Positions 1 to 64,000 of a stretch of DNA of 64,000 nucleotides are shown one piece after another. Below the pieces are notes generated by a model. It searched no databases. It saw only the letters and a program-made list of their open reading frames with translations, and was not told the origin of the DNA. The position numbers were made by a program, and so were the translations under genes. The DNA lies in assembly GCA_017882375.1 (NCBI GenBank), contig JADGPP010000010.1, positions 1 through 64,000 on the forward strand, given 5' to 3'. Position 1 is the first letter of the stretch. Every line of letters begins with the position of its first letter. The DNA is from Solirubrobacteraceae bacterium. GTDB lineage: Bacteria; Actinomycetota; Thermoleophilia; Solirubrobacterales; Solirubrobacteraceae.

Positions 1-163
1 GTCTCTCGACGACAAACCGGGGCCTGCTACCGGGCACTCCGGCGTCTACCCGGACCGGACTCTCACCGGCCAGCCTGATCCAGCTTCCAAGGCGCAACAC
101 GGCGCCCATCGTAGAGGCGAGTGCAAGCGGCCACCGGACGCGGCACTCGCTACCGTCCGGAGC

Positions 164-808
164 GTGGCCCGCGGCAGCCTGATCACGATCGAGGGGCTCG
201 ACGGCGCCGGCAAGTCGACGCTCGCAAGGGCGCTCGTGGAGGCGATCGCCGCGCGCGGGCAACGCGTCGAGCTGCTGCGCGAGCCGGGCGGAGTCGATGT
301 ATCCGAGCGCATTCGCGCGCTCGTCAAGGATCCGGCGCTCGCCGTCGCGCCGCGAGCCGAGGCGCTGCTGTACGCGGCTGCGCGCGCGCAGCTGGTCGAC
401 GAGCGCCTGGCGCCGCTGCTGGCAGACGGCGCGATCGTGCTGCTCGACCGCTACGTCGACTCTTCGCTGGCCTACCAGGGCGCCGCGCGGGGGCTCGGCG
501 TCGAGCGCGTACGCGAGATCAACCGCTTCGCGACCGGACCGCTGCAGCCCGACCGCACGCTGCTGCTGCGCATCACACCGGCCGCCGGCCGCGCCAGGCA
601 GGTGCAGCGCGCCGAATCGCCCGATCGGCTGGAGAGCGAGGACGAGAGCTTCTTCGCGCGCATCGCCGCCGCCTACGACGAGCTCGCGCGCTCAGAGCCC
701 GAGCGCATTCGCGTGCTCGACGCGAGCCTTGCGCCCGAGCGCGTGCTCGCCGACGCGCTCGCAGAGCTCGACGATCTGCTCGCGCCCACAGGCCGCACGC
801 CGGGTTAG
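164..808 (+). CDS. tmk: Thymidylate kinase (dTMP kinase)
   Basis: Phosphorylates dTMP to dTDP with ATP, in the cytoplasmic dTTP pathway. The 214-residue length is normal for the family. Visible motifs are the P-loop GLDGAGKST at residues 11-19, the EPGG motif at 40-43 and the LDRYVDSSLAYQG stretch around 94-106 that carries the DR(Y/H) signature. The GTG at 164 is chosen because the P-loop then lies about ten residues in, as usual. TACCGT at 151-156 lies eight bases upstream and could be a -10 box for a nearly leaderless mRNA. The following small gene begins one base after the stop, suggesting co-transcription. Bases 1-163 hold no gene that I can support. Confidence 0.95.
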   Translation: MARGSLITIEGLDGAGKSTLARALVEAIAARGQRVELLREPGGVDVSERIRALVKDPALAVAPRAEALLYAAARAQLVDERLAPLLADGAIVLLDRYVDSSLAYQGAARGLGVERVREINRFATGPLQPDRTLLLRITPAAGRARQVQRAESPDRLESEDESFFARIAAAYDELARSEPERIRVLDASLAPERVLADALAELDDLLAPTGRTPG

Positions 809-809
809 C

Positions 810-1430
810 ATGGGCGCGGTGATGGCCCGGACGCCCCCGCCCGCACTGCACGACCGCCGTCTGTCACGCGCGCTCGCGGCCGGGCTCGCGCTGCTCGCGC
901 TCGGATCGACGATCGCCTGGGGCGGCCCCTCGATCGCGCGCGCGGCCAAGCCGGCGAGCACGCCCACGTTCCCCGTCCCGGCTTCCGCGCGAACGCCCAG
1001 CACCACAGCTGGCGCTGGCGCTGCTGGCGCTGCCACCACGCCGACCACCACGTACGCGCCCTCCGGCGGCGCGACCGCGCCGAGCAGCTCTCCCCCCGCC
1101 ACGGCGAGTACCGCCACGACGCCGCCCGCCGCGACTGCTCCGGCGACGAGCACGCCGGCGACGCCCGGCGCGCAGACGGCAGCGCCCGCGCAGAAATCAG
1201 CCGCTCGGGCGAAGGCGGGCAAAGGCGATCGCCCGCTGTCCACCGGCGCGATCGTGATCGCCGCGCTGGCCGCTCTGCTGGTGCTCGTGTGCGCCGCATG
1301 GGCGCTCGCGCGCAGCAGGGCGTTCGAGCCGCATTGGCTGCTGTCGCTGCGACACGCGATGGCCGAGGCCGGCTTTCGCGCATCGGCGACCTGGTCGGAA
1401 TTCGCCGACTGGGCACGGCTCGGGCGCTGA
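810..1430 (+). CDS. Membrane-anchored Pro/Ala/Thr-rich protein of unknown function
   Basis: I do not recognise a family. The 206-residue product has an N-terminal hydrophobic segment (about residues 21-45, possible signal or anchor), then about 100 residues extremely rich in Ala, Pro, Thr and Ser (mucin-like, probably disordered), then a basic stretch with GKGDR, a second clear transmembrane helix (about 145-168, rich in Ile/Ala/Leu/Val) and a short cytoplasmic-looking tail containing two tryptophans. The start is ATG 810, one base after the tmk stop; ATG 822 is in frame and equally possible. The layout suggests a two-pass protein with an exposed flexible linker. Function is unknown. Confidence 0.7.
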   Translation: MGAVMARTPPPALHDRRLSRALAAGLALLALGSTIAWGGPSIARAAKPASTPTFPVPASARTPSTTAGAGAAGAATTPTTTYAPSGGATAPSSSPPATASTATTPPAATAPATSTPATPGAQTAAPAQKSAARAKAGKGDRPLSTGAIVIAALAALLVLVCAAWALARSRAFEPHWLLSLRHAMAEAGFRASATWSEFADWARLGR

Positions 1431-1761
1431 CGAGTTCGCTGGCAGCGGGAAATTCTTCTCGCAACGACAACCGTCGACGCGGACGTGGCGCGACGTGCGC
1501 GAGGCGTTGCCGCGCAGCGCCTGACCCGCTGGCGCCGAGAAGCGCGAATACAAGCCGGTTTGCGCGGATTTTCGGCCATCTGGGACCTGGCTTTGGGGGT
1601 TCTCAGCGGCCCCTTTGGGTACTAAAATGAGGGGTACTTCTTGCCCCATTTCGAGTCCCGTCGTGCATGTCGTTCCGTCTGGTCTGTGCGCCACGATGCT
1701 TGACCCCATCAACAGCTCGAATGGCCGCCCGTGACGCCGGAGCAGCAGAGGAGGAAGGTCG
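1431..1761. other. 331-base intergenic leader upstream of nrdJ
   Basis: The only stretch above 300 bases without a gene. It holds a plausible promoter and inverted repeat near 1600-1651 (listed separately) and ends in a strong Shine-Dalgarno run, GAGGAGGAAGG, a few bases before the nrdJ ATG. Because nrdJ needs adenosylcobalamin I looked for a cobalamin riboswitch. I could not find a B12-box-like core or the expected long conserved leader after the promoter, so I do not call one. Confidence 0.5.
1600..1651 (+). promoter_or_regulatory. Putative nrdJ promoter with overlapping inverted repeat
   Basis: TTCTCA at 1600-1605 and TAAAAT at 1623-1628 are separated by exactly 17 bases, matching the spacing of a sigma-70 type promoter (4/6 and 5/6 to consensus). 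An interrupted inverted repeat, AAAT-GA-GGGG, nine bases, CCCC-ATTT, spans 1625-1651 and covers the expected transcription start. Such a position is typical of an operator or of a 5' hairpin. It does not resemble the NrdR box that I know. Seen by eye only. Confidence 0.4.
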
Positions 1762-4700
1762 ATGAACCCTACCCCGCACACCACCATCTCGCACGCTACG
1801 GCGTCCGGCAACGCCCTCGAGGTCAAGCGCTTTTTCAGTACGCCTGCAACGCATCCGTTCGACGCCGTCGAGTGGGAGCTGCGCGACGCGCGCATCGGCC
1901 ACGGCGACCGCGTCGCCTTCGAACAGCGCAACGTCGAGTTCCCCAAGAGCTGGTCGCAGAACGCCACGAACATCGTCGCGCAGAAGTACTTCCGCGGGCA
2001 GATCGGCAACCCGGCGCGCGAGCACTCGGTCAAGCAGATGATCGGTCGCGTGGCCGGCACGATCGCCGGCTGGGGCTCAGAGCGCGGCTACTTCGCCTCC
2101 GCCGAGGACGCCGAGACCTTCGAGCACGAGCTGACGCACATCCTGCTGCACCAGATGGCCGCGTTCAACTCGCCCGTGTGGTTCAACGTCGGCTTTGAGG
2201 AGCACCCGCAGTGCTCGGCCTGCCAGCCATATCACGCCCTCGTCTCCACCCCACGGGGCATGGTTCCGATCGGTGAGCTGGTCGAGGGGAACGACGTTGG
2301 TCGCGAGGTCTACGACGCGAACGGGATGACCCGGATCCTCGCGACGAAGGCAAACGGCCGCAAGCGCGTACTTCGCGCCCGGCTGCGCAACGGAAGCTTC
2401 GTTGAAGCAACCCCCGACCACGTCGTCAAGGCGGTCGCGGAGCGTCGCAGCCAGCCCGCCTGGCTGCGCATGGACAAGCTTGAGGTCGGGATGCGGATGC
2501 ATCTGCACCCCCACCGCGCCAAGGTGGCCGATCCGATCCGCGTGGCAGTCGGCGTGGCCGGCGACGCATCTCCGCTGGAGGAGCTCACGGAGCTTGATCG
2601 CGTCGAGGTCGCCGAAGCGGCACTGGCCGGATGGCTGCAGGCTGACGGCTTTGTCGGTCAGTACGAGGGTACAAATCGCTCGCTGACGATCGAGTTTCAA
2701 GTAGCTAACGACGACGAGTTCGATTGGGTCACGAAGAACCTGGACGTCGTCTTTCCCCAGGTTCACCGCAAGGTCCGCGACGCGGACACTCAGCACGTGC
2801 CGGTCCAGCGCATCCGCCTTTACGGTGAGGTAATTCGTGAGTTCGTGGAGCGCTGGGACCTCCTGACGCGAGGGACCGAGATACGGGTTCCCCAGCGACT
2901 CTTCACCGCGTCGCACGATGAGATCGTGGCTTACGTGCGCAGTCTCTTCCAAGCCGACGGGTATGTGTCGGTTCGCCGTGATGGCGACTACGAGAATGCT
3001 CGCGTCGGATTCGCCGTCATTGGGGAGCGCTGGACGGAGGACGTGCAGCTACTGCTCAGCGTGCTGGGCATCTACTCGAGGCGGACCCGAAAGGTCGAGG
3101 AGCGCAGCAACCGTCACGATATGCACGAGGTTGCAATCTCGATCGGCTCCGAGCGAGCACGCTTCGCCGAGCTGGTTGGCTTCGTCGGACACGAGAAGTC
3201 GAACAAGCTGCTCGAGTCGCTGGAGCTACGTAATCCCAAGCGCTGCCCCGACCTCCGTGAGGAGGAGATCGTTGCGATCGACGACCTTGGCGTGATGGAG
3301 GTCTACGACATCCAGACGGAGTCGGGCGAGTATCTCTCCAACAATGTCGCGGTCCACAACTGCTTCATCCTCAGCGTCGAGGACACGATGGAGTCGATCC
3401 TCGACTGGAACACCAAGGAGGGAATGATCTTCCGCGGCGGCTCTGGCTCGGGGATCAACCTGTCGAACATCCGCGGCTCGATGGAGCCGCTGGCCAAGGG
3501 CGGCACGGCATCGGGACCCGTCTCGTTCATGCGCGGCGCCGACTCGTGGGCGGGCACGATCAAGTCCGGCGGTAAGACCCGCCGCGCCGCCAAGATGGTC
3601 GTGCTCGACGTCGACCACCCGGACATCCGCGAGTTCATCTGGTGCAAGGCCAAGGAGGAGGACAAGGCGGCGGCGCTGCGCGACGCGGGGTTTGACATGT
3701 CGATCGACGGCGACGGCTTCAAGTCGATCCAGTACCAGAACGCCAACAACTCGGTGCGCGTGAGCGACGAATTCATGCAGGCCGTCGAGGAGGATCGCGA
3801 GTGGCAACTGACCGCGCGCTCGACAGGCGAGGTGGTCGAAACCGTGCCGGCACGTGAGCTGATGCGCGAGATCGCCGAGGCCGCCTACCGCTGCGCCGAC
3901 CCGGGCGTGCAGTACGACACGACGATCAACCGCTGGCACACGAGCCCCAACTCAGGCCGGATCAACGCGTCGAACCCGTGCTTTCCGGCAGACGCGCGCG
4001 TCCACACGACGCTGGGTCTACTGACGATCCAGGACCTGATTGAGCGCGGCGAGGCCGGTGGGGAGTTCCGCGTATACACGCATCGGGCGACTGCAGATCA
4101 ACCGGATGAGGGAGTCATCGCGACCCGGCCAGTCGCCTTCATGCGCAATGGCGTCAAGCCGATCGTGCGTTTGCGTTTCGCCAACGGCGGCGAGTTGCGC
4201 TGCACTCCAAATCACCGAATTTGGACGTTGAACCGCGGCTATGTACGAGCCGAGGAGCTGAGCGACAAGGATCGCGTCCTTCTGAACGACAGTCGTACTC
4301 CCGCGCAGGACGCGAGCTGGGCGCTTCCCGTAAAGGTTGAGGCGCCAGCCAAGTCCTTTGCTCGTGGTGGATCGGCGACCTATCGCCAGCTACCCGATCG
4401 TTGGAGTGAGGGGCTTGGAGAGCTCACAGGTCACCTGGTTGGCGACGGCTGGCTAACCGACGTACAGACGGGTTGGGTCTACGGCGGCGATGATCTCAAC
4501 GACGGCTTGGCCGACGCCCATGAGGGCCTGCTTCAGGAGTTGATCGGCGGCGTATCAAGGCAAGTGATGGACAACGGCACCGTCCAGCTGCGGGCGGGCA
4601 GTGAGGCCGTACGCGAGCTTTTCCGGGGGCTCGGCGTGACTTCGGCCCGCGCGCATGACAAGCGTGTGCCCGAGGGGATCTTCACGGCGCCAACGGAGGT

Positions 4701-6966
4701 TCAAGCCGCTTTCCTCCGGGGGCTATTCGGCGCCGACGGGTGTGTCTCGCGTGTCGAGGCTGGCGGAAAGGCCAACCGCTATGTGGGGCTCGGGAGTCGC
4801 AGCAATGGTCTCCTCAAGGATGTCCAGCGCCTGCTCTCCGCCTGGGGAGTCCGAGGACGCATCTACCGCATCACAGACGGTATACCGTCGAGCTTCTCTT
4901 ATGTCCGCAAGGATGGGACTACCGTCGAGTACGCTTCTCGCGAGGGGTTTGACCTACGTATCACCGGTAGCGACTTGGCGCGGTTCGCCGCCGAGATCGG
5001 CTTCTCGTGCCCGCGCAAGCAGGCCGGCGTTGAAAGTTTGATCGACGAGCGCGTGCTCTACCGCACGAAGGCCGGCACCACGATGGTTGCTCGCGAGGAC
5101 GACGGCCAGGAGATGGTCTACAACCTCACCGAGCCGCTGCACCACTCCTACATCGTGGACGGCGTCGTCGTGGCGAACTGCAGCGAGTACATGCACGTGG
5201 ACGACTCGGCCTGCAACCTGGCCTCGATCAACCTGATGAAGTTCCGCCGCGCCGACGGCACGCTCGACGTGCAGTCCTTCGAGCACACCGTCGACGTGAT
5301 GCTGCTCGCGCAGGAGATCATCGTCGGCCCCTCCAGCTACCCGACCGAGGGGATCGGCGTCAACGCCCGTGCGTTCCGCCAGCTCGGCCTCGGCTACGCC
5401 AACCTCGGCGCCTACCTGATGAGCAACGGCATGCCCTACGACTCGGACTCCGGCCGCGAGACGGCGGCGGCGATCACCGCGCTGATGACCGGCCGCGCCT
5501 ACCGCCGCTCGGCGGAGATCGCCGCGGCGCAGGGACCGTACGAGCGCTACGCGGAGAACGAGGACGCACACCTAAGCGTGATGCGCATGCACCGCGACGC
5601 CTCCTACGTGATCCCCGAGCAGGACAGCGCCGACGCGCAGCTGCTGGCGGCCGCGCGGCGCTCGTGGGAGGAGGCGGTCGAGCTGGGCGAGCGCCACGGC
5701 TACCGCAACGCACAATGCTCTGTCCTTGCTCCAACTGGCACCATAAGCTTTTTGATGGACTGCGATACGACGGGAGTCGAGCCGGACTTCTCGCTGGTCA
5801 AGTTCAAGGAGCTGGTCGGCGGCGGGCAGATGACGATCGTCAATCGCACGGTGCCGCTGGCGCTGCAGACGCTCGGCTACTCAGAGCAGCAGGTCGAGCA
5901 GATCGAGGCGCACCTAGCCGAGCACGACACGATCGTGGGCGCCCCCGGCCTCAAAGAGGAGCATCTGCCTGTCTTCGACGTCGCCGTCGGCGAGCGCGCG
6001 ATCTCGCACATGGGCCACATCAAGATGATGGGCGCCGTGCAGCCGTTCATCTCCGGGGCGATTTCAAAGACAATCAATATGCCTCCAACGGCGACCGTCG
6101 AGGACATCGCTGACGCCTACACGCAGGCCTGGCACCTGGGCATCAAGGCGCTGGCGATCTACCGCGACGGCTCGAAGACCGCCCAGGCGCTGCGCACCGA
6201 CGCGCAGCAAGGCGTCGACGAGCCCGCCGACGTCGACGCGATCGTCGATCAGGCGGTCACCAAGGCGCTCGCCGACGCCGGCCCGCAGCGCAAGCGCATG
6301 CCGGTCGAGCGCCAGTCGATCACGCACAAGTTCTCGATCGCCGGCCACGAGGGCTACATCACGGCGGGCATGTACAAGGACGGCTCGGTCGGCGAGATCT
6401 TCCTCACCGACATCGGCAAGGAGGGCTCGACGCTGCGCGGGATGATGAACTCGTTCGCGACGGCGATCTCGATCGCGCTGCAGTACGGCGTGCCGCTGGA
6501 GACGCTCGTGCAGAAGTTCAGCTACATGCGCTTCGAGCCGGAGGGGATCACGCAGAACCCGGAGATCCCGTTCGCCAAGTCGATGCCCGACTACATCATG
6601 CGCTGGCTGGCCTCGCGCTTTCTGGACATCGACGCGCAGCAGGAGCTCGGCATCCTCACGCCGCAGGTTCGCGCGCGTCAGGCGGCCCAGGAGGCCGCTC
6701 AGTCGATGAGCTCGTCGGACACCGCCGGCCCGGCCGCGACGGACGATCCCGAGAGCTCGCCGCAGGCGTCAGCCGGCAACGGCGGGGGCGCCAACGGCGG
6801 GTCCAGCGCGCCGGCGGCGTCCTTCACCGACACGCCGCCGGTCGTCCCGGCGCGTCTACAGGGATTCGACCTCGGTCCCGCCTGCGGACAGTGCGGCGGG
6901 ATGATGCAGCGGACGGGCTCTTGCTACACGTGCTCGTCGTGCGGCAACAACACCGGCTGCGGCTGA
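1762..6966 (+). CDS. nrdJ: Adenosylcobalamin-dependent (class II) ribonucleotide reductase containing two inteins
   Basis: Reduces ribonucleotides to deoxyribonucleotides using a cobalamin-generated thiyl radical. The precursor is 1734 residues; removing two in-frame inteins (residues 154-533 and 740-1139) leaves 954 residues, a normal NrdJ size. Extein landmarks are PQCSA/CFILSVED, GGSGSGINLSNIRG, NP/CSEYMHVDDSACNLASINL (the N-x-C-x-E radical site and, eleven residues on, a redox cysteine), the PTGTISFLMDCDTTG loop and a C-terminal zinc-ribbon-like tail with ACGQCGG and SCYTCSSCG. Near the C-terminus is a Ser/Gly/Ala-rich linker before the ribbon. The start ATG has a strong GAGGAGG ribosome site. 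No separate small subunit is encoded nearby, consistent with class II. The enzyme should be inactive until both inteins are spliced out. Confidence 0.95.
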   Translation: MNPTPHTTISHATASGNALEVKRFFSTPATHPFDAVEWELRDARIGHGDRVAFEQRNVEFPKSWSQNATNIVAQKYFRGQIGNPAREHSVKQMIGRVAGTIAGWGSERGYFASAEDAETFEHELTHILLHQMAAFNSPVWFNVGFEEHPQCSACQPYHALVSTPRGMVPIGELVEGNDVGREVYDANGMTRILATKANGRKRVLRARLRNGSFVEATPDHVVKAVAERRSQPAWLRMDKLEVGMRMHLHPHRAKVADPIRVAVGVAGDASPLEELTELDRVEVAEAALAGWLQADGFVGQYEGTNRSLTIEFQVANDDEFDWVTKNLDVVFPQVHRKVRDADTQHVPVQRIRLYGEVIREFVERWDLLTRGTEIRVPQRLFTASHDEIVAYVRSLFQADGYVSVRRDGDYENARVGFAVIGERWTEDVQLLLSVLGIYSRRTRKVEERSNRHDMHEVAISIGSERARFAELVGFVGHEKSNKLLESLELRNPKRCPDLREEEIVAIDDLGVMEVYDIQTESGEYLSNNVAVHNCFILSVEDTMESILDWNTKEGMIFRGGSGSGINLSNIRGSMEPLAKGGTASGPVSFMRGADSWAGTIKSGGKTRRAAKMVVLDVDHPDIREFIWCKAKEEDKAAALRDAGFDMSIDGDGFKSIQYQNANNSVRVSDEFMQAVEEDREWQLTARSTGEVVETVPARELMREIAEAAYRCADPGVQYDTTINRWHTSPNSGRINASNPCFPADARVHTTLGLLTIQDLIERGEAGGEFRVYTHRATADQPDEGVIATRPVAFMRNGVKPIVRLRFANGGELRCTPNHRIWTLNRGYVRAEELSDKDRVLLNDSRTPAQDASWALPVKVEAPAKSFARGGSATYRQLPDRWSEGLGELTGHLVGDGWLTDVQTGWVYGGDDLNDGLADAHEGLLQELIGGVSRQVMDNGTVQLRAGSEAVRELFRGLGVTSARAHDKRVPEGIFTAPTEVQAAFLRGLFGADGCVSRVEAGGKANRYVGLGSRSNGLLKDVQRLLSAWGVRGRIYRITDGIPSSFSYVRKDGTTVEYASREGFDLRITGSDLARFAAEIGFSCPRKQAGVESLIDERVLYRTKAGTTMVAREDDGQEMVYNLTEPLHHSYIVDGVVVANCSEYMHVDDSACNLASINLMKFRRADGTLDVQSFEHTVDVMLLAQEIIVGPSSYPTEGIGVNARAFRQLGLGYANLGAYLMSNGMPYDSDSGRETAAAITALMTGRAYRRSAEIAAAQGPYERYAENEDAHLSVMRMHRDASYVIPEQDSADAQLLAAARRSWEEAVELGERHGYRNAQCSVLAPTGTISFLMDCDTTGVEPDFSLVKFKELVGGGQMTIVNRTVPLALQTLGYSEQQVEQIEAHLAEHDTIVGAPGLKEEHLPVFDVAVGERAISHMGHIKMMGAVQPFISGAISKTINMPPTATVEDIADAYTQAWHLGIKALAIYRDGSKTAQALRTDAQQGVDEPADVDAIVDQAVTKALADAGPQRKRMPVERQSITHKFSIAGHEGYITAGMYKDGSVGEIFLTDIGKEGSTLRGMMNSFATAISIALQYGVPLETLVQKFSYMRFEPEGITQNPEIPFAKSMPDYIMRWLASRFLDIDAQQELGILTPQVRARQAAQEAAQSMSSSDTAGPAATDDPESSPQASAGNGGGANGGSSAPAASFTDTPPVVPARLQGFDLGPACGQCGGMMQRTGSCYTCSSCGNNTGCG
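2221..3360 (+). other. Intein 1 within NrdJ (380 aa, LAGLIDADG homing endonuclease)
   Basis: Begins with Cys (CQPYHALVSTPRG) and ends VAVHN before extein Cys of CFILSV, so splice junctions are well defined. The splicing block B has TPDH. Two dodecapeptide motifs, LAGWLQADGFV (Asp near precursor residue 295) and VRSLFQADGYV (Asp near 399), mark a LAGLIDADG/DOD-type homing endonuclease with both catalytic acids present. The penultimate His is present, but the block F region reads DIQTESGEYLSNN without the usual His. One sampled line (2701-2760) is 33/60 GC against 43/60 in an extein line (6241-6300), in keeping with separate ancestry. The intein precedes the cysteine that I equate with the first redox cysteine of class II enzymes. 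Confidence 0.92.
3979..5178 (+). other. Intein 2 within NrdJ (400 aa, LAGLIDADG homing endonuclease)
   Basis: Begins with Cys (CFPADARVHTTLG) directly after RINASNP and ends GVVVAN before extein CSEYMHVDD, which is the expected uninterrupted family sequence. Block B has TPNH. The endonuclease motifs are LTGHLVGDGWL (Asp near precursor residue 895) and LRGLFGADGCV (Asp near 992), both with catalytic acids. Block F has HHSYIVDG, but the penultimate residue is Ala rather than the usual His. It is not a recent copy of intein 1, since sequence outside motifs differs. The +1 extein residue is the predicted thiyl-radical cysteine, so splicing has to be precise for activity. Confidence 0.92.
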
Positions 6967-6978
6967 CCTGACGTCCGC

Positions 6979-6996
6979 GATCGGCGCTGGCCGATC
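6979..6996. terminator. Hairpin terminator between convergent nrdJ and universal stress gene
   Basis: GATCGGC and GCCGATC form a perfect 7-bp stem around a GCTG loop in the 73-base gap between two convergent stop codons. There is no T-run, as is common in high-GC actinobacteria. Its position makes it usable from both directions. Confidence 0.55.
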
Positions 6997-7039
6997 TCTG
7001 ATCGGTCGGCGTCCTCGGTCGCTCGCCGGCGTGGAGCGC

Positions 7040-7903
7040 TCAGGCGTGCAGGTGCTCGTGCGGGACGAGCAGCACCGAGCAGGCGGCCTTGTGGACGACG
7101 TGCCTGCTCACGCTGCCGATCGCGATCAGGCCGTGCAGCCGGCGACTGCTCATGACGACCAAGTGCGCGTCCAGCGTTCGGGCGGTGTCGGCGATGACCG
7201 TTCGTGCGCTGCCAGACTCGATCGTCGCGTTGCTGGAATCGCCGAAGGCTCGCTCGAGCGCTCGCGTCTGCTCGGCGATCCGATCGCGCCGCTTGCGCGA
7301 CCTGTGACCACCGGCGTGCACCAGCTGCACGCTCGCGCCCCTGGAGCGGGCCAGCCGCGCGGCGAACTCCACGAGCTGGTCGGAGCCCTCCAGCCCGTCG
7401 CTGGCAACCAGGATGGGGCCGCGAGAGGCATCGACGATCGGGAATGATCGGGCGGCCAGCAGTGGCGTGACCAGCGAGCCGACCGCGGCTGCCGTCGGTC
7501 CGCCGCCGAACATCCCGGCGGGCCACGGGGTCGTCGGCGCGCCCATCGCGAGCAGATCGTGCTCGGCGGCCCACTCGAGAATCACCTCGGCTGGAGGAGC
7601 CGCCGGATCCACCTCGACCGACGTGCTCACGCACGCGTCCTCGGTGATCTGAACGGCGCGGTCGAGTATCTCCTTCATCCGCACCGGGGCGATGGCCGGC
7701 GATCGAGCGGCGCCCGCCGACCTGAACGAGGTCACGGCCAGCAGCGTCATGTGCCCATCCGGCCCGGTCAGGGCCGCCGCCTGCTCGACCGCGGCATAAC
7801 CGCCTGGCGATCCGTCGACGGCGCAGAGGACGTTGGTGAACACCGCCGGGGAAGCGCCCGTCTCCTCGGCTTGATGCGTCTCGGTCGTCGAGTCTCCAGC
7901 CAT
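7040..7903 (-). CDS. Tandem universal stress protein (two UspA domains)
   Basis: A 287-residue protein with two UspA-like domains. Domain 1 starts near residue 21 with VFTNVLCAVDGSPGGYAAVEQA; domain 2 starts near 163 with GPILVASDGLEGSDQLVEFA and ends with IGSVSRHVVHKAACSVLLVPHE, the usual Usp C-terminal strand and partial nucleotide loop. The first domain has a degenerate loop (GMFGGGPTAAAVGSLV), so nucleotide binding, if any, is more likely in the second. Usp tandem proteins of this length are common in actinobacteria and are associated with stress or dormancy, but the ligand here is unknown. It is convergent with nrdJ and divergent from treT, with a 248-base shared upstream region. Confidence 0.9.
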   Translation of the reverse strand: MAGDSTTETHQAEETGASPAVFTNVLCAVDGSPGGYAAVEQAAALTGPDGHMTLLAVTSFRSAGAARSPAIAPVRMKEILDRAVQITEDACVSTSVEVDPAAPPAEVILEWAAEHDLLAMGAPTTPWPAGMFGGGPTAAAVGSLVTPLLAARSFPIVDASRGPILVASDGLEGSDQLVEFAARLARSRGASVQLVHAGGHRSRKRRDRIAEQTRALERAFGDSSNATIESGSARTVIADTARTLDAHLVVMSSRRLHGLIAIGSVSRHVVHKAACSVLLVPHEHLHA

Positions 7904-8033
7904 GTGGACAAACTACGCCAGCGTCCTGCGCGGGACATCCGTGCTTTCCCGATATCTCGAGCGTGTGGCGCCGCAGTGGCCAGGTGACTGCGGCGACGAA
8001 ACGCCCCGCCGAACAACGGGAAAGTGCCGGTCG

Positions 8034-8043
8034 TCTACGTAGA
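8034..8043. promoter_or_regulatory. Small perfect palindrome in usp-treT divergent region
   Basis: TCTACGTAGA is a perfect 10-bp palindrome in the 248-base region between divergent usp and treT. It could be a regulator half-site pair, but a palindrome this short may be chance. Nothing else in the region identifies the binding protein. Confidence 0.2.
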
Positions 8044-8063
8044 TTTCGCGGATATACCCGGAC

Positions 8064-8099
8064 GCGATGGCAACGTAGGGTGCGATGGCAACGTAGGGT
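8064..8099. repeat. Perfect tandem duplication of 18 bases upstream of treT
   Basis: The unit GCGATGGCAACGTAGGGT occurs twice, head to tail, with no mismatch, ending 52 bases before the treT start. It may be a recent slippage duplication or a duplicated binding site. Confidence 0.85.
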
Positions 8100-8151
8100 G
8101 GTCACACGCGGGGACGACGCAGTTCGAACGCATGGGCGGTGAGCAGACGGG

Positions 8152-9669
8152 ATGAGCGAGGATCGCGAGATCGCCGGCACGTTGCAGCACGTGTCGTTCG
8201 AAGGCCTGGCGCTGGAGCGCTTTGAGGGCGTGATCCCGCCCGAGGCGTGGCAGCGGGTCCTGGAGGGGATCGCGCGGGCGGGCACCGTGCTGGCCGGCCG
8301 GACTGTTTGGAACGTCAACTCGACGGCGCACGGTGGCGGCGTCGCGGAGATGCTGCACTCGCTGCTGGGCTACGCACGTGGGGCCGGCGTGGACGCGCGC
8401 TGGGCGACGATAGCCGGCGAGCCTCGCTTCTTCAAGATCACCAAGCGCCTGCACAACCGCCTGCACGGCAGCCTTGGCGACGGCGGTCCGCTCGGCGCGG
8501 CCGAGCGCGAGGCCTACGAGCAGCCGCTGCGTCGCTGCGCCGACGAATTGCGCGAGCTCGTTCGCAGCGAGGACCTGGTGATCCTGCACGACCCCCAGAC
8601 GGCCGGGTTGATCCCCTTGCTGCGCGACACCGGAGCGCCAATCGCCTGGCGCTCGCACGTCGGCTATGACCATCCGAGCGAGCTCGCGCTGCAGGCCTGG
8701 CGCTTCCTGCTCCCCTACACGCAGCAGGCCGACGTCTGCATCTTCTCGCGCCCGGACTACGCGTGGGGCGGCCTGCAAGCCGATCGTCTGGCCATCATCC
8801 ATCCCTCGATCGACGTGTTCTCGGTCAAGAACCAGGAGCTCGGCAGCGACGCGGTGCACGCGATCCTGGCCGGCGCCGGCATCGTCGAGGACCGCGCGAA
8901 TGAGCTGCCGAGCTTCACCCGTGAAAACGGAGAGCCCGGGCAAGTCGAGCGTCGCGCGGTGCTCGTCGAGGAGAGTCGCCTGCAGCTCGACACGCCGGTC
9001 GTGCTTCAGGTCTCACGCTGGGATCGCCTGAAGGACCCGAGCGGCGTACTCGACGGCTTCGCCCGGCACGTTCTCGAGGACTCCGGGGCGCACCTCGTGC
9101 TGGCCGGCCCCGCGGCCGCCGCGGTCGCCGACGACCCCGAGGGCCCGGAGGTTCTCGCCGAGGTCGAACGCGCGTGGGAGCAGCTGGATGCGCAGCCCCG
9201 CGCTCGCGTGCATCTCGCCAACATTCCGATGGACGACTTGCAGGAGAACGCGGCGATCATCAACGCGCTGCAGCGTCATGCCACGGTCGTCTGCCAGAAG
9301 AGCCTCGCCGAGGGCTTCGGACTGACCGTCGCCGAGGCGATGTGGAAGTCGCGTCCGGTGGTCGCCAGCAGCGTGGGCGGCATCCAGGATCAGATCGAGG
9401 ACGGGGTCAGCGGGCTCCTGGTCGGCGATCCACTCGACCTGGCGACGTTCGGTGGCGCGGTTTCCGCGCTGCTCGGCGACTCGGCGAACGCCGGGCGCAT
9501 CGGGGCGAAGGCGCGCCAACGTGCGCGCGAGCGGTTTCTCGGCCCCGACCACCTGCTGAAGTACCTGGCGCTCCTGCAGCAGCTGCTGCAGCGAAGCGCC
9601 ACCGCGAGTCCGAGCGTCAAGGGCGCAGCGCGGGGATCGGTATCCGCCACGAGCTCCTTCGGTATCTAG
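8152..9669 (+). CDS. treT: Trehalose synthase of the TreT type (GT4 family)
   Basis: A 505-residue retaining GT-B protein. The N-terminal segment VWNVNSTAHGGGVAEMLHSL, followed by GVDARWATIAGEPRFFKITKR-like sequence, is characteristic of the trehalose glycosyltransferring synthase/trehalose phosphorylase group, which joins glucose from a nucleotide sugar to glucose. The C-terminal domain has the sugar-nucleotide signature CQKSLAEGFGLTVAEAMWKS with the paired glutamates expected of GT4. No signal peptide is present, so it should be cytoplasmic. A general GT4 role is the main alternative. The stop overlaps the sigma-factor stop on the other strand by four bases. Confidence 0.75.
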   Translation: MSEDREIAGTLQHVSFEGLALERFEGVIPPEAWQRVLEGIARAGTVLAGRTVWNVNSTAHGGGVAEMLHSLLGYARGAGVDARWATIAGEPRFFKITKRLHNRLHGSLGDGGPLGAAEREAYEQPLRRCADELRELVRSEDLVILHDPQTAGLIPLLRDTGAPIAWRSHVGYDHPSELALQAWRFLLPYTQQADVCIFSRPDYAWGGLQADRLAIIHPSIDVFSVKNQELGSDAVHAILAGAGIVEDRANELPSFTRENGEPGQVERRAVLVEESRLQLDTPVVLQVSRWDRLKDPSGVLDGFARHVLEDSGAHLVLAGPAAAAVADDPEGPEVLAEVERAWEQLDAQPRARVHLANIPMDDLQENAAIINALQRHATVVCQKSLAEGFGLTVAEAMWKSRPVVASSVGGIQDQIEDGVSGLLVGDPLDLATFGGAVSALLGDSANAGRIGAKARQRARERFLGPDHLLKYLALLQQLLQRSATASPSVKGAARGSVSATSSFGI

Positions 9670-11012
9670 CCGTCCTTGCTGCCCGATTCGCTGTCCTGCG
9701 CGGTCTGAGCGCCGCCCGAGCCATCGCTCGGGGCGAGTGGCGTCGCGGCGGCGCCCTGGCCTGCGCTGGAGGTCGAACCGTCTTTGGCGCCAGACGAGCC
9801 GTCCGCAGTGGCGGCGGTCTGACCGCCACCTGGCTGCGCCGACGATCCGCGGCCCGATCCAGCTCCGTTATCGCTTCCATTGCCGCCTGGAGCAGAGCCA
9901 CCTTCGCCATCTGAGGAGCTCGAGCTGGCGGATGAGTCGCCGCCTTTGCTCGCGGACACATCACGGCCTGCGCCGGTGCCCCCGTGCGCCTGGCCGGCTG
10001 CCCCGCCGCCGTCTGATCGTGGACCGGCCGGGCGATCGTTGCTGAGCGACGAGTGATCGCCGTGGCGTCGGTGTGTGTTGCCTGAGCCGTCGCGCCCGTG
10101 TACGCGCGCGTGGCGGCCTGCGCCCACAGAGCGATCGCCCGAGCTGACCTGAGCGCTGGATGCAGGGATCAGCGGGGCGCCGAGCACCTTCGACTGGCGC
10201 TCGGCAGTCGATCCGGCGAGCCCGGCCGAGGAGCTTCGGTGCGCCGCCGGCCGGTCGCCATGGCTGTGCAAGTTGACGACGGTCGCCCCCGTCGCCACCG
10301 CGCCGGCGGTGACCGCCACGACCGCACCCTTCAACAGCAGGCCGGCCATGCCGGCGCCGGCGCCACCGGCGGAGAGCTCGCCGAGCCTTTCGGCGGTCGG
10401 CCCGGCCGCGTCGCCGCTGCGCGTCGCCCACTCCAAAAGCGGTGGCGGGGTCAGCGCGGCGGCGGCGCTGCGCAGCGTTGCCCTGGCGCGATAGAGAAGC
10501 CCGCGCAGCGCGCCTTCGGAGATCCCGAGCACACCCGCCACCTCGTCGTGGCTCTGCCCGTCGACGGCCGTCAGGAAGATCGCCTGCTGCTGCATCTGCG
10601 GCAGCGCCGCCACGTCGGTCAGCGCCTCGCGCACTGCCATCCTGCGCTGGAGCTCTGAATCGCCCACGAGCGCAGCCCTGGCCTGCGTCGCCTCGGTCAG
10701 CTCGCTGTGGCCATCGCCGGCGCCGCGCATCACGTTGACGGCGGCGTTGTGCACGATGCGATAGAGCCACGGACGCACGTCGCGCACGTCGGTCCCACGC
10801 GCAAACGCCATCCACGCCTGCAGGAAGGCCTGCTGCAGGACGTCTTCGGCGCGCGCGTCGGCCAGCTGCATTCGCCGGCAGTAGCGCAGCAGCGGACTGC
10901 GATAGCGGTGCACCAGCGCCTCGAAGGCGCGCTCGTGGCCCTCGCCCGCCAGCGCGGCCAGGCGCTGGTCAGATTGGGCGGCGAGCAGGCGGATCGAGAT
11001 CCTCGGGCTCAT
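9666..11012 (-). CDS. ECF-type sigma factor with transmembrane segment and long low-complexity C-terminal tail
   Basis: Residues about 25-95 form sigma-70 region 2 (FEALVHRYRSPLLRYC, EDVLQQAFLQAW, PWLYRIVHNAAVN) and about 130-185 form region 4 (ALPQMQQQAIFLTAVDGQSHDEVAGVLG then ISEGALRGLLYRAR). A typical ECF factor ends near 190, but this one continues to 448. Residues about 223-246 are a hydrophobic Ala/Val/Gly helix, and the following 200 residues are Gly/Ser/Asp/Ala-rich without obvious fold, probably exported. The sigma domain would thus be membrane-tethered. No anti-sigma gene lies next to it, so the tail may itself control activity. A terminator separates it from the secreted-protein gene upstream. 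Confidence 0.85.
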   Translation of the reverse strand: MSPRISIRLLAAQSDQRLAALAGEGHERAFEALVHRYRSPLLRYCRRMQLADARAEDVLQQAFLQAWMAFARGTDVRDVRPWLYRIVHNAAVNVMRGAGDGHSELTEATQARAALVGDSELQRRMAVREALTDVAALPQMQQQAIFLTAVDGQSHDEVAGVLGISEGALRGLLYRARATLRSAAAALTPPPLLEWATRSGDAAGPTAERLGELSAGGAGAGMAGLLLKGAVVAVTAGAVATGATVVNLHSHGDRPAAHRSSSAGLAGSTAERQSKVLGAPLIPASSAQVSSGDRSVGAGRHARVHGRDGSGNTHRRHGDHSSLSNDRPAGPRSDGGGAAGQAHGGTGAGRDVSASKGGDSSASSSSSDGEGGSAPGGNGSDNGAGSGRGSSAQPGGGQTAATADGSSGAKDGSTSSAGQGAAATPLAPSDGSGGAQTAQDSESGSKDG

Positions 11013-11097
11013 GGTTTAGGTCTCATCTCGTCCATGCAGACGCCAATTGCAGTCAAAGCTTGCTCGCTGGACGAACGGCGCCCCCAGGACGCGAAAG

Positions 11098-11119
11098 GGG
11101 CGGCCCGGCCGGGCCGCCC
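11098..11119 (-). terminator. Strong GC hairpin downstream of the His-rich secreted protein gene
   Basis: GGGCGGCCC, loop GGCC, then GGGCCGCCC make a perfect 9-bp stem in a fully symmetric 22-bp palindrome. Read on the minus strand it lies after the stop of the 11157-11777 gene and is followed by CCTTTCG. It probably insulates the downstream sigma-factor gene. Confidence 0.7.
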
Positions 11120-11156
11120 TCTCTCGTTCCCTCTCGCCCTCTGCTTCGACGGTCCG

Positions 11157-11777
11157 CTACTGGTTGAGCTCGACCTTCTCCCAGACGGCGCCGGCGCTGC
11201 TCACGCGCAGCTCCGCCTCGCGGACGACCGCGCCCGTCGCGAGCGCCGCCGACGTGCAGTGCCCGGCTTCCTCCTGCTGGGCTTCGCCGTCGTCGCCGCC
11301 GTCGTGACCGGAGACGTCACCCTGGTGACCGTCGCCCGATTCCGAGCCCGACTGACCTTCGTTTCCGTTCTCGTCGCCCTGATCGCCCTGGCCGCCCTGG
11401 CCGTCGCTTGCCGCGCTGGCCGTCGCCGAGCGGCACTCGATCTCGGTGCCTTCGGTGACTTTTCCGCTGACCGTCGAGCCATCGTTCAGCGTGATCGTGA
11501 GCGTGCCGTTGGTGAACGAGGCGACCGTTCCAGCGGTCTCACCGGTGGAGCCGGTCGGCGCAGTGGGCGAGGGCGAGCTCGTCGGGCCGGTCGGGCTGGC
11601 GGCTTGCGTGCTCGCCGCGGTGCCGAAGCGGACGAGATGTGCGTGGCGGTGGTGGCGCTTGTGCTGCACGCCGTGGTGGCCCGCGCCGGCCTGATGCACG
11701 CTCTGGTGCGACGCGACCGCGGTGCCCGGGACGGCGAGCGCCGTCAACGCAACTGCTGTGATGATCGTGCGTCTCAT
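11157..11777 (-). CDS. Secreted His-rich and acidic protein of unknown function
   Basis: The ATG at 11777 is preferred over an in-frame start 24 codons upstream because GGAGG lies eight bases before it and a signal peptide then begins at once (MRRTIITAVALTALAVPGTAVA). The mature part starts with a His-rich stretch (HQSVHQAGAGHH, KRHHRHAH), then a Ser/Pro/Thr linker. Next is a small beta-rich segment (GTVASFTNGTLTITLNDGS and following, resembling DUF5666-like repeats), then about 50 residues of Gly/Asp/Glu/Ser-rich acidic sequence and a short end segment. His clusters plus acidic runs suggest metal or cation binding, an inference only. The gene lies upstream of the tethered sigma factor on the same strand, separated by a terminator. 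Confidence 0.75.
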   Translation of the reverse strand: MRRTIITAVALTALAVPGTAVASHQSVHQAGAGHHGVQHKRHHRHAHLVRFGTAASTQAASPTGPTSSPSPTAPTGSTGETAGTVASFTNGTLTITLNDGSTVSGKVTEGTEIECRSATASAASDGQGGQGDQGDENGNEGQSGSESGDGHQGDVSGHDGGDDGEAQQEEAGHCTSAALATGAVVREAELRVSSAGAVWEKVELNQ

Positions 11778-11820
11778 CTGATGCCTCCTTCGACCGGAAT
11801 CGGCGGTCGTTTGGGTTGGA

Positions 11821-12561
11821 ATGGCACTGAGACACGCGCACAGGGACAAACCTCACGCGCATCGATCAAATGTCCGCGAACATCTGCTCGTGCTGACGAG
11901 CCCAGAGGCGGTGATCTTCGACAACGACGGCCTGCTGCTCGACACCGAGGAGGCCTGGACGCGCGCCGAGCAGAAGCTGTTCGCCGGGCTCGGACGCGAG
12001 TTCACGATGGAGCACAAGCGGACGCTGATCGGCTCCTCGCGCACGCTGGCGGCGGTCAAGCTGGAGGCGATTCTCGAGCGCCCCGGCGAGGGCGAGTCGC
12101 TGATGGACGAGCTGCACGAGCTGGTGATGGAGGAGGCTCTGCAGGGGGTGGCGCCGCGACCGGGCGCGCTGCAGCTGCTGTCGCGACTGACCGACGCCGG
12201 CGTCGCGCTCGCCGTCGCGTCGAACTCAGAGCGCGAGTTCCTCGAGCGCACGCTCGCCGGAGCGGGACTTCTGCACGGCGGACCGTTCGCCGCAGTTGTC
12301 TCGGCCAACGACATCGAGCATCCCAAGCCCGCGCCCGACATCTATCTCGAGGCGTGCGCTCGCCTCGGTGTCGAGTCCTCCAACGCCGCGGCGCTTGAGG
12401 ACTCGCCGATCGGCGTCGCCTCGGCCGCCGCCGCGGGAATGTTCGTGATCGGCGTGCCCTACTTCGCCGGCACGGTGATTGCCGGCGCGAGCCTGCTCGC
12501 CGACAGCCTCGCCGATCACGCCGTGGCGCGAGCGCTCGGCCTGCCTTCCACGGGCGTTTAG
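11821..12561 (+). CDS. HAD-superfamily hydrolase, beta-phosphoglucomutase/phosphatase-like
   Basis: Motif I is FDNDGLLLDTE with both Asp residues, motif II is VASNSERE, motif III is the Lys in HPKPAPDIYL, and motif IV is LEDSPIGVASAAAAGM. The small helical cap between motifs I and II fits the beta-PGM/phosphatase subfamily. These enzymes act on sugar phosphates or related small phosphomonoesters; the substrate cannot be read from sequence. Family members usually start about five residues before motif I, so GTG 11890 may be the real start rather than ATG 11821; the extra 23 residues are Arg/His-rich and unlike the family. The stop abuts the left inverted repeat of the toxin-antitoxin-like cassette. 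Confidence 0.85.
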   Translation: MALRHAHRDKPHAHRSNVREHLLVLTSPEAVIFDNDGLLLDTEEAWTRAEQKLFAGLGREFTMEHKRTLIGSSRTLAAVKLEAILERPGEGESLMDELHELVMEEALQGVAPRPGALQLLSRLTDAGVALAVASNSEREFLERTLAGAGLLHGGPFAAVVSANDIEHPKPAPDIYLEACARLGVESSNAAALEDSPIGVASAAAAGMFVIGVPYFAGTVIAGASLLADSLADHAVARALGLPSTGV

Positions 12562-12635
12562 CTAAGTGGTCTCGCTCTCAAGTTCGCGCACGTATCTGGT
12601 GGGCCGGACACGCTCGCTCTTCCGCGAGAAGCAGG
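12561..12635 (+). repeat. Left copy of 75-base inverted repeat
   Basis: This segment matches the reverse complement of 13824-13898 at roughly 88% by eye, with about eight substitutions and two single-base gaps. A core AAGTTCGCGCACGTATC and GCCGGACACGCTCGCTC are identical in both. Inside is a hairpin TCTGG-tggg-CCGGA that corresponds to TCCGG-cgca-CCGGA in the other copy. It starts at the last base of the HAD stop codon. Confidence 0.85.
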
Positions 12636-12784
12636 CGCGAGTTTGGCACCGGCGCGGACGACTGCGTCTCGTCCCGAGGGGGCGTCCGCTCGGCGCCACG
12701 CGAGACGCCTCCTTCTCGCGCAATGCGCAAGCCGGGACAAGAGCGCCGGTCTTGCAGCTGAGCACTGGACTTTAGAAAAACGCA
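12636..12784. other. Non-coding, structured sequence inside the left end of the repeat-bounded cassette
   Basis: No convincing gene. It holds a perfect 8-bp stem, GCGTCTCG at 12664-12671 with CGAGACGC at 12701-12708, and a smaller CAAGA/TCTTG stem. The short open frames here on both strands have no recognisable protein features. Confidence 0.5.
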
Positions 12785-12811
12785 GCAAAGTGCAAAGTCG
12801 CGTGCTAAGGT
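12785..12811 (+). promoter_or_regulatory. Putative promoter/operator of the antitoxin-toxin-like pair
   Basis: GCAAAGT occurs twice in perfect tandem (12785-12791 and 12792-12798), followed by a -10-like TAAGGT at 12806-12811. The GTG start at 12818 lies six bases further, so the transcript is probably leaderless. A tandem site across the -35 region is the usual place for an autoregulatory antitoxin to bind. Confidence 0.45.
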
Positions 12812-12817
12812 GCGTAC

Positions 12818-13333
12818 GTGGGACGCGGTGCCAGTCATACCTACCTCGCGCTCAAGGATGCGCCGCTAAGCCCCCGTCGGGCTACGGGTCACGGCCTGCG
12901 CGGTAGGAAGCGCGAGTACCTCGAGGCCGACAAGACGTTGATGGCTTTCGACGAGGCGCGGAAGTTGGCCCGGCGTGCCGCTGGGCGTGGGGACTCCGAT
13001 ACTGCCGCGGAGATCGAGGACTTCGCGTGGAGGATGGTCCGTGCGAGCGATCCCGTGACTCTCAGTTATGCCGAACAGGTCCTTGGTGTCTCAAACCCGA
13101 CGGTCCGCGACTGGGTACGGGCAGGCATTCTGGAGGACTTCGAAGGCTCTCCCCAAAGGGTTGGGCTGGAGAGTCTGGCTCGGACGCGTGACATCGTGCG
13201 CGAGCTGCGCGAGGCGGGCCAGAACCGCGATCTGATGGCCGCCGTGATGAGCAGGTTGGAGTGGGAAGAGCTCCAGGAAGACGACCGCTTCCGCGAGTCC
13301 GTCAAACAGATGAAGCGCGGTGAGCGGGCGTAA
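12818..13333 (+). CDS. Putative helix-turn-helix antitoxin/transcriptional regulator
   Basis: A 171-residue protein starting at GTG. The N-terminal third is basic (RRATGHGLRGRKRE), followed by a helical segment. A MerR/excisionase-like helix-turn-helix lies near residues 68-95 (DPVTLSYAEQVLGVSNPT then VRDWVRAGILED), and the C-terminus is a charged helical region ending DDRFRESVKQMKRGERA. The stop overlaps the next gene by 14 bases, which is tight translational coupling. Order (DNA-binding protein first, small basic partner second), overlap and upstream tandem repeats fit a type II antitoxin that represses its own operon. I do not recognise a named family. Confidence 0.7.
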   Translation: MGRGASHTYLALKDAPLSPRRATGHGLRGRKREYLEADKTLMAFDEARKLARRAAGRGDSDTAAEIEDFAWRMVRASDPVTLSYAEQVLGVSNPTVRDWVRAGILEDFEGSPQRVGLESLARTRDIVRELREAGQNRDLMAAVMSRLEWEELQEDDRFRESVKQMKRGERA

Positions 13334-13766
13334 ATCCAGCCGGCCGTCGTTCGACGTCTGGCGGACCCCGATCGGCGAAGAGGACTACCGAAAATTGCGC
13401 GCAGACGTGCAGCAAGTCGTGGACTCCAAGGAAGATGCCCTCGCGCGTGACGGATGCGCGGCTGCTGACTACCGGCTCTCCGGAGCATTGGCCGATAGGT
13501 TCTGTTCGCTGCATCTCATGCGCGATTGGCGGATGATTGTCGGTTTTCCGGCGCCTGGAGAGGTCGCGGTCCTGCTCGTTGGCAGGCACATCCGGGGCTC
13601 CCAGCGTGACTTGTACGGACGCTTCTACAGCGGCCTCGGGATCAGCGTTCCAAGTGTGCAGCGAAAGAAGCCGCCCTGCTGCGAGGAGACGGGCATCGCT
13701 CCCGTGGATGCAGAGGCGGTCCAGCGGATCGCGGCCGGGACGAAGGCGCTCGCTCGAGGCCGCTGA
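13320..13766 (+). CDS. Putative RelE/ParE-like toxin
   Basis: A 148-residue protein from GTG 13320, overlapping the preceding gene. The centre reads YRLSGALADRFCSLHL then RDWRMIVGFPAPGEVAVLL and GRHIRG, then DLYGRFYSGLGI. This resembles the RelE/ParE fold pattern in which a basic strand-rich core is followed by a His/Tyr-containing end. The match is by pattern, not by a known family name. The last 30 residues (PPCCEETGIAPVDAEAVQRI) have a Cys pair and look separate. If a toxin, it would likely act on ribosome-bound mRNA or on gyrase; neither is shown by the sequence. Confidence 0.55.
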   Translation: MSGRKSSRPSFDVWRTPIGEEDYRKLRADVQQVVDSKEDALARDGCAAADYRLSGALADRFCSLHLMRDWRMIVGFPAPGEVAVLLVGRHIRGSQRDLYGRFYSGLGISVPSVQRKKPPCCEETGIAPVDAEAVQRIAAGTKALARGR

Positions 13767-13823
13767 GATTGCTGGAGGCCACCTGAGCGTCGAATCATCG
13801 CGCTGGGATGTACATGCGAAAGT

Positions 13824-13898
13824 CCTGCTTTCGCGTGACGAGCGAGCGTGTCCGGCGCACCGGATACGTGCGCGAACTTGCGAGCCAGACCACTAAGC
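13824..13898 (-). repeat. Right copy of 75-base inverted repeat
   Basis: This is the reverse-complement partner of 12561-12635. It keeps the perfect hairpin TCCGG-CGCA-CCGGA, where the left copy has a G-T wobble at one pair. It overlaps the last codons of the unknown minus-strand gene by a few bases, including its TAG stop. I saw no target-site duplication outside the two copies. Confidence 0.85.
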
Positions 13899-14342
13899 GA
13901 CGTCCGCAGCCAGCGACGCGACGGCCGCCAGCATCGCGCCCGCTCCGGCCAGCGACGCAGCCAGCTCGGCCTGCACCGTGCGCGCTCTGCCGCCGAGACG
14001 CGCGGCGCGCTGGCGAAGCCACGCCAGCGATCGCGGCTTCCCGCAGCGCTCGCGCCAGCCCTCCAGCACGCTCTCCAGCCGCTCGTGCTCGGCGACCGTC
14101 GCGAGCACCTCGACCCGGCCTCCTCCCTGCTCGGCTGGGCCGAGGCGCACGAGATACAGCTCGCCCGTGTCGCTGACCCACGCCGCGCGGTGCAGCGGGC
14201 CGTGGGCGTCCTCGCGCCACCACAGGCCGACGTCGCGCTCGCGCGACTGGACCCGGCGGGGATCTGCTCTGTAGAAGGCCGTCAGCGAGCCATAGCGCTT
14301 GGAGCGTGCGCCTCGCCGAGGACTGCGGCTGGTCTGTCTCAT
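13893..14342 (-). CDS. Hypothetical protein with C-terminal Ala-rich helical segment
   Basis: The ATG at 14342 is chosen over an in-frame start 14 codons upstream because it begins a continuous charged N-terminus (MRQTSRSPRRGARSKRYG). The 149-residue product has a compact alpha/beta-looking middle (GLWWREDAHGPLHRAAWVSDTGELYLVRLG and VEVLATVAEHERLESVLEGW), which suggests a small cytoplasmic domain. A basic region and an Ala-rich hydrophobic end (AASLAGAGAMLAAVASLAADVA) follow. I do not recognise the family. The stop codon lies inside the right inverted repeat, which may mean the cassette inserted next to or slightly into its 3' end. Confidence 0.65.
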   Translation of the reverse strand: MRQTSRSPRRGARSKRYGSLTAFYRADPRRVQSRERDVGLWWREDAHGPLHRAAWVSDTGELYLVRLGPAEQGGGRVEVLATVAEHERLESVLEGWRERCGKPRSLAWLRQRAARLGGRARTVQAELAASLAGAGAMLAAVASLAADVA

Positions 14343-14455
14343 GCGCCACCACCGGAAGGTCGAGGAGGATGCTTGTGCGACCAAGCCTCCTCGCTGCGCC
14401 TTAACGCCCGATTAGTGCGTCAGAAGTTTCTTGCCGCGCGCGAGCGCCATCGGCG

Positions 14456-14495
14456 CCCAGAGGTCCCCGGTCCAAGCGGGCCGGTGACCTCTGGG
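14456..14495 (-). terminator. Terminator hairpin after the HU gene
   Basis: CCCAGAGGTC at 14456-14465 and GACCTCTGGG at 14486-14495 form a perfect 10-bp stem, with an inner CCGG/CCGG pairing. It lies 16 bases beyond the HU stop on the minus strand and has no T-run. Confidence 0.75.
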
Positions 14496-14511
14496 GATCG
14501 CGCAAAGGCGA

Positions 14512-14787
14512 TCAGCCGTTCAGACGCTTCTTCAGCGCGCTCGCCGCGGTGAACTTCGCCGCCTTGCTTGCAGCGATCTGGATCGTTGCCCCCGTCGACG
14601 GGTTGCGTCCTTGCCGCGCAGCACGGTGGCTGACGCTGAACTTGCCGAAGCCGGCAAGCGCGACCTCACCCCCGGCGGCCAGTTCATCGGAGACAACGTC
14701 AATCACGGTCTCCACCACCTGTCGGGCCTGGCTGGCGGCCAGTCCATTTCGACTGGCGACCTGCTCGGCCAGCTCGTTCTTGGTCAT
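14512..14787 (-). CDS. hup: HU-family nucleoid DNA-binding protein
   Basis: A 91-residue protein of standard HU length with MTKNELAEQVASRNGL at the N-terminus, the GFGKFSVSHRAARQGRNP arm signature around residues 46-63, and the C-terminal TGATIQIAASKAAKFTAASALK. HU bends and compacts DNA as a dimer. There is no Lys/Ala-rich C-terminal tail as in mycobacterial HupB, so it is the short form. GGGAG lies before the ATG, and the gene is followed by a 10-bp hairpin terminator. Confidence 0.95.
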   Translation of the reverse strand: MTKNELAEQVASRNGLAASQARQVVETVIDVVSDELAAGGEVALAGFGKFSVSHRAARQGRNPSTGATIQIAASKAAKFTAASALKKRLNG

Positions 14788-14882
14788 ACCACTCCCTTCT
14801 CGGGTGTCGTTACTGCGAGCAGGCTAACCGTTGGTGAGGACGACGAGGCGCGAAAACACGGGGGATCGCCTCCGTCGAAGCC

Positions 14883-15986
14883 CTAATTTCCGGGGAACTG
14901 GACCCCGCGAGCAGCCGCAAGGCGCTCGCCCGGCGCTTCCTGCGCTCCGCCGGCGGGGCGCTCTGGCGCCGCCGGCGCGTGCCTGCGCGTCAACGATCCG
15001 GCCGCGCAGGCCGCCCACACCGCGGCCAGCCAGGCCCCGCAGGCGAGGCCGACGTGCACCCACACGAGCTCCGTGGGCAGGTGCGTCTTGTATTGGTCCA
15101 GGCCCACCGCGCCCTGCAGCGCGATCAGCACGCAGAGGACCGTCAGCGAGCGCTGGATGAGCGGCCGCGCCTGTCTGCGCCGCGCCATCCACCAGACGGC
15201 CACGGCGGCGAGGCCGAAGGCGAGCGCGATCTCGCCGTGGCGGTGGATGACGAAGTCCATCGTCCCGCGCCCGCCGAAGTTCAGCCGGTTGATCTTCTGT
15301 CCCGGCGAGCCTCCCGCGTGCGGACCGGCGGCGGTCGCTGCGGTGCCGGCGAAGATCGTCAGGGCGCCGAGGCCGACGAGCCAGCGCAGCGACAGGATCA
15401 GCCTGCGGTCGCGGGCGGGCGCACCGTCAGCGGACGCGCCATTGCCGTTGTGGGCGACCAGGCCCCGCTCACTCCCCGTCGCGGATGTCGCCGCCTCGCC
15501 GTCGTCCACGGCTTCGCCGGCGCGCCACGCCAGCATCGCGGCCGCGAGCAGGATCAGCATCGAAAGCGCGAAGTGGCCCATCACCCAGCCATAGTCCAGC
15601 GCCCCGCGCACGGTGAAGCCGCCGAGCACGGCCTGGCCGATCACGCCGAGCGGCAGCAGCGCGCCAAGCCACATCAGGTCGCGGCGGTAGGGGCGGCGGC
15701 GCAGCGCCAGCAGCCACGCGGCACCGGCGGCGATCGACACCGGCGCGGTGATCATCCGGTTGGAGAACTCGATCACCGCGTGCGCGGTCAGCGGCGGATA
15801 GGCGTTGCCGTAGCACTTCGGCCAGTCCGGGCAGCCCAGGCCCGAGCCGGTCAGCCGCACGGCGGCGCCGCTGAGCACGATCAGCGTCAGCGCGCCCAGC
15901 GCGACATACGCGGTGTAGGCGTACTGCTGCGGCGTGACGGTGTAGCCGTTGGTGCGCGCACGCAGGCGCTGCAGGCGGTCGGACAT
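14883..15986 (-). CDS. ctaA: Haem A synthase (CtaA/COX15 family)
   Basis: An integral membrane protein of 367 residues with about eight transmembrane helices that oxidises haem O to haem A for aa3-type cytochrome oxidase. Candidate haem ligands are His69 (LTAHAVIEFSNR), His138 (VMGHFALSM), His248/250 (FVIHRHGEIAL) and His311 (VWVHVGLA), one set per half of the pseudo-repeat. The extracytoplasmic loop GLGCPDWPKC (Cys52, Cys58) is the Cys pair of actinobacterial and Bacillus CtaA. A hydrophilic loop of about 35 residues in the middle and a Pro/Ala/Arg-rich tail are lineage extras. The gene indicates aerobic respiration. Confidence 0.93.
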   Translation of the reverse strand: MSDRLQRLRARTNGYTVTPQQYAYTAYVALGALTLIVLSGAAVRLTGSGLGCPDWPKCYGNAYPPLTAHAVIEFSNRMITAPVSIAAGAAWLLALRRRPYRRDLMWLGALLPLGVIGQAVLGGFTVRGALDYGWVMGHFALSMLILLAAAMLAWRAGEAVDDGEAATSATGSERGLVAHNGNGASADGAPARDRRLILSLRWLVGLGALTIFAGTAATAAGPHAGGSPGQKINRLNFGGRGTMDFVIHRHGEIALAFGLAAVAVWWMARRRQARPLIQRSLTVLCVLIALQGAVGLDQYKTHLPTELVWVHVGLACGAWLAAVWAACAAGSLTRRHAPAAPERPAGGAQEAPGERLAAARGVQFPGN

Positions 15987-16117
15987 GAGGCTAAGGATGC
16001 CACCGGGTCGAGAGGACGCGCATTGGCGCCAGAGCGGAGCCGTCGAGGATCGATGCGCGTCGCGGCGACCGCTCTAGCGAGACAAGTGGGCAGATGCTTC
16101 GTCGAGCCCTGTTGGCG

Positions 16118-16173
16118 CGTGTCACGGCACGAAGTGTTGCTTGACACGAAACCCCCGCTCATGGGGCTAGATT
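16118..16173 (+). promoter_or_regulatory. Promoter/operator of the MNT-HEPN pair
   Basis: CGTGTCA (16118-16124) and TGACACG (16142-16148) are a perfect 7-bp inverted repeat. TTGACA at 16141-16146 is a perfect -35 consensus lying in the right arm. TAGATT at 16168-16173 is a -10 candidate, with a 21-base spacer that is longer than ideal and itself contains CCCC/GGGG arms. The ATG follows six bases later, so the mRNA may be leaderless. The layout suggests autorepression. Confidence 0.5.
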
Positions 16174-16179
16174 GGTCGC

Positions 16180-16557
16180 ATGACGGTGCTGGCCGAGACA
16201 TCGCTGGCAGCCGATGAGCGGATGCTGATCGAGCGGTTCGTTCAGGAGCTGCGCCTGCGTTTGAAGGATGAGTTGCATGCCGTCTGGCTGTTCGGATCGC
16301 GCGCGCGAGGCGAGTCACGCTTGCAGGATTCCGACGTGGACGTGCTCGTGCTCGTCGATGACGCCACCTGGGACGGGCGGATGCGAGTGCGCCGCATGCT
16401 CGACGATGCCGCCCGCGATCTCGGCATGGATGCTCTGGCGTGGTCATTCTCTGTCCACGTTCACACGCCCGTCTGGTTGGCCCAGCGTCGTGAGATCAGA
16501 TCGTTCTTCATCGCCGAGCTGGACCGCGACAAGGTCGTCCTGGGCGACTGGACGTGA
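16180..16557 (+). CDS. MNT-type nucleotidyltransferase (antitoxin of an MNT-HEPN pair)
   Basis: A 125-residue minimal nucleotidyltransferase. The signature GSRARGESRLQDSDVDVLV places Gly39-Ser40 and Asp52/Asp54 in the GS-x-DxD metal site. In the known MntA/HepT systems the nucleotidyltransferase neutralises the HEPN RNase by AMPylating it; by family analogy that is the expected role. The stop overlaps the next gene by four bases (GTGA), typical of the pair. The upstream inverted repeat over a TTGACA box suggests autoregulation. Confidence 0.85.
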   Translation: MTVLAETSLAADERMLIERFVQELRLRLKDELHAVWLFGSRARGESRLQDSDVDVLVLVDDATWDGRMRVRRMLDDAARDLGMDALAWSFSVHVHTPVWLAQRREIRSFFIAELDRDKVVLGDWT

Positions 16558-16922
16558 GCCCTCGCTCGAGTGAGTTCCTGAAGGCCGCAATACGGCGCTT
16601 GGCCGCGGCCGAAGCGGCCGTCAAGGAGGATCCCTCCACGGCGCTGAGCGCCGCTTACTACGCGATGTTGTACGGAGCCAGAGCGGCGCTCAGCGAGCGC
16701 GACAGTTCAGCCAAGACCCACCGAGGGACGTGGCACGAGTTCCGCAGTGCATTTGTCGAGAGCGGCAAGATCGACGCAGAGCTCGCGGCAGAGGTCCAGA
16801 AGATCCAGCCTGAGCGCGAGCAAGCGGATTACGACGCGTGGTCGGCGCCGATAGAGGAGGCGCAGCGAGCGATCGACCTCGGACACCGTTTTCTCGCGGC
16901 GATCGAAGCGATGTTCGCCTGA
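16554..16922 (+). CDS. HEPN-domain protein (UPF0332-like putative RNase toxin)
   Basis: A 122-residue all-helical protein with the HEPN pattern STALSAAYYAMLYGARAAL, then RDSSAKTH with Arg49-x6-His56 (the R-x4-6-H catalytic motif of HEPN RNases), then WHEFRSAFVESGKI and PEREQADYDAW. These match UPF0332/HEPN proteins. It starts at a GTG that overlaps the nucleotidyltransferase stop. Both catalytic residues are retained, so it should be an active RNase unless neutralised. Conserved pairs like this act in plasmid maintenance or phage defence; which applies here is not known. Confidence 0.82.
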   Translation: MSPRSSEFLKAAIRRLAAAEAAVKEDPSTALSAAYYAMLYGARAALSERDSSAKTHRGTWHEFRSAFVESGKIDAELAAEVQKIQPEREQADYDAWSAPIEEAQRAIDLGHRFLAAIEAMFA

Positions 16923-16927
16923 GCGCG

Positions 16928-16963
16928 TTCTCGCCGCCGGCTCCGGTCCCGGCGCAGCGAGAG
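16928..16963. terminator. Hairpin between convergent HEPN and epimerase genes
   Basis: TCTCGC (16929-16934) pairs with GCGAGA (16957-16962), and an inner CGCCG/CGGCG stem extends the structure. It lies in the 51-base gap between two convergent stop codons, so it may serve both strands. Confidence 0.45.
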
Positions 16964-16973
16964 CCACGGCGCG

Positions 16974-18050
16974 TCAGTCGCCGGCCAGCCAGCGCTCAGC
17001 ATTCTGCTCGTAGGTCTCGCGCAGGATGTCCTCCAGGCTGCAGGTCAGGCTCCAGCCGGGATAGTCGCGCGCGAATGGGCGCAGGTCGCTGATCCACCAG
17101 CGATGGTCGCCGAGCCGGTGCTGCTCGCTGAGCGTCCAGTCAAGCTCGCGCCCGGCGATCCTCTGGCAGAGCTCGATCGCCTCGAGCATCGAGCAGTTGC
17201 ACAAGCGCCCGCCGCCGATGTTGTAGACGGCGCCACCGGCGCGCGGCGCAGCGTGGAAGGCCGCGAAGGCAGCCACGAGGTCAGCCGAGTGGATGTTGTC
17301 GCGCACCTGCTTGGCGCCGTAGCCGAAGACCGTGTACGGCTCGCCCGTGACCGTCGCGCGCATCAGGTAGGAGAGAAAGCCGTGCAGCATCGTCCCGGCG
17401 TGATTTGGCCCGGTCAAGCAGCCGCCGCGAAAGCAGACCGTCGGCAGGCCGAAGTAGCGCCCGTACTCCTGCACGAGCAGGTCGGCCGCCGCCTTGGAGA
17501 CGCCGAACAGCGAATGCGTGCTGCGGTCGATCGACATCGACGTGTCGATGCCCTGAAAGTAGACGTGATCCTCTCCCAGCTCCAGGCGCTGCTCGAGCTC
17601 CACCAGCGGCAGCGAGTTGGGCGTGTCGCCGTAGACCTTGTTCGTCGAGCAGAACACGAACGTCGCGCCGTCGGCGTGGCAGCGCGTCGCCTCCAGCAGG
17701 TTGAGCGTGCCTAGCGCGTTGACCTCGAAGTCCGTGTGCGGGTCAGACGCCGCCCAGTCGTGCGACGGCTGGGCGGCGGTGTGGATGACCAGCTCGATCT
17801 GACCGGCGCGCTGCGCGAACACGCGCTCGACGCCGTCGCGGTCGCGGATATCGGTCGCCAGCGACACGAACGCGTCGGGAAAGCGCGCGAGCAGCGCGTC
17901 GGTCATATGCGCAGTCGACGCCTGCGCGCCGAAGAAGCGCGCGCGCATGTCGTTCTCCAGGCCGACGACGTCAAAGCCGAGCTCGACAAGGCGCGCGACC
18001 GACTCCGAGCCGATCAGCCCCCCCGAGCCTGTGACTATCGCCGTGGGCAT
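16974..18050 (-). CDS. NAD-dependent sugar epimerase/dehydratase (CDP-paratose 2-epimerase-like)
   Basis: A 358-residue extended short-chain dehydrogenase with the Rossmann motif GSGGLIG (8-14) and STNKVYGD near 135-142. The catalytic region reads HSLFGVSK, so Phe182 stands where the usual Tyr of YxxxK would be while Lys186 is kept. [19 protein letters not shown] and [18 protein letters not shown] match the CDP-paratose/tyvelose epimerase-like branch, and I believe LFGxSK is found in other members of this sub-branch. Probable role is interconversion of a nucleotide sugar for the glycan cluster that starts here. The substrate cannot be deduced. Confidence 0.85.
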
Positions 18051-18081
18051 GCAGGCCGTCGCGTCGCGGTCGCCGCCGGGC

Positions 18082-18654
18082 TCACGCGCCGGCGTAGACG
18101 AACGGAAGCTCGTCCTTCAGGTCGCGCAGTTGCGGCGCCGCGGCGTCGCGCTCGGAGACGATCAGCTCGTCCTCGGGCAGCGGCCACTGGATGCCCACGT
18201 CGGGGTCGTTGAAGGCGATGCCGCGCTCGAGCTCGGAGTCGTAGTAGGCCGTCTGCTTGTAGATCACGTCGGCGACGTCGCTGAGCACGCAGAAGCCATG
18301 GGCGAAGCCCACCGGCACGTACAGCTCGCGCATGCTCTCGTCGTCCAGCTCCACCCCGTCCCACCGTCCATAGGTCGGCGACTGGCGACGGAGATCCACG
18401 GCGACGTCGAGGATCCGCCCGCGCGAGCAGCGCACGAGCTTTGCCACGCCGGCCCCCAGTTGGAAGTGCATGCCGCGCAGCACACCGCGCGAGGAGCGCG
18501 AGTGGTTGTCCTGGACGAAGCGCTCGTCGTCGCCAATGCCCAGCTGCTCGTGCCACTGGCTGCGATAGGTCTCACAGAAGAAGCCGCGCTCGTCGCCAAA
18601 GGCCGCGGGCTCGATCGCCACTAGCCCGTCGAGACGGGTCGGAAGGACGCGCAT
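18082..18654 (-). CDS. rfbC: dTDP-4-dehydrorhamnose 3,5-epimerase (RmlC family)
   Basis: A 190-residue cupin-fold sugar epimerase. [10 protein letters not shown] gives catalytic His63, [10 protein letters not shown] gives Asp83, and [18 protein letters not shown] near 133-150 carries the active-site Tyr region. It converts dTDP-4-keto-6-deoxyglucose to the L-rhamnose precursor, or a related epimerisation. The partners RmlA, RmlB and RmlD are not in the window, so the pathway must be completed elsewhere. It lies 31 bases upstream of the preceding epimerase gene on the same strand and probably shares its transcript. Confidence 0.93.
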
Positions 18655-18679
18655 AGGCGCAAGAGGGTACCCGCTTGCC

Positions 18680-18685
18680 TATATT
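18680..18685 (+). promoter_or_regulatory. Candidate -10 box of the phosphopantetheinyl transferase gene
   Basis: TATATT lies ten bases before the ATG at 18695 in the 40-base divergent gap after rfbC. A good -35 was not evident, and part of it would lie inside the rfbC start region. The short distance implies a near-leaderless mRNA. Confidence 0.35.
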
Positions 18686-18694
18686 CGCCCGACG

Positions 18695-19450
18695 ATGAGC
18701 GCGCCCTCGCCCGCCGGTTGCCCCACGCCCGCCGGCGGCGAGCGCCGCTGGATGGCCGGATCGCTCGAGCCGCGGCTCGCCGGCTCCGAGGCGCACGTGT
18801 GGCGAGTGGACCTGACGGTGGTCGGCGACGACATCGCGCGCTCGCTCAGCGGCGATGAGACCGCACGCGCGGCGCGCATCGTCGGCCAACGCCAGCGCCA
18901 GCGCCGGCTGTGGGCTCGATCGCGCGGCGTGCTCAGAGCGCTGCTCGGCCGCTACCTGCGCGAGGATGCGACGGCGATCGAGCTCGCCGTCGGCGCGCAC
19001 GGCAAGCCCGAGCTGACGAGCGCCGCCGACAGTCCGCGCAAGCTGTTCTTCAACCTCTCCCATTCACAGCACCTCGCGCTGTACGCGTTCACCGCGACGG
19101 GCGCGATCGGCGTCGACGTGCAGGTCGCAGATGACGCGAACACCGGCCGAGGCACCGACCACGTCGCGCTCGCCAGGCGCACGTTCGGCGACGTCGAGGC
19201 TCGCCGCCTGGATGCGCTGGAGCCCACAGCACGCGAACGCGAGTTTCTGCGCCTGTGGACTCGCCACGAGGCCGAGCTCAAGCGCCGCGGAACCGGCATC
19301 GGCATCGGCGTTGCGACGGCCGGCGCGCAGGTCGCCGCAGAAGCACGCGCCGCGCCGTGGATCGTCGAGCTGGACGTCGGCACGGGAGCCGCCGCGGCTG
19401 TCGCAGTCGCGCCCGCGATGAGCGATCTGCGGCTCTGGGACTGGCGCTAG
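18695..19450 (+). CDS. 4'-phosphopantetheinyl transferase (Sfp type)
   Basis: A 251-residue enzyme that attaches phosphopantetheine from CoA to Ser of carrier proteins. Motifs are GAHGKPEL, FFNLSHSQHLAL, IGVDVQ (the Mg-binding GVDxx motif) and FLRLWTRHEAELKRRGTG (the W-x-x-KEA-like helix, here WTRHEAELKR). No acyl-carrier, NRPS or PKS gene is visible in the window, so its target is encoded elsewhere. It is divergent from rfbC and convergent with the secreted protein gene with a four-base overlap. The Glu/Asp metal site seems complete, so it is probably active. Confidence 0.88.
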   Translation: MSAPSPAGCPTPAGGERRWMAGSLEPRLAGSEAHVWRVDLTVVGDDIARSLSGDETARAARIVGQRQRQRRLWARSRGVLRALLGRYLREDATAIELAVGAHGKPELTSAADSPRKLFFNLSHSQHLALYAFTATGAIGVDVQVADDANTGRGTDHVALARRTFGDVEARRLDALEPTAREREFLRLWTRHEAELKRRGTGIGIGVATAGAQVAAEARAAPWIVELDVGTGAAAAVAVAPAMSDLRLWDWR

Positions 19451-20616
19451 AGGATCTTGATCGTGATTCGCTGGGTGATCGTCTTGCCGTTGACGACGGC
19501 TGTGAGTGTCGTCGAGACGCCGTGTTTGGCACGGATCTTCTGGACCAGCTTGGACTTGACGCGGATCGGCAGGTGCACGGTCTTGTTCGGCTGCAGGCTG
19601 AAGCCGACGCGGCCGTAGGTTTCTTCTCGACCGTAGGTCGAGGTGTCTGCAGCGTTTGAGCTCAGCGTCGCCACGCCGTTGCACGGGGTCACGCGGCAGA
19701 ACATCGCGACGGCGACGATCCGGCTGTGGTTGACGCCGTCGGTCTGCGGGCTGACGCGGATCGGTGCGAGCGCAGGTGGCAGGCCGCCCTTGCCGCCGGG
19801 GCAGATGTGCGTGGCATCGCCGTCGGTGGCGAGCGTGACGCGCATCAGCAGTTCCTCGTTGCGGTTGACGGCGAAGCCGTCGTTTGCAGAGGTCACCGCC
19901 GGAGAGAGCAGCGCGCCATTGCCGGTGCCCTGATCCTTGATGAAGGAGTCGGTCGTCGCCCCGGTCACGGCGCCGAGGATCTGGTAGGGCACGCCGCTGC
20001 GATAGATGTTCGGGACGTATCCCCCGCTGTCGTTGAGGCCGACGTAGTCGCCGGCGCTCACGCACAGGTTGATCGGCAGGAAGGTCGTCACGGTCGACGC
20101 ACCCGCGCCGTTTTCGCCGCACACGGGAAGGTCGAACCCCTCCGAGGTGATGTTGACCTTCGCGCCGCCGTCCGGTAGCGGCGAGAGGTCCTGGAAGTGG
20201 ACGGTCGTCAGCGGCAGCGGGCCGTTGGTCGCGCGCTGGGCGCAGCCCTCGACCTCGATCTTCGCGGCCTGACCGGTGGCGGGCACGAGCGTTTCGCCGC
20301 CGGCCTGTGAGAAGTTCCAAAGCGCCGTGTCGGCGCCGTAGTGGAAGGTGTGGAAGACCCCATTGGGGGCGTCCGGGCTGGGCGGAACCTGCGTATAGGT
20401 CCCGGGATAGCTGAGGTTCTCGGAAGTATTCAGCGTGGCGGAGACCGACAGTGGGCTGCCGATCGTCGTGACCTTCGCCTGGCTGGCGGCGGGGGCGAGA
20501 ACCGTCAGGAGCGCGGCGAGCGCGCCGACGAGCAGCAGCCGGCGAGTCTTTCGCGGGGTCGATGCCGAGGGACGCGACGTGGGCGTGAGGGGAGTAGTTG
20601 GCATCGCGTCTGTCAT
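19447..20616 (-). CDS. Secreted protein of unknown function with Ig-like C-terminal segment
   Basis: A 389-residue protein with a clear Sec signal near residues 24-47 (RKTRRLLLVGALAALLTVLAPAASQAK). The mature part is beta-rich, contains several Cys (such as VCGENGAG, HICPGGKGG, FCRVTPCNGVA) likely to form disulfides, and ends with LPIRVKSKLVQKIRAKHGVS and a strand-rich tail (VVNGKTITQRITIKI). That end resembles the short conserved C-terminal modules of many secreted soil-actinobacterial proteins. No enzymatic motif is visible. A surface or matrix role is possible. Four bases overlap the convergent upstream-strand gene end. Confidence 0.8.
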   Translation of the reverse strand: MTDAMPTTPLTPTSRPSASTPRKTRRLLLVGALAALLTVLAPAASQAKVTTIGSPLSVSATLNTSENLSYPGTYTQVPPSPDAPNGVFHTFHYGADTALWNFSQAGGETLVPATGQAAKIEVEGCAQRATNGPLPLTTVHFQDLSPLPDGGAKVNITSEGFDLPVCGENGAGASTVTTFLPINLCVSAGDYVGLNDSGGYVPNIYRSGVPYQILGAVTGATTDSFIKDQGTGNGALLSPAVTSANDGFAVNRNEELLMRVTLATDGDATHICPGGKGGLPPALAPIRVSPQTDGVNHSRIVAVAMFCRVTPCNGVATLSSNAADTSTYGREETYGRVGFSLQPNKTVHLPIRVKSKLVQKIRAKHGVSTTLTAVVNGKTITQRITIKIL

Positions 20617-20706
20617 CGGCTATTCCCCCGCCGCCGCTGAGAGAAACGAGCTTAGACGGACGTATGAGCCGAGCGACAGTCGCCCCGCGGGCAAGTGCGC
20701 CACCGA

Positions 20707-21825
20707 CTAGGCCCGCGTCAGCACAGCGCGGATGCGGGAGATCTCGATGTCACTCAGGTCGTTCGCAAGCGGCATGGACAGCATCCGCTCAGCGAGATCG
20801 CGCGTGACGGCCAGGTCGTCCAATGCCTCATAACGACTGAGAGCGCGCATCGCGTGCAGCGGCTCGTGATAAGTGCGCAACTCGACCCGCGCCGAGCGGG
20901 CGAGATCGAGGGCCTCATCACGCACGGCCGCGCTGGAAGCAAGCGCCGGGATGAACTGCCACGCCGAGCTCTCACATCCCGCTTGGAACTCGAAACCATG
21001 CTCGACGAGCCCCTCTCGGAGCGCCTCCGATCGCTGCTCACGAGCTGCGAGCACTTCCTTGAAGTCGTCGAGCGCCGCCAGCGCCGTGGCCGCGTGTATC
21101 TCGCTCATCTTTGCGTTCAGGCCGGGGGCATCGACAAGGGCACGCCGCGCGTCGAGGCCGAACTTCGTCTGGCGGCCGATACGCTCGCTCAGCGCCTCGT
21201 CGGCGGCGAACACGGCTCCGCCCTCGCCGATCGCGAAGGGCTTGGTCGCGTGAAACGAGAAGACCTCGGCCACACCCTGCCCTCCCAGGGGCCGATTCCG
21301 GTCGTCGAGAGAGCCGAAGCCCGCTGCCGAATCGACGATCAACGGTACCTCGTAGCGGCGACACGCCTGTTCCCACGCAGCCGTCACCCGACTTGGCGGA
21401 GCGCAGCCGAACGTCGAGCAGGCGAGCACGCCAGCGACTCGATCGCCGCGCTCGGCGAGGGCCTCCGCGAGCAGCCCGGGATCGAGGTGCCAATGGTCCC
21501 GTGCCACATCCATGAACGCCGGAACCAGCCCGGCCCACAGGATCGCGCTGACTGAGGCAATGTAGGTGAACGACGGAACGATCACCTCTCGACGCTCGCC
21601 GTCCTGGCCCAAGGCGGCGCGCAGCGCAACCATCAGCCCCAGCGTGCCACTGCTGACCGTCGTGCAGTGAAGGGATCCGCCGACATACGCGGCGAGCCGA
21701 TCGCCTAGCAGACGCACGCACGGGCCTTCGTTGGAGAACCAGTGGGCGTCGCGCGCGAGAGCGAAGTAGCGCTCGACGCGATCGGCAGGAGGAAGCCGCG
21801 GACGCTGAAACGGGACCCAGTCCAT
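20707..21825 (-). CDS. DegT/DnrJ/EryC1/StrS-family PLP aminotransferase
   Basis: A 372-residue sugar aminotransferase that moves an amino group (usually from Glu) onto a keto nucleotide sugar. The PLP lysine is Lys195 in EVFSFHATKPFAIGEGG. The aspartate that contacts the pyridine ring is in LIVDSAAGFGS (Asp165), and TVSSGTLGLMVALRA near 56-70 is the phosphate-binding segment. The neighbour on the other strand is a hexapeptide acyltransferase, a common partner that N-acylates the new amino sugar. Likely product is an amino sugar for the surface glycan. Confidence 0.9.
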   Translation of the reverse strand: MDWVPFQRPRLPPADRVERYFALARDAHWFSNEGPCVRLLGDRLAAYVGGSLHCTTVSSGTLGLMVALRAALGQDGERREVIVPSFTYIASVSAILWAGLVPAFMDVARDHWHLDPGLLAEALAERGDRVAGVLACSTFGCAPPSRVTAAWEQACRRYEVPLIVDSAAGFGSLDDRNRPLGGQGVAEVFSFHATKPFAIGEGGAVFAADEALSERIGRQTKFGLDARRALVDAPGLNAKMSEIHAATALAALDDFKEVLAAREQRSEALREGLVEHGFEFQAGCESSAWQFIPALASSAAVRDEALDLARSARVELRTYHEPLHAMRALSRYEALDDLAVTRDLAERMLSMPLANDLSDIEISRIRAVLTRA

Positions 21826-21893
21826 CGCCCCATCATGAAGGAACCCCGATCTACGTGATGGCGTACCTCGCCGCTCGATTACACTGCCAGCCG

Positions 21894-22448
21894 ATGCCCC
21901 TGATCGACATTCATGCGGCAGGCTTCTCCGCCGCTGGCAAAGACATCCGAATCTTTGACCTGACCCGAATCACGGCTCCAGAGAAGATCTCGTTGGGCAG
22001 CCACATCGTCGTAGACGATTTCGTCTTCTTGCAGGGCGGCCGTGGCCTCGTGATCGGCAACTACGTGCATGTTGCCTCCTTCGCGAGCATCTCCGGGGGC
22101 GGAGAGGGAGTGGTGGGAGCATTCACCGGGATCGCTTCTGGCGCGCGAGTGTTGACAGGCACCGACCTCGCCGACGGATCGGGGCTGATCGGTCCAAGCA
22201 TCCCATCCGAGCTTCGCGCGATCGAGCGACGTCGCACCGAGCTCGGCAGACACGTGTTCATCGGCGCGAACGCCGTCGTGCTCGCCGGTTTGACGGTCGG
22301 CACAGGGGCGGTAGTCGGCGCCGGGGCCGTGGTGACTCAAGAGGTCGAGCCGTGGACAATCAACATCGGCTGCCCTGCCCGGCCGGTCAAGAGCCGCCCC
22401 TCCAAGACGATCCTTGAGTCGGCGCGCCGCCTGGGTGTCGAGGATTGA
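21894..22448 (+). CDS. Hexapeptide-repeat (left-handed beta-helix) acyltransferase
   Basis: The 184-residue version starting at ATG 21894 (MPLIDIHAAGF) is preferred; an upstream in-frame start at 21855 would add 13 residues lacking family resemblance. The chain shows hexapeptide periodicity (ISLGSHIVV, LVIGNYVHV, VFIGANAVV, LTVGTGAVV, GAGAVVTQEVEPWT) and ends with the usual NIGCPARPVKSRPS. It probably transfers an acetyl or acyl group from a CoA donor onto the amino sugar made by the adjacent DegT enzyme. The stop overlaps the following glycosyltransferase start (TGATG), so the two are co-translated. Confidence 0.85.
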   Translation: MPLIDIHAAGFSAAGKDIRIFDLTRITAPEKISLGSHIVVDDFVFLQGGRGLVIGNYVHVASFASISGGGEGVVGAFTGIASGARVLTGTDLADGSGLIGPSIPSELRAIERRRTELGRHVFIGANAVVLAGLTVGTGAVVGAGAVVTQEVEPWTINIGCPARPVKSRPSKTILESARRLGVED

Positions 22449-23392
22449 TGCTCGCCAAGCACCAGAAGCAGCTCAATGATCGACTGGCCGGCATCGAGGC
22501 GAAGATCGATGGCTTGGCCGCCCGGCTCGACGCTTCGCAGCCGGACGCCACCAATGTCACCACAGAGCTCGCAGAGGCCCGCAACGAGTCACTCGAGGGT
22601 CGCCGCGAGGTCATTCAGCGACTCACTCACGTCCAAGACATTCTGCAGCTGCTATACGACCGCGAGCCCGAGATGCGTGAGCGGCTTCGCGCGTTGCGTA
22701 ACCAAGCAAAATACCAACGAGCCTTCGCCGAGAGCGAACCACTCGTCTCCGTCGTGATTCCCACCTACGACCGCGGCGAGCTGTTGCTCAACCGGGCAAT
22801 TCCCTCAGTGTTCGCGCAGAGCTACAAGAATGTGGAGATCGTCGTCGTGGGAGACAGCGCGCCGGACGACACCGGGCGATGGATAGCCGAGCTCAACGAC
22901 CCACGAATCATCTACCGCAATTTGTCCTACCGCGGCCCATACCCGCTCGACTCTCGCGATCTCTGGCACGTTGCCGGTATTCCTCCCCGCAACCTCGGCA
23001 TGACGCTCGCCCGGGGAAGCTGGATAGCTCCGCTTGACGATGACGACGCCTTTCACCAGCACCACGTCGCCAATCTGCTCGAGATGGCCAAACGTGGACA
23101 ACACGAGGTCGCCTACGGGGTCTTGCGCTGTCTGATGAACGACGGCAGCGAGTTTCCGCTCGGCAGATATCCACCAGAAATCGGGCACTTTGGCTGGCAG
23201 TCCGCAGTATTTCACGCGGGACTTCGTTTCTTTGAGATGGAGCTGGCCGACGCGCTGTTCTTCTCCCCCGCGGACTGGTCGCTGTGCCGGCGTATGCTCC
23301 GCGCGGGTGTGCGTTTCGGCATGCTGAACGAGCTCGTCACCGACCACTACGAGTCACGCTTTGCCCCAAGTTTCGATCAGAACGACGAGTGA
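22448..23392 (+). CDS. GT2 glycosyltransferase with N-terminal coiled coil
   Basis: Residues 1-90 are helical with heptad-like Leu/Ile spacing (NDRLAGIEAKIDGLAARLD, then VIQRLTHVQDILQLLYDRE), probably a coiled coil for oligomerisation. From about residue 98 a GT2 fold starts: PLVSVVIPTYDRGELLLNRA, then IAPLDDDDAF with the DxD-type metal site. The C-terminal part has no transmembrane helix, so it is likely cytoplasmic or membrane-associated through partners. The donor and acceptor sugars are unknown. It is translationally coupled to the acyltransferase. Confidence 0.87.
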   Translation: MLAKHQKQLNDRLAGIEAKIDGLAARLDASQPDATNVTTELAEARNESLEGRREVIQRLTHVQDILQLLYDREPEMRERLRALRNQAKYQRAFAESEPLVSVVIPTYDRGELLLNRAIPSVFAQSYKNVEIVVVGDSAPDDTGRWIAELNDPRIIYRNLSYRGPYPLDSRDLWHVAGIPPRNLGMTLARGSWIAPLDDDDAFHQHHVANLLEMAKRGQHEVAYGVLRCLMNDGSEFPLGRYPPEIGHFGWQSAVFHAGLRFFEMELADALFFSPADWSLCRRMLRAGVRFGMLNELVTDHYESRFAPSFDQNDE

Positions 23393-23409
23393 AGTCGGGT
23401 GATGAGCGT

Positions 23410-25080
23410 TCAAACAGCAGGTGCCGACAGGACAGTCAGCGGCCCTGGCGTGAAGTGAGTTATGACAGAGCGACACTCGGTCTGCGTCCGCGGACTGCTT
23501 GCACGACCATTAGCGTCATCGTAGAGCGCTACACGACCGTAGGGCGCGACAATTAGAATCCCACCGACGAGTGTGGCATCGATACCCTGAGCGTTGCAGG
23601 CGAGGGTGCTGCCCGGAATCACCGGGTAAGCGTTGACTGTGGGATCATGGTATGCGATCTGGACTGCTCCATCGAGGTCCCATGAGGCGGCGAAGGCCGG
23701 CACTCCGGGCGCAGTGTAGGCCGGCACTCCAAACGTGAATATGGTCTCGTGATGATGAACCCGTGGGAGACTCGTGTGTAGTGCATCGAGTAGCTTCAGC
23801 TGATAGCGCGAGGCGAGGTCGTACGCACTCGCGTCGATGCGGACGAGGTGCGTAAAGCCGATGCCGGTCAGCACGGCTAGGAGAATGGCCACCACACTCG
23901 CTAGCCGAGGATCCGCGATCCTCCCTCGCCCACCAGCAAAGGCCACGCCGCAGCTCGCTAGAGTGCCAAAGATCATGAAGATGCCGTACGTTGCGATCAC
24001 CAATCCCACAGCGGGCAGCGCATTCACGCGGTTGCCGACACCGAGAGTCAACGGGGAGTAGTAGGGCACGGCCGGTGCGAAGATGGTTCCCGCAACCGCC
24101 GTGATGGCAAGGCCGGCGAGCACGATCCAGATCCAGCGCGTCAACTGAGAGCGTCGCCGATCCTCGCGGGACAGGTGCCATGACACCTCTCGGGCGCCCG
24201 CGAGCAGCAGGGCGACGAGCACAAGAATCAGTGTGCGGCTTGCGTTTAGCGGGAACACCGTGTGCGCCAGCAGCGTGAGCAACTGGTCGTAGATCATGCG
24301 CGCGTGCGACGCGATCGCAGACAGCCCGTGGAGACGTGGGACTCCGGTGTTGCGTGCAAACGCGAACAGCAGGACGAACACGGCCGTAGCGTCGGCTGCC
24401 CACCTGGGCAGTGCGGCCCGCCTTCCGGCACGCCACCAGTAGAGCGCGCCGGTGACTATGATTACCGTCGCTGTGATTTCGTAGAGCAGGATGCTTCCGA
24501 CGTAGAGTGTCAGCGCCTCGAGGTGATAGGCGACTGCGACACGCCCATTGCGGTCGAGTCCACGTACCGCGGCGGTTACACCGAGCAAGTAGAGCGTAAT
24601 CGAGACGTTCGCGTCAGTCGCACTGAACCACAGATGCGTGGTATCAGCGTATGGGAACAGCAAGACGAGGCAGGCAATCGCACCGGCGTGTAGGCGTTCC
24701 AGGCCGAGCGTCCGTAGCGTGAGGAAAAGGGCGAGCGATAGTCCGATCGCCGTCAGAGCCGTAAAGGCTACGTAGGCATGTTGATGCAGACCGAGTGCGG
24801 CATGCACTGTGGACTCGTAGATGAGGAGTAGCGGACGATTACCGGGATTGATCGAGCTTGGTAGAAGAAAGTGCAGAGGCCCGTGTAGGTGGAAGAGCTC
24901 CTTGGATGCAATAAACCAGTCGTCGTAATAGAAGCCGCCATGCCTAATGTGTGAACCGAACACGAGCCATGTCACTCCAATCAGTAACAGGCCGGCGATG
25001 CCTAGTTCGCGGGCCGTTGGGCTCGCGGTTGGGTGGGCAGCCGACTTCGAGCGGGTCAGTGAGCTGTCCGGCGAATCCAC
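23410..25080 (-). CDS. Polytopic GT-C-type membrane glycosyltransferase
   Basis: GTG 25080 is chosen because the frame further upstream lies over the preceding gene and lacks membrane character. The 556-residue protein has about ten to eleven transmembrane helices. The first periplasmic loop carries FYYDDWFIASKELF, an acidic pair of the kind used as catalytic base in GT-C enzymes that take polyprenyl-phosphate sugars. A large extracytoplasmic C-terminal end follows the last helix (ASWDLDGAVQIAYHDPTV and beyond). Base composition is lower in GC than neighbouring blocks (34 of 60 at 24601-24660). The start overlaps the preceding methyltransferase stop by 25 bases. Confidence 0.75.
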   Translation of the reverse strand: MDSPDSSLTRSKSAAHPTASPTARELGIAGLLLIGVTWLVFGSHIRHGGFYYDDWFIASKELFHLHGPLHFLLPSSINPGNRPLLLIYESTVHAALGLHQHAYVAFTALTAIGLSLALFLTLRTLGLERLHAGAIACLVLLFPYADTTHLWFSATDANVSITLYLLGVTAAVRGLDRNGRVAVAYHLEALTLYVGSILLYEITATVIIVTGALYWWRAGRRAALPRWAADATAVFVLLFAFARNTGVPRLHGLSAIASHARMIYDQLLTLLAHTVFPLNASRTLILVLVALLLAGAREVSWHLSREDRRRSQLTRWIWIVLAGLAITAVAGTIFAPAVPYYSPLTLGVGNRVNALPAVGLVIATYGIFMIFGTLASCGVAFAGGRGRIADPRLASVVAILLAVLTGIGFTHLVRIDASAYDLASRYQLKLLDALHTSLPRVHHHETIFTFGVPAYTAPGVPAFAASWDLDGAVQIAYHDPTVNAYPVIPGSTLACNAQGIDATLVGGILIVAPYGRVALYDDANGRASSPRTQTECRSVITHFTPGPLTVLSAPAV

Positions 25081-26792
25081 AAAGCCGCCCCCGCCCGGTC
25101 GGCGTATTGAGCCTGCTCGGGAAACGCGCGGAGGATGCTCTCCGGGTGTCGCTGTGTCATGTACTGGGAACCCCAGACGATCTCGAAGGCGTTGTTGTAG
25201 CTGAGAAACGAGCGCACCAGGTAGCCCTCGTTCCACCCCCAGCCCTCCGTCACCCACGGTTCGGGATAGTCGCCAGGTAGGAAGATGTCGTGGATGTGCA
25301 CGTAGACCCCGGCGGCGAGGCGCGGCACGACCTCGTGAAAGATCCAAGTGACGTCGCCGCCTGTCTTGACGGTGTGCGAGGTGTCGATGAAGAGAATGTC
25401 GCCGGCGCCGAGTCCGTCGAAGAGCTCAAGCGGGGTGTCCTGGATCTGCTCGACGCGGAGGTCTGAGATCCCGGCCACTCCGTCGAGCAGAAATGGACGC
25501 GGATAGGGCTCGATGCAAACGAAGTCCATCGCTCCGTCGAGCTGCTCGCGGTTGACCCGCGCGGTCACGAGTGAGGAGTACCCGCTGCCAATCTCGATTG
25601 TCTTCGCCGGGCGCAAGTGGCGCAGCAGTCCGGCGAGCACCCAGGCGTCCAGCGGCGGGTACTGGCTGTTGAGTGCCCAGTACTCGCTCGGATCACCCGA
25701 CTCTTCGTGTCGCAGCTTCAGCGGCTGCTGCGCGGCGAACACTTCTTCGCAGAGCTCGACCTGGGCCGCATCGCGCCAGTTGATGTCCGGCGTGCTTCGA
25801 GGCTGGCGCGGCCAGATCTGCGCGCGCCGTTGCGCCAGCTCGCGCGCGTCGTACATTGGCGAGTAGTAGTCGCCCGGCGCGAAGCGCACGGGGACCGACG
25901 AGGGTGCGCTCTCGTCGCTGAGCTCGGGCACGACCTCCGCGGGTCTCGCACGGAAGTAGGCGTTGAGCGTGCGGAACTCACCGCGCGGGCCCTCCGCGAC
26001 GATCAGCTCCTCGACGGCGAAGCCGGTTACTTCCAGCATCCAGCGCATCGCCAGGCGGCCGGGCACGAACCACCAGGTCTTGTCGCCGGCGTAGGCGTCG
26101 GGGACGAAGCGGATGTACTCCGACTGGTCGGCGGAGCCGTGCAGCATCGAACCGAACAGCATCTCGCCGTCGTCGGCGAGCATCGAGCGAAGCCGCAGCA
26201 GCATCCCGAGCGGGTTGGGCTCGTGGTAGAGGACGCCGTTGCAATGGATGAGGTCGAAGCGCCCGAGCTCTTGTGGGTCGAGCTGTTGCCAGCCGATCTC
26301 TCGGAAGTCGATGCCGGTGCGATAGATCGACTCGAGGAACTGCGCTTGGCGAAAGAAGGCAAACGGCTCACACGCGACCACCTCGTCCGCTCCGCGCAGC
26401 TTCAACATGAACGGGTCATAGCCCGCGTTGGATCCCACATCGAGCACGCGCTTGCCGTGCAGGTCGCCGACGTGCTCGCCGAGCGTCTGCCAGCGCTGAT
26501 CGTTGCGCCAGAGGCCCGGGATAACGAGGTTGTCGGCCAGCAGGAATGGACCTTGCAGCCATGGCTCAAGATCTGCGATCTCGCGCTGTAGCTCTACCAC
26601 GCGCTCGGGCTCCAGCTCGTGAGGAAGGTCGGGTGAGAAGCGCGGAAGCTGTTGCAGGTCCTCCGCGTGCGCGGCCATCCCGATCTGGCGGAGCTGGCGT
26701 GCGACGTCGCCCCGAATCGCCGCCAGAGCGTCCTCGATCTCGCTCGCCGGCTCGCTCGACGTGTTCGTCTGGGTGGTCGGCTCGTCACTCAT
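25056..26792 (-). CDS. Fusion of two methyltransferase domains (CmoB/DUF1698-like plus Methyltransf_24-like)
   Basis: About 578 residues. After a helical N-terminus, the first Rossmann SAM domain carries KRVLDVGSNAGY near 115-126 and DLIHCNGVLYHEPNPLGMLLRLRSML, a CmoB/DUF1698-like pattern. A second SAM domain begins near 340 with EIGSGYSSLV near 400-410 and GDILFIDTSHTVKTGGDVTWI, then HIHDIFLPGDYPE. The second half is clearly related to the separate gene at 44320-45228. The likely role is O- or N-methylation of sugars of the glycan. It starts at an ATG overlapping the upstream gene stop (TGATG), so it is coupled to the giant glycosyltransferase. Confidence 0.85.
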   Translation of the reverse strand: MSDEPTTQTNTSSEPASEIEDALAAIRGDVARQLRQIGMAAHAEDLQQLPRFSPDLPHELEPERVVELQREIADLEPWLQGPFLLADNLVIPGLWRNDQRWQTLGEHVGDLHGKRVLDVGSNAGYDPFMLKLRGADEVVACEPFAFFRQAQFLESIYRTGIDFREIGWQQLDPQELGRFDLIHCNGVLYHEPNPLGMLLRLRSMLADDGEMLFGSMLHGSADQSEYIRFVPDAYAGDKTWWFVPGRLAMRWMLEVTGFAVEELIVAEGPRGEFRTLNAYFRARPAEVVPELSDESAPSSVPVRFAPGDYYSPMYDARELAQRRAQIWPRQPRSTPDINWRDAAQVELCEEVFAAQQPLKLRHEESGDPSEYWALNSQYPPLDAWVLAGLLRHLRPAKTIEIGSGYSSLVTARVNREQLDGAMDFVCIEPYPRPFLLDGVAGISDLRVEQIQDTPLELFDGLGAGDILFIDTSHTVKTGGDVTWIFHEVVPRLAAGVYVHIHDIFLPGDYPEPWVTEGWGWNEGYLVRSFLSYNNAFEIVWGSQYMTQRHPESILRAFPEQAQYADRAGAALWIRRTAH

Positions 26793-29700
26793 CACAGGTC
26801 ACTCGGCACCGCGGTTGGATCCTCTGAGCGGGTCAGCGATTCGCCGAAGCGCGAGCCCCACGGGATGCTCACACGAGGCCGCTGGAGCATACCCGTCACG
26901 GGAGCGATGGCGAGGGCGTAGCCGAGCATCTGCACCGGACCGTAGCCGAGCTCGCGTGCCTCGCTCGGATCTCGCGTGACAAGCTGATCGGCCGTTACCG
27001 GATGCGTCGCGGAGAACAGCGGATGGCGATCCCCACCGGAGTCGGACAGCAGCCAGGCGAGCGATCTCACGTCGCGCCCGCCGGGGGCGGCGAGTCCTGG
27101 ACGCGCCACCGCGTGACGCACGGCCTCGGCGCCTCGGCGTGCAACCGCCCGGGATCGCGCGCGCGCGCGGCCGAACCCCCGCCAGCTCGCAGGCGCGCCG
27201 ACCCAACGCAGGGTGCCCTGGAGATCGAACGGATGACGCGTCGGCGTGTAGGCCTCGGTGTGTAGGCGGCCTTCTGCGTCGACCCACGCCGCGATGCCGT
27301 TGCCGGGGTCGCGGTCCAACAGCGCGCCAAGCTCCCACGGGTCCCGGCCCGACGGCATGGCGCCGAGACCGACCCGGTGACGGCGCGCGATGGGGTCGAT
27401 GACGCGGATCAGGCCTCGCAACCAGGCTCGCGTCGGTGGCGTGGTCGGCACCTTGTGGGGGTTGATCGGCAGCCGGTCGATGTACCCGAGCACCGCCAAC
27501 GGCGGCCACTCGACGGCGTCGTGCAGTGGATCGTCCTCGCCGCAGATCATCACCGGCGCGCCGGTCCGCACGTGGCGGCAGACCAGTAGGGGCTCGAGCA
27601 TCGTGAAAGCGACGTCGTCGACATAGCCCAGGCTCGCTTCCATCTCATCGCCGGTGGGCTCGCCCCCCAACGCGACCGTCGCATAGCCCTGCACCTCGTC
27701 GTGCACGAGCCGCCTGGTGCCCTGCAACGACCGCGCGTGCACGATACCGAGGTAGTGCTCGGGGTTGAATCCATCCGGCGGTGGCGCCGTCGAGGTCACG
27801 GTCCACTGCTCGAAGCCGACGCGCTGGCTGCGCACGAGCGGAGTGGTGAACGCCGGGAACCAGCTGGGTGCGCCCGCCCAGCGTCTGAGGGTGGCGGCCG
27901 CGGCCGGCAGGGCCGGCTTCTCAGCCAGGCGCCGCTCGCGCTCCTCGCGTTCTGCACGATCGCCGACCGGCAGGGCGGGGATCCGATGAAACTCCCCCGA
28001 GGGCTGCACGGTCTGCGCCCAGGCCGCGTGCAGGTGGCGCCACTCGAGGTGGTGGCGTCGGATCTGCATCCAGCGCGCGAGCGTTCCGATCGGGTCGCCC
28101 GTGTCGAGCTGGCGCGGCATCTCCGCGTCGGGCAGGTCCAAGCGCGAGTAGGCGAGCGAATGCGGGTCGCGATCGCGCTCGTCGCCGATCGTCACTGCAA
28201 ACGGAGGAGCCTGCTGATCGCGCACGTCAACGAAGCAGAACGCCGTCTTACGCCGCCTGCGCTCGAGCAGCCGCACGATCCGCTCGATGCTGCCCGGGTC
28301 GCACAGCAGGTCGGGGAGGGCGCGTGTCGTGACCAGCACGTTGCGCCCGCGGCTCACCTCCAGCGCGTGTGCGAGCAGCTCGGCGGGCCGGGCGGCCAGG
28401 CGCGCCGACAACACGCGAACCGGCGGCCCCTGAGACCGATAGGCCATCTCACGATCCAGCGGGACGAGCAGCTCAAAGTCCGCGAAGACTTGGTCGCCCA
28501 GGCCTGCGAGCGCGGTTTGCCAGGCCATGCCAGAGGCCTCCAGCGGCGTGATCGCGATCAGCGAGAGCGACGGCGCCCATTGCGCCTTCAAGCTGGTGCT
28601 CGGAGCGGACTTGGGCCGATCCGCAGTGTCTGTGGAGAAGAGCCGGGGGTGGCGTGCCGTCGCCTCGAGGTGAAACGGCGATCCGGTCCACTCGACCAGG
28701 TCCGAGCGCGTGAAGCCCTCCTTGCGGTAGAGCATCGTCTTGCCGCGCGCCGGCTCGCCGTATATCCCATGTTCGGCCAGCGCCAGGAAGAAGTCCCAGT
28801 CCTCGTGGCCGAAGACGATGTCCTCGGCATAGGAGAACCCGAGATCGAACACGCTGCGATCGATCAGCGCGCATGTGTCGATGTAGTTCTCGCGAGCGAG
28901 CAGGAATGGATTGAACACGGGGGGCTCGAAGTAGTCCTCCCGATTTCCGAAGTATTGACAGTTTTGATAGATGAATCCGACATGCTCTCCCGCCGTTTGC
29001 AACTGCGTGACCAGTCGCTCGATTGCGTCGGGAAGCAGCAGATTGTCGGCATCGACCGGCAGGACATACCGACCGGTCGCTAGCTCGATCCCACGATTGC
29101 GCGCGGCGCTTGGCCCGGCGTTACGGGGCATCCGCACGACCTGCACCGCGTCATCGGCCTCTAGCCGGCGGACGTAGGCCTGCGTCTCGGCCTCGGTCGA
29201 GCAGTCGTCGATCACGATCAGCTCAACGTCCGGGTAGGTCTGCGCCTGGATCGACTCGACACAGTCGCTCAACGGCCGGCCGTGGTTGAAGCAGGGAGTG
29301 ATGACCGACACGCGGGGCGTACCGCGCGCTCGCCGCGCGCCCAGTTCTGTCTTGCCGATCGGCAGGTCTCGCGCCCGCGGCACCCGTTCGCTGCGGTCGC
29401 CGAGCAGGCGTTCGTAGAGTCGGCTGTGCTTGGCGCCCATCGCCTGAACGCTGAAGCGCTCGCTGACGATCGTCCGTCCTTGGGCTCCGGTCCTGCTGCG
29501 CAACTCGCGGCTGCGCAACAGCGGCTCCAGCGCGTCGGCGTAGGCGCCGGCGCGATCGCGCTGGTCGACGACGACACCCCCTCCCTCTCCCATCAACTCG
29601 AGGATTCCCGGCAGCGCCGGGGCGACGATCGGCAATTCCATCGCGAGCGCTTCGTAGACGATCACGGGAACACCCTCGAACGCGCTCGTCATCAGCAGCA

Positions 29701-30493
29701 CATCGGCGCCGGCGTACCAGGGACGAAGCTCGTGCGTCGCCGGCTCGAAGATGACCTCCTCGCGCAGCTCGTAACGCTCGACCAGCGCTCGCACCTCGGG
29801 CTCGAGGTCGCCGCCGCCGATGACGTGGACGCAGAAGGACAGCCCGCGCTCCTTGAGCTCGCGAGCGACCTCAACCATCAGCAGGGGGTCCTTCTGCGCG
29901 ACGAGCCGGGCGACGAACAGCAGATGAAGCCGGCCCTCGTCGAAGGCCTCGGGCTTGACACGCCGCGGTTCGAACAGGTCGGCGTCGATCCCGGTGGGCA
30001 CGACCTCGACCAGCTCCCGCGAGATTCCGTACCCGACAACCGCGTCGCCGACCACAGCGCTCGACACCGAAAAGGCATCGACCAGGCCGCCGTAGCGCGT
30101 GGTCACATAGCGGACGTAGCCATCGCGCGTGGGCTCCTCGACGTGGAGCTGGACGACCACCTTGGGCGGATCGCTCAGCGCGCGAAAGTCCGAGAGCATG
30201 TCGTAGCCGATGCGCGAGTTCATCACGTGGATCAACTCGATCTCGCGCGAGCGGATGAACTCGAGGATGAACCGGGGAAACTCGTTGCCTTCCATCAGCT
30301 CAGGCAGCTCCCAGACCTCGCTTGCGAACGGCACGATCTCCGAGAGCCGACGGTTGGTCGACGGCTGAGTGGTGATCAACGAGGGCTTGAACCGCGTGCG
30401 GTCGATCCAGCGAAACCAGTCGAGCGTGTTGGTGTCCGAGCCACCGTAGTCGACCCATGGCGCCAGATAAAGGACGGGAATGCGCTCGCTCAC
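26792..30493 (-). CDS. Giant bifunctional glycosyltransferase (GT4-GT2) with large unassigned C-terminal region
   Basis: The protein has 1233 residues from GTG 30493, which gives MSERIPVLYLAPWVDYGGSD; a longer frame overlaps the upstream gene. Residues about 1-380 are a GT4 GT-B domain (FVARLVAQKDPLLMVEVA, SAFEGVPVIVYEALAME). About 395-640 are a GT2 GT-A domain (RVSVITPCFNHGRPLSDCVE, VIDDCSTEAETQ, LPVDADNLLLP). From about 650 to the end is a large region I cannot assign, ending in repeated HPLFSATHPVTADQL-like and GYGPVQMLGYALA-like motifs. Two catalytic domains suggest successive sugar additions. It overlaps the following methyltransferase by a TGATG. Confidence 0.82.
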   Translation of the reverse strand: MSERIPVLYLAPWVDYGGSDTNTLDWFRWIDRTRFKPSLITTQPSTNRRLSEIVPFASEVWELPELMEGNEFPRFILEFIRSREIELIHVMNSRIGYDMLSDFRALSDPPKVVVQLHVEEPTRDGYVRYVTTRYGGLVDAFSVSSAVVGDAVVGYGISRELVEVVPTGIDADLFEPRRVKPEAFDEGRLHLLFVARLVAQKDPLLMVEVARELKERGLSFCVHVIGGGDLEPEVRALVERYELREEVIFEPATHELRPWYAGADVLLMTSAFEGVPVIVYEALAMELPIVAPALPGILELMGEGGGVVVDQRDRAGAYADALEPLLRSRELRSRTGAQGRTIVSERFSVQAMGAKHSRLYERLLGDRSERVPRARDLPIGKTELGARRARGTPRVSVITPCFNHGRPLSDCVESIQAQTYPDVELIVIDDCSTEAETQAYVRRLEADDAVQVVRMPRNAGPSAARNRGIELATGRYVLPVDADNLLLPDAIERLVTQLQTAGEHVGFIYQNCQYFGNREDYFEPPVFNPFLLARENYIDTCALIDRSVFDLGFSYAEDIVFGHEDWDFFLALAEHGIYGEPARGKTMLYRKEGFTRSDLVEWTGSPFHLEATARHPRLFSTDTADRPKSAPSTSLKAQWAPSLSLIAITPLEASGMAWQTALAGLGDQVFADFELLVPLDREMAYRSQGPPVRVLSARLAARPAELLAHALEVSRGRNVLVTTRALPDLLCDPGSIERIVRLLERRRRKTAFCFVDVRDQQAPPFAVTIGDERDRDPHSLAYSRLDLPDAEMPRQLDTGDPIGTLARWMQIRRHHLEWRHLHAAWAQTVQPSGEFHRIPALPVGDRAEREERERRLAEKPALPAAAATLRRWAGAPSWFPAFTTPLVRSQRVGFEQWTVTSTAPPPDGFNPEHYLGIVHARSLQGTRRLVHDEVQGYATVALGGEPTGDEMEASLGYVDDVAFTMLEPLLVCRHVRTGAPVMICGEDDPLHDAVEWPPLAVLGYIDRLPINPHKVPTTPPTRAWLRGLIRVIDPIARRHRVGLGAMPSGRDPWELGALLDRDPGNGIAAWVDAEGRLHTEAYTPTRHPFDLQGTLRWVGAPASWRGFGRARARSRAVARRGAEAVRHAVARPGLAAPGGRDVRSLAWLLSDSGGDRHPLFSATHPVTADQLVTRDPSEARELGYGPVQMLGYALAIAPVTGMLQRPRVSIPWGSRFGESLTRSEDPTAVPSDL

Positions 30494-30503
30494 GATGGCT
30501 TTG

Positions 30504-31223
30504 TCACGCGCCCATCGTCGCACGCACCGTAAAGCCAAGCGGCATGATCATCTGGACGTCGAGCGGGGCGAGCGCGACGAGCGCTTGTGCGATCTCCTCC
30601 AAGGCGCCGTGCGCCTCGTGGCGCAGGTCGTCCATACCGTCCGCCGCTGAGCCCATCGCCCAGCGCGCGTTGAGTACGAGTTGGGCGAGGGTCGTGAAGC
30701 AGTCGGTCCGCGGTCGCACCTCGATCTCCTCGAAGCCGGCGTCGGCGAGAAGCTGCTCGATGCCGTATCGCGTGTAGCGGAAGAAATCGTATGGAGTCTC
30801 GTGCTCCTCCCAGGCAAAGGGGACCGTCGCCACAAGCACCCCGCCGGGACGCAGGACTCGATGAAACTCGCGCAGCGCCTCCAGCGGCCGAGGGACGTGC
30901 TCCAGGACCTGCGTGCACACGATCGCGTCGAACGAATCGTCATCGGCGGGAATCGCGTCGGCCGCGCCGTGGAGGTCGACTCCGCCCGAATGGGGAGTGT
31001 CGTCGTGGTCGAGCGTCACGTAAGCGTGCTCGGCAAATAGCTCGCGGTACGGCGCCTCGCCCGCGCCGATGTCGAGCACGCGACTTTGCGGTGACATCGC
31101 GCGCGCCTGCTCGGCGACGAAGCGGTAGATCGATTCGCGCTCCAACGGCGCCCCGTCGATGAACTCTCGGAGCCGCTCCGAACGTCCTCGAAGCGATGCC
31201 GTTGGCTGCGATACCTCTCCCAT
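30504..31223 (-). CDS. Class I SAM-dependent methyltransferase
   Basis: ATG 31223 ([13 protein letters not shown]) is chosen because the upstream extension is Arg-rich and unrelated. In the 239-residue product the SAM motif I is [14 protein letters not shown], followed by VTLDHDD, then [31 protein letters not shown] with the expected post-I and motif III arrangement. It is a single-domain Methyltransf_11-type protein. Within a glycan cluster it probably methylates a sugar hydroxyl. TACACT (minus strand, 31234-31239) is a possible -10. The gap to the next gene on this strand is ten bases. Confidence 0.85.
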
Positions 31224-31398
31224 CGGGCGTTGAAGTGTACGCACCGCTCCCCTGGCGCGAACTGTTGGATCGAGACGAGTCGACGTCCCCGCGCGGCCCT
31301 GCGCTCGCGATCCTTTGAGTAGTCTTGGCGGCCTTGCGACCTGGCAGCAGACCCGCATCGCGTCAGCCCGCGGACGCCACCGCTCGGCACGTCCTCCG

Positions 31399-32346
31399 GT
31401 GAGCAACTACCTGGTCGTCGGGGGAGGCTTCCTCGGTTCTCACGTCGCCCATCGCCTCGCCGCAGACGGGCATACCGTGGTCGTCTTCAGCCGGTCGTTC
31501 AATGACTGGCTCGTGCGCCACGAGCGTCCGCGCAGCGGCAGTATCGAGTTGGCCGAAGGCGAGCTTCCCGGTGCCCACGGCCTCGCGGACCTGATCGAAC
31601 AGGCCGACGTCGTCTTCTACCTGGCCGGCTCCAGCACGCCGGCGACCGCCCAGACCGACCCCGGGGGCTCGATCATGAGCTCCGTCGTGCCGGCGGCAGC
31701 GGTGCTCGATCTCATGCGCGAGACTTCCACGCGGAGAATCGTCATCGCCTCCTCGGGCGGGACGGTGTACGGAGCGGTAAATCAGCTTCCGACCAGCGAG
31801 CAGCATCCGACAGAGCCGATCAGCCTGCACGGTCACAACTCGCTCACGATCGAGCGTTACGCGATGTTCTTCGCCGAGCGACACGACTTCCAGCCGATCA
31901 TCCTGCGTTATTCGAACCCCTTTGGGCCCGGTCAGCTGGCCCGCCGCGGTCAGGGCGTCGTCGCGGCCTGGTGTGAGGCGCTCGCGCACGACGAGACGAT
32001 CACGCTTTACGGCGACGGCCGCGCGCGCCGGGACTTCGTGTTCGTCGAGGACGCCGCGGATGCGACTGTGCGCGCCGGGCTGAATGCCAAGGGACCTGTG
32101 ATCTACAACGTCGGCTCGGGTGAGTCCACATCCCTGCAGAGCCTGCTGGAGCTGATCCAGCGTGAAGCGGGTCGCAGGGCGCGCATCGATCAGATCTCTG
32201 CCCGTCCTGTCGACGTCCCGATCACACAGCTCGACTGCACGCGAATCGCCGACGAGCTCGGGTGGAAGGCTACGACGTCACTTGAGGATGGTGTCCGCGC
32301 GAGTTGGCAGTGGACGCTCCAGTTGCCATACGAGCGCCTTGCCTAG
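31399..32346 (+). CDS. SDR-family sugar epimerase-like protein with altered catalytic motif
   Basis: GTG 31399 is chosen ([14 protein letters not shown]); the upstream extension is unlike the family. The 315-residue product has the GGGFLG dinucleotide motif, [10 protein letters not shown] and [11 protein letters not shown], which are typical of UDP-glucose 4-epimerase-like extended SDRs. The catalytic segment that should read YxxxK is [12 protein letters not shown], so His and Ser stand at the Tyr and Lys positions. It may therefore be inactive, use a different chemistry or serve as a binding protein. [12 protein letters not shown] and VYNVGSGES-like ends remain conserved. It is divergent from the methyltransferase. 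Confidence 0.8.
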
Positions 32347-32375
32347 CCCGCGCGCATTGCGAGCCTGACCTCCCG

Positions 32376-34169
32376 ATGCGCTTCTGCTTTGTCAGCACCC
32401 ACCGCGGCAGTCACTTCATGACAGAGCTGCTGTCGGCCATGGCGGCCGCGACCGAATCTGCCGGACACGCGGCCGAGCTCGTCTTTGACGAGTTTCCGCC
32501 GCTGCGCGAGGAGTGCATCTACGTCGTGATTCCGCACGAGTTCCACGCGTGGGGCAAGCCAGGCGGGTTTCCCGACCGCCCACAGCGCGAACGCACGATC
32601 GCGCTGTGCACGGAGAACCCCGGCACCGAGTGGTTTGACGCCACGTACGAGCTCGTGCCAGAGCTCGCCGCGGCGGTGTCGATCAATCGCTCAAGTGCAG
32701 CCGAGCTGCAGCGCCGGGGGGTTCGCTGCGAGCACATCCAGCTCGGCTACGTCCCGCAGTGGGACACCTGGTCGGGCGACGCGACGGCCCAGCGCCCCCT
32801 CGATGTGCTCTACCTCGGCGCCGCCGATCCACGTCGTGATCCGCTGCTGGCCGGCCTCGGCAAGGAGCTGTCGGTGCGCGAATGCGAGCTGCTGATCCCA
32901 CCTCTGGAGCCCAGGACCGCCCCCCGCCCTGACTTCCTGACAGGCAGCGAGAAGTACCACCGGTTGCGCTCGGCCAAGGTCCTGCTCAATCTGCACCGCA
33001 CCACGTCGGCCTCGCTGGAGTGGATGCGCTTCATCGAGGCGATCTGCAACGGCTGCGTCGTCGTCTCAGAGCCATGTCTGGACAACGAGCCACTGATCCC
33101 CGGCGAGCACTTTGTGCAGGCGAGCGCCGATCGCATAGCGCTCGCGCTAAACACGGTGCTCGACGACCCCGATCGCTTGCGCCAGATTCGGGCGTGCGCC
33201 TACGAGTTCATCCGCGGCGAGCTGCCGATGCAGCATGCGGGCGAACGGCTCGGCAAGCTCGCCAGCGAGCTTCCGCGAGAACCGCCCGCGGCGCACGGTT
33301 CGAGGTTCGCCGACGCTCACGGAACGCATGCGCCTCCCCAGTTGCCACAGCCAAGGACGCGGCAGCCCCCGCCCTCCGTCCGGGCGAAACGCGGGTGGCT
33401 GCGAAGTCTCCCCGCTCGCACGGCGAACCGCCTCTCCAGGCCGACCATCGTTGCCACGACCCCGTGCTATCCGGCCGCCGCGCCGCGCATCAGTGTGCTC
33501 GCCGTTTGTCGTCCCGACGAGAAGATCGAGTCGCTCGAAAGCGTGGCCGAGGCCTTCGATGGCAGCCTGGAGCTGCTGGTGCTCGATTGGCAGACCGACG
33601 ATCGATCGACGACGACGCACGAGCGTTTCGTGCGCGATCGTCCTTGGTTGCCGGCGATGCTGCTTCGGCAGTCCGCCAGCCGCGGCCGCGGCCACTCGCT
33701 GAACATGCTGACCGAGCGATCGCGCGGCGACTACGTCTTCGTGCTCGGCGCGGGTTGCGGCATCTACCCTTCGGCCCTGAAACGCCTCGTCGCAACGCTA
33801 GACGCAGACCCGAGTGCGTTCTTCTGCTACCCGATGGTCGCCGCGTTCGACGGCGATCGCCCCACTCAACTGCTCGGCTCGCTGCCGTGGGAGCCCGAGC
33901 GGCTCAAGCGCGGAAACTGGATCGACGACACCGCGCTCCTGCGGCGCGAGCGACTGCTCGCACTGGGCGGCTATTGCACCGACCGACGCCTTGCCGGGTG
34001 GGAGGGCTTCGAGCTTTGGTGCAGGTGTGCCGAGAGCGGGGGTCGCGGCGCACACGTGCCGCAGGTGCTCGCCTGGCGCCGAGCGGGCGTTGTGCCGGGC
34101 ACGTCCGAGATGTGGACGCTGATGCGGGCCCGATTCCCGCGTCTGCTAGGTGATCGCAAAGACGATTGA
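32376..34169 (+). CDS. CgeB-like glycosyltransferase fused to a GT2 domain
   Basis: ATG 32376 (MRFCFVSTHRGSH) gives 597 residues. Residues about 1-300 resemble the CgeB/Glyco_trans_1_2 group (LYLGAADPRRD, KVLLNLHRT, RFIEAICNGCVVVSEPC). After a Pro/Arg-rich linker (about 310-360), a GT2-like fold follows (RISVLAVCRPDEKIESLESV, SLNMLTERSRGDYVFVLGAGC, WEGFELWCRC). The GT2 lacks a clear DxD at the usual place (VLGAGCG), so metal binding or activity is uncertain. It is probably a two-step assembly enzyme in the cluster. It ends 11 bases before a convergent gene. Confidence 0.75.
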   Translation: MRFCFVSTHRGSHFMTELLSAMAAATESAGHAAELVFDEFPPLREECIYVVIPHEFHAWGKPGGFPDRPQRERTIALCTENPGTEWFDATYELVPELAAAVSINRSSAAELQRRGVRCEHIQLGYVPQWDTWSGDATAQRPLDVLYLGAADPRRDPLLAGLGKELSVRECELLIPPLEPRTAPRPDFLTGSEKYHRLRSAKVLLNLHRTTSASLEWMRFIEAICNGCVVVSEPCLDNEPLIPGEHFVQASADRIALALNTVLDDPDRLRQIRACAYEFIRGELPMQHAGERLGKLASELPREPPAAHGSRFADAHGTHAPPQLPQPRTRQPPPSVRAKRGWLRSLPARTANRLSRPTIVATTPCYPAAAPRISVLAVCRPDEKIESLESVAEAFDGSLELLVLDWQTDDRSTTTHERFVRDRPWLPAMLLRQSASRGRGHSLNMLTERSRGDYVFVLGAGCGIYPSALKRLVATLDADPSAFFCYPMVAAFDGDRPTQLLGSLPWEPERLKRGNWIDDTALLRRERLLALGGYCTDRRLAGWEGFELWCRCAESGGRGAHVPQVLAWRRAGVVPGTSEMWTLMRARFPRLLGDRKDD

Positions 34170-34180
34170 TCTCGTTACCG

Positions 34181-36103
34181 CTAGCGCCTGCCGTCGAACG
34201 ACAGCGAGGCCAGAGCGAAGCCGAGCGAGCGGTTCTCGCCCCACAGCTCCCAGTCTCGGCGCTCGGGGTTCGACCAGGTCGCCTCGGTCTCGAACGACAC
34301 CAGATAATCGCCCGCCGCAAGCTCAAGCGCGAGTTTCTGCTCGTGCCAGTCTGAGTCGCACCAGGCCACGGTTTGCGAGAACGTCTCGCCCGCCCCGCCC
34401 AGTGGCGAGAGCGCAATACACAGGCTCCCGATCGAGCGAGGCGGCAGGCAGTAGCTCAGACGGGCCGACCGAGCGGGCTCGGCAAGACGCACGACCGCCG
34501 CTGCGCGGCCCATGGCCCAGCGGTAGCGACGAGCCGGGCTCTCCTCGGGTTCGAACCATCCGTTCACAAGCTGATGCTCGACCGCAGGCGAGGCCATCTC
34601 CAGCCCGCCGGCCGGGATATCAAATGCCCTGGCAAAGGACAGGCTCGACAGCGCAAAGGCGAGCGAGCGCGTCTCCCGCGGTGGATCGGACCAGCCACGA
34701 GCGGCGCCGAAAACGATTTCGTAGTCGCCAGACGCCAACGCGAGCGGGTGGTTCTCCACCGAGCGGGCGATGTACTGCCACGACAGGCGCGTCCTCCACA
34801 CCGGCGTCAACGGGTCGGACGAGCCAACGCGCCGGATGCACACGTCGATTGGGCCGATGTCGACAGGCACGTGCGCGTAGTCCAGATGCATCAGCCCAGC
34901 GGGCTCGTACAGATGGACGAGAGCGGCAGCGCGCAGCCCCGCCCAGCGGTAGCTGCGCTCGCCGACGCGCTCGGGCGGAAACCATCCGTGCAGCAACTGC
35001 CCCTCGGAGTCCGGATCGTCGATCTCGACGCTGGCGCGCGCGCGCTGGGGAACTGGGCGAAGCCGCAAGGCCACGCCTGCGGGGAAGCCATCCCCCCACG
35101 ACGGGTCGATCAGCCGGTCGGGAACCCTGGGGGCGCGGCGCAGACGCAGGCGGCTGCCGAGCGCGCTCGGCAGATGGCGCCCGTTCCAGGCGATCGACCT
35201 GAGCTTCTGCACGCGGACAGGCATCGGCGCCGTCCGCAGGGTCCGCACCTCCCACGCCGCCCACCGCGCCAGCCTGCTCGCGGAGGCGTGCTTGAGCACC
35301 ACGCGCATGCGGTGGCGCTCGCACAGCAGCCGCTTGCGCGCCGAGTCGCCGCCGGCCGCGCCGAAGCCGTGGTCGATCCAGGCATTCGGCGCGACGGCAA
35401 CTCTGTAGCCCGCGCGCCACAGCCGTATGCCGTAGTCGACGTCGTCGTAGTAGTTGAGCATGCGGTCGTCAAACGGGCCGACCCGCTCCAGTGCCGCCCG
35501 GCGCAGCGCCATGCCGCAGCCCATCGGGTAGAGCGCCTCAGACGCGATCTGCGCCCACTCATAGGACTCGTTCATCGACAGATCGGCCGCCCAGCCTTGG
35601 CGGTTGACGATCCCTCCCGCGCCATTGATGAGGAGCGGGTTGTCGTCGAAGAACACCGTCGAGGCAACTCCGCCGATCGTCGGGTCATCTGCGAATGCAG
35701 CCACTACTTGGCCGAGCCAGTTTGGGGCGGCGAACCCGTCGGCGTCGATAAATGCGACGATCTCGCCCCTGGCGTGACGCAGCCCAAGGTTGCGGGCGCT
35801 CGGGCACCCGCGGTTGCGTCGACTGGACACGAGCGTGATCTCACCCTGGGTCGACGCTTCCTGCGCAACCTCCCGGGTGTTGTCGTCCGACCCATCGTCG
35901 ACGACGATGATCTCGCGATTCGTGTAGTCCTGTGCGAGGAGTTGAGCGAGACACCGTCCAAGGACCTCGGCCGAGTTCCAGCACACGACGATCACAGAGG
36001 CGACTGGGCCCGGCGCTGACGGGGAGCGCCCACCTTCACCTCTCGCTGAGCGGACAGCCTGACGGGCTTCTCGCTGCGCCTCTCTCCACTGTTGAGCCCT
36101 CAC
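34181..36103 (-). CDS. GT2 glycosyltransferase with two tandem copies of an unrecognised C-terminal domain
   Basis: Starts at GTG 36103 (640 residues). Residues about 33-270 form a rhamnosyltransferase-like GT2 (ASVIVVCWNSAEVLGRCL, VVDDGSDDNT, VAFIDADGFAAPNW, NYYDDVDYGIRLWRAG). From about 368 to 490 and 510 to 638 the sequence repeats itself: a WF-PE start (LLHGWFPPE, LVNGWFEPE), YRWA, an EP step (YEPAGLM, AEPARSA), SGDYEIVFGAA or AGDYLVSFETEA, a W then RSLAFALSSLSF or RSLGFALASLSF end. Each copy looks like a beta-sandwich and may bind the growing glycan. I do not know a named family for it. Confidence 0.8.
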   Translation of the reverse strand: MRAQQWREAQREARQAVRSARGEGGRSPSAPGPVASVIVVCWNSAEVLGRCLAQLLAQDYTNREIIVVDDGSDDNTREVAQEASTQGEITLVSSRRNRGCPSARNLGLRHARGEIVAFIDADGFAAPNWLGQVVAAFADDPTIGGVASTVFFDDNPLLINGAGGIVNRQGWAADLSMNESYEWAQIASEALYPMGCGMALRRAALERVGPFDDRMLNYYDDVDYGIRLWRAGYRVAVAPNAWIDHGFGAAGGDSARKRLLCERHRMRVVLKHASASRLARWAAWEVRTLRTAPMPVRVQKLRSIAWNGRHLPSALGSRLRLRRAPRVPDRLIDPSWGDGFPAGVALRLRPVPQRARASVEIDDPDSEGQLLHGWFPPERVGERSYRWAGLRAAALVHLYEPAGLMHLDYAHVPVDIGPIDVCIRRVGSSDPLTPVWRTRLSWQYIARSVENHPLALASGDYEIVFGAARGWSDPPRETRSLAFALSSLSFARAFDIPAGGLEMASPAVEHQLVNGWFEPEESPARRYRWAMGRAAAVVRLAEPARSARLSYCLPPRSIGSLCIALSPLGGAGETFSQTVAWCDSDWHEQKLALELAAGDYLVSFETEATWSNPERRDWELWGENRSLGFALASLSFDGRR

Positions 36104-36207
36104 GGCTAGATCGTCGGCGCGGGAGACATTTGCGCCGCCATTCTATGGCTCGCCGGTGGACTTCCCCATGCCCTGGTTACACGCCTTGCCGCCTACACTC
36201 AGCCCCC

Positions 36208-37029
36208 TTGAGCAGTATCGACCCCGAAGCGATCAGCGTCGTCATCTCCACGTTCGAGCGCCCCGAGGCGTGCGAGCGAGCGTTGCTGTCCGCGCTGAAC
36301 CAGACCGATCGACCGCTCGAGGTGCTCGTCTGCGACAACGGGTCGCGCGACGAGACGTCGTCGCGCTTTCGCGACTGGGAGCGGCGCGAGAGCCGCGTGC
36401 GCTACCTGCACATCGCCAGCAACACAGGAACGCCCGCGGCGCCACGCAACCTCGGGGTTGCGCATGCCCGAGGTGACTGGGTCGCCTTTCTCGATGACGA
36501 CGACGAGTGGTTGCCCGAAAAGCTGGCGCGCCAGCGCCGGTTCATGACTGAGCAGGGCGCCGACGTGATCGCGACGAACGCGTTGCGCAGCAGTGGAGGG
36601 GCTTACTTTCCCGGCGCGCCGCCGCTCGTTGAGTTCGGACGCGACGAGCTGCTTCGAGCCAACCCGATCATCACCTCGTCGTCGCTGGTCCGGCGAAACG
36701 CCATCCGCTTCCCGGAAGAGCGCTGGATGCGAGGCATCGAGGACTACGCGGCCTGGCTCGCTCTCGCCGACCGCGGGGCACGCTTTCTGGTCCTCGGCGA
36801 GCCGCTGGTCTCCTATCAGGACGAGGCGTCCGATCGATTCAGCGCTGCTCGCTCCCGAACGGAGCGAGCCGTTGCCCGTCTCGCGTGGCAGCGAGCCGCC
36901 CACGACCTGACCGACGCGGCGAACCTGCGGGCCGCCGTCCGAAAGACGGCCGGGGCGCTGCATGTCACCGGCGGCGACGGTCTGGCGGCGCTTCGCAACC
37001 GCAAGGCCGGCGACGGGTCTCAGACCTAG
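36208..37029 (+). CDS. GT2 glycosyltransferase
   Basis: TTG 36208 (MSSIDPEAISVVIST) is the best start; ATG 36145 is also in frame but adds residues unlike the family. TACACT at 36194-36199 may be the -10. In the 273-residue product the GT2 core is ISVVISTFERPEACERALLSAL, LVCDNGSRDET and VAFLDDDDEWLPEK with the DxD site, then RGIEDYAAWLALADRG. There is no transmembrane helix. It is divergent from the GT2 with tandem C-terminal repeats. Donor and acceptor are not evident. Confidence 0.85.
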   Translation: MSSIDPEAISVVISTFERPEACERALLSALNQTDRPLEVLVCDNGSRDETSSRFRDWERRESRVRYLHIASNTGTPAAPRNLGVAHARGDWVAFLDDDDEWLPEKLARQRRFMTEQGADVIATNALRSSGGAYFPGAPPLVEFGRDELLRANPIITSSSLVRRNAIRFPEERWMRGIEDYAAWLALADRGARFLVLGEPLVSYQDEASDRFSAARSRTERAVARLAWQRAAHDLTDAANLRAAVRKTAGALHVTGGDGLAALRNRKAGDGSQT

Positions 37030-37111
37030 CGCCCAGGGGTGTCCGCCAGTTCGGCGCCGACGAGGGAGCGCGCCGACCGAGCCGTAAGCCGGCGTGGCAA
37101 CGGCAGGCGAT

Positions 37112-38140
37112 CTAGCGAGCGCCAGCCGTTGGATTCTCGGAGCCTCCGGCCAATCCGAGCAGCGCAAAGATCTCCGCGAACCTGTGGTCGTAGGTGTGCT
37201 CAGAGAGCACGCGGCGAAATCCGGCGTCGGCGACCCTCTGTCGCTGTTCGTCGTGCTCCAGCCAGTAGCGCACCTTCTCCTCGAGCTCATCGGCATCGGC
37301 AAAGACCGCAACCTCTTCGTCGAGCTCGAAGTAGCGCTCGAGATGCGGGACCCGCTCGGTCAGGAGAAAGCCGCCACACCCGGGCACCTCGAAGTTCCGC
37401 CCCTTGATCTGCGGCGGGCGGGGCTGGGGCGGATTGAAGTGCAGCAGCCTTCTTACACGCGCCTTGAGCCCGGGCACCTGCGAGGAGTTGGAGAGGTTCA
37501 GGTTGACGCGACTCGAGGCGAAGACCTCGACCATCTCGTCGTGATCGATCGGCCCCGCCGGCCAGCCGAAGCCCCAGCACTCGACCGGCAGACCGGCGGC
37601 CTGGAGGGTCGCGACCGTCTGCCTGCGCTCGCCGTGCGGCTGACCGACGAACGTCACATCGTGCTGGAGCTCGCTGGTGACCTTTCCGTAGGCATAGCGG
37701 TTGCATGCCCACTGGGATAGATGCACGCGTGTGTCGGCCAGCAGCTTGTACTTCGGCAGCGAGTCGGCGTCGGTCGTCACCGCGAGGTCGAAGGCCGGCG
37801 CCATGTGGCGAGTGAAATCGTCGAAGCGCCAGTGATCGTCGGCGAACCAGTTGACCGTCGGGCAGCCGCCGAGTCTGCCCACCTCCTCGATCGTGCGTGT
37901 GTCGAGCTGGTCCGTGAAGAGGAAGAAGAACGCGAGCTCGGGTCTTGTCTCCGCCGCCAGCGAGATCAGCTGCTCCCGCATCCGGGCCACGCGATCGCGC
38001 GCCGCGACCTCCATGAAGTCGAACGTGCTGAGCGTGTGCCCCATGCCCTCTAGCGAGCTGCGAAAGTTGGTCTCCTCGAACGAGAGCCCGCGGCTCGGAT
38101 CGCCGTATTCGTGTCGCATCGCGACGTACAGGATGTGCAT
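37112..38140 (-). CDS. CgeB-like glycosyltransferase
   Basis: A 342-residue GT-B-like protein. The order is an N-terminal MHILYVAMRHEYGDPSRG, then FADDHWRFDDFTRHMAPAFDLAVTTDADSLPKY and a C-terminal domain with VTFVGQPHGERRQTVATL, RVNLNLSNSS, KGRNFEVPGCGGFLLTERVPHL. This combination is characteristic of CgeB-type glycosyltransferases of the Glyco_trans_1_2 family, first described for Bacillus spore coat maturation but widespread in polysaccharide clusters. No signal peptide. It ends convergently with the GT2 gene on the other side, 82 bases away. Confidence 0.85.
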   Translation of the reverse strand: MHILYVAMRHEYGDPSRGLSFEETNFRSSLEGMGHTLSTFDFMEVAARDRVARMREQLISLAAETRPELAFFFLFTDQLDTRTIEEVGRLGGCPTVNWFADDHWRFDDFTRHMAPAFDLAVTTDADSLPKYKLLADTRVHLSQWACNRYAYGKVTSELQHDVTFVGQPHGERRQTVATLQAAGLPVECWGFGWPAGPIDHDEMVEVFASSRVNLNLSNSSQVPGLKARVRRLLHFNPPQPRPPQIKGRNFEVPGCGGFLLTERVPHLERYFELDEEVAVFADADELEEKVRYWLEHDEQRQRVADAGFRRVLSEHTYDHRFAEIFALLGLAGGSENPTAGAR

Positions 38141-38160
38141 GCCGAGCGCACTCTACGCAC

Positions 38161-39687
38161 ATGCGCGAGGTGCTTTCATCATCTAGCTTTACAGGCGTGG
38201 CGCGGCTGAGCGACGATCCGCCGGTCCAGGTTCCCCGGCCGGAAGTCGACGTTCTGGATACGGCGGCGGCCGGCGGACTGGTCATCCGGGGAGCGATCCT
38301 GCGCGTGCTCGGCTACGCCGCCGGCACCGTCTTCGCGGTCGGCTCGGCGGTGGTCCTCACCCGGCACCTCGGTGTGACTCGCTTCGGCCAATACACGACG
38401 ATCATCTCCGTCGTGACCGTGACGGGCGCCCTGACCGACCTGGGCATGACGAGTCTGGCGACACGCGAATACGCGATTCGCGAAGGCTTGGATCGAGAGC
38501 ATCTGATGCGCGATGTGCTCGGCCTGCGCATCCTCATAACCTCCGTCTCGATCGTCCTCGCGACGGTCTTTGCCGTGGCCGCGGGGTACGACGCGGCACG
38601 AATCCTCGGGACGGCCGTCGCGGGAATCGGGCTCGGCCTGGTGTCGGTGCAGTCGACCGTCGCCGTGCCCCTCTTCACGACGCTCCGGCTGGGCCAGACG
38701 ACCTCGCTGGAACTGCTGAGACAGGCGATCTGGGTCGCTCTCCTGGTGATCCTCGCGCTGCTCGGAGCGGGGATCCTGCCGTTGCTGGCCGCGACCGTCC
38801 CCGCGGGGCTCGTGATGCTCGCGGCGACCGCGGCGTTGACCCGCAGGCACATGCCGATCCGTCCGACCATCAGACCGATGGTGTGGGCCACGCTGCTCCG
38901 CGACACGCTGACCTTCTCGCTGGCGACGGGCGTGGGAGCGATGTACGTTTTCACCACCCAGATCCTCACCTCGCTGACCACCAACGGCGTGCAGAACGGG
39001 CTGTTCGCCGCGTCCTTCCGGGTGTTCATCGTGGCGGCGAGCATCGGCGGGCTGCTGGTCAGCGCGGCCTTTCCGGTACTGGCGCGCGCCGCACGCGACG
39101 ATCGCGAGCGCCTGCGCTATGCCGTGCAGGGCATGTTCGAGGTCGTCGTCATCCTGGGAGTCGCGGCGGCGCTCAGCGCCGTCGCGGGCGCCCAGCCGAT
39201 CATCGAAGTGATCGCCGGCCCGCACTTCGCCAGGGCGGCCGCGCCGCTGAGGATCGAGGGTGCCGCGCTGCTCGCCTCGTTCATCCTCCCGGCGCTCGGC
39301 ATGGCGCTCATCTCGCTTCACCGCCACCGGGCGCTGGCGATCGCCAACCTCGTGGCGCTCAGCATCACGGCCGCCCTGACGCTGATCCTCGCCAAGAGCC
39401 ACGGCGCGACGGGAGCCGCGGTGGCCACCGTCTGCGGCGAGTGGATCATCTGCGCCGGCTACCTGCTGGCGCTCACGCGAGGATCCTCGGCGCTGCGCCT
39501 GAACCCCTCGATCGTCCTGCGTGTAGCGGCTGCGGGAGTACCCGCCTTTGCCGTGATACTCCTGGGCCTGCCAGCCGTCCCGCAACTGGCAGCCGCGTTG
39601 GCGGTGTACGGCTGTCTCATCGTGCTCCTCAAAGCCGTTCCCAGCGAGCTGTACGCGCTGCTTCCGTTTCGCTCCCGAGGCGCATGA
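38161..39687 (+). CDS. wzx: Wzx-type lipid-linked oligosaccharide flippase
   Basis: A 508-residue polytopic protein with about 12-14 transmembrane helices and short polar loops. The N-terminal part (GGLVIRGAILRVLGYAAGTVFAV, TRHLGVTRFGQYTTIISVVTVTGALTDLG) is the polysaccharide transporter MOP-type pattern. It moves undecaprenyl-linked oligosaccharides from the inner to the outer leaflet. Next to it lie a DPM1-like GT2 and a DUF2304 protein. A Wzy polymerase was not seen, and an ABC exporter is also present in the same window. Start at ATG 38161 follows a short divergent gap. Confidence 0.85.
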   Translation: MREVLSSSSFTGVARLSDDPPVQVPRPEVDVLDTAAAGGLVIRGAILRVLGYAAGTVFAVGSAVVLTRHLGVTRFGQYTTIISVVTVTGALTDLGMTSLATREYAIREGLDREHLMRDVLGLRILITSVSIVLATVFAVAAGYDAARILGTAVAGIGLGLVSVQSTVAVPLFTTLRLGQTTSLELLRQAIWVALLVILALLGAGILPLLAATVPAGLVMLAATAALTRRHMPIRPTIRPMVWATLLRDTLTFSLATGVGAMYVFTTQILTSLTTNGVQNGLFAASFRVFIVAASIGGLLVSAAFPVLARAARDDRERLRYAVQGMFEVVVILGVAAALSAVAGAQPIIEVIAGPHFARAAAPLRIEGAALLASFILPALGMALISLHRHRALAIANLVALSITAALTLILAKSHGATGAAVATVCGEWIICAGYLLALTRGSSALRLNPSIVLRVAAAGVPAFAVILLGLPAVPQLAAALAVYGCLIVLLKAVPSELYALLPFRSRGA

Positions 39688-39835
39688 TCGCCCGTCGGTG
39701 GCATCCGGTTCGGTTTCGGCGCCAGGGGAGCCGCTACCGTTTGAGGACGATCCACCGCCCGCGCGCCGCAACTGTGCCCGCCGGCAACCGTTCCTCCGTG
39801 TAGGAGCGTCGCGTCCACGACGATTCTCGATCCGC

Positions 39836-40588
39836 ATGAACCGCTATCTCGCAATCGTTCCGGCCCACAACGAGGCCGATGCGATCTCGGCCACCGTGGA
39901 TGAGATCCATCGCTTCGCTCCCAGCTTCGACGTCCTCGTCGTCGACGACGGCTCCACCGACGACACCACGCCCCGCGCGGAATCGGCGGGCGCGACCGTC
40001 GTTCGGCTGCCGTTCAACCTGGGGATCGGCGGGGCCGTGCAGACCGGCTACCTCTACGCACAGGAACACGACTACGAGGTGGCCGTGCAGATCGACGGAG
40101 ACGGCCAGCACGATCCCCGCTACATCCACGATCTACTGCACCGCCTGCAGGCCGACTCGGACCTCAACATGGTGACGGGATCACGCTTCCTGGAACCCGA
40201 CGGTGAAGGCCACCGCTCCTCCGCTCCCCGTCGCATGGGGATCAGGATCTTCGCCGGCCTCGTGTCGTTGATCACGGGCCGGCGCGTGACGGATCCCACC
40301 TCGGGCCTGCGCATGACCAGCCGCATCGGCATCGAGCTGTTCGCTCGTGACTATCCCCACGACTACCCCGAGGTCGAGGCGATCCTGATGATGCACGCCC
40401 ACCGGCTGAACAGCTGCGAGATCCCCGTGGTCATGCGACCGAGGACGAGCGGCGTATCGGCGATCTCCTCGACCCAGCCCGTCTACTACATGGTCAAGGT
40501 CCTGCTGGCGGTGTTCATCGGGCTCTTCCGCGCCAACCCGGTCGTCGAGCAGGGCGACGCGCCGATCAACGCCGAGCACGCGATCTGA
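39836..40588 (+). CDS. GT2 glycosyltransferase, polyprenyl-phosphate sugar synthase-like (DPM1-like)
   Basis: ATG 39836 (MNRYLAIVPAHNEADAI) is chosen over a longer low-complexity extension. The 250-residue enzyme has VLVVDDGSTDDTT, QIDGDGQHDPRY (metal site) and GSRFLEPDGEG, close to dolichyl-phosphate-mannose synthase-like GT2 proteins that make polyprenyl-phosphate sugars for GT-C enzymes. The next gene, DUF2304, starts seven bases after its stop, a gene pair often found together. It could supply the lipid-linked sugar donor used by the GT-C proteins of this cluster. Confidence 0.87.
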   Translation: MNRYLAIVPAHNEADAISATVDEIHRFAPSFDVLVVDDGSTDDTTPRAESAGATVVRLPFNLGIGGAVQTGYLYAQEHDYEVAVQIDGDGQHDPRYIHDLLHRLQADSDLNMVTGSRFLEPDGEGHRSSAPRRMGIRIFAGLVSLITGRRVTDPTSGLRMTSRIGIELFARDYPHDYPEVEAILMMHAHRLNSCEIPVVMRPRTSGVSAISSTQPVYYMVKVLLAVFIGLFRANPVVEQGDAPINAEHAI

Positions 40589-40594
40589 GTCGTC

Positions 40595-41035
40595 ATGGCT
40601 ACTCAGCGAATCATCGCGATCGTGATCAGCGGAGGGCTGCTGCTGCTGATCCTCGAGCTGGTTCGCCGCAAGCGCCTGATGGAGCGCTACGCGCTCCTGT
40701 GGCTGTTCTCCACGCTGTTGCTGCTCGTCCTATCGCTGTGGAGCGGCCTGCTGAACTCGTTGGCCTCGGCGCTCGGCGTGTCCTATCCGCCCTCGGCCCT
40801 GTTCGCCGTCGCGTTCGGGGTGGTGCTCGTGCTGCTCGTCCATTTCTCGCTGGCGGTCTCCCACCTCTCCGACCAGAACAAGGTGCTCGCGCAGCGACTG
40901 GGCATCCTCCAACGACAGGTGCAGGAGCAGAACGAGAACCTCGCGAAGCTCGGCCACCAGGTCGAGACACAGGCAGAGGACTCCGGAGCCGACGGTCGCG
41001 CGCGCGACCGTGAGCAGCTGACCCCGACGAGCTGA
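40595..41035 (+). CDS. DUF2304 membrane protein
   Basis: A 146-residue small membrane protein with three hydrophobic helices (ATQRIIAIVISGGLLLLILEL, YALLWLFSTLLLLVLSL, ALFAVAFGVVLVLLVHFSLAV) and a helical, coiled-coil-like tail (LAQRLGILQRQVQEQNENLAKLG). The RRKRLMERYALLWL stretch after helix 1 is the DUF2304 signature that I recognise. Such proteins frequently follow DPM1-like GT2 genes and may anchor or regulate them, but the biochemical role is not established. It is translated right after its partner and before a GT4 gene. Confidence 0.8.
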   Translation: MATQRIIAIVISGGLLLLILELVRRKRLMERYALLWLFSTLLLLVLSLWSGLLNSLASALGVSYPPSALFAVAFGVVLVLLVHFSLAVSHLSDQNKVLAQRLGILQRQVQEQNENLAKLGHQVETQAEDSGADGRARDREQLTPTS

Positions 41036-41047
41036 CATCGGGTTTCC

Positions 41048-42151
41048 TTGCGAGTCCTCGCGACCGTGGAGAGATATGCGCCCGCGATCGGCGGCGCCGA
41101 GCGCGTGGTGCAACGCGTCGCGGAGGGCCTGGCGGCCCGCGGTCACGAGGTGCACGTCGTGACCGGCGGCCCGCCGGGGGAAGTGGAGCTGGGCGGTGTG
41201 CTGGTGCATCGCGTGGCGGTCAGCGGCAACGAGGCGCGTGGCATACGAGGCGACGGATCCTCGGTCACCCGCCTGATCGCGCGTCTGAGTCCGGACGTCG
41301 TGTTCAACTACGCGGCCCAGACGTGGGCCACCGACTGCTGCTTCACCCTGCTCGATCGCGAGGACCGGCCTCGCATGGTGCTGGCCCCCTGCGGCTTCTC
41401 CGGTCTCGGCAAGCGCCGCTACGAGCGCTATTTCGCCGCGATGCCCGCGCGGCTGCGGCGCTACGACGCGCTGATCCTGCACTCCTCGGTGTACCAGGAC
41501 TGGGACTTCGCGACGGCCGCCGGCGTCGAGCAGATGGTGATCGTTCCCAACGGCGCCGATCCCCCGGCCGGCGACGGCGCGCGGCCCGAGGGGCTCCCGG
41601 ACGGGCGACTCGCGGTCACTGTCGGCAGCCACGTGGTCAGCAAGGGCCATGCCCAGTTCGCCCGCGCGATTCGCACGCTCGTACGCGAGCGCCCGCTGAC
41701 GGGAGCGATCGTCGCGCCGCGGCGCCACGGTCTCGACGCCCTGCGCGGTTGTCAGCTGAGCTGTCTGGCGCGTGCGCACACGCATCCGTTGCGGATCGTG
41801 GACGGAGCCGTGCCGGGAGCGGTCCAGGGCACGATCGCTGCTGCCGATCTGTTCCTGTTCACATCCCGCGTGGAGTGTGCACCGATCGTCATCCTCGAGG
41901 CGATGGCAGCCGGCACGCCGTGGGTCAGCTACGACGTCGGCAACGTCTCGGAGCTCCCTGGAGGCGTCGTCGCCGGAAGCTTCACCGAGCTCGTGCAGGC
42001 CGCGCGCCGGATCCTCGACGGAGAGCGGCCCGAGCTTGCATCGGAGGGTCGCGAGGCGTGGCAGGCCCATCACCGCTGGGAGGACATCGTGCCGCTCTAC
42101 GAGTCGGCGTTCGAGCGCGTGCTGCAGGCCACGACGTCAAGCGTCGATTGA
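41048..42151 (+). CDS. GT4 glycosyltransferase
   Basis: A 367-residue GT-B protein starting at TTG. N-terminal RYAPAIGGAERVVQRVAEGLAARGHEV holds the glycine loop (GGAE) of GT4; C-terminal TSRVECAPIVILEAMAAGTPWVSYDVGN has the catalytic glutamate pattern. There is no signal peptide, so it works on the cytoplasmic face. It follows the DUF2304 gene by 12 bases in the same direction as wzx, so wzx, DPM1-like GT2, DUF2304 and this GT4 form one likely operon of about 4 kb. Confidence 0.88.
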   Translation: MRVLATVERYAPAIGGAERVVQRVAEGLAARGHEVHVVTGGPPGEVELGGVLVHRVAVSGNEARGIRGDGSSVTRLIARLSPDVVFNYAAQTWATDCCFTLLDREDRPRMVLAPCGFSGLGKRRYERYFAAMPARLRRYDALILHSSVYQDWDFATAAGVEQMVIVPNGADPPAGDGARPEGLPDGRLAVTVGSHVVSKGHAQFARAIRTLVRERPLTGAIVAPRRHGLDALRGCQLSCLARAHTHPLRIVDGAVPGAVQGTIAAADLFLFTSRVECAPIVILEAMAAGTPWVSYDVGNVSELPGGVVAGSFTELVQAARRILDGERPELASEGREAWQAHHRWEDIVPLYESAFERVLQATTSSVD

Positions 42152-42156
42152 CCCGA

Positions 42157-43323
42157 TCACGGGGGCGTGAGCTCCCGCGCGACGGCGGCGAAGCGCTTGG
42201 CGCTGACGTCCCAGTCGAAGCGCCCGGCAGCCTCGTCGCGGGCCGCGGCCCCGAGACGCGCCCGCAGGTCGGCGTCCGCCAGCAGCTGCGCCAGACACGA
42301 GCGCAGCCCCTCGATGTCGCGGGCCTGGACGAGCAACCCTCCCCGGCGGTCGCCGACGACCTCCCGCGTGCCCCCCACGTCGGTTGCGAGCACCGCCTTG
42401 CCCATCAGCGCGGCCTCGAGCACGGAGGTCGGCAGGCCCTCGGTGTAGCTGGGGTTCACGACGATGTCTGAGCTGCGGATCACAGCCCATGCGCGCTCTT
42501 CCGGCAGGTAGCCGAGGAACCGAGCGCGCACCGCGATCCCGAGGCGCTCGGCAAGCCGTTCGAGCTCGGCGCGGCGAGGTCCGTCTCCCACGATGCACAG
42601 CACTGCCGGCTCGCCCGTCAGTCCCGCGAAGGCGTTGAGCAGGTCCGCCACGCCCTTGCCGTCGATCAGGCGCCCGACGAACGAGACGATCGGGCGATCG
42701 GCCGCCCAATCGAGAAGCCGTTGGTCGGGTGGCGCGGCGTCCAGCCGCTCGATCCACATGCCGCGGTGGACGACGGTCGACTCACGGCGAGCGAGCCGCT
42801 GCACGAACTCCGCCGCGGCCTGCGAGATCGCGATCACCCCGTCGGCACGGCGCAGGAGCAAGCGCCCCAGCAGCCAGTCGTAGATCCGGGCGGCAGCCCG
42901 CGGCCCGCGGCCGGTGAGCTGAACGTAGTCCGAACCGTGCTCCACGTGCAGCAGCGGCCGGCGCAGGACCCGCGCGCAGGCGAGCGCCAGCGCCGAGCTC
43001 AGGAAGAAGCGGGTGTGGCTCACGAACACGTCGTGGCTGCGCGGGCGGGCGGAGCGCAGCGCGGACCAGAAGGCGGGTCGCCAGACCTTGGGGACGGGGA
43101 AGTTCGGGATCAGCTCGAAAGCGGGGAAGCGAACGACCAGCTGGCCGTCGGCCCGATGCTCGAGCGACTCCGCCTCCGGCGGGAGCTTCGTCGTGAAGAC
43201 CGTTATCGCGTCGACCTCGCCCGACCGCAGCAGGACGTTGTCGAGATCGCTCACGTAGCCCTCGAGCCCACCCACGTGGGGAGGGAAGTAGGGGCTGAAG
43301 ACCAGCAGCCTCAGCTGGTGCAC
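42157..43323 (-). CDS. GT4 glycosyltransferase
   Basis: A 388-residue GT-B protein. The N-terminus MHQLRLLVFSPYFPPHVGGLEGYV carries the GG loop, HVEHGSDYVQLTG resembles the acceptor-binding His region, and VSFVGRLIDGKGVADLLNAF plus NPSYTEGLPTSVLEAALMGKA is the nucleotide-sugar site. The convergent gap to the previous GT4 is five bases. No membrane helix is visible; it likely acts on a lipid-linked intermediate. Sugar specificity is unknown. Confidence 0.9.
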   Translation of the reverse strand: MHQLRLLVFSPYFPPHVGGLEGYVSDLDNVLLRSGEVDAITVFTTKLPPEAESLEHRADGQLVVRFPAFELIPNFPVPKVWRPAFWSALRSARPRSHDVFVSHTRFFLSSALALACARVLRRPLLHVEHGSDYVQLTGRGPRAAARIYDWLLGRLLLRRADGVIAISQAAAEFVQRLARRESTVVHRGMWIERLDAAPPDQRLLDWAADRPIVSFVGRLIDGKGVADLLNAFAGLTGEPAVLCIVGDGPRRAELERLAERLGIAVRARFLGYLPEERAWAVIRSSDIVVNPSYTEGLPTSVLEAALMGKAVLATDVGGTREVVGDRRGGLLVQARDIEGLRSCLAQLLADADLRARLGAAARDEAAGRFDWDVSAKRFAAVARELTPP

Positions 43324-43383
43324 CAGTCGACGTGTCGGCCGGCGCGAGGCACAACGGCTGTGTCGCTGGCCAGCATCCCCGGC

Positions 43384-44292
43384 ATGATACGAGCCGTGTC
43401 AGCGCCAGCACCAGCGAGCGAGCAGCCGCGCGAGGCCAGGGCGCCCTCGATCGCAACGGTCATTCCCTGCTTCAACGACGGCGCGACGCTGCGCGAAGCG
43501 GTTGACTCGGCAATCGCGCAGGACCGCATGGACGAGCTCGTGGTGGTCGACGACGGCTCGACCGACGCGGGCACGCTCGAGGTGTTCGAGTCGTTGACCA
43601 CGCAGGGGGTGAAGGTCGTGCATCGTCCCAATGGGGGTCTCGGTGCGGCGCGCATGACCGGTGTGCTCGCCACGAGCAGCGACTACGTCTTCTGTCTCGA
43701 CGCCGACGACCGGCTGCTGCCGGGAGCGCTGGCGCGGCTGGGCTCAGCGCTCGACGGCGACCCCGGGCTGGCCCTGGCGTGGGGCGACTACCGGCTGTTC
43801 GGCGGGCACAGCTGGCGCCAGGAGACCGCCCCCTCTCTCGATCCCTGGCAGATCACCTACCAGAACGACATACCGGCCTCGGTGCTCGTGCGCCGCGCGG
43901 CGCTGGTCAGCGATGGAGGCTGGGAGCTGCGCGGAGGATACGAGGACTGGGACATGTTGATGGGCCTGGCCGAACACGGACGACGAGGTGTGCGCGTGCC
44001 GATCGTCGCATACGAGTACCGCCAGCACGGTGTGCGCATGCTGGGGGAGGCGGCGGCGCGCCACGGGGACATCTACGAAGTGCTTCGCGCACGCCATCGC
44101 CGCCTGTTCGCCGGCCGCCGGCGGGCGTGGCAGCGCTCGGAGGCTCCGTGGTCGCTGAAGCTGCTGCTGCCGGTCATCTTCAGCCTTCCGATCGGTGCCA
44201 ACCGGCGGCGCCTGTTGGGAGGCGCCGCGTGTCACCTGGCGCGGCGTCGAGGGCTGCGCTCGCTGGTGCGGCGCGTGAGAAGCGGCGTGTGA
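43384..44292 (+). CDS. GT2 glycosyltransferase
   Basis: ATG 43384 (MIRAVSAPAPASEQPREARAP) is chosen because the frame further upstream is antisense to a GT4 gene. The 302-residue enzyme has ATVIPCFNDGATLREAV, LVVVDDGSTDAGT, VFCLDADDRLLPGAL (DxD) and GGYEDWDMLMGLAEHG, then a basic C-terminus with a hydrophobic patch (LKLLLPVIFSLPIGANRR) that may associate with membrane. It is divergent from the preceding GT4 gene and convergent with a methyltransferase. Confidence 0.88.
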   Translation: MIRAVSAPAPASEQPREARAPSIATVIPCFNDGATLREAVDSAIAQDRMDELVVVDDGSTDAGTLEVFESLTTQGVKVVHRPNGGLGAARMTGVLATSSDYVFCLDADDRLLPGALARLGSALDGDPGLALAWGDYRLFGGHSWRQETAPSLDPWQITYQNDIPASVLVRRAALVSDGGWELRGGYEDWDMLMGLAEHGRRGVRVPIVAYEYRQHGVRMLGEAAARHGDIYEVLRARHRRLFAGRRRAWQRSEAPWSLKLLLPVIFSLPIGANRRRLLGGAACHLARRRGLRSLVRRVRSGV

Positions 44293-44297
44293 GGCCG

Positions 44298-44313
44298 GGC
44301 CGGGCGCCCGGCC
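44298..44313. terminator. Bidirectional hairpin between convergent GT2 and methyltransferase genes
   Basis: GGCCGG, loop GCGC, CCGGCC form a perfect palindrome of 16 bases in the 27-base gap between convergent stop codons. Confidence 0.55.
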
Positions 44314-44319
44314 GCCGGA

Positions 44320-45228
44320 CTAGCGGCGCGCGATCCAGAACGAGCTGCCGCTGTCCCCCGGAGCGGCGAGGCCGGCGTCGGTGATCTCGGCTCGGCGGTC
44401 GCGGCACAGGGCATCAGTCGCGTAGAGCACCTCGAAGCTCGGGTTCATGGCGAGAAAGGCCTGCAGCAGGTACTGCTCGGCCCAGTAGAGACCGAAGTCC
44501 TCGAACAGATACCTGGGATACTCGTACGGTAGGCAGATGTCGTGGAAGTGCACGATCACCCCCGGCGCGAGGAGCGGTAGGACGCGTAGGATGATGCGGT
44601 TGACATCGCTGCCGATCTTGACCGTATGGGTCGTGTCCACGAACAGGATGTCGCTGGCCCGCAATTCGGCGAACACACTCTCGGGAACCTCCTGCGCCGG
44701 TACGCGGTGGAGCGCCGACAGGCCGGGCAGCGACTCGTCGACGGCCGTCGGAAACGGGTCGAAGGCCGCGAAGCTCGATTGAGTCCCCTCGGCCGCGTTC
44801 GCGGCACACGCCTGGGCCATGACCCGACTCGTCTGCCCGGAGCCGAGCTCGACGATCGATGCGGGCTTTGAGTCACGGACGATCGCGTAGAGCAGCCGGG
44901 CGTCGGGCAGCGGATAGGACGCGTTGAGCGCCTCATAGGCGAGCGTGGGCGCGTCGGCGCTCGCGAACTCGGCGATGTGGCCGGACAGCCGATCGCGTAG
45001 GCGCTCGAGCTGGGCGTCGAGATCGAGCTCGATGCCGCGCATCGGATCGGCCTCCTCCCAGATCCGCTCGGGAAGGGTCGATAGATCGGGGATCGGGCTG
45101 TAGTAGGTCTTGAGCACCAGCTGAAAGCCGGCGCGCTCTGCCGCGCGCCGGGCCAGGCCGTAGGCCCGCACGGCGAGCCTGCTGTCCCACAGACGTCGGC
45201 TGCGGATGATGCTGCCTTGGCCGAACAC
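44320..45228 (-). CDS. SAM-dependent methyltransferase (Methyltransf_24-like)
   Basis: A 302-residue single-domain protein related to the C-terminal half of the double methyltransferase at 25056-26792. Shared segments include SIVELGSGQTSRVMAQA (motif I), ASDILFVDTTHTVKIGSDVNRI, VIVHFHDICLPYEYP and EQYLLQAFLAMNPSFEVLY. The FVDTTHTVK acidic/His run is the metal-site type seen in this branch. It probably methylates a sugar or phosphorylated residue of the glycan. Ends 28 bases from the convergent GT2 gene, with a hairpin between. Confidence 0.83.
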   Translation of the reverse strand: MFGQGSIIRSRRLWDSRLAVRAYGLARRAAERAGFQLVLKTYYSPIPDLSTLPERIWEEADPMRGIELDLDAQLERLRDRLSGHIAEFASADAPTLAYEALNASYPLPDARLLYAIVRDSKPASIVELGSGQTSRVMAQACAANAAEGTQSSFAAFDPFPTAVDESLPGLSALHRVPAQEVPESVFAELRASDILFVDTTHTVKIGSDVNRIILRVLPLLAPGVIVHFHDICLPYEYPRYLFEDFGLYWAEQYLLQAFLAMNPSFEVLYATDALCRDRRAEITDAGLAAPGDSGSSFWIARR

Positions 45229-45276
45229 CCGGCGGAGCCTAGCCGCCGAAGCGGCCGAGGCGGACGGGCCGATCGC

Positions 45277-46485
45277 TCAGCTCTCGATGGCTCGGCGATA
45301 GATCTCGCCGAGAGCGGCACGACGCCGGGACATCGACAGCGGGCCGTCCGTCACGCGCGAGAGCGCCCCGGCGGCGAGCCGTTCGTGGAGGTCCGGCGCC
45401 GCGGCGACGCGGGCCAAAGAGTCGGCCAGTCTGGTCACGTACGCCTCCGACGGCGACGCGAGGGCGTGACGGAAGGACCTCGGGGGTGGCAGGGTGTGGT
45501 CGAAGCGGCACAGTCCATCCTCGCCGTAGAGCGTGTTCTCGCCGTCCACGACGAGGCCTGAGACGCCGTCCTCGACGAGCTCCGGTACGGCGAAGTGCCG
45601 GGTCGCCAGGACGGGCACGCCGTGCGCCATCGCCTCGAGCATCACGAACCCGAGCGTGTCCATGTGCGACGGAAAGAGCAGCAGGTGCGAGCGCCTGAAG
45701 AGCTCGTCGACGCGCGCCGCAGGAGTCGGCCAGGAGTGAATCTCGATACCTCCGACCCGCGCGATCTCAGCGCGCCAGTGCGCGGGCACGTCGCTGATCA
45801 CGTCCAGGACGACGTCGTGGGTGGACCTCACCTTGGTGATCGCCCGGATCGCCTCGACGCCCCCCTTCGCCTCGAATGCGGTGCCAACGAACAGCACGCG
45901 CAGCGGCCCGGGACTCCGCCGAGCAGGGCGGTCGGCCCGCGGGCGGATCGCCGGCAGGACACAGACCGTCTTCGCGCGAAGACGGTCTGGCGCAGGCGCC
46001 CCGAGCGCGGCGTGCAGGCCCCGCTCGGCGGCCCGCGACCAAGGCAAAAGGAAGCGACAGCTGTCCTCGCTCATTGCGGCGATCAGGCGTGCGCGCGCCC
46101 ACGGACGGCTCAACGACACACGCTGGTAGAGCGCGAAGACTTCGACGCACTCGAAGTCGAGGACATAGGGCAGAGCCGACCGGCGCAGCAGTTGCTGTGC
46201 GCTGTGGACGAGCACGCAGTCCGCCTGCGGCCGCAGCCTTACGCGGCGGATGTAACCGGCCGAGGACAGCCCGCGGATCGCGGCCCACTCGAGTCCCTCA
46301 CGCATCTTGCGCAAGCGGACGCCCTGCAGCGCGATGCGACGAGGCACGTGGGAGCCGCTCTGCTCGATCTCGGAGTCCGGCGTGCGGTAGGAGAAACCCT
46401 CAGGGACCGCCTGGAGCTGCTCCTGGAAGTAGGGATGCCCGAAGCGGCCTACGTGAAAGCAGACCGCTCTCTGGTCGATGCCCAA
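45277..46485 (-). CDS. GT4-like glycosyltransferase
   Basis: A 402-residue GT-B protein starting at TTG. RVLFVGTAFEAKGGVEAIRAI and LFPSHMDTLGFVMLEAMAHGVPVLA are the donor-binding parts of the GT4 family. The N-terminal domain (MGIDQRAVCFHVGRFGHPYF, LVHSAQQLLRRSALPYVLDFE) is less conserved. A perfect 28-bp palindrome lies inside the coding sequence. The next gene on this strand is an epimerase/reductase 55 bases upstream. Sugar specificity is not evident. Confidence 0.83.
   Translation of the reverse strand: MGIDQRAVCFHVGRFGHPYFQEQLQAVPEGFSYRTPDSEIEQSGSHVPRRIALQGVRLRKMREGLEWAAIRGLSSAGYIRRVRLRPQADCVLVHSAQQLLRRSALPYVLDFECVEVFALYQRVSLSRPWARARLIAAMSEDSCRFLLPWSRAAERGLHAALGAPAPDRLRAKTVCVLPAIRPRADRPARRSPGPLRVLFVGTAFEAKGGVEAIRAITKVRSTHDVVLDVISDVPAHWRAEIARVGGIEIHSWPTPAARVDELFRRSHLLLFPSHMDTLGFVMLEAMAHGVPVLATRHFAVPELVEDGVSGLVVDGENTLYGEDGLCRFDHTLPPPRSFRHALASPSEAYVTRLADSLARVAAAPDLHERLAAGALSRVTDGPLSMSRRRAALGEIYRRAIES
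45962..45989. repeat. Perfect 28-bp palindrome inside a GT4 gene
   Basis: CAGACCGTCTTCGC is followed directly by its exact reverse complement GCGAAGACGGTCTG, with no spacer. It encodes the PDRLRAKTVC segment of the GT4 gene. The symmetric arm length is far above chance for a random site and could be a binding or cleavage target or a slippage product. Confidence 0.95.
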
Positions 46486-46540
46486 GGCTGCCCGGGCATC
46501 GCCGTCGGCTAAACCTGCGCGGCGGCGCAGAACAGCTCGC

Positions 46541-47536
46541 TCACGTATGGCGGGTGGACGACTCGGGTGCTTGCGCAGTGGAGGGCTGATCCTCGCTCAA
46601 ACTCCCGCGAAACCACTCAACAGTCCTGCGAAGCCCTTCCTCGAGCCCGACCTGTGCCTCGAAGCCCATGAGACTCCGCGCCCTGGAGACGTCCAGGCAG
46701 CGAGTCGGCTGCCCATCGGGCTTCGATTCGTCCCAGACGATCTCTCCCTCGTAGCCGCTGAAGCGGCTGATCATGTCTGCCAGGTCACGGATCGTGGTCT
46801 CGACCCCAGTGCCGACGTTGACCGGATCCGAGGTTTGCAGGTGCTCGCACGCCAGCAACAGCGCGCGGGCTGCGTCATCGACGAAAAGGAACTCGCGCGA
46901 CGGCTTGCCGCTTCCCCACATCGTCACCTCTGGCGCACTCGCGTCGGCCGCTTCCTGGAACTTGCGAATCATGGCCGGGATCACGTGCGAGTCCTCGAGC
47001 GAGAAGTGATCGTTGGGCCCATAGAGATTGACGACCATGGGTACCACGGAATCGAAGTCGTATTGGCGCCGGTAGCTGTCGGAGAGGACCAGCATCATCT
47101 TCTTGGCGAGCCCGTACGGCGCGTTCGTCTCCTCGGGATAGCCGTTCCACAGCTCATCCTCCGAGAAGGGTGTGGGCGTGAACTTTGGGTAGGCGCAGAC
47201 CGTGCACGCCGAGACGAGCTTCTCGACGCCGGCCTGACGCGCCTGCTCAAAGACGTTTCCGGCCATCATCATGTTGTCGTAGACCAGCGGCGCGGGATTG
47301 CTGCGGTTGAAGCCGATGCCGCCCACGTTGGCCGCGAGATGAAAGACGATCTCGGCTCCATCGAGCGCCTCGCGCGTCGCGTTGGCGTCTCGCAGGTCGT
47401 GGTCTGCCGAGCGAACTATTCGTACCTCTGCCCCGAGCGCCTCGAGATCGCGGGCGATCGCCTTGCCGACGAATCCCGCCCCTCCGGTGAGGACCACCGC
47501 TCGGTCGGTCCAATAGGCTCGGCTTGGCTCGCGCAC
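46541..47536 (-). CDS. NAD(P)-dependent sugar epimerase/reductase, GDP-L-fucose synthase-like
   Basis: A 331-residue SDR with GGAGFVG (nucleotide binding), HLAANVGGIGFNRSNPA, CTVCAYPK and NAPYGLAKKM containing the Tyr-x3-Lys pair. SHVIPAMIRKF includes the histidine equivalent to the active-site His of GDP-fucose synthase, and VCAYPK keeps the active-site Cys. NLYGPNDHF is also family-specific. It likely makes a 6-deoxyhexose nucleotide sugar by epimerisation and reduction of a 4-keto intermediate. The GDP-mannose 4,6-dehydratase partner is not in the window. Confidence 0.88.
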   Translation of the reverse strand: MREPSRAYWTDRAVVLTGGAGFVGKAIARDLEALGAEVRIVRSADHDLRDANATREALDGAEIVFHLAANVGGIGFNRSNPAPLVYDNMMMAGNVFEQARQAGVEKLVSACTVCAYPKFTPTPFSEDELWNGYPEETNAPYGLAKKMMLVLSDSYRRQYDFDSVVPMVVNLYGPNDHFSLEDSHVIPAMIRKFQEAADASAPEVTMWGSGKPSREFLFVDDAARALLLACEHLQTSDPVNVGTGVETTIRDLADMISRFSGYEGEIVWDESKPDGQPTRCLDVSRARSLMGFEAQVGLEEGLRRTVEWFRGSLSEDQPSTAQAPESSTRHT

Positions 47537-47607
47537 GATGCTAGTAGCCTAGCCAACTCCGAGCTGCGCTCCTGCCGTTGGGCGGGCCGGACGCCCATCC
47601 CAACCAG

Positions 47608-50118
47608 ATGACAGGACTATTCCTCAGCGCCTGGGTGCTCTTTCCCCTGTCCCTGCTCGGAGTCTGCACCGGCGCGGGCTTGCTCGTCCGACGCCTCAGC
47701 GGCAACGCAGTCTCAGGTGCGTTGGTTCTTCCGGTCGGCTTTTCCGTCGCGGTTGCGCTCTCGACGCTCGGGACGTCGATCACCTGGCTAGCTCCAGCCA
47801 CCGGCGTGCTCGTCGTCGCCGTCGCCGTCGTGGGGATCGCCCTGGAGTGTCTGCTCGATCGTCCGCGTCCGCGAACTGCGCTGCGCAAGCTGATGCGAGT
47901 CGGTCCGTATCCAGCGCTTGCCGCGTTCGTGGCGTTCGCCGTGATCGCAGCGCCGGTCGTGTTGACGGGCACGGCCTCGTGGACGGGCTTCCAGCGCATA
48001 ACCGACACAGCCGGCCAGATGGGATTTGCACAGCACCTGGCCGAATCCGGGCGCTCGGTCCCGATCGGGAACTCCTCATTCAACATCACAATCCAAGGAC
48101 TCGCGGGCAACGGATATCCGGGCGGAGCGCAGGCCACCTTGGGAGTCATGGCCCACGTCATCGACACGGATGTCCCATGGTGCTTCCAGGCCTACCAAGC
48201 GTGGGCGGCCGCGATGGGCGCGCTTGCGCTGTTTGCTCTCCTGAGGCGTGTCATCCGCAGCCCGCTGATGTGCTGCATCGGCGCTGCCGTCGCGATTCAG
48301 CCGAACATCCTCTACGACTATGCACTGGTCAGCGGGATCAAGGAGCTGACGACCGCCAGTCTGATCCTGCTGGTTGTGGCGATTCTCGCCGAGCAACTCC
48401 CCGGTCCGCGTTCGCTGCGTTCCGGGCTTGCCCTCGCACCGGCGATTGCCGCATCCGTTGCTGCATTCAGCTACGGCGTCACCCCGTGGTTCGGTCTCCT
48501 GCTGCCGGCGGCGTTCGTCATCAGCCTGCTGGTCAGCGGAAGACGCCTGCGAACGGTCGCGAGCTGGGCCATCGCGGCAGTCGCAACGGCGATCCTGGCG
48601 ATTCCGACCGTGATCAGCTCGGTAAAACTCTTTGGTGATGTCAGGACTGCGGTGAACGGTGTCGTCGAACTCGGACTCGGCAACCTGACCGCGCCGATTC
48701 CGGAGATCTCTTCGGTCGGCGTATGGATCAGCAGCGACTACCGATTCCCGATGTATGCGCACGCCAGCGCCAGCCATGTCTTCGATGCGCTCGCAATTGC
48801 GTTGGCCGCGATCGGAGTCTTGTACGCGCTTTGGAGGCGCAGGTGGGTGGTTGCGGTCTTCGGCCTCGCGATCCCGATCGCGCTCGCCTACTGGGTCGCC
48901 CATGGCGGACCGTGGATCGAGCTGAAGGCGTACACGATCACAGCGCCAATGGTCTTGGCGATGGCATTCGTGGGCGCCGGCGCTCTCGCGACGCTCAGAT
49001 TGCGGCGCAGGAATGTGCAGTTGCCGTTGAACATCGCCGGATGGGCTGCCGCGCTCGCGGTCGCTGGGGCAGTGCTCTACGGAAATGCCTTGACCTATCA
49101 CGATATTTCGCTGGCCCCGGTGGCCCGATACGAACAGCTGGAGGCCATCGGGAAGCGCTTTGCCGGCGTTGGACCCGCATTCTTTCCCGCCTTTGACGAG
49201 TACTCCGAGTACTTTCTTCGACGCGAGCACGGGTACGACCTGAACATACCCCCCGGGCTCAAAGTCCGGCCGGGGGCGCTCGTACTGGCGCCGGGTCAAT
49301 TCGCGTTCGCCTTGGACCTCAACCAGCTCGAACTGAGCTTTGTCGAGTCGTTCCCATTGCTCGTGCTCGCACGAAGCCCGGTTGCAAGTCGTCCGCCCGC
49401 GAACTTCGACCTCGTCGATCAGACTGCGGATTTCCAGGTGTGGCGCCGTGTTCGTCCGGCCTCGGAGGTGCTGACCCACTTCCCGCTGTCCGGCCTGCCC
49501 ACCGAGCGGACGAGCGCGTTCTGCCAGAGCCTGCGCCAGGCCGTTCGCAGCGCGGGGACGGGAGCGTTGATTGCCTACGTTCCCACAAGCCCGCGGACTC
49601 TCCTGGTCCCGACGCAGGCAAAGCACCCCAGCTATTGGCACGCGGTCACCCCGGAAGCACTGCGGGCCTACGGTCAGGGTTCGATCGAAGGCTCGATCTC
49701 GATCCCCGCCGAAGGCACTTATGAAGTCTCGATGCCTGGCTCAGTCGGCCGCCGCGTTACCGTGTTCGTAGACGGGAGGCGGGTCGGGAGCATTGGCTAC
49801 CAGGAGCGCTACCCCGGACAGTACCTGCGATTCGGCCGGATCACGCTTAGCGCCGGAGCGCATTCCGTTCGTCTAACCCGCCCTGCGGGCGACCTTCACC
49901 CCGGTGACGGAGATGGTCCCGATACGTCCTCGGGCATCATCGGCTCATTGACGTTCGCCCTGGAACAGTCGCAGGCTGGGAAGCTGCGGTTGGCTGCAGG
50001 CAAGGACGCCGGCCCCGTATGTGCGACGCACGTCGGTTATCAATGGATCGAGGTACTCGCGCCTGCGGCCGTCGCCCGCCCGTCAGCTCGAGCTAGACGG
50101 GATGGAGTGGCCGCGTAG
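47608..50118 (+). CDS. Large polytopic membrane protein with C-terminal beta-rich extracytoplasmic domain
   Basis: ATG 47608 (MTGLFLSAWVLFPL) gives 836 residues. About 11-13 transmembrane helices occupy residues about 1-500, with an acidic extracytoplasmic region (ITDTAGQMGFAQHLAES). The rest is hydrophilic: a mixed region, then a beta-rich segment (GSISIPAEGTYEVSMPGSVGRRVTVFVDGRR, YLRFGRITLSAGAHSVRLTRPA) that looks like a jelly-roll/carbohydrate-binding module. This arrangement fits a GT-C-like transferase or polymerase acting outside the membrane. Its 3' end overlaps the following convergent gene by 26 bases. I do not recognise the exact family. Confidence 0.7.
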   Translation: MTGLFLSAWVLFPLSLLGVCTGAGLLVRRLSGNAVSGALVLPVGFSVAVALSTLGTSITWLAPATGVLVVAVAVVGIALECLLDRPRPRTALRKLMRVGPYPALAAFVAFAVIAAPVVLTGTASWTGFQRITDTAGQMGFAQHLAESGRSVPIGNSSFNITIQGLAGNGYPGGAQATLGVMAHVIDTDVPWCFQAYQAWAAAMGALALFALLRRVIRSPLMCCIGAAVAIQPNILYDYALVSGIKELTTASLILLVVAILAEQLPGPRSLRSGLALAPAIAASVAAFSYGVTPWFGLLLPAAFVISLLVSGRRLRTVASWAIAAVATAILAIPTVISSVKLFGDVRTAVNGVVELGLGNLTAPIPEISSVGVWISSDYRFPMYAHASASHVFDALAIALAAIGVLYALWRRRWVVAVFGLAIPIALAYWVAHGGPWIELKAYTITAPMVLAMAFVGAGALATLRLRRRNVQLPLNIAGWAAALAVAGAVLYGNALTYHDISLAPVARYEQLEAIGKRFAGVGPAFFPAFDEYSEYFLRREHGYDLNIPPGLKVRPGALVLAPGQFAFALDLNQLELSFVESFPLLVLARSPVASRPPANFDLVDQTADFQVWRRVRPASEVLTHFPLSGLPTERTSAFCQSLRQAVRSAGTGALIAYVPTSPRTLLVPTQAKHPSYWHAVTPEALRAYGQGSIEGSISIPAEGTYEVSMPGSVGRRVTVFVDGRRVGSIGYQERYPGQYLRFGRITLSAGAHSVRLTRPAGDLHPGDGDGPDTSSGIIGSLTFALEQSQAGKLRLAAGKDAGPVCATHVGYQWIEVLAPAAVARPSARARRDGVAA

Positions 50119-52687
50119 GTGAGCTGCGTGCCAGCTCGAGCAGGCGCGCGCGCATCGCCGCGCCGGTCGCCTCGGGCGAGAGCTTCCGCGCGATGTCGTC
50201 CGCGGCGCGCGCGCCGCGGCGCGCGGCTCCCTCGCGATCTGTGTAGACCTCGCGCATCAGCTGCGCGGCGTGCTCCACGCTCGGGTCGGCCCATTCGCCC
50301 TCCGGAGGGTAGATCTCGCATTCCGGCCCGACCCGCCCGATCGTGAAGTCGACGAGATAGCTGTTCTGCTCGTTCATGAAGTCGACGTTGCCCGAGAAGC
50401 CGGTCGCGATCGCCGGCTTGCCGATCGCCATCGCCTCGGCGATCGTCAGCCCAAAGCCCTCGGCGCGGTGCAGCGACACGTAGCAGTCGCACGCCGCCAT
50501 CACCCCGTCGAGCTGCTCACCGCTGAGCGAGCGATCGATGACGTGGATGTCCTCGCGCCCGTCGGCCGCCCACAGCACCTCCTCCTCGGACAGCGGGCGC
50601 AGCGGCCCGTTGATCGTCTTGATCAGCAGCTGCGGGCCCTCCCCCGGCGTGAACGCGCGCCGAAAGGCTTCGACGAGCCCGACCGGGTTCTTGCGCTGAA
50701 CGGTGCTCAGGTAGTCGAACACGTAGAGGAACAAGAACCCCTCGGGGACCCCCAGGCGCAGCGGCGCAGCGGGCTCGGCCGGGCGCTGCACCGGCGGCGG
50801 CAGCGCGACCACGGGCACGGGCGCGACCGCGCCGATGTTCTGCGCCATGAAAGCCGAGTACACCCAGATCTCCTGCACGAGCGCAAACGCCCGCTGCCAG
50901 CGCGGCGGGATGCTGTTGGTCTCCCAGCCCCAGATGCCGATCCGCGGACCCTCGAAGTAGTCCTCACCGAGGCGCTCGACGAAGCCCGGGAGCTCGTCTG
51001 CGTTGACCGCGACGATCTCAAAGCCGTGCCGCCCTTGCTGGACGAGGTCCTCGAAGCCGTGCCGGCCGTAGGCCTCTGATAGCTGCACCGGAAGCGCCAG
51101 ATGATGCAGCGGCACCGTCACCGTGCTCACCGGGACCCCGGCCGCTCCCAGCGCCCGCACGTATCCGCGCGCCGCCGCGCCGAGGCCGAGCGTGTGGCCC
51201 AGGTATCCGGTCAGGCGAACCGCCAGCTCGCCGGCGGCGGGTGCCAGCGGCGCGCCGGCATCCACGACGGCGCCGGTGTCGAGATCTGCGCCGGGCACGA
51301 GCGTGTCGTCGCTTGCGTCGCTGCCCAGCACCGGCGCCGGGGGCTCGTCAGCGGCGTCTGGCAGGTCGACGAGCGCAGGGGCGTCGGTTGGGGACTCGGC
51401 GCGGGCCGGCTCCTCGGCCGGGCGTTCGGCGCGCGGCGGACGTGAGGCAGCGTGGCGCCCCGGCTGCGGCGGCATGAAGCGATCGGGGATCGCCAGCTCC
51501 TCGCGGCCGAATGCCCAGCACCAGGCGACGTATCCCGGGCCGTCCTCGCCGTCCAGATCCGGATAGGCGCGCAGCACGTCAGGGCGCTCGCGTGAGACCC
51601 GATGAAAGACGTACCGGTTGATGCCATACGCCCCGCCGCGCGGCGCCGGCCCCTCCAGCCAGGCGAGGAACGCGCGCGTCCCCTCGTCGCTGAACAGATC
51701 CTCAAAGCCCTCGCCGAGCGCGAGCGCGCGCGAATAGGTGGCGCGCAGCGAATCGTCGTAGACGAGCGCATCGGTCAGCCGCCGCCCCACCTCGAGGCGA
51801 TGGCCGGCATCGCGCCAGCCGGCGTCGCGCAGCCGTTCGGCGTAGCTCTCGCACAGCTTGCGCAGCACGGGCGAGCGGCTGACGCGCGCACGGCTGGCGT
51901 TCGCCGCCAGACGGTATGGGCGGTCCGGGTCAAAGCCCGGCAGGTTCAGGAAGCGCAGCGGCACACGTCCGTCGACCGACACCCCCTCCCCGCTCGCCTC
52001 GAGCGTGTGACGATGCAGGTTCCACTTGCTCAGATTGCAGCCCGCGTCGTCGAGCACGCCGGTCGAGAAGCGCGCCGGGGCCAGCTCGAGAAAGCGCGCC
52101 AGCCACGGCCGGTCCTCCGGTCGCGCGCCGACCTGGAACGCGTCGAGCGATCCGAGCGTCTGCTCGACGTGACCGATCCACCACGCCAGGAACTTCCGCG
52201 CTGCGGCGCCGCCGTCGACCGCGACGATCGTGTCGTCGATGCGCCCGGCGCGATCGAGCTGCTCGGGCGAGGGTTCCAGTCCGTCGTCCGGGACATCGAC
52301 GGTGACCCGCGGCACGAGCACGACGCTGCGCGTGCGCAGCATCGACTCGATCGGCTGAAGGTCGCCGAGCAGCCACGCCGTGCTCGGCAGGTGCACGACC
52401 GGCTCGGAGGTCTGCTCGACGTGGCGCAGGAGCAGGGGTGCGAGCAGCAGGACGCTGAGGTCTTCCTCGTCGTGACGCGCGAGCAGCGTCTCGACGTCGA
52501 GGTCGAGCTCGCGTGAGACCGAGCCGATGGTCAGCGACTCCTCGGCCTGCGCCGTGGCCGCGATCGCGTCCTCGCGACCAATCAGCATCACCTTCAGCGG
52601 CCAGTCGGGCTGATGACAGCGAAGCGAGTCCGCCAGCGCCCGTGCGCGCGGCAGCGTGCTCATCGTCGCAACGGTGATGACCTGCAT
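50093..52687 (-). CDS. Glycosyltransferase with unknown N-terminal region and GT4 C-terminal domain
   Basis: ATG 52687 is chosen (MQVITVATMSTLPRARAL); the TGATG overlap with the upstream coiled-coil gene supports it. The 864-residue protein has an N-terminal alpha/beta region (1-260) in which DxD-like sites are not obvious. A middle module follows (GINRYVFHRVSRERPDVLRAYPDLDGEDGPGY), then an Ala/Pro/Asp-rich linker. The C-terminal GT4 domain has LTGYLGHTLGLGAAARGYV, FLFLYVFDYLSTVQRKNPV and VSLHRAEGFGLTIAEAMAIGKPA with the paired glutamates. The complete protein may act on two acceptors. Confidence 0.85.
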   Translation of the reverse strand: MQVITVATMSTLPRARALADSLRCHQPDWPLKVMLIGREDAIAATAQAEESLTIGSVSRELDLDVETLLARHDEEDLSVLLLAPLLLRHVEQTSEPVVHLPSTAWLLGDLQPIESMLRTRSVVLVPRVTVDVPDDGLEPSPEQLDRAGRIDDTIVAVDGGAAARKFLAWWIGHVEQTLGSLDAFQVGARPEDRPWLARFLELAPARFSTGVLDDAGCNLSKWNLHRHTLEASGEGVSVDGRVPLRFLNLPGFDPDRPYRLAANASRARVSRSPVLRKLCESYAERLRDAGWRDAGHRLEVGRRLTDALVYDDSLRATYSRALALGEGFEDLFSDEGTRAFLAWLEGPAPRGGAYGINRYVFHRVSRERPDVLRAYPDLDGEDGPGYVAWCWAFGREELAIPDRFMPPQPGRHAASRPPRAERPAEEPARAESPTDAPALVDLPDAADEPPAPVLGSDASDDTLVPGADLDTGAVVDAGAPLAPAAGELAVRLTGYLGHTLGLGAAARGYVRALGAAGVPVSTVTVPLHHLALPVQLSEAYGRHGFEDLVQQGRHGFEIVAVNADELPGFVERLGEDYFEGPRIGIWGWETNSIPPRWQRAFALVQEIWVYSAFMAQNIGAVAPVPVVALPPPVQRPAEPAAPLRLGVPEGFLFLYVFDYLSTVQRKNPVGLVEAFRRAFTPGEGPQLLIKTINGPLRPLSEEEVLWAADGREDIHVIDRSLSGEQLDGVMAACDCYVSLHRAEGFGLTIAEAMAIGKPAIATGFSGNVDFMNEQNSYLVDFTIGRVGPECEIYPPEGEWADPSVEHAAQLMREVYTDREGAARRGARAADDIARKLSPEATGAAMRARLLELARSSPTRPLHPV

Positions 52688-52992
52688 CAGTCCCCGTCGC
52701 GATGCTCGCGCTGGGCGATCTCGCGCCGCAGCGCCTCGGCCGTCATGACGAGCTCTCGCGTGAGGTCCTCCAGACGCTCGATCTGCTCGCTGTGGCGCTT
52801 GCTCACGTGCTCGAAGTCCGCGGCCAGGCGCTGCACCGTGGCGGCCGTCCCCGCCTTGCGCGAGCGCCGGCGAGCGTACGCCGGCGCCAGGCGCCACAGC
52901 GCACTGCGGGCAAGCTCGCGCGAGCGGCGCCGCGCGCCCGCCAAGGGCCCGGCGACACGGATCTGCGCGTTCATCTGATCGTCGACGGTCAT
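52687..52992 (-). CDS. Small basic coiled-coil protein
   Basis: A 101-residue protein with an Arg-rich N-terminal half (GARRRSRELARSALWRLAPAYARRRSRK), then a helical segment with heptad-like spacing (ATVQRLAADFEHVSKRHSEQ, IERLEDLTRELVMTAEALRREIAQ). It ends HRDGD. The stop overlaps the ATG of the following glycosyltransferase (TGATG), so the two are translationally coupled. It may act as an oligomerisation or targeting partner of that enzyme. No family is recognised. GGAG lies before the ATG. Confidence 0.7.
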   Translation of the reverse strand: MTVDDQMNAQIRVAGPLAGARRRSRELARSALWRLAPAYARRRSRKAGTAATVQRLAADFEHVSKRHSEQIERLEDLTRELVMTAEALRREIAQREHRDGD

Positions 52993-53005
52993 CGGCGCTC
53001 CTTCG

Positions 53006-53011
53006 ATTATC
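53006..53011 (-). promoter_or_regulatory. Candidate -10 box for the coiled-coil/glycosyltransferase transcript
   Basis: Read on the minus strand this is GATAAT, 13 bases before the ATG at 52992 with GGAG in between. It lies in the 80-base divergent gap. No clear -35 was assigned. Confidence 0.4.
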
Positions 53012-53072
53012 GCCCAATGTCGCTGGCGTCCGCGAGACTGCTCTAGGCTGGCTGATCCGCCGGCGGACCCCG

Positions 53073-55250
53073 ATGAGCATGAACGAGCTGCCCAAGATGC
53101 GCCGAGCCAACGAGCCGAGAGGCGTTTGCGTCGTGATCGCCGCCGACGGGGACGACGGGCGCCTGAGCGAGTGCGTGCGCTCAGTGCGCGCCAACACGCA
53201 GAGCGACGTTCAGATCAGCGAGGTCGCGGCGAACACGGCCGCCGTCAACCGCGCGATCGGGCAGCTCGCGCCGGCCGACGTGATCGTGCTCTCAGAGCCG
53301 TGCCGCGTGAGCGCCGGCTGGGCGCAGCGCCTCGGCGCGGCGGCGCGCAGCGACACGAACATCGCCAGCGCCAGCGCGCTCGCCGACGCCGGCACGCCGC
53401 TCTCGCTGGGCGAGCCCGACGGCGCGGGAGAAGACTTCGCCAAGCTCGCCGAGGGCCTTGCCGGGCGCACGCTCGCCCTGCGCCCGCGCCTGAACAAGGC
53501 GGTCGGACCCTGCGTCTACCTGCGCCGCGACGCGCTGCAGCTGGTCGGCCCGCTCGACGAGCAGCTCGACCTGCGCTCGGCGATCGAGGTCGACTTCGCC
53601 CAGCGCTGCGTGCTCTGCGGCATGACGCACGTCGCCGCCGACGACGTCGTCGTCGAGCGCCTGGACCCGGCGAGCAGCCCGGCCCCGGCCGAGCTGCCGT
53701 CGCAGCTGCGCGCACGCTACCCCTACCTGGCGCACGCGCCGCTGGCCGACTCGGGCGTGCTCGGCTACGCCCTGCAGAGCGCCCGGCAGTCTCCAGCGCG
53801 CCTGTCGGTGACGCTCGACGCGCGTGCGCTCGACGGCGCGATCACCGGCACTCACGTGCACATCCTCGAGCTGATCGTCGCGCTCGCGCGGACCGACGCG
53901 CTGAGGCTGCGGCTGCTCGTACGCGCCGAGCGGATCGATGCGGCGACGCGACAGCTGCTCGAGCAGCTGCCCGAGACCGAGCTCCTGGCAGCCGAAGATC
54001 TCGACCCGCACACGCCGAGGAGCGCCGTCTTTCACCGTCCGCAGCAGACCTTCTCGCCGAGCGATGTCAGCTTTGCGCTGGCGCTCGGCGAGCGCTTCGT
54101 GATCAGCCAGCTCGACCTGATCGCCTATCGCAACCCCGGCTACTTCGCCGACGCGGCCACGTGGGAGGACTACCGCGCGGCCAGCCGCCACGGCCTGTCG
54201 GCGGCCGAGCGTGTGGTCGTCTTCTCCGAGCACACGCGCGACGAGCTCGTTTCCGACGCGCTCGTCGAGCAGTCGCGCGTGTGCATCGTGCCGCCCGGCC
54301 TCGATCACCGCACGCCCGGCGAGCCGCTGCGACCGACGGCGCTCGACGCACATGCCGCGGGCTCGCCTGCGCCCGGCTTCCTGCTCTGCCTCGGCACCGA
54401 CTTCCGCCACAAGAACAGGGTGTTCGCGCTGCGCCTGCTCGCCGCGCTGCGCGAGCGCCACGGCTGGCAGGGGAGCCTCGTGCTCGCCGGCACGCACATC
54501 TCGCCCGGCTCGTCGTCTGAGATCGAGCGCTCGTTCATGGCCGAGCACCCCGAGCTCGCCGGCGCCGTCGTCTCGCTGGGGCCGGTGAGCGAGCGCGAGA
54601 AGGCGTGGCTGATCGCCAGCGCGGGGGCGATCGTCTATCCGTCGGTCTACGAGGGCTTCGGGCTGGTGCCATTCGAGTCGGCGCTCAGCGGCGTCCCGTG
54701 CGTGTTCGCGCCACAGGCGTCGCTGGCCGAGGCGGCGCCGCGGGGCACGGCGACGATCGTTCCCTGGGACCCCATCGCGAGCGCGGCCGCCGCATACGCG
54801 CTGCTGACCGACGCCGACACGCGCGAGCGCCATGTCAGCTCGCTGGCGGCGCGTGCGCGCGAGCTGACCTGGGACGCGGCGGCCGCTTCGATGGTCGAGA
54901 TCTACCGCGAGGCGGCGCGCGCGCCGGTGCGCGACTCGGCCACGCTCAGCCGCGACCTCGTCAAGCGCGAAGCGCGGCTGAGCGTCCAGCACGATGCCGA
55001 AGTGCGCCAGCTGGTCGGCGAGCGCGAGCACGCCCAGCGCATGTACGACGAGCTCAACGCCGAGGTCGGCTCGGGGTTGGCGCTGATCGGGCCCAACGGC
55101 GCGCTTCCCGACAGCGTTCAGCGCGCGCTGCTCGCGCTCACGGCTCGGCCTGGCCTAAGCCGTCCCCTGTTCGCCGCTGTGGCCAAGGGCTTCGTCGCGG
55201 CACGCACCGTGGCACGGCCCGTGCGCCGTCTGCTGCGCCGCGCGCGCTGA
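53073..55250 (+). CDS. Glycosyltransferase with degenerate GT2-like N-terminus and GT4 C-terminal domain
   Basis: A 725-residue protein. The first 230 residues resemble a GT2 domain (VCVVIAADGDDGRLSECVRS) but the expected DxD is replaced by VLSEPCRVSAGW, so it may be inactive. From about 245 a GT4 domain follows (LDARALDGAITGTHVHILEL, VFSEHTRDELV, LLCLGTDFRHKNRVFALRLL, YPSVYEGFGLVPFESALSG). The end is helical and basic (TARPGLSRPLF, VRRLLRRAR). ATG 53073 follows a short divergent gap. It probably starts an operon with the Wzt/Wzm exporter genes that follow in the same direction. Confidence 0.83.
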   Translation: MSMNELPKMRRANEPRGVCVVIAADGDDGRLSECVRSVRANTQSDVQISEVAANTAAVNRAIGQLAPADVIVLSEPCRVSAGWAQRLGAAARSDTNIASASALADAGTPLSLGEPDGAGEDFAKLAEGLAGRTLALRPRLNKAVGPCVYLRRDALQLVGPLDEQLDLRSAIEVDFAQRCVLCGMTHVAADDVVVERLDPASSPAPAELPSQLRARYPYLAHAPLADSGVLGYALQSARQSPARLSVTLDARALDGAITGTHVHILELIVALARTDALRLRLLVRAERIDAATRQLLEQLPETELLAAEDLDPHTPRSAVFHRPQQTFSPSDVSFALALGERFVISQLDLIAYRNPGYFADAATWEDYRAASRHGLSAAERVVVFSEHTRDELVSDALVEQSRVCIVPPGLDHRTPGEPLRPTALDAHAAGSPAPGFLLCLGTDFRHKNRVFALRLLAALRERHGWQGSLVLAGTHISPGSSSEIERSFMAEHPELAGAVVSLGPVSEREKAWLIASAGAIVYPSVYEGFGLVPFESALSGVPCVFAPQASLAEAAPRGTATIVPWDPIASAAAAYALLTDADTRERHVSSLAARARELTWDAAAASMVEIYREAARAPVRDSATLSRDLVKREARLSVQHDAEVRQLVGEREHAQRMYDELNAEVGSGLALIGPNGALPDSVQRALLALTARPGLSRPLFAAVAKGFVAARTVARPVRRLLRRAR

Positions 55251-55300
55251 GCGCCTGGACCGACCCGGACGATCATCCGCTGGCTATACCCTGCTTCAGA

Positions 55301-56575
55301 ATGTCCGACGATGAGATGGTCCCGGGGAGGCGCCCCGCGGTTGCGGCGCAGGATGTACACAAGCGCTTCAAGATCCCGGAGGAGCGCAGCCACACGCTCA
55401 AGGAGCGCGCCCTGCACCCGCTGCGGCGATCGCGCCACGATGAGCTGTACGCGCTGAAGGACATCTCCTTTTCGGTCGCTCCCGGCGAGTTCTTCGGCAT
55501 CGTCGGACGCAACGGCAGCGGCAAGAGCACGTTGCTGAAGTGCCTCGCTGGGATCTACCGGACCGACCGGGGAAGAATCTGGTGCAACGGGCGCCTCTCG
55601 ACGTTCATCGAGCTCGGTGTCGGTTTCAACCCGGACCTGGCCGCACGTGACAACGTCGCCCTGAATGGGATCATGCTCGGCCTCTCCCCGCGAGAGGCCC
55701 GCGCGCGATACGACGGCGTTATCGAGTTCGCAGAACTCGAGGAGTTCCAAGAGCTCAAGCTCAAGAACTACTCGTCGGGCATGAACGTTCGGCTCGCGTT
55801 CTCGGTGGCCATCCAGGTTGACGCCGACATCCTCTTGATCGACGAGGTGCTCGCGGTCGGTGACGCCGCATTTCAGCAGAAGTGCTTCGACGTCTTCACG
55901 CGCATGCGTGACGAAGGGCGCACGATCATCTTCGTGACACACGACATGGGTGCTGTAACCCGATTCTGCCATCGCGCGATGCTGCTCGAGCGAGGTGAGA
56001 TGGTGATGATCGGCGACCCAGGTGACGTGGCCGACCGCTACCTCGAGCTCTCGTTCGGGCGCAACGTCGGTTACGACGAGCCCGACCTGGCCAGCCCACG
56101 GATGGGCGATGGCGCAGCCCGCGTCAGCGAGGTGTGGCTTGGCGACGATCGCGCCGAACATCGGACTGTCGCACTGCAGTCCGAGCCGCTGACCCTGAAC
56201 GTGCTCGTGCGCTTCAACAGTCACGTCGTCAACCCCGCCGTCAGCTTGACGCTGCTCAACGAACACAATCAGCCGGTGGTCGTCGCGACCACCAGTGACG
56301 AACATGAGGAGAGCGGCGGCTACCAGGAGGCCGAGGTGGCCGTGTTCAGCTTCTCGATGCACAACATGCTCGCCCCCGGTCGCTATCACCCAGTGGTTAC
56401 GGTCACGCGGCGCGGCGACGGCCTCGACGTGATCGACCGCTTCACGCGCGACATGTCGTTCGTCGTGACCGGCAAGAGCGCCAGCGGCGGGATGGTGGAG
56501 ATCCCCGTGCAGACGGAGGTAAACCGCTGGGGCATCCTGCACCCGGACCTGATCCAGCAGGCCCGAGAGGCTTGA
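55301..56575 (+). CDS. wzt: ABC transporter ATPase of polysaccharide export (Wzt) with C-terminal substrate-binding-type domain
   Basis: A 424-residue ATPase. Walker A is GRNGSGKST (69-77), the signature is YSSGMNVRLAF, Walker B is ILLIDEVLAVGD, and FVTHDM has the switch His. Residues about 270-424 form the extra beta-sandwich domain (LTLNVLVRFNSHVVNPAVSL, APGRYHPVVTVTRRGDGLD) found in Wzt proteins that recognise a capped O-polysaccharide end. That domain suggests chain-end-controlled export. The stop overlaps the ATG of the permease (TGATG). TATACC at 55285-55290 might be a -10. Confidence 0.93.
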   Translation: MSDDEMVPGRRPAVAAQDVHKRFKIPEERSHTLKERALHPLRRSRHDELYALKDISFSVAPGEFFGIVGRNGSGKSTLLKCLAGIYRTDRGRIWCNGRLSTFIELGVGFNPDLAARDNVALNGIMLGLSPREARARYDGVIEFAELEEFQELKLKNYSSGMNVRLAFSVAIQVDADILLIDEVLAVGDAAFQQKCFDVFTRMRDEGRTIIFVTHDMGAVTRFCHRAMLLERGEMVMIGDPGDVADRYLELSFGRNVGYDEPDLASPRMGDGAARVSEVWLGDDRAEHRTVALQSEPLTLNVLVRFNSHVVNPAVSLTLLNEHNQPVVVATTSDEHEESGGYQEAEVAVFSFSMHNMLAPGRYHPVVTVTRRGDGLDVIDRFTRDMSFVVTGKSASGGMVEIPVQTEVNRWGILHPDLIQQAREA

Positions 56576-57495
56576 TGAGCACGCCTCGCCTGTCCGAGCA
56601 ATCAGCCCCCGCGACCGAGCACGCCGAGCCGCTTGGCCAGCCGATCCGCGGGCCGCGCGCGCTGGGCGACAGCTGGCCGCGCTTCTGGCAGCTCACCTAC
56701 AACATCGCGCGCAGCGAGTTCAAACTCAAGTTCTTCGGCTCGGCACTCGGCTACCTGTGGCAGGTGATGCGCCCGCTGCTGCTGTTCGGCGTCCTCTACG
56801 TCTTCTTCGTTCTCGTCTTCCACGTCGACAGGGCCAAAGGCGCCGCCGGCCATGTCTACGGCGCGCAGCTGCTCGGCTCGATCGTGCTGTTCACGTTCTT
56901 CGGCGAAGCCACCAGTGGCGCGGTGCGCAGCGTCGTCGACCGCGAGAGCCTCGTGCGCAAGATCCAGTTTCCGCGCTTGGCGATCCCCGCCTCGGTCACG
57001 CTGCTGGCTGCGTTCAACCTCGCGCTGAACCTGGTCGTCGTGATGATCTTCGCCGTGATCGCCGGCGTGCGCCCGATGTGGAGCTGGTTCGAGCTGCCGC
57101 TGATCATCGCGATGCTCGCTCTGCTCGCCTCGGGAGTCGCGATGCTGCTCTCAGCGCTGTTCGTGCGCTTTCGCGACATCTCCCCGATCTGGGAAGTGTT
57201 CTCGCAGATCCTGTTCTACGCCTCACCGGTGATCCTTCCCGCGGAAGCCGTGCGTTCGGAACTCGGGCACGGCCACCTCGACCACATCCTGTACCACGTC
57301 TACACGCTGAATCCGCTCGTGACGATCTTCCAGCAGTTCCGCCATGCGATGATCAACGGCGCGACGCTCAGTGCCGGACAGATCATGGGCAGCTGGCTGG
57401 CGCTGCTCGAGCCGATCGCCTTGGTCGTCATCATCTTCGTGCTCGGCTTCTGGGTCTTCAACCGCGAGGCCCCGCACATCGCCGAGGACCTCTAG
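56575..57495 (+). CDS. wzm: ABC transporter permease of polysaccharide export (Wzm)
   Basis: A 306-residue protein with six predicted transmembrane helices and the ABC-2 permease pattern: an amphipathic N-terminus (PRFWQLTYNIARSEFKLKFFGSALGYLWQ), GSIVLFTFFGEATSGAVRSVV, KIQFPRLAIPASVTLL, SPIWEVFSQILFYASPVILPAE and a final helix before FNREAPHIAEDL. With Wzt it forms the half-transporter pair that exports polyprenyl-linked glycan. ATG 56575 overlaps the Wzt stop. The convergent glycosyltransferase gene begins ten bases after its stop. Confidence 0.93.
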   Translation: MSTPRLSEQSAPATEHAEPLGQPIRGPRALGDSWPRFWQLTYNIARSEFKLKFFGSALGYLWQVMRPLLLFGVLYVFFVLVFHVDRAKGAAGHVYGAQLLGSIVLFTFFGEATSGAVRSVVDRESLVRKIQFPRLAIPASVTLLAAFNLALNLVVVMIFAVIAGVRPMWSWFELPLIIAMLALLASGVAMLLSALFVRFRDISPIWEVFSQILFYASPVILPAEAVRSELGHGHLDHILYHVYTLNPLVTIFQQFRHAMINGATLSAGQIMGSWLALLEPIALVVIIFVLGFWVFNREAPHIAEDL

Positions 57496-57504
57496 CGGCG
57501 CGCG

Positions 57505-59547
57505 TCAGCGACTCGCCGCTCCCAGCGCCGGGGCCAGCTCCCCCGCCACGGCCATCCGCCCCGCAGCGGCCACCCGTTGGAAGAACTCCTCCAGCGCGTC
57601 GATGCGCCGCTCCCATGCGTACTGCTGCGCCGTCTGCACGCCCGCGCTGCCCAGCCGCGCACGCAGCTCGCGGTCACCGAGCAGGCGCGCGAGCGCGGCG
57701 CCGACGGCCGCGGGGGTCGGCTCGGGCATCAGGCAGTTGACGCCGTCGACGCAGAAGTCGCGGTTGCCGTGCGCGTCGGTGCAGACGACGGCCGCGCCCG
57801 TGGCCATCGCCTCCAGCGGCGGCAGCGCAAAGCCCTCGTGGACGGAGGTCTGGATGAAAACGGTGGCCTGGCAGAACAGCTCGTTGACCTGCTCGTCCGA
57901 TGGCGACTCGACGTAGCGCACGCCGCGCTGTTCCAGCTCGGGCTCGATGCCGAACAGGCACAGCTCGGGGCGGGGCTCGTTCAACGAGCGCCAGGCCGCG
58001 AGCGTCAGCGGCAGGTTCTTCAGCGGGTTGGTGCGCCCGAGCGCGAGCACCATGTCCTCGCGGCGGCGCACGTCGGGCCGGGGGCGGAAGGTCTCCAGGT
58101 CGATCCCCGGCGCGATCAGCTCGGCGTCGAGGTCGAGCTCGCGCAGGCGCTCGCGGTTCCACGAGGAGATCGTCATGTAGCGGAACTCCGGGCGGTAGGA
58201 GTCGAGCACGGCGTGGCGCGCGCGCTCGTGGTCGGGGTAGTAGGAGGTCTCGATGTCCTGGACGAAGTAGACGGGGATGCCGCGCGGGATGCTCGCGCGC
58301 CACACGGCCGCGGCGGTCATCCACCAGGTGGCCACCTTGATCGCGTCCACCTCGGCGAGCGCGTCGCCGAGCGCTTCGTAGTCCTCGAAGCTGTGCACGG
58401 GGACGCGCAGCGCAAACCACTGCGGCGGCTCGCCGAGCGTGTACAGCGCCACCTCGTGCCCGCGCGCGGCCAGGCGGTTGAGGTGCTCGAAGATGTCGCG
58501 GTGCCCGCCGCCGACTCCCGTGTCCTCGGTCACGTAGACGATGCGCAGCCGCTCGGGCGCCCCTGCGGCGAGCGCCGCCGAGCGCGCATCGAAGAAGTCC
58601 GACCAGCGCTCCCAGAACGCGCGCTGGGAGCCGAGCTCGCGCTCTCCCTGCTCGCTGCCGCGCGTCAGCGACTCGTGGTGCACGAGCTGCGCGCTGGGGA
58701 AATACAGCACGCGAATGCCCGCCTGCCAGGCGCGCAGGCACCAGTCGACGTCCTCGTAGGCCATCGCGTAGCGCTCGTCGAACGCGCCGATCCGCTCGAT
58801 CACCTCGCGCCGCACGTACATGCAAGCGCCGGTCACCGCGAGCGCCGGGCTCGGCGCCTCCGCGGGACCCCAGCCGTGCGGCTTGAAGCGGTAGCGGTGG
58901 TCGAACCACTCGGGCTGGTCGCGGTTGCGCACGGTCCCGCCGAACTGGATGCGCCCGTCGGGATACTGCAGCTGGGCGCCGACGATCCCGGCGCCGCGCT
59001 CGTGGCCGCGGGCGCCGTACTGCAGGCACTCCAGCCAGCTCGGCAGCGCCTCGACGTCGGAGTTCAGCACGACGACGTCGCGCTCGGGGTCGCTTGCCGC
59101 GACGCCGCGATTGGCGTTGGCGGCGAAGCCGCTGTTGCGATCGGACTCGACCAGCACGTCGATCCCCGCGATGGCGCGCAGCGCGGCCAGATGCTCCTCG
59201 CCGCTGGCGTCGTCGGCGACGATCACGCGCGCCATCCCCTTGCGCACGGTCGCGCGGATGCTGTGCACGAGCGTCTGCACGTGCGCGGCGTCGCGATAGC
59301 TGGGGATCACGACGTCCACCGGACGACCGTGCTCGCGATACCAGCTGACCGCCCGGCGCACCTCCTGATCGCGCGCATGCGTGCGCAGGCGCATCCGCCG
59401 CTCCAGCGGCGTGAAGCGCAACGGGAAGGTGATCAGCCGAAACAGGATCGTGCGCAGCCCGAAGTGCGTGTAGGTCAGGTAGATGCGGCGTCTGAGGTTC
59501 GAGAACGGGCCCTGCGGGCGTCCCTCGATCGGGCTGTGGTCGGTCAT
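57505..59547 (-). CDS. Bifunctional GT2-GT4 glycosyltransferase
   Basis: ATG 59547 (MTDHSPIEGRPQGPFSNL) is chosen because it overlaps the upstream stop (TGATG); a longer frame is Arg-rich and unsupported. In the 680-residue protein a GT2 domain (VDVVIPSYRDAAHVQTLVHS, VVVLNSDVEALPSW, AMAYEDVDWCLRAW) is followed by a GT4 domain (RIVYVTEDTGVGGGHRDIFEHL, MVLALGRTNPLKNLPLTLAA, QTSVHEGFALPPLEAMATGA). The N-terminal part before GT2 is basic. The GT2 half is rhamnosyltransferase-like. Two active sites suggest successive transfers. Confidence 0.88.
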   Translation of the reverse strand: MTDHSPIEGRPQGPFSNLRRRIYLTYTHFGLRTILFRLITFPLRFTPLERRMRLRTHARDQEVRRAVSWYREHGRPVDVVIPSYRDAAHVQTLVHSIRATVRKGMARVIVADDASGEEHLAALRAIAGIDVLVESDRNSGFAANANRGVAASDPERDVVVLNSDVEALPSWLECLQYGARGHERGAGIVGAQLQYPDGRIQFGGTVRNRDQPEWFDHRYRFKPHGWGPAEAPSPALAVTGACMYVRREVIERIGAFDERYAMAYEDVDWCLRAWQAGIRVLYFPSAQLVHHESLTRGSEQGERELGSQRAFWERWSDFFDARSAALAAGAPERLRIVYVTEDTGVGGGHRDIFEHLNRLAARGHEVALYTLGEPPQWFALRVPVHSFEDYEALGDALAEVDAIKVATWWMTAAAVWRASIPRGIPVYFVQDIETSYYPDHERARHAVLDSYRPEFRYMTISSWNRERLRELDLDAELIAPGIDLETFRPRPDVRRREDMVLALGRTNPLKNLPLTLAAWRSLNEPRPELCLFGIEPELEQRGVRYVESPSDEQVNELFCQATVFIQTSVHEGFALPPLEAMATGAAVVCTDAHGNRDFCVDGVNCLMPEPTPAAVGAALARLLGDRELRARLGSAGVQTAQQYAWERRIDALEEFFQRVAAAGRMAVAGELAPALGAASR

Positions 59548-60560
59548 CAGCTCGATCGATCGTTGGCCGGGCCCGTGGGATCGCTGAGCTCCAGCGGCAC
59601 GAAGCCCGCGCGGCCCTCGAGCGACAGTCGGCGGCGCACCGCCGCCGGCATCCGCTCCGCGCGCGAGCCGAGTAGCGCTCCACACAGGCTGGCGAGCTGC
59701 TGACGAGTCACTGCGGCGAGCGCGGTGAAGCGACGGGCGACCGGCGCACCTTCACCGGCGAGAGTCACACGCGCCAGCCCCAGCGAACCCCGCAGCCGGC
59801 TCAGCAGATGCCTTGGCGAGGCCGGCTCGCGCCAGCCGTAGATCTCGCGCAGGCCCCGCCACTCGTCGAAGCTGCGGCGCAGCTGCTGGCTGGTCGTGTA
59901 GGTGTGCGAGTGGATCACGGCGGCTTGCGGCACGAACGCCTTGGCATAGCCGGCGCGGAGCATGTCGAGCGCGAGCACCCTGTCCTCGGCGTAGGGGACG
60001 TCGCGGAACGGTATCCGCTCCCACGCCGCGCGCGCCAGGCAGGCGTTGGCGTCGGTGAAGAAGCCGCGCCGGCCGATCAGCTCGCTCGCCGGCAGCGACG
60101 CGCGCTCGCGCTCGTCCAGGCGCTCCACGCGCGCTTCGCCGTCTGGCGAGAGCGAGTCAAACCAGCCTTCGAGCTCCATGCGCACCGCCGGCGAAGCCTG
60201 CCGGCGCGGCCGGTAGGGCCCGTAGACCAGCGCCACGTCGCCCGCGAGCGCGAAGCCCTCCAGCAGCCGCTCCAGCCAGCGCTCGTCGGCGGGGACGGAG
60301 TCCTGCGTGAGCAGCGCCACGTGCGCGCCGAGGGCCGCCCGCACCAGCAGGTTTCGCGTCCCGCCGTGCGAAAAGCGCTCGGGCGCGATCTGCAGCACTC
60401 GCGCGCCGTGCGCGCGGGCCAGCTGCAGCGAGTCGTCGCGCGAGCCCGAGTCGCACACGATCAGCTCGTGCTCGACGGTCTGCGACGACAGCGCGCGCAG
60501 AACCTCGGCGAACAGCGCGCCGCCGTCGCGCACGGGGATGGCGACGCTCACGTCAGGCAT
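59547..60560 (-). CDS. GT2 glycosyltransferase
   Basis: ATG 60560 gives 337 residues (MPDVSVAIPVRDGGALFAEVL). The core includes LIVCDSGSRDDSLQLAR, HVALLTQDSVPADERWL (DxD-like position QDS) and FTDANACLARAAWERI, then FRDVPYAEDRVLALDMLRAG with ED-type acceptor motif, which resembles rhamnosyl- and mannosyltransferases. There is no membrane helix. It overlaps both neighbours: the stop overlaps the next ATG, and its start overlaps the upstream stop by eight bases, so the four-gene minus-strand block is one operon. Confidence 0.88.
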   Translation of the reverse strand: MPDVSVAIPVRDGGALFAEVLRALSSQTVEHELIVCDSGSRDDSLQLARAHGARVLQIAPERFSHGGTRNLLVRAALGAHVALLTQDSVPADERWLERLLEGFALAGDVALVYGPYRPRRQASPAVRMELEGWFDSLSPDGEARVERLDERERASLPASELIGRRGFFTDANACLARAAWERIPFRDVPYAEDRVLALDMLRAGYAKAFVPQAAVIHSHTYTTSQQLRRSFDEWRGLREIYGWREPASPRHLLSRLRGSLGLARVTLAGEGAPVARRFTALAAVTRQQLASLCGALLGSRAERMPAAVRRRLSLEGRAGFVPLELSDPTGPANDRSS

Positions 60561-62730
60561 AGAAGGCGCTGAGCGTAAGCAGCTGGGAGGCGTAGCTGAG
60601 GGCGATCGTGGCGACGACGAGCGCGACGCCGGCCTCGAGCATCCGGCGTCTGCCGAACGCGTGCAGCGCGCCGACCACCAGCAGCGCGATCGGCCCGATC
60701 GCCGGGAACACGTAGCGGCCGAACTCGGCAATCACTGGTCTCGCTTCCTGCGAGTAGTAGGCGGCGGTGAAACCCGCGATCACGGCGATCGGCATCAGGA
60801 TCACCGCAAGCGCTTCCGGCGCGTGCGCCGCCAGCCAGCGCCACTCGCGTCGAGCCGCCCACGGGCCGAGCACGAGCACGAGCAGGCTCACGACGAGGAT
60901 CGCCGCGTAGACCCATGATGGGAAGAACACGTCGTACCAGCCGAATGCGCCCCAGCCACGTTCGATGAAGATCACAAAGCCCGGATAGGCCGAGGGCGAG
61001 AAGTGCGCCGTCATGAACGGCAGCCGCGGCAGGAAGACCTGCCACAGGTAGGAGAGGTAGTCCGGCAGGTGATGCAGCGCTTCGTGTACGGCGTTGGCGT
61101 TGGAGCTGATCGCCGAGGGGCCGGCGCCCGTGCCACCCACGGCTCGGGCGGCAAGGGCGGGGTTCAACACGTGCGTGGCGAGCTCGCCGAGGAGGACCGC
61201 GACGACGACCAGCGCCGCCCAGCCCAAGAGGTCCGAGCGCCGGTGATAGCGCCACAGCGCGGCGACGAACACCAGGCCGGCGACCGGGTACAGCGATAGC
61301 CCGGTGCCCTTGACGTTCGGCAGCAGGATCAGCACGGCGCCGGTGAGCGCTCCCCACGGAACGGTGATCCCGCGTCGCAGCAGACGGATCAACAAGAGCT
61401 CAAGGGCCGCGGCGGCCGCGTTGACGCCGACGTCGTTGTTGACGATCCCCGAGATGAATCCGTACATCGGCTCATAGGCGACGAGCAGCGCCGCGACCAC
61501 GGCCAGCCACGGCCGGCGCGGCGCGAGCTCGCGGGCGAGCAGATAGGTAAACAGCACGACCAGCGCGCCGAGCAGCGCCGACGTGACGCGCATGAGCGTC
61601 AGCTGCGAAAAGATCGAGCCGTGCTCGGTCGCGAGGTAGGCGGGAGCGAGCGCCAGGTAATAGGCGGGTCCGTGCGTGGCGGATGTCGTATAGCCACCTC
61701 CGTCGCTGCGGCTGGGGTGAAGCAGCCGGGCATCTTCTGCGTAGTCGTGAGCCTGCGCTGACAGCCAGGGCGCACGCGTGTCGCCGACCTGATGGTCGGT
61801 CCACAGGCTCGTGTCTTCCAGCGCGAGGTTCTCCGCGTTTGACCAGCGCAGCCGCGCCGCTCGCGGATCGTTGATCGGTTTTTCGCCTCGTTCGACGAGC
61901 GATTGCGTGTAGGCGAAGTGATCGACCTCGTCGGGACCCTGAAAGACCGGCGTGATCAGCGCCCAGCAGCACGCGTTCAGCGCCGCGATCGCGAAAAGCG
62001 TCAGGGCCACGCGGCGCGTCCCTCCGGCAACCGCGACGGCGAGGCAGCGCAGGCCGAGCAGCGCGAGCGCAGGAAGCACCAGCAACAGCAGCAGCCAATA
62101 CAGCCACGCGCCGACCACGCCCGGGCGAAACAGCGCCGCGCGGCCGAGGATCTGCGCGACGCGCTGCACGTAGCTGCTGCGCTGGCCGGAGCGCGGCAGA
62201 TACCAGACCGCCAGCCGCGCCGGCACGGCCTTGCCGGCGACCGTCGGCGGCGAGCCGCCGGGCTTCGTCAGCGGCGTCCCGCCCAGGTGCACCGGCGCGT
62301 CGGCGCTTAGGCACAGCGAGGCGGCGCGCGCCGCCGGATGTGCGGCGGTCTGCGCGATCGCGAAGTCGGCGTTGCTCGGGCGGTTGACCTGCACGTTCGA
62401 CGCGGGCAGGGCGGAGGCGAGCGTCTGTCCGCCCGCGCGAAGGGCGAGATGCAGAGCCGGTCGTTGCGCGGTCGGCGAGAAAACCTGCAGGCGCACGACG
62501 GCCGTGCCCGCCGGCAGTTCCAGCCCAGGCGCGCACACCGGAGACCCGGCTTTCGCTTCCACCACCGCGCCGGCGTTCTCGACGCTCTCGGTGCCGGTGA
62601 AGTAGAAGCGCGGGCGCAGGCAGTAGAAGGCCGTCAGCAGCAGCAGCGGAACGGCGCAGATCGCCGCCACGCGCCACACGCGACGGTCACCCGCGAAGAC
62701 GACCGCCGGCACCCGCCCGAGGGGGCCCAC
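60553..62730 (-). CDS. DUF2142-type polytopic membrane protein, probable GT-C-like transferase
   Basis: GTG 62730 gives 725 residues and starts two bases after the upstream stop. After one helix, about 190 mostly extracytoplasmic residues (TESVENAGAVVEAKAGSPVC to QRSSYVQRVA) precede about ten more helices. The first large loop then contains PDEVDHFAYTQSLVERGEKP and HGPAYYLALAPAYLA, motifs of DUF2142 proteins, which are distantly related to GT-C enzymes. ERGWGAFGWYD and RYVFPAIGPIALL close the C-terminal half. It may transfer sugars outside the membrane; activity is inferred. It is translated with the adjacent GT2 genes. Confidence 0.8.
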   Translation of the reverse strand: MGPLGRVPAVVFAGDRRVWRVAAICAVPLLLLTAFYCLRPRFYFTGTESVENAGAVVEAKAGSPVCAPGLELPAGTAVVRLQVFSPTAQRPALHLALRAGGQTLASALPASNVQVNRPSNADFAIAQTAAHPAARAASLCLSADAPVHLGGTPLTKPGGSPPTVAGKAVPARLAVWYLPRSGQRSSYVQRVAQILGRAALFRPGVVGAWLYWLLLLLVLPALALLGLRCLAVAVAGGTRRVALTLFAIAALNACCWALITPVFQGPDEVDHFAYTQSLVERGEKPINDPRAARLRWSNAENLALEDTSLWTDHQVGDTRAPWLSAQAHDYAEDARLLHPSRSDGGGYTTSATHGPAYYLALAPAYLATEHGSIFSQLTLMRVTSALLGALVVLFTYLLARELAPRRPWLAVVAALLVAYEPMYGFISGIVNNDVGVNAAAAALELLLIRLLRRGITVPWGALTGAVLILLPNVKGTGLSLYPVAGLVFVAALWRYHRRSDLLGWAALVVVAVLLGELATHVLNPALAARAVGGTGAGPSAISSNANAVHEALHHLPDYLSYLWQVFLPRLPFMTAHFSPSAYPGFVIFIERGWGAFGWYDVFFPSWVYAAILVVSLLVLVLGPWAARREWRWLAAHAPEALAVILMPIAVIAGFTAAYYSQEARPVIAEFGRYVFPAIGPIALLVVGALHAFGRRRMLEAGVALVVATIALSYASQLLTLSAFYA

Positions 62731-62732
62731 GC

Positions 62733-63911
62733 TCAGCGCCGGCGCAGACCGAGAATCGACAGCAAGAACGAGGAGAAGAAGATCTGGATGCCGACGATGA
62801 TCAGCGAGGCGGCGACGACGGCGAGGCGTTCGTCGGCAAGCGAGCCCAAGCCGTGGGCGATCCACGTGGCGACGATCACCGCGCCCATCACCAGGCCGAC
62901 GAGCGTGAACAGGCCGCCCAGCAGCAGCCCGTGCTCCAGGCGAAAGCGCGCGCGCATGCGATCGAACCAGGGATCGCGCTCGCCCATGAAGTAGGTGCCG
63001 TAGGCGTGCGCGCAGAGTCCGAGCGCGAGCACCTGCGTGCCGACGATCATCAGCAGGGCTCCGCCGATCAGCGCGTGCAGCCCCCACGCGCGCCCGAAGA
63101 AGTCCAGGCCGGCGCCGACGAAGACGACGATCAGCGTGCCCACGCCGGCGAGCAGCGCGCCGGGCACGATGAACAGGTGGTTGGGGCTGTGCACGAGCAG
63201 GAAGCGCAGATGGCGCCAGCCGTCGCGGAAGCTCGACAGCTTGCTCTCGCCGCCTCGCGGGCGGTACTCGATCGGGAACTCGGCGATTCGCAGCTGCTCC
63301 TTGGCGGCCCTGATGACCATCTCCGAGGCGAACTCCATGCCGGTGGTCCGCAGGTCCAGGCGCTCCAGCACGTCACGGCGCAGGGCGCGCATCCCGCAAT
63401 GCGCGTCGTTGACGCCGGTGCGGAAGAACAGGTTCAGCAGGCCGGTGAGGATCGGGTTGCCGACGTAGCGGTGCAGCCACGGCATCGCTCCCGGCTGGAT
63501 GTTGTCCATGCGGTCGCCGATGACCATCTCGGCGCCCTGCTGCAGTGCCTCGACAAAGCGTGGGATGTCCTTGAAGTCGTAGGTCAGGTCGGCGTCGGCC
63601 ATCACGATGTAGCGGCCTCGCGAAGCGGCGAAGCCGGCCAGGTAGGCGCTGCCGTAGCCGCGGCGCTGCTCGACCACCACGCGTGCTCCGGCGCGCTCGG
63701 CCAGGAGCGCCGAGTCGTCCTCGGAGTCGTTGTCGGCGACGATGACCTCGCCGGGGACCTGCATCCGGTGCAGCGCCTCGCGCGCGGCGGTGACGCACTC
63801 CTCGATGTTCGCCGCCTCGTTCAGGCACGGGATGACGACCGACACGAGCGGCACGCTCCGGCCCTCGGAGTCCACCAAGACTGGTGGCCTTGTCTGGTCG
63901 ACTGTGCTCAT
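62733..63911 (-). CDS. GT2 glycosyltransferase with C-terminal membrane helices (polyprenyl-phosphate sugar synthase-like)
   Basis: A 392-residue protein. The GT2 core has LVSVVIPCLNEAANIEECV, VIVADNDSEDDSA, YIVMADADLTYDF (DxD) and MVIGDRMDNIQPGAMPWLHR, followed by FRTGVNDAHCGMRALRR. The C-terminal third has about four transmembrane helices (HLFIVPGALLAGVGTLIVVFV, LLMIVGTQVLALGL, LLGGLFTLVGLVMGAVIV, VAASLIIVGIQIFFSSFLL). This is the DPM1/GtrB/ArnC-like arrangement that makes a polyprenyl-phosphate sugar on the membrane. Its partner is likely the DUF2142 protein immediately downstream. The start codon is ATG 63911. Confidence 0.9.
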   Translation of the reverse strand: MSTVDQTRPPVLVDSEGRSVPLVSVVIPCLNEAANIEECVTAAREALHRMQVPGEVIVADNDSEDDSALLAERAGARVVVEQRRGYGSAYLAGFAASRGRYIVMADADLTYDFKDIPRFVEALQQGAEMVIGDRMDNIQPGAMPWLHRYVGNPILTGLLNLFFRTGVNDAHCGMRALRRDVLERLDLRTTGMEFASEMVIRAAKEQLRIAEFPIEYRPRGGESKLSSFRDGWRHLRFLLVHSPNHLFIVPGALLAGVGTLIVVFVGAGLDFFGRAWGLHALIGGALLMIVGTQVLALGLCAHAYGTYFMGERDPWFDRMRARFRLEHGLLLGGLFTLVGLVMGAVIVATWIAHGLGSLADERLAVVAASLIIVGIQIFFSSFLLSILGLRRR

Positions 63912-63949
63912 CAGCTGTGGCCTGTGATCCTCTTCGCGCGGCTAAGAGC

Positions 63950-63971
63950 CGGGTCGTGCCCGGGTCGTGCC
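63950..63971. repeat. Perfect 11-base tandem repeat upstream of the terminal GT2 gene
   Basis: CGGGTCGTGCC occurs twice in tandem, about 40 bases upstream of the minus-strand ATG at 63911. It may be a regulator site or slippage product. Confidence 0.8.
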
Positions 63972-63979
63972 GTTATAAC
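63972..63979 (-). promoter_or_regulatory. Possible -10 element for the terminal minus-strand glycosyltransferase operon
   Basis: GTTATAAC is an AT-rich palindrome in otherwise very GC-rich sequence, 60 bases before the ATG at 63911. Read on the minus strand TATAAC is near the -10 consensus. The -35 region would lie near the window edge and was not clear. Confidence 0.35.
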
Positions 63980-64000
63980 GCGCGCAAGGACGGAAAGTGG

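What the first reader, a model, noticed from the sequence alone, without database searches (positions are those of the whole stretch)
34181..36103. GT2 with two tandem copies of an unknown 125-residue domain
Residues about 368-490 and 510-638 share a repeated order of motifs: GWF-PE, YRWA, EP, GDYxxxF, W and R-LxFALxSLSF. Neither copy resembles a domain that I know. Tandem beta-sandwich modules behind a GT2 suggest glycan-end binding or chain-length control.
Basis: partly seen in the sequence, partly recalled or inferred. Interest (0 to 1): 0.6.

Follow-up and report, generated by a model that had tools for sequence, protein, structure and literature searches.

The report
GT2 with duplicated mobile sugar-binding-like module
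An actinobacterial sugar-adding enzyme carries two head-to-tail copies of a small beta-sandwich domain that has no name in the family libraries searched but turns up, singly, attached to or inserted into many different polysaccharide-building enzymes, so it is probably a shared handle for gripping the growing sugar chain.

Summary
The gene lies on the minus strand (34181-36103, 640 aa): a GT2 domain, a linker, then two ~135-residue repeats (residues 359-492 and 501-639). They are 41% identical; alignment score 206 against a shuffled maximum of 55.
Neither copy matches Pfam or NCBIfam. But the repeat is not an orphan. Stepwise profile searches in related genomes show that it belongs to an unnamed mobile module (signature G-[WF]-[YF]-x2-E...RW...[DE]-x-R-x-L). 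It occurs C-terminally on other GT2s, inside GT4s and one GT2, and C-terminally on GT-C-like proteins, methyltransferases and an O-antigen-ligase-like protein. Trp and Arg of the signature are invariant in all 31 copies aligned.
The AlphaFold2 model of one repeat (pLDDT 88, pTM 0.83) is all beta and resembles CBM6/CBM35-type jelly rolls (TM 0.5-0.6).
The nearest GT2s tested outside the direct orthologue carry one module. The two copies form one clade, and the orthologue in a second genome has both, so the tandem arose by an older local duplication.
Best explanation: an accessory module that holds the acceptor glycan for the GT2. Glycan binding is inferred; there is no evidence on chain-length control. 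Architecture most resembles S. aureus TarS, with a different module.

The parts
34181..36103 (-). GT2 gene with two C-terminal tandem modules, 640 aa (P0001)
   Evidence: orthologue L017:4852-6840
35354..36007 (-). GT2 catalytic domain, residues 33-250, with DxD motif D120-A-D122 and 'YYDDVDY' (residues 218-224)
   Evidence: Pfam PF00535 E 3e-36; 78% identical to the orthologue
35030..35353 (-). linker, residues 251-358, containing 'AWN..HLPS'; shared with single-module GT2s
   Evidence: blastp of P0001 to L058/L060/L070 spans residues up to 396
34628..35029 (-). module copy 1, residues 359-492 (G373-W-F, E378, R386-W387, E477, R479)
   Evidence: AlphaFold2 model mc589805dad89, pLDDT 87.8
34187..34603 (-). 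module copy 2, residues 501-639 (G515-W-F, E520, R528-W529, E623, R625)
   Evidence: profile hit 107.7 bits with the wider-family model

Best explanation
The protein is a GT2 glycosyltransferase (presumably cytoplasmic) of a large polysaccharide locus. Its C-terminus holds two copies of a mobile beta-jelly-roll module that has no name in the libraries searched. The module most likely binds a carbohydrate part of the acceptor (the nascent, probably lipid-linked glycan) and presents it to the attached catalytic domain. The duplication would lengthen or strengthen that grip (avidity, processivity). Shown by computation: the repeat, homology to modules on other glycan-assembly enzymes, a confidently predicted CBM6/35-like fold, a one-module GT2 architecture among the nearest relatives, and purifying selection. 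Inferred: the local duplication as the order of events, that the ligand is glycan, which glycan it is, and that two copies raise processivity.
For: Repeat significance. Homology beyond this protein: profile-profile E-values of the repeats against modules on GT2 (7e-7), GT4 (1.3e-8) and GT-C/methyltransferase hosts (2e-6); scores 40-53 against column-shuffled decoys of at most 20.0. Hosts: GT2, GT4, methyltransferase and O-antigen ligase by Pfam; GT-C by appearance of the sequence only. All are glycan-assembly enzyme types, whose common denominator is a glycan or lipid-glycan substrate. W and R of the signature are invariant in 31/31 modules; E is kept in 30/31 and D/E in 30/31. Fold: 10-strand all-beta model with pLDDT 87.8 and pTM 0.83; Foldseek hits are mostly CBM6/CBM35/CBM36 and the BT0996-C CBM (TM 0.62) at E about 1e-4. 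The GT2s closest to P0001 among those compared, apart from the orthologue, carry one C-terminal module, with homology running through the linker (E to 1e-39). The four tandem copies form one clade (support 100/99). Published precedent: S. aureus TarS, a GT2 with two C-terminal tandem CBM-type domains; removing them lowered intrinsic processivity from about 2400 to 133 (PMC5156392).
Against: No binding data exist. The jelly-roll fold is also used for protein binding: Foldseek also hits the EphA7 ligand-binding domain and IFT25. TM 0.5-0.62 is fold-level only. The full-length model failed (pLDDT 41), so the orientation of modules to the active site is unknown. The PDB profile searches gave no significant carbohydrate-binding relative.
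Confidence: 0.6

Rival explanations
1. The module is a protein-protein or oligomerisation domain that gathers the GT2, GT4, methyltransferase, GT-C and ligase proteins of one pathway into a complex, or makes the GT2 oligomeric; the tandem pair gives two docking faces.
For: One module family sits on many different enzymes, and in two loci neighbouring GT2 and GT4 genes both carry it (L056 and L063). In TarS the stacked CBM-type domains form the trimer interface. Foldseek also finds protein-binding jelly rolls.
Against: In the window only this one of many glycosyltransferases carries the module, so no partner module is present. The closest solved folds are mostly sugar binders.
Confidence: 0.25
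2. The tandem sets polysaccharide chain length (molecular ruler or end recognition).
For: The locus holds an ABC exporter whose ATPase has its own Wzt_C domain (54605-57495), the setting in which end recognition is known (PMC9445017).
Against: Known rulers are coiled coils on terminator proteins, and end recognition lies on the Wzt CBM (PMC11231755). The module is not related to the window's Wzt_C by profile comparison (probability 1.3 or less). The same module occurs singly on many other enzymes.
Confidence: 0.1
3. The copies are a degenerate leftover of a duplication without function.
For: Copy 2 is less conserved between the two orthologues (53%) than copy 1 (68%) or the GT2 domain (78%); the tandem was found in only two genomes.
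Against: Both copies keep every signature residue in both genomes, and dN/dS is about 0.21 (copy 1) and 0.27 (copy 2).
Confidence: 0.05

Closest known systems
S. aureus TarS (GT2, PDB 5tz8; PMC5156392)
   Same: GT2 catalytic domain, linker, then two C-terminal beta-sandwich domains of carbohydrate-binding type in tandem, on an enzyme acting on a surface glycopolymer.
   Different: TarS modules are Ig-like, close to CBM48/CBM68, and form a trimer interface. The modules here give CBM6/35-like jelly-roll matches and are clear duplicates of each other (41% identity). P0001 matches TarS by sequence only in residues 36-140.
CBM6 / CBM35 / CBM36 carbohydrate-binding modules (e.g. 1gmm, 2wz8) and BT0996-C CBM (7zvo)
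   Same: Beta-jelly-roll fold of similar size; TM mostly 0.45-0.62, Foldseek E 1e-5 to 1e-3.
   Different: No sequence-level match: no CBM family is reached in Pfam. The E/RW/D-x-R signature is not a described feature of those families as far as I know. They sit mostly on secreted hydrolases, not on glycosyltransferases.
Wzt_C (PF14524) glycan-end-recognition domain of O-antigen ABC transporters
   Same: A beta-sandwich accessory domain on a polysaccharide-assembly protein; one is present in this window.
   Different: No Pfam match of the repeats and no profile similarity to the window's own Wzt_C; no Wzt_C structure was among the 50 best Foldseek hits listed.
Single-module GT2s of the phylum (L058, L059, L060, L070, L056)
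   Same: Same order GT2, linker, C-terminal module; about 28-33% identity over GT2 plus linker.
   Different: One module copy, not two.

Membership tests
GT2 glycosyltransferase | Pfam Glycos_transf_2 (PF00535) above its cut-off | tested here: met
   125.3 bits against a cut-off of 23.3
GT2 glycosyltransferase | DxD metal motif and downstream acidic catalytic motif | tested here: met
   D120-A-D122 and Y218-YDDVDY conserved in both orthologues
GT2 glycosyltransferase | transferase activity with a nucleotide sugar | not testable with these tools
   needs enzyme assay
CBM6/CBM35-type carbohydrate-binding module | beta-jelly-roll fold | tested here: met
   model pLDDT 87.8; CBM6/35/36 among the top Foldseek hits
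CBM6/CBM35-type carbohydrate-binding module | sequence membership (Pfam model) | tested here: not met
   no Pfam family for any of four repeats up to E 10 except an unrelated chance hit at E 0.049
CBM6/CBM35-type carbohydrate-binding module | binding of a carbohydrate | not testable with these tools
   needs glycan array, ITC or affinity gel
Wzt_C (PF14524) | sequence or profile similarity | tested here: not met
   no Pfam hit; hhalign probability 0.4-1.3 against the window's Wzt_C
TarS-type GT2 | GT2 followed by two C-terminal beta-domains | tested here: met
TarS-type GT2 | C-terminal domains of CBM48/CBM68 (Ig-like) type | tested here: not met
   TarS matched only in the catalytic part; structural hits are CBM6/35-like
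TarS-type GT2 | trimer through the C-terminal domains | not testable with these tools
   full-length model too poor
Unnamed mobile 'GWY-E-RW-DxRxL' module of glycan-assembly enzymes (defined here) | signature E, W, D/E and R, and profile similarity above decoys | tested here: met

The most novel reading that the evidence does not exclude
An undescribed carbohydrate-binding module family exists that is shared by enzymes probably working on both faces of the membrane (GT2, GT4, methyltransferase, GT-C, O-antigen ligase). It is inserted even inside GT-B enzymes, and gives each of them a grip on the nascent glycan, so that one pathway's enzymes recognise a common glycan feature; this protein's tandem is the two-site version.
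Probability: 0.35. Interest if true: 0.75.

Novelty: new variant of a known kind. Interest (0 to 1): 0.5.

Why it matters
Acceptor recognition is the least predictable part of polysaccharide biosynthesis. A recognisable module that recurs across unrelated glycan-assembly enzymes, with an invariant signature and no entry in the libraries searched, gives a handle for annotating these loci and for testing how acceptor binding is organised. The natural one-copy and two-copy GT2s allow a direct test of what a second copy adds. Within the window itself the finding is one gene among many glycosyltransferases.

Tried and rejected
Pfam, NCBIfam and PHROGs gave no name for the repeats. PDB sequence searches with the 4-row and 15-row profiles gave nothing convincing; the top hits of the latter are de novo Ig designs whose single domains have E above 1. 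No copy elsewhere in the window or in the own genome. No viral contig or plasmid was found to carry it. The one genome-contig scan found only the orthologue. Full-length AlphaFold2 with two rows failed, so it was not used. The viral fold library gave only broad jelly-roll hits. A chain-length ruler was considered and given low probability. Weak hits L042, L043 and L045 were judged spurious by eye and left out; L023, L034, L039, L041, L044 and L046 were also left out of the module alignment.

Full report
Observation. The reading frame is on the minus strand, 34181-36103, 640 residues. The GT2 domain is clear (PF00535, E 3e-36). Residues 359-492 and 501-639 align with score 206, while 1000 shuffles reached 55 at most; identity is 41%. 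The repeat is real, at the stated place.

Is it named? Neither repeat matches Pfam or NCBIfam, and the repeats of the orthologue match no relevant Pfam family.

Close relatives. Of 61 related genomes only one other, in the same genus (G004, the record behind L017, a Solirubrobacterales MAG), has the protein, again with two copies. A search of 121 genomes of the family found no third. Copy 1 is 68% and copy 2 53% identical between the two, the GT2 domain 78%; dN/dS is about 0.14 for GT2, 0.21 for copy 1 and 0.27 for copy 2. The copies resemble their own counterpart in the other genome more than each other, so the duplication is older than the split. Part of the neighbourhood (flippase, GT2 with DUF2304, GT-GT2 fusion, methyltransferase) has counterparts next to the orthologue.

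Wider family. A four-repeat profile found one faint hit at the end of a GT-C-like membrane protein (L015). Its own relatives, then a seven-row profile and a fifteen-row profile, brought in many more. The hosts are: GT2 with one C-terminal module (L056, L058, L059, L060, L070); GT4 with the module inside the reading frame between the Glyco_transf_4 and Glycos_transf_1 matches (L057, L063; also L055, L065 by sequence); a GT4-like second frame of L056 (cut by the locus end); a GT2 with an internal module (L067); methyltransferases (L066, L038); an O-antigen-ligase-like protein (L061, Wzy_C); and GT-C-like membrane proteins (L015, L018, L019, L022, L030-L033, L035-L037, L040). The GT-C label rests on the look of the sequences: no Pfam family passes its cut-off for the two scanned.

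Is that homology real? The searches were iterative, so I tested it with profile-profile comparison. The four repeats against ten GT-C/methyltransferase modules, without the three seed rows, give E 2e-6 and score 40.1; 100 column shuffles reached 15.9, the reversed profile 9.8, and other parts of the host proteins 13.9. The last two host windows score 26.7 and 34.6 because they overlap the module. Against GT2 modules the score is 44.0 and against GT4 modules 52.6; shuffles reached 20.0 and 18.4. The other module groups match one another with E 7e-7 to 7e-13. In 31 aligned modules, W387 and R479 (numbering of P0001 copy 1) are invariant, E378 is kept in 30, and position 477 is D or E in 30. These columns come from an alignment of hits to related profiles, so invariance is somewhat favoured by selection.

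Origin of the tandem. The GT2s most similar to P0001 among the sequences compared, apart from the orthologue, are those with a single C-terminal module (E to 1e-39), and the match runs through the linker; other GT2s of the window match less well. That comparison set was small, and the single-module GT2s were found through their module, so a closer GT2 without a module could exist elsewhere. The four tandem copies form one clade (100/99). The simplest history is a GT2 with one module whose module was duplicated locally. The tree does not resolve which module group is the sister.

Fold. One repeat modelled with four rows gives pLDDT 87.8 and pTM 0.83, ten strands and no helix. Foldseek against the PDB gives mostly CBM6, CBM35 and CBM36 modules and the BT0996-C CBM (TM 0.62), with E near 1e-4, but also protein-binding jelly rolls. 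This is a fold-level statement. The full-length model failed.

Setting. The window is a large polysaccharide locus with many GT2 and GT4 proteins, a flippase, methyltransferases, epimerases, and a Wzm/Wzt-type ABC exporter with its own Wzt_C domain. The repeats are not related to that Wzt_C.

Mechanism. The module is attached to enzymes of different reactions whose shared feature is a glycan or lipid-glycan substrate, and its fold is one typical of sugar-binding modules. The most economical reading is an acceptor-binding accessory domain. TarS offers a precedent: a GT2 with two C-terminal CBM-type domains whose removal raised the acceptor Km about twofold and lowered processivity (PMC5156392). 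The main rival is assembly of enzyme complexes. Chain-length control has no direct support.

Limits. The genome searches score only the best 10-17 candidates per genome in large runs, so counts of genomes with the module are lower bounds. Only one phylum was sampled. I could not look in UniProt, InterPro or CAZy, so a name for the module may exist there. From memory, similar 'GWYxxE...RW' endings occur in glycosyltransferases of other bacteria; this was not tested.

Noticed in passing
L056 (GT2 and GT4 frames) and L063 (GT2 end and GT4): Neighbouring GT2 and GT4 genes both carry the module, C-terminal in one and internal in the other.
   Followed up: partly
L067:964-2367: A GT2 with the module inserted in the middle of the catalytic domain region, splitting the GT2 match.
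   Followed up: partly
26792-30538 (-): 1248-aa GT4+GT2 fusion whose last ~600 residues have no Pfam match; not related to the repeat.
   Followed up: partly
47578-50118 (+): 846-aa multi-membrane protein with no Pfam match and a beta-rich-looking C-terminal region; only a weak partial profile similarity to the module (hhalign probability 11).
   Followed up: partly
23410-25347 (-): 645-aa membrane protein without any Pfam match in the polysaccharide locus.
   Followed up: no
54605-57495 (+): Wzt/Wzm-type polysaccharide ABC exporter; the ATPase bears a Wzt_C domain, while a flippase gene (38161-39687) lies in the same locus, so two export routes may coexist.
   Followed up: no
39698-41035 (+): GT2 next to a DUF2304 membrane protein, conserved beside the orthologue (GT2 73% identity), perhaps a polyprenyl-phosphate-sugar synthase pair.
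   Followed up: partly
L038, L066: SAM methyltransferases ending in a single copy of the module.
   Followed up: partly
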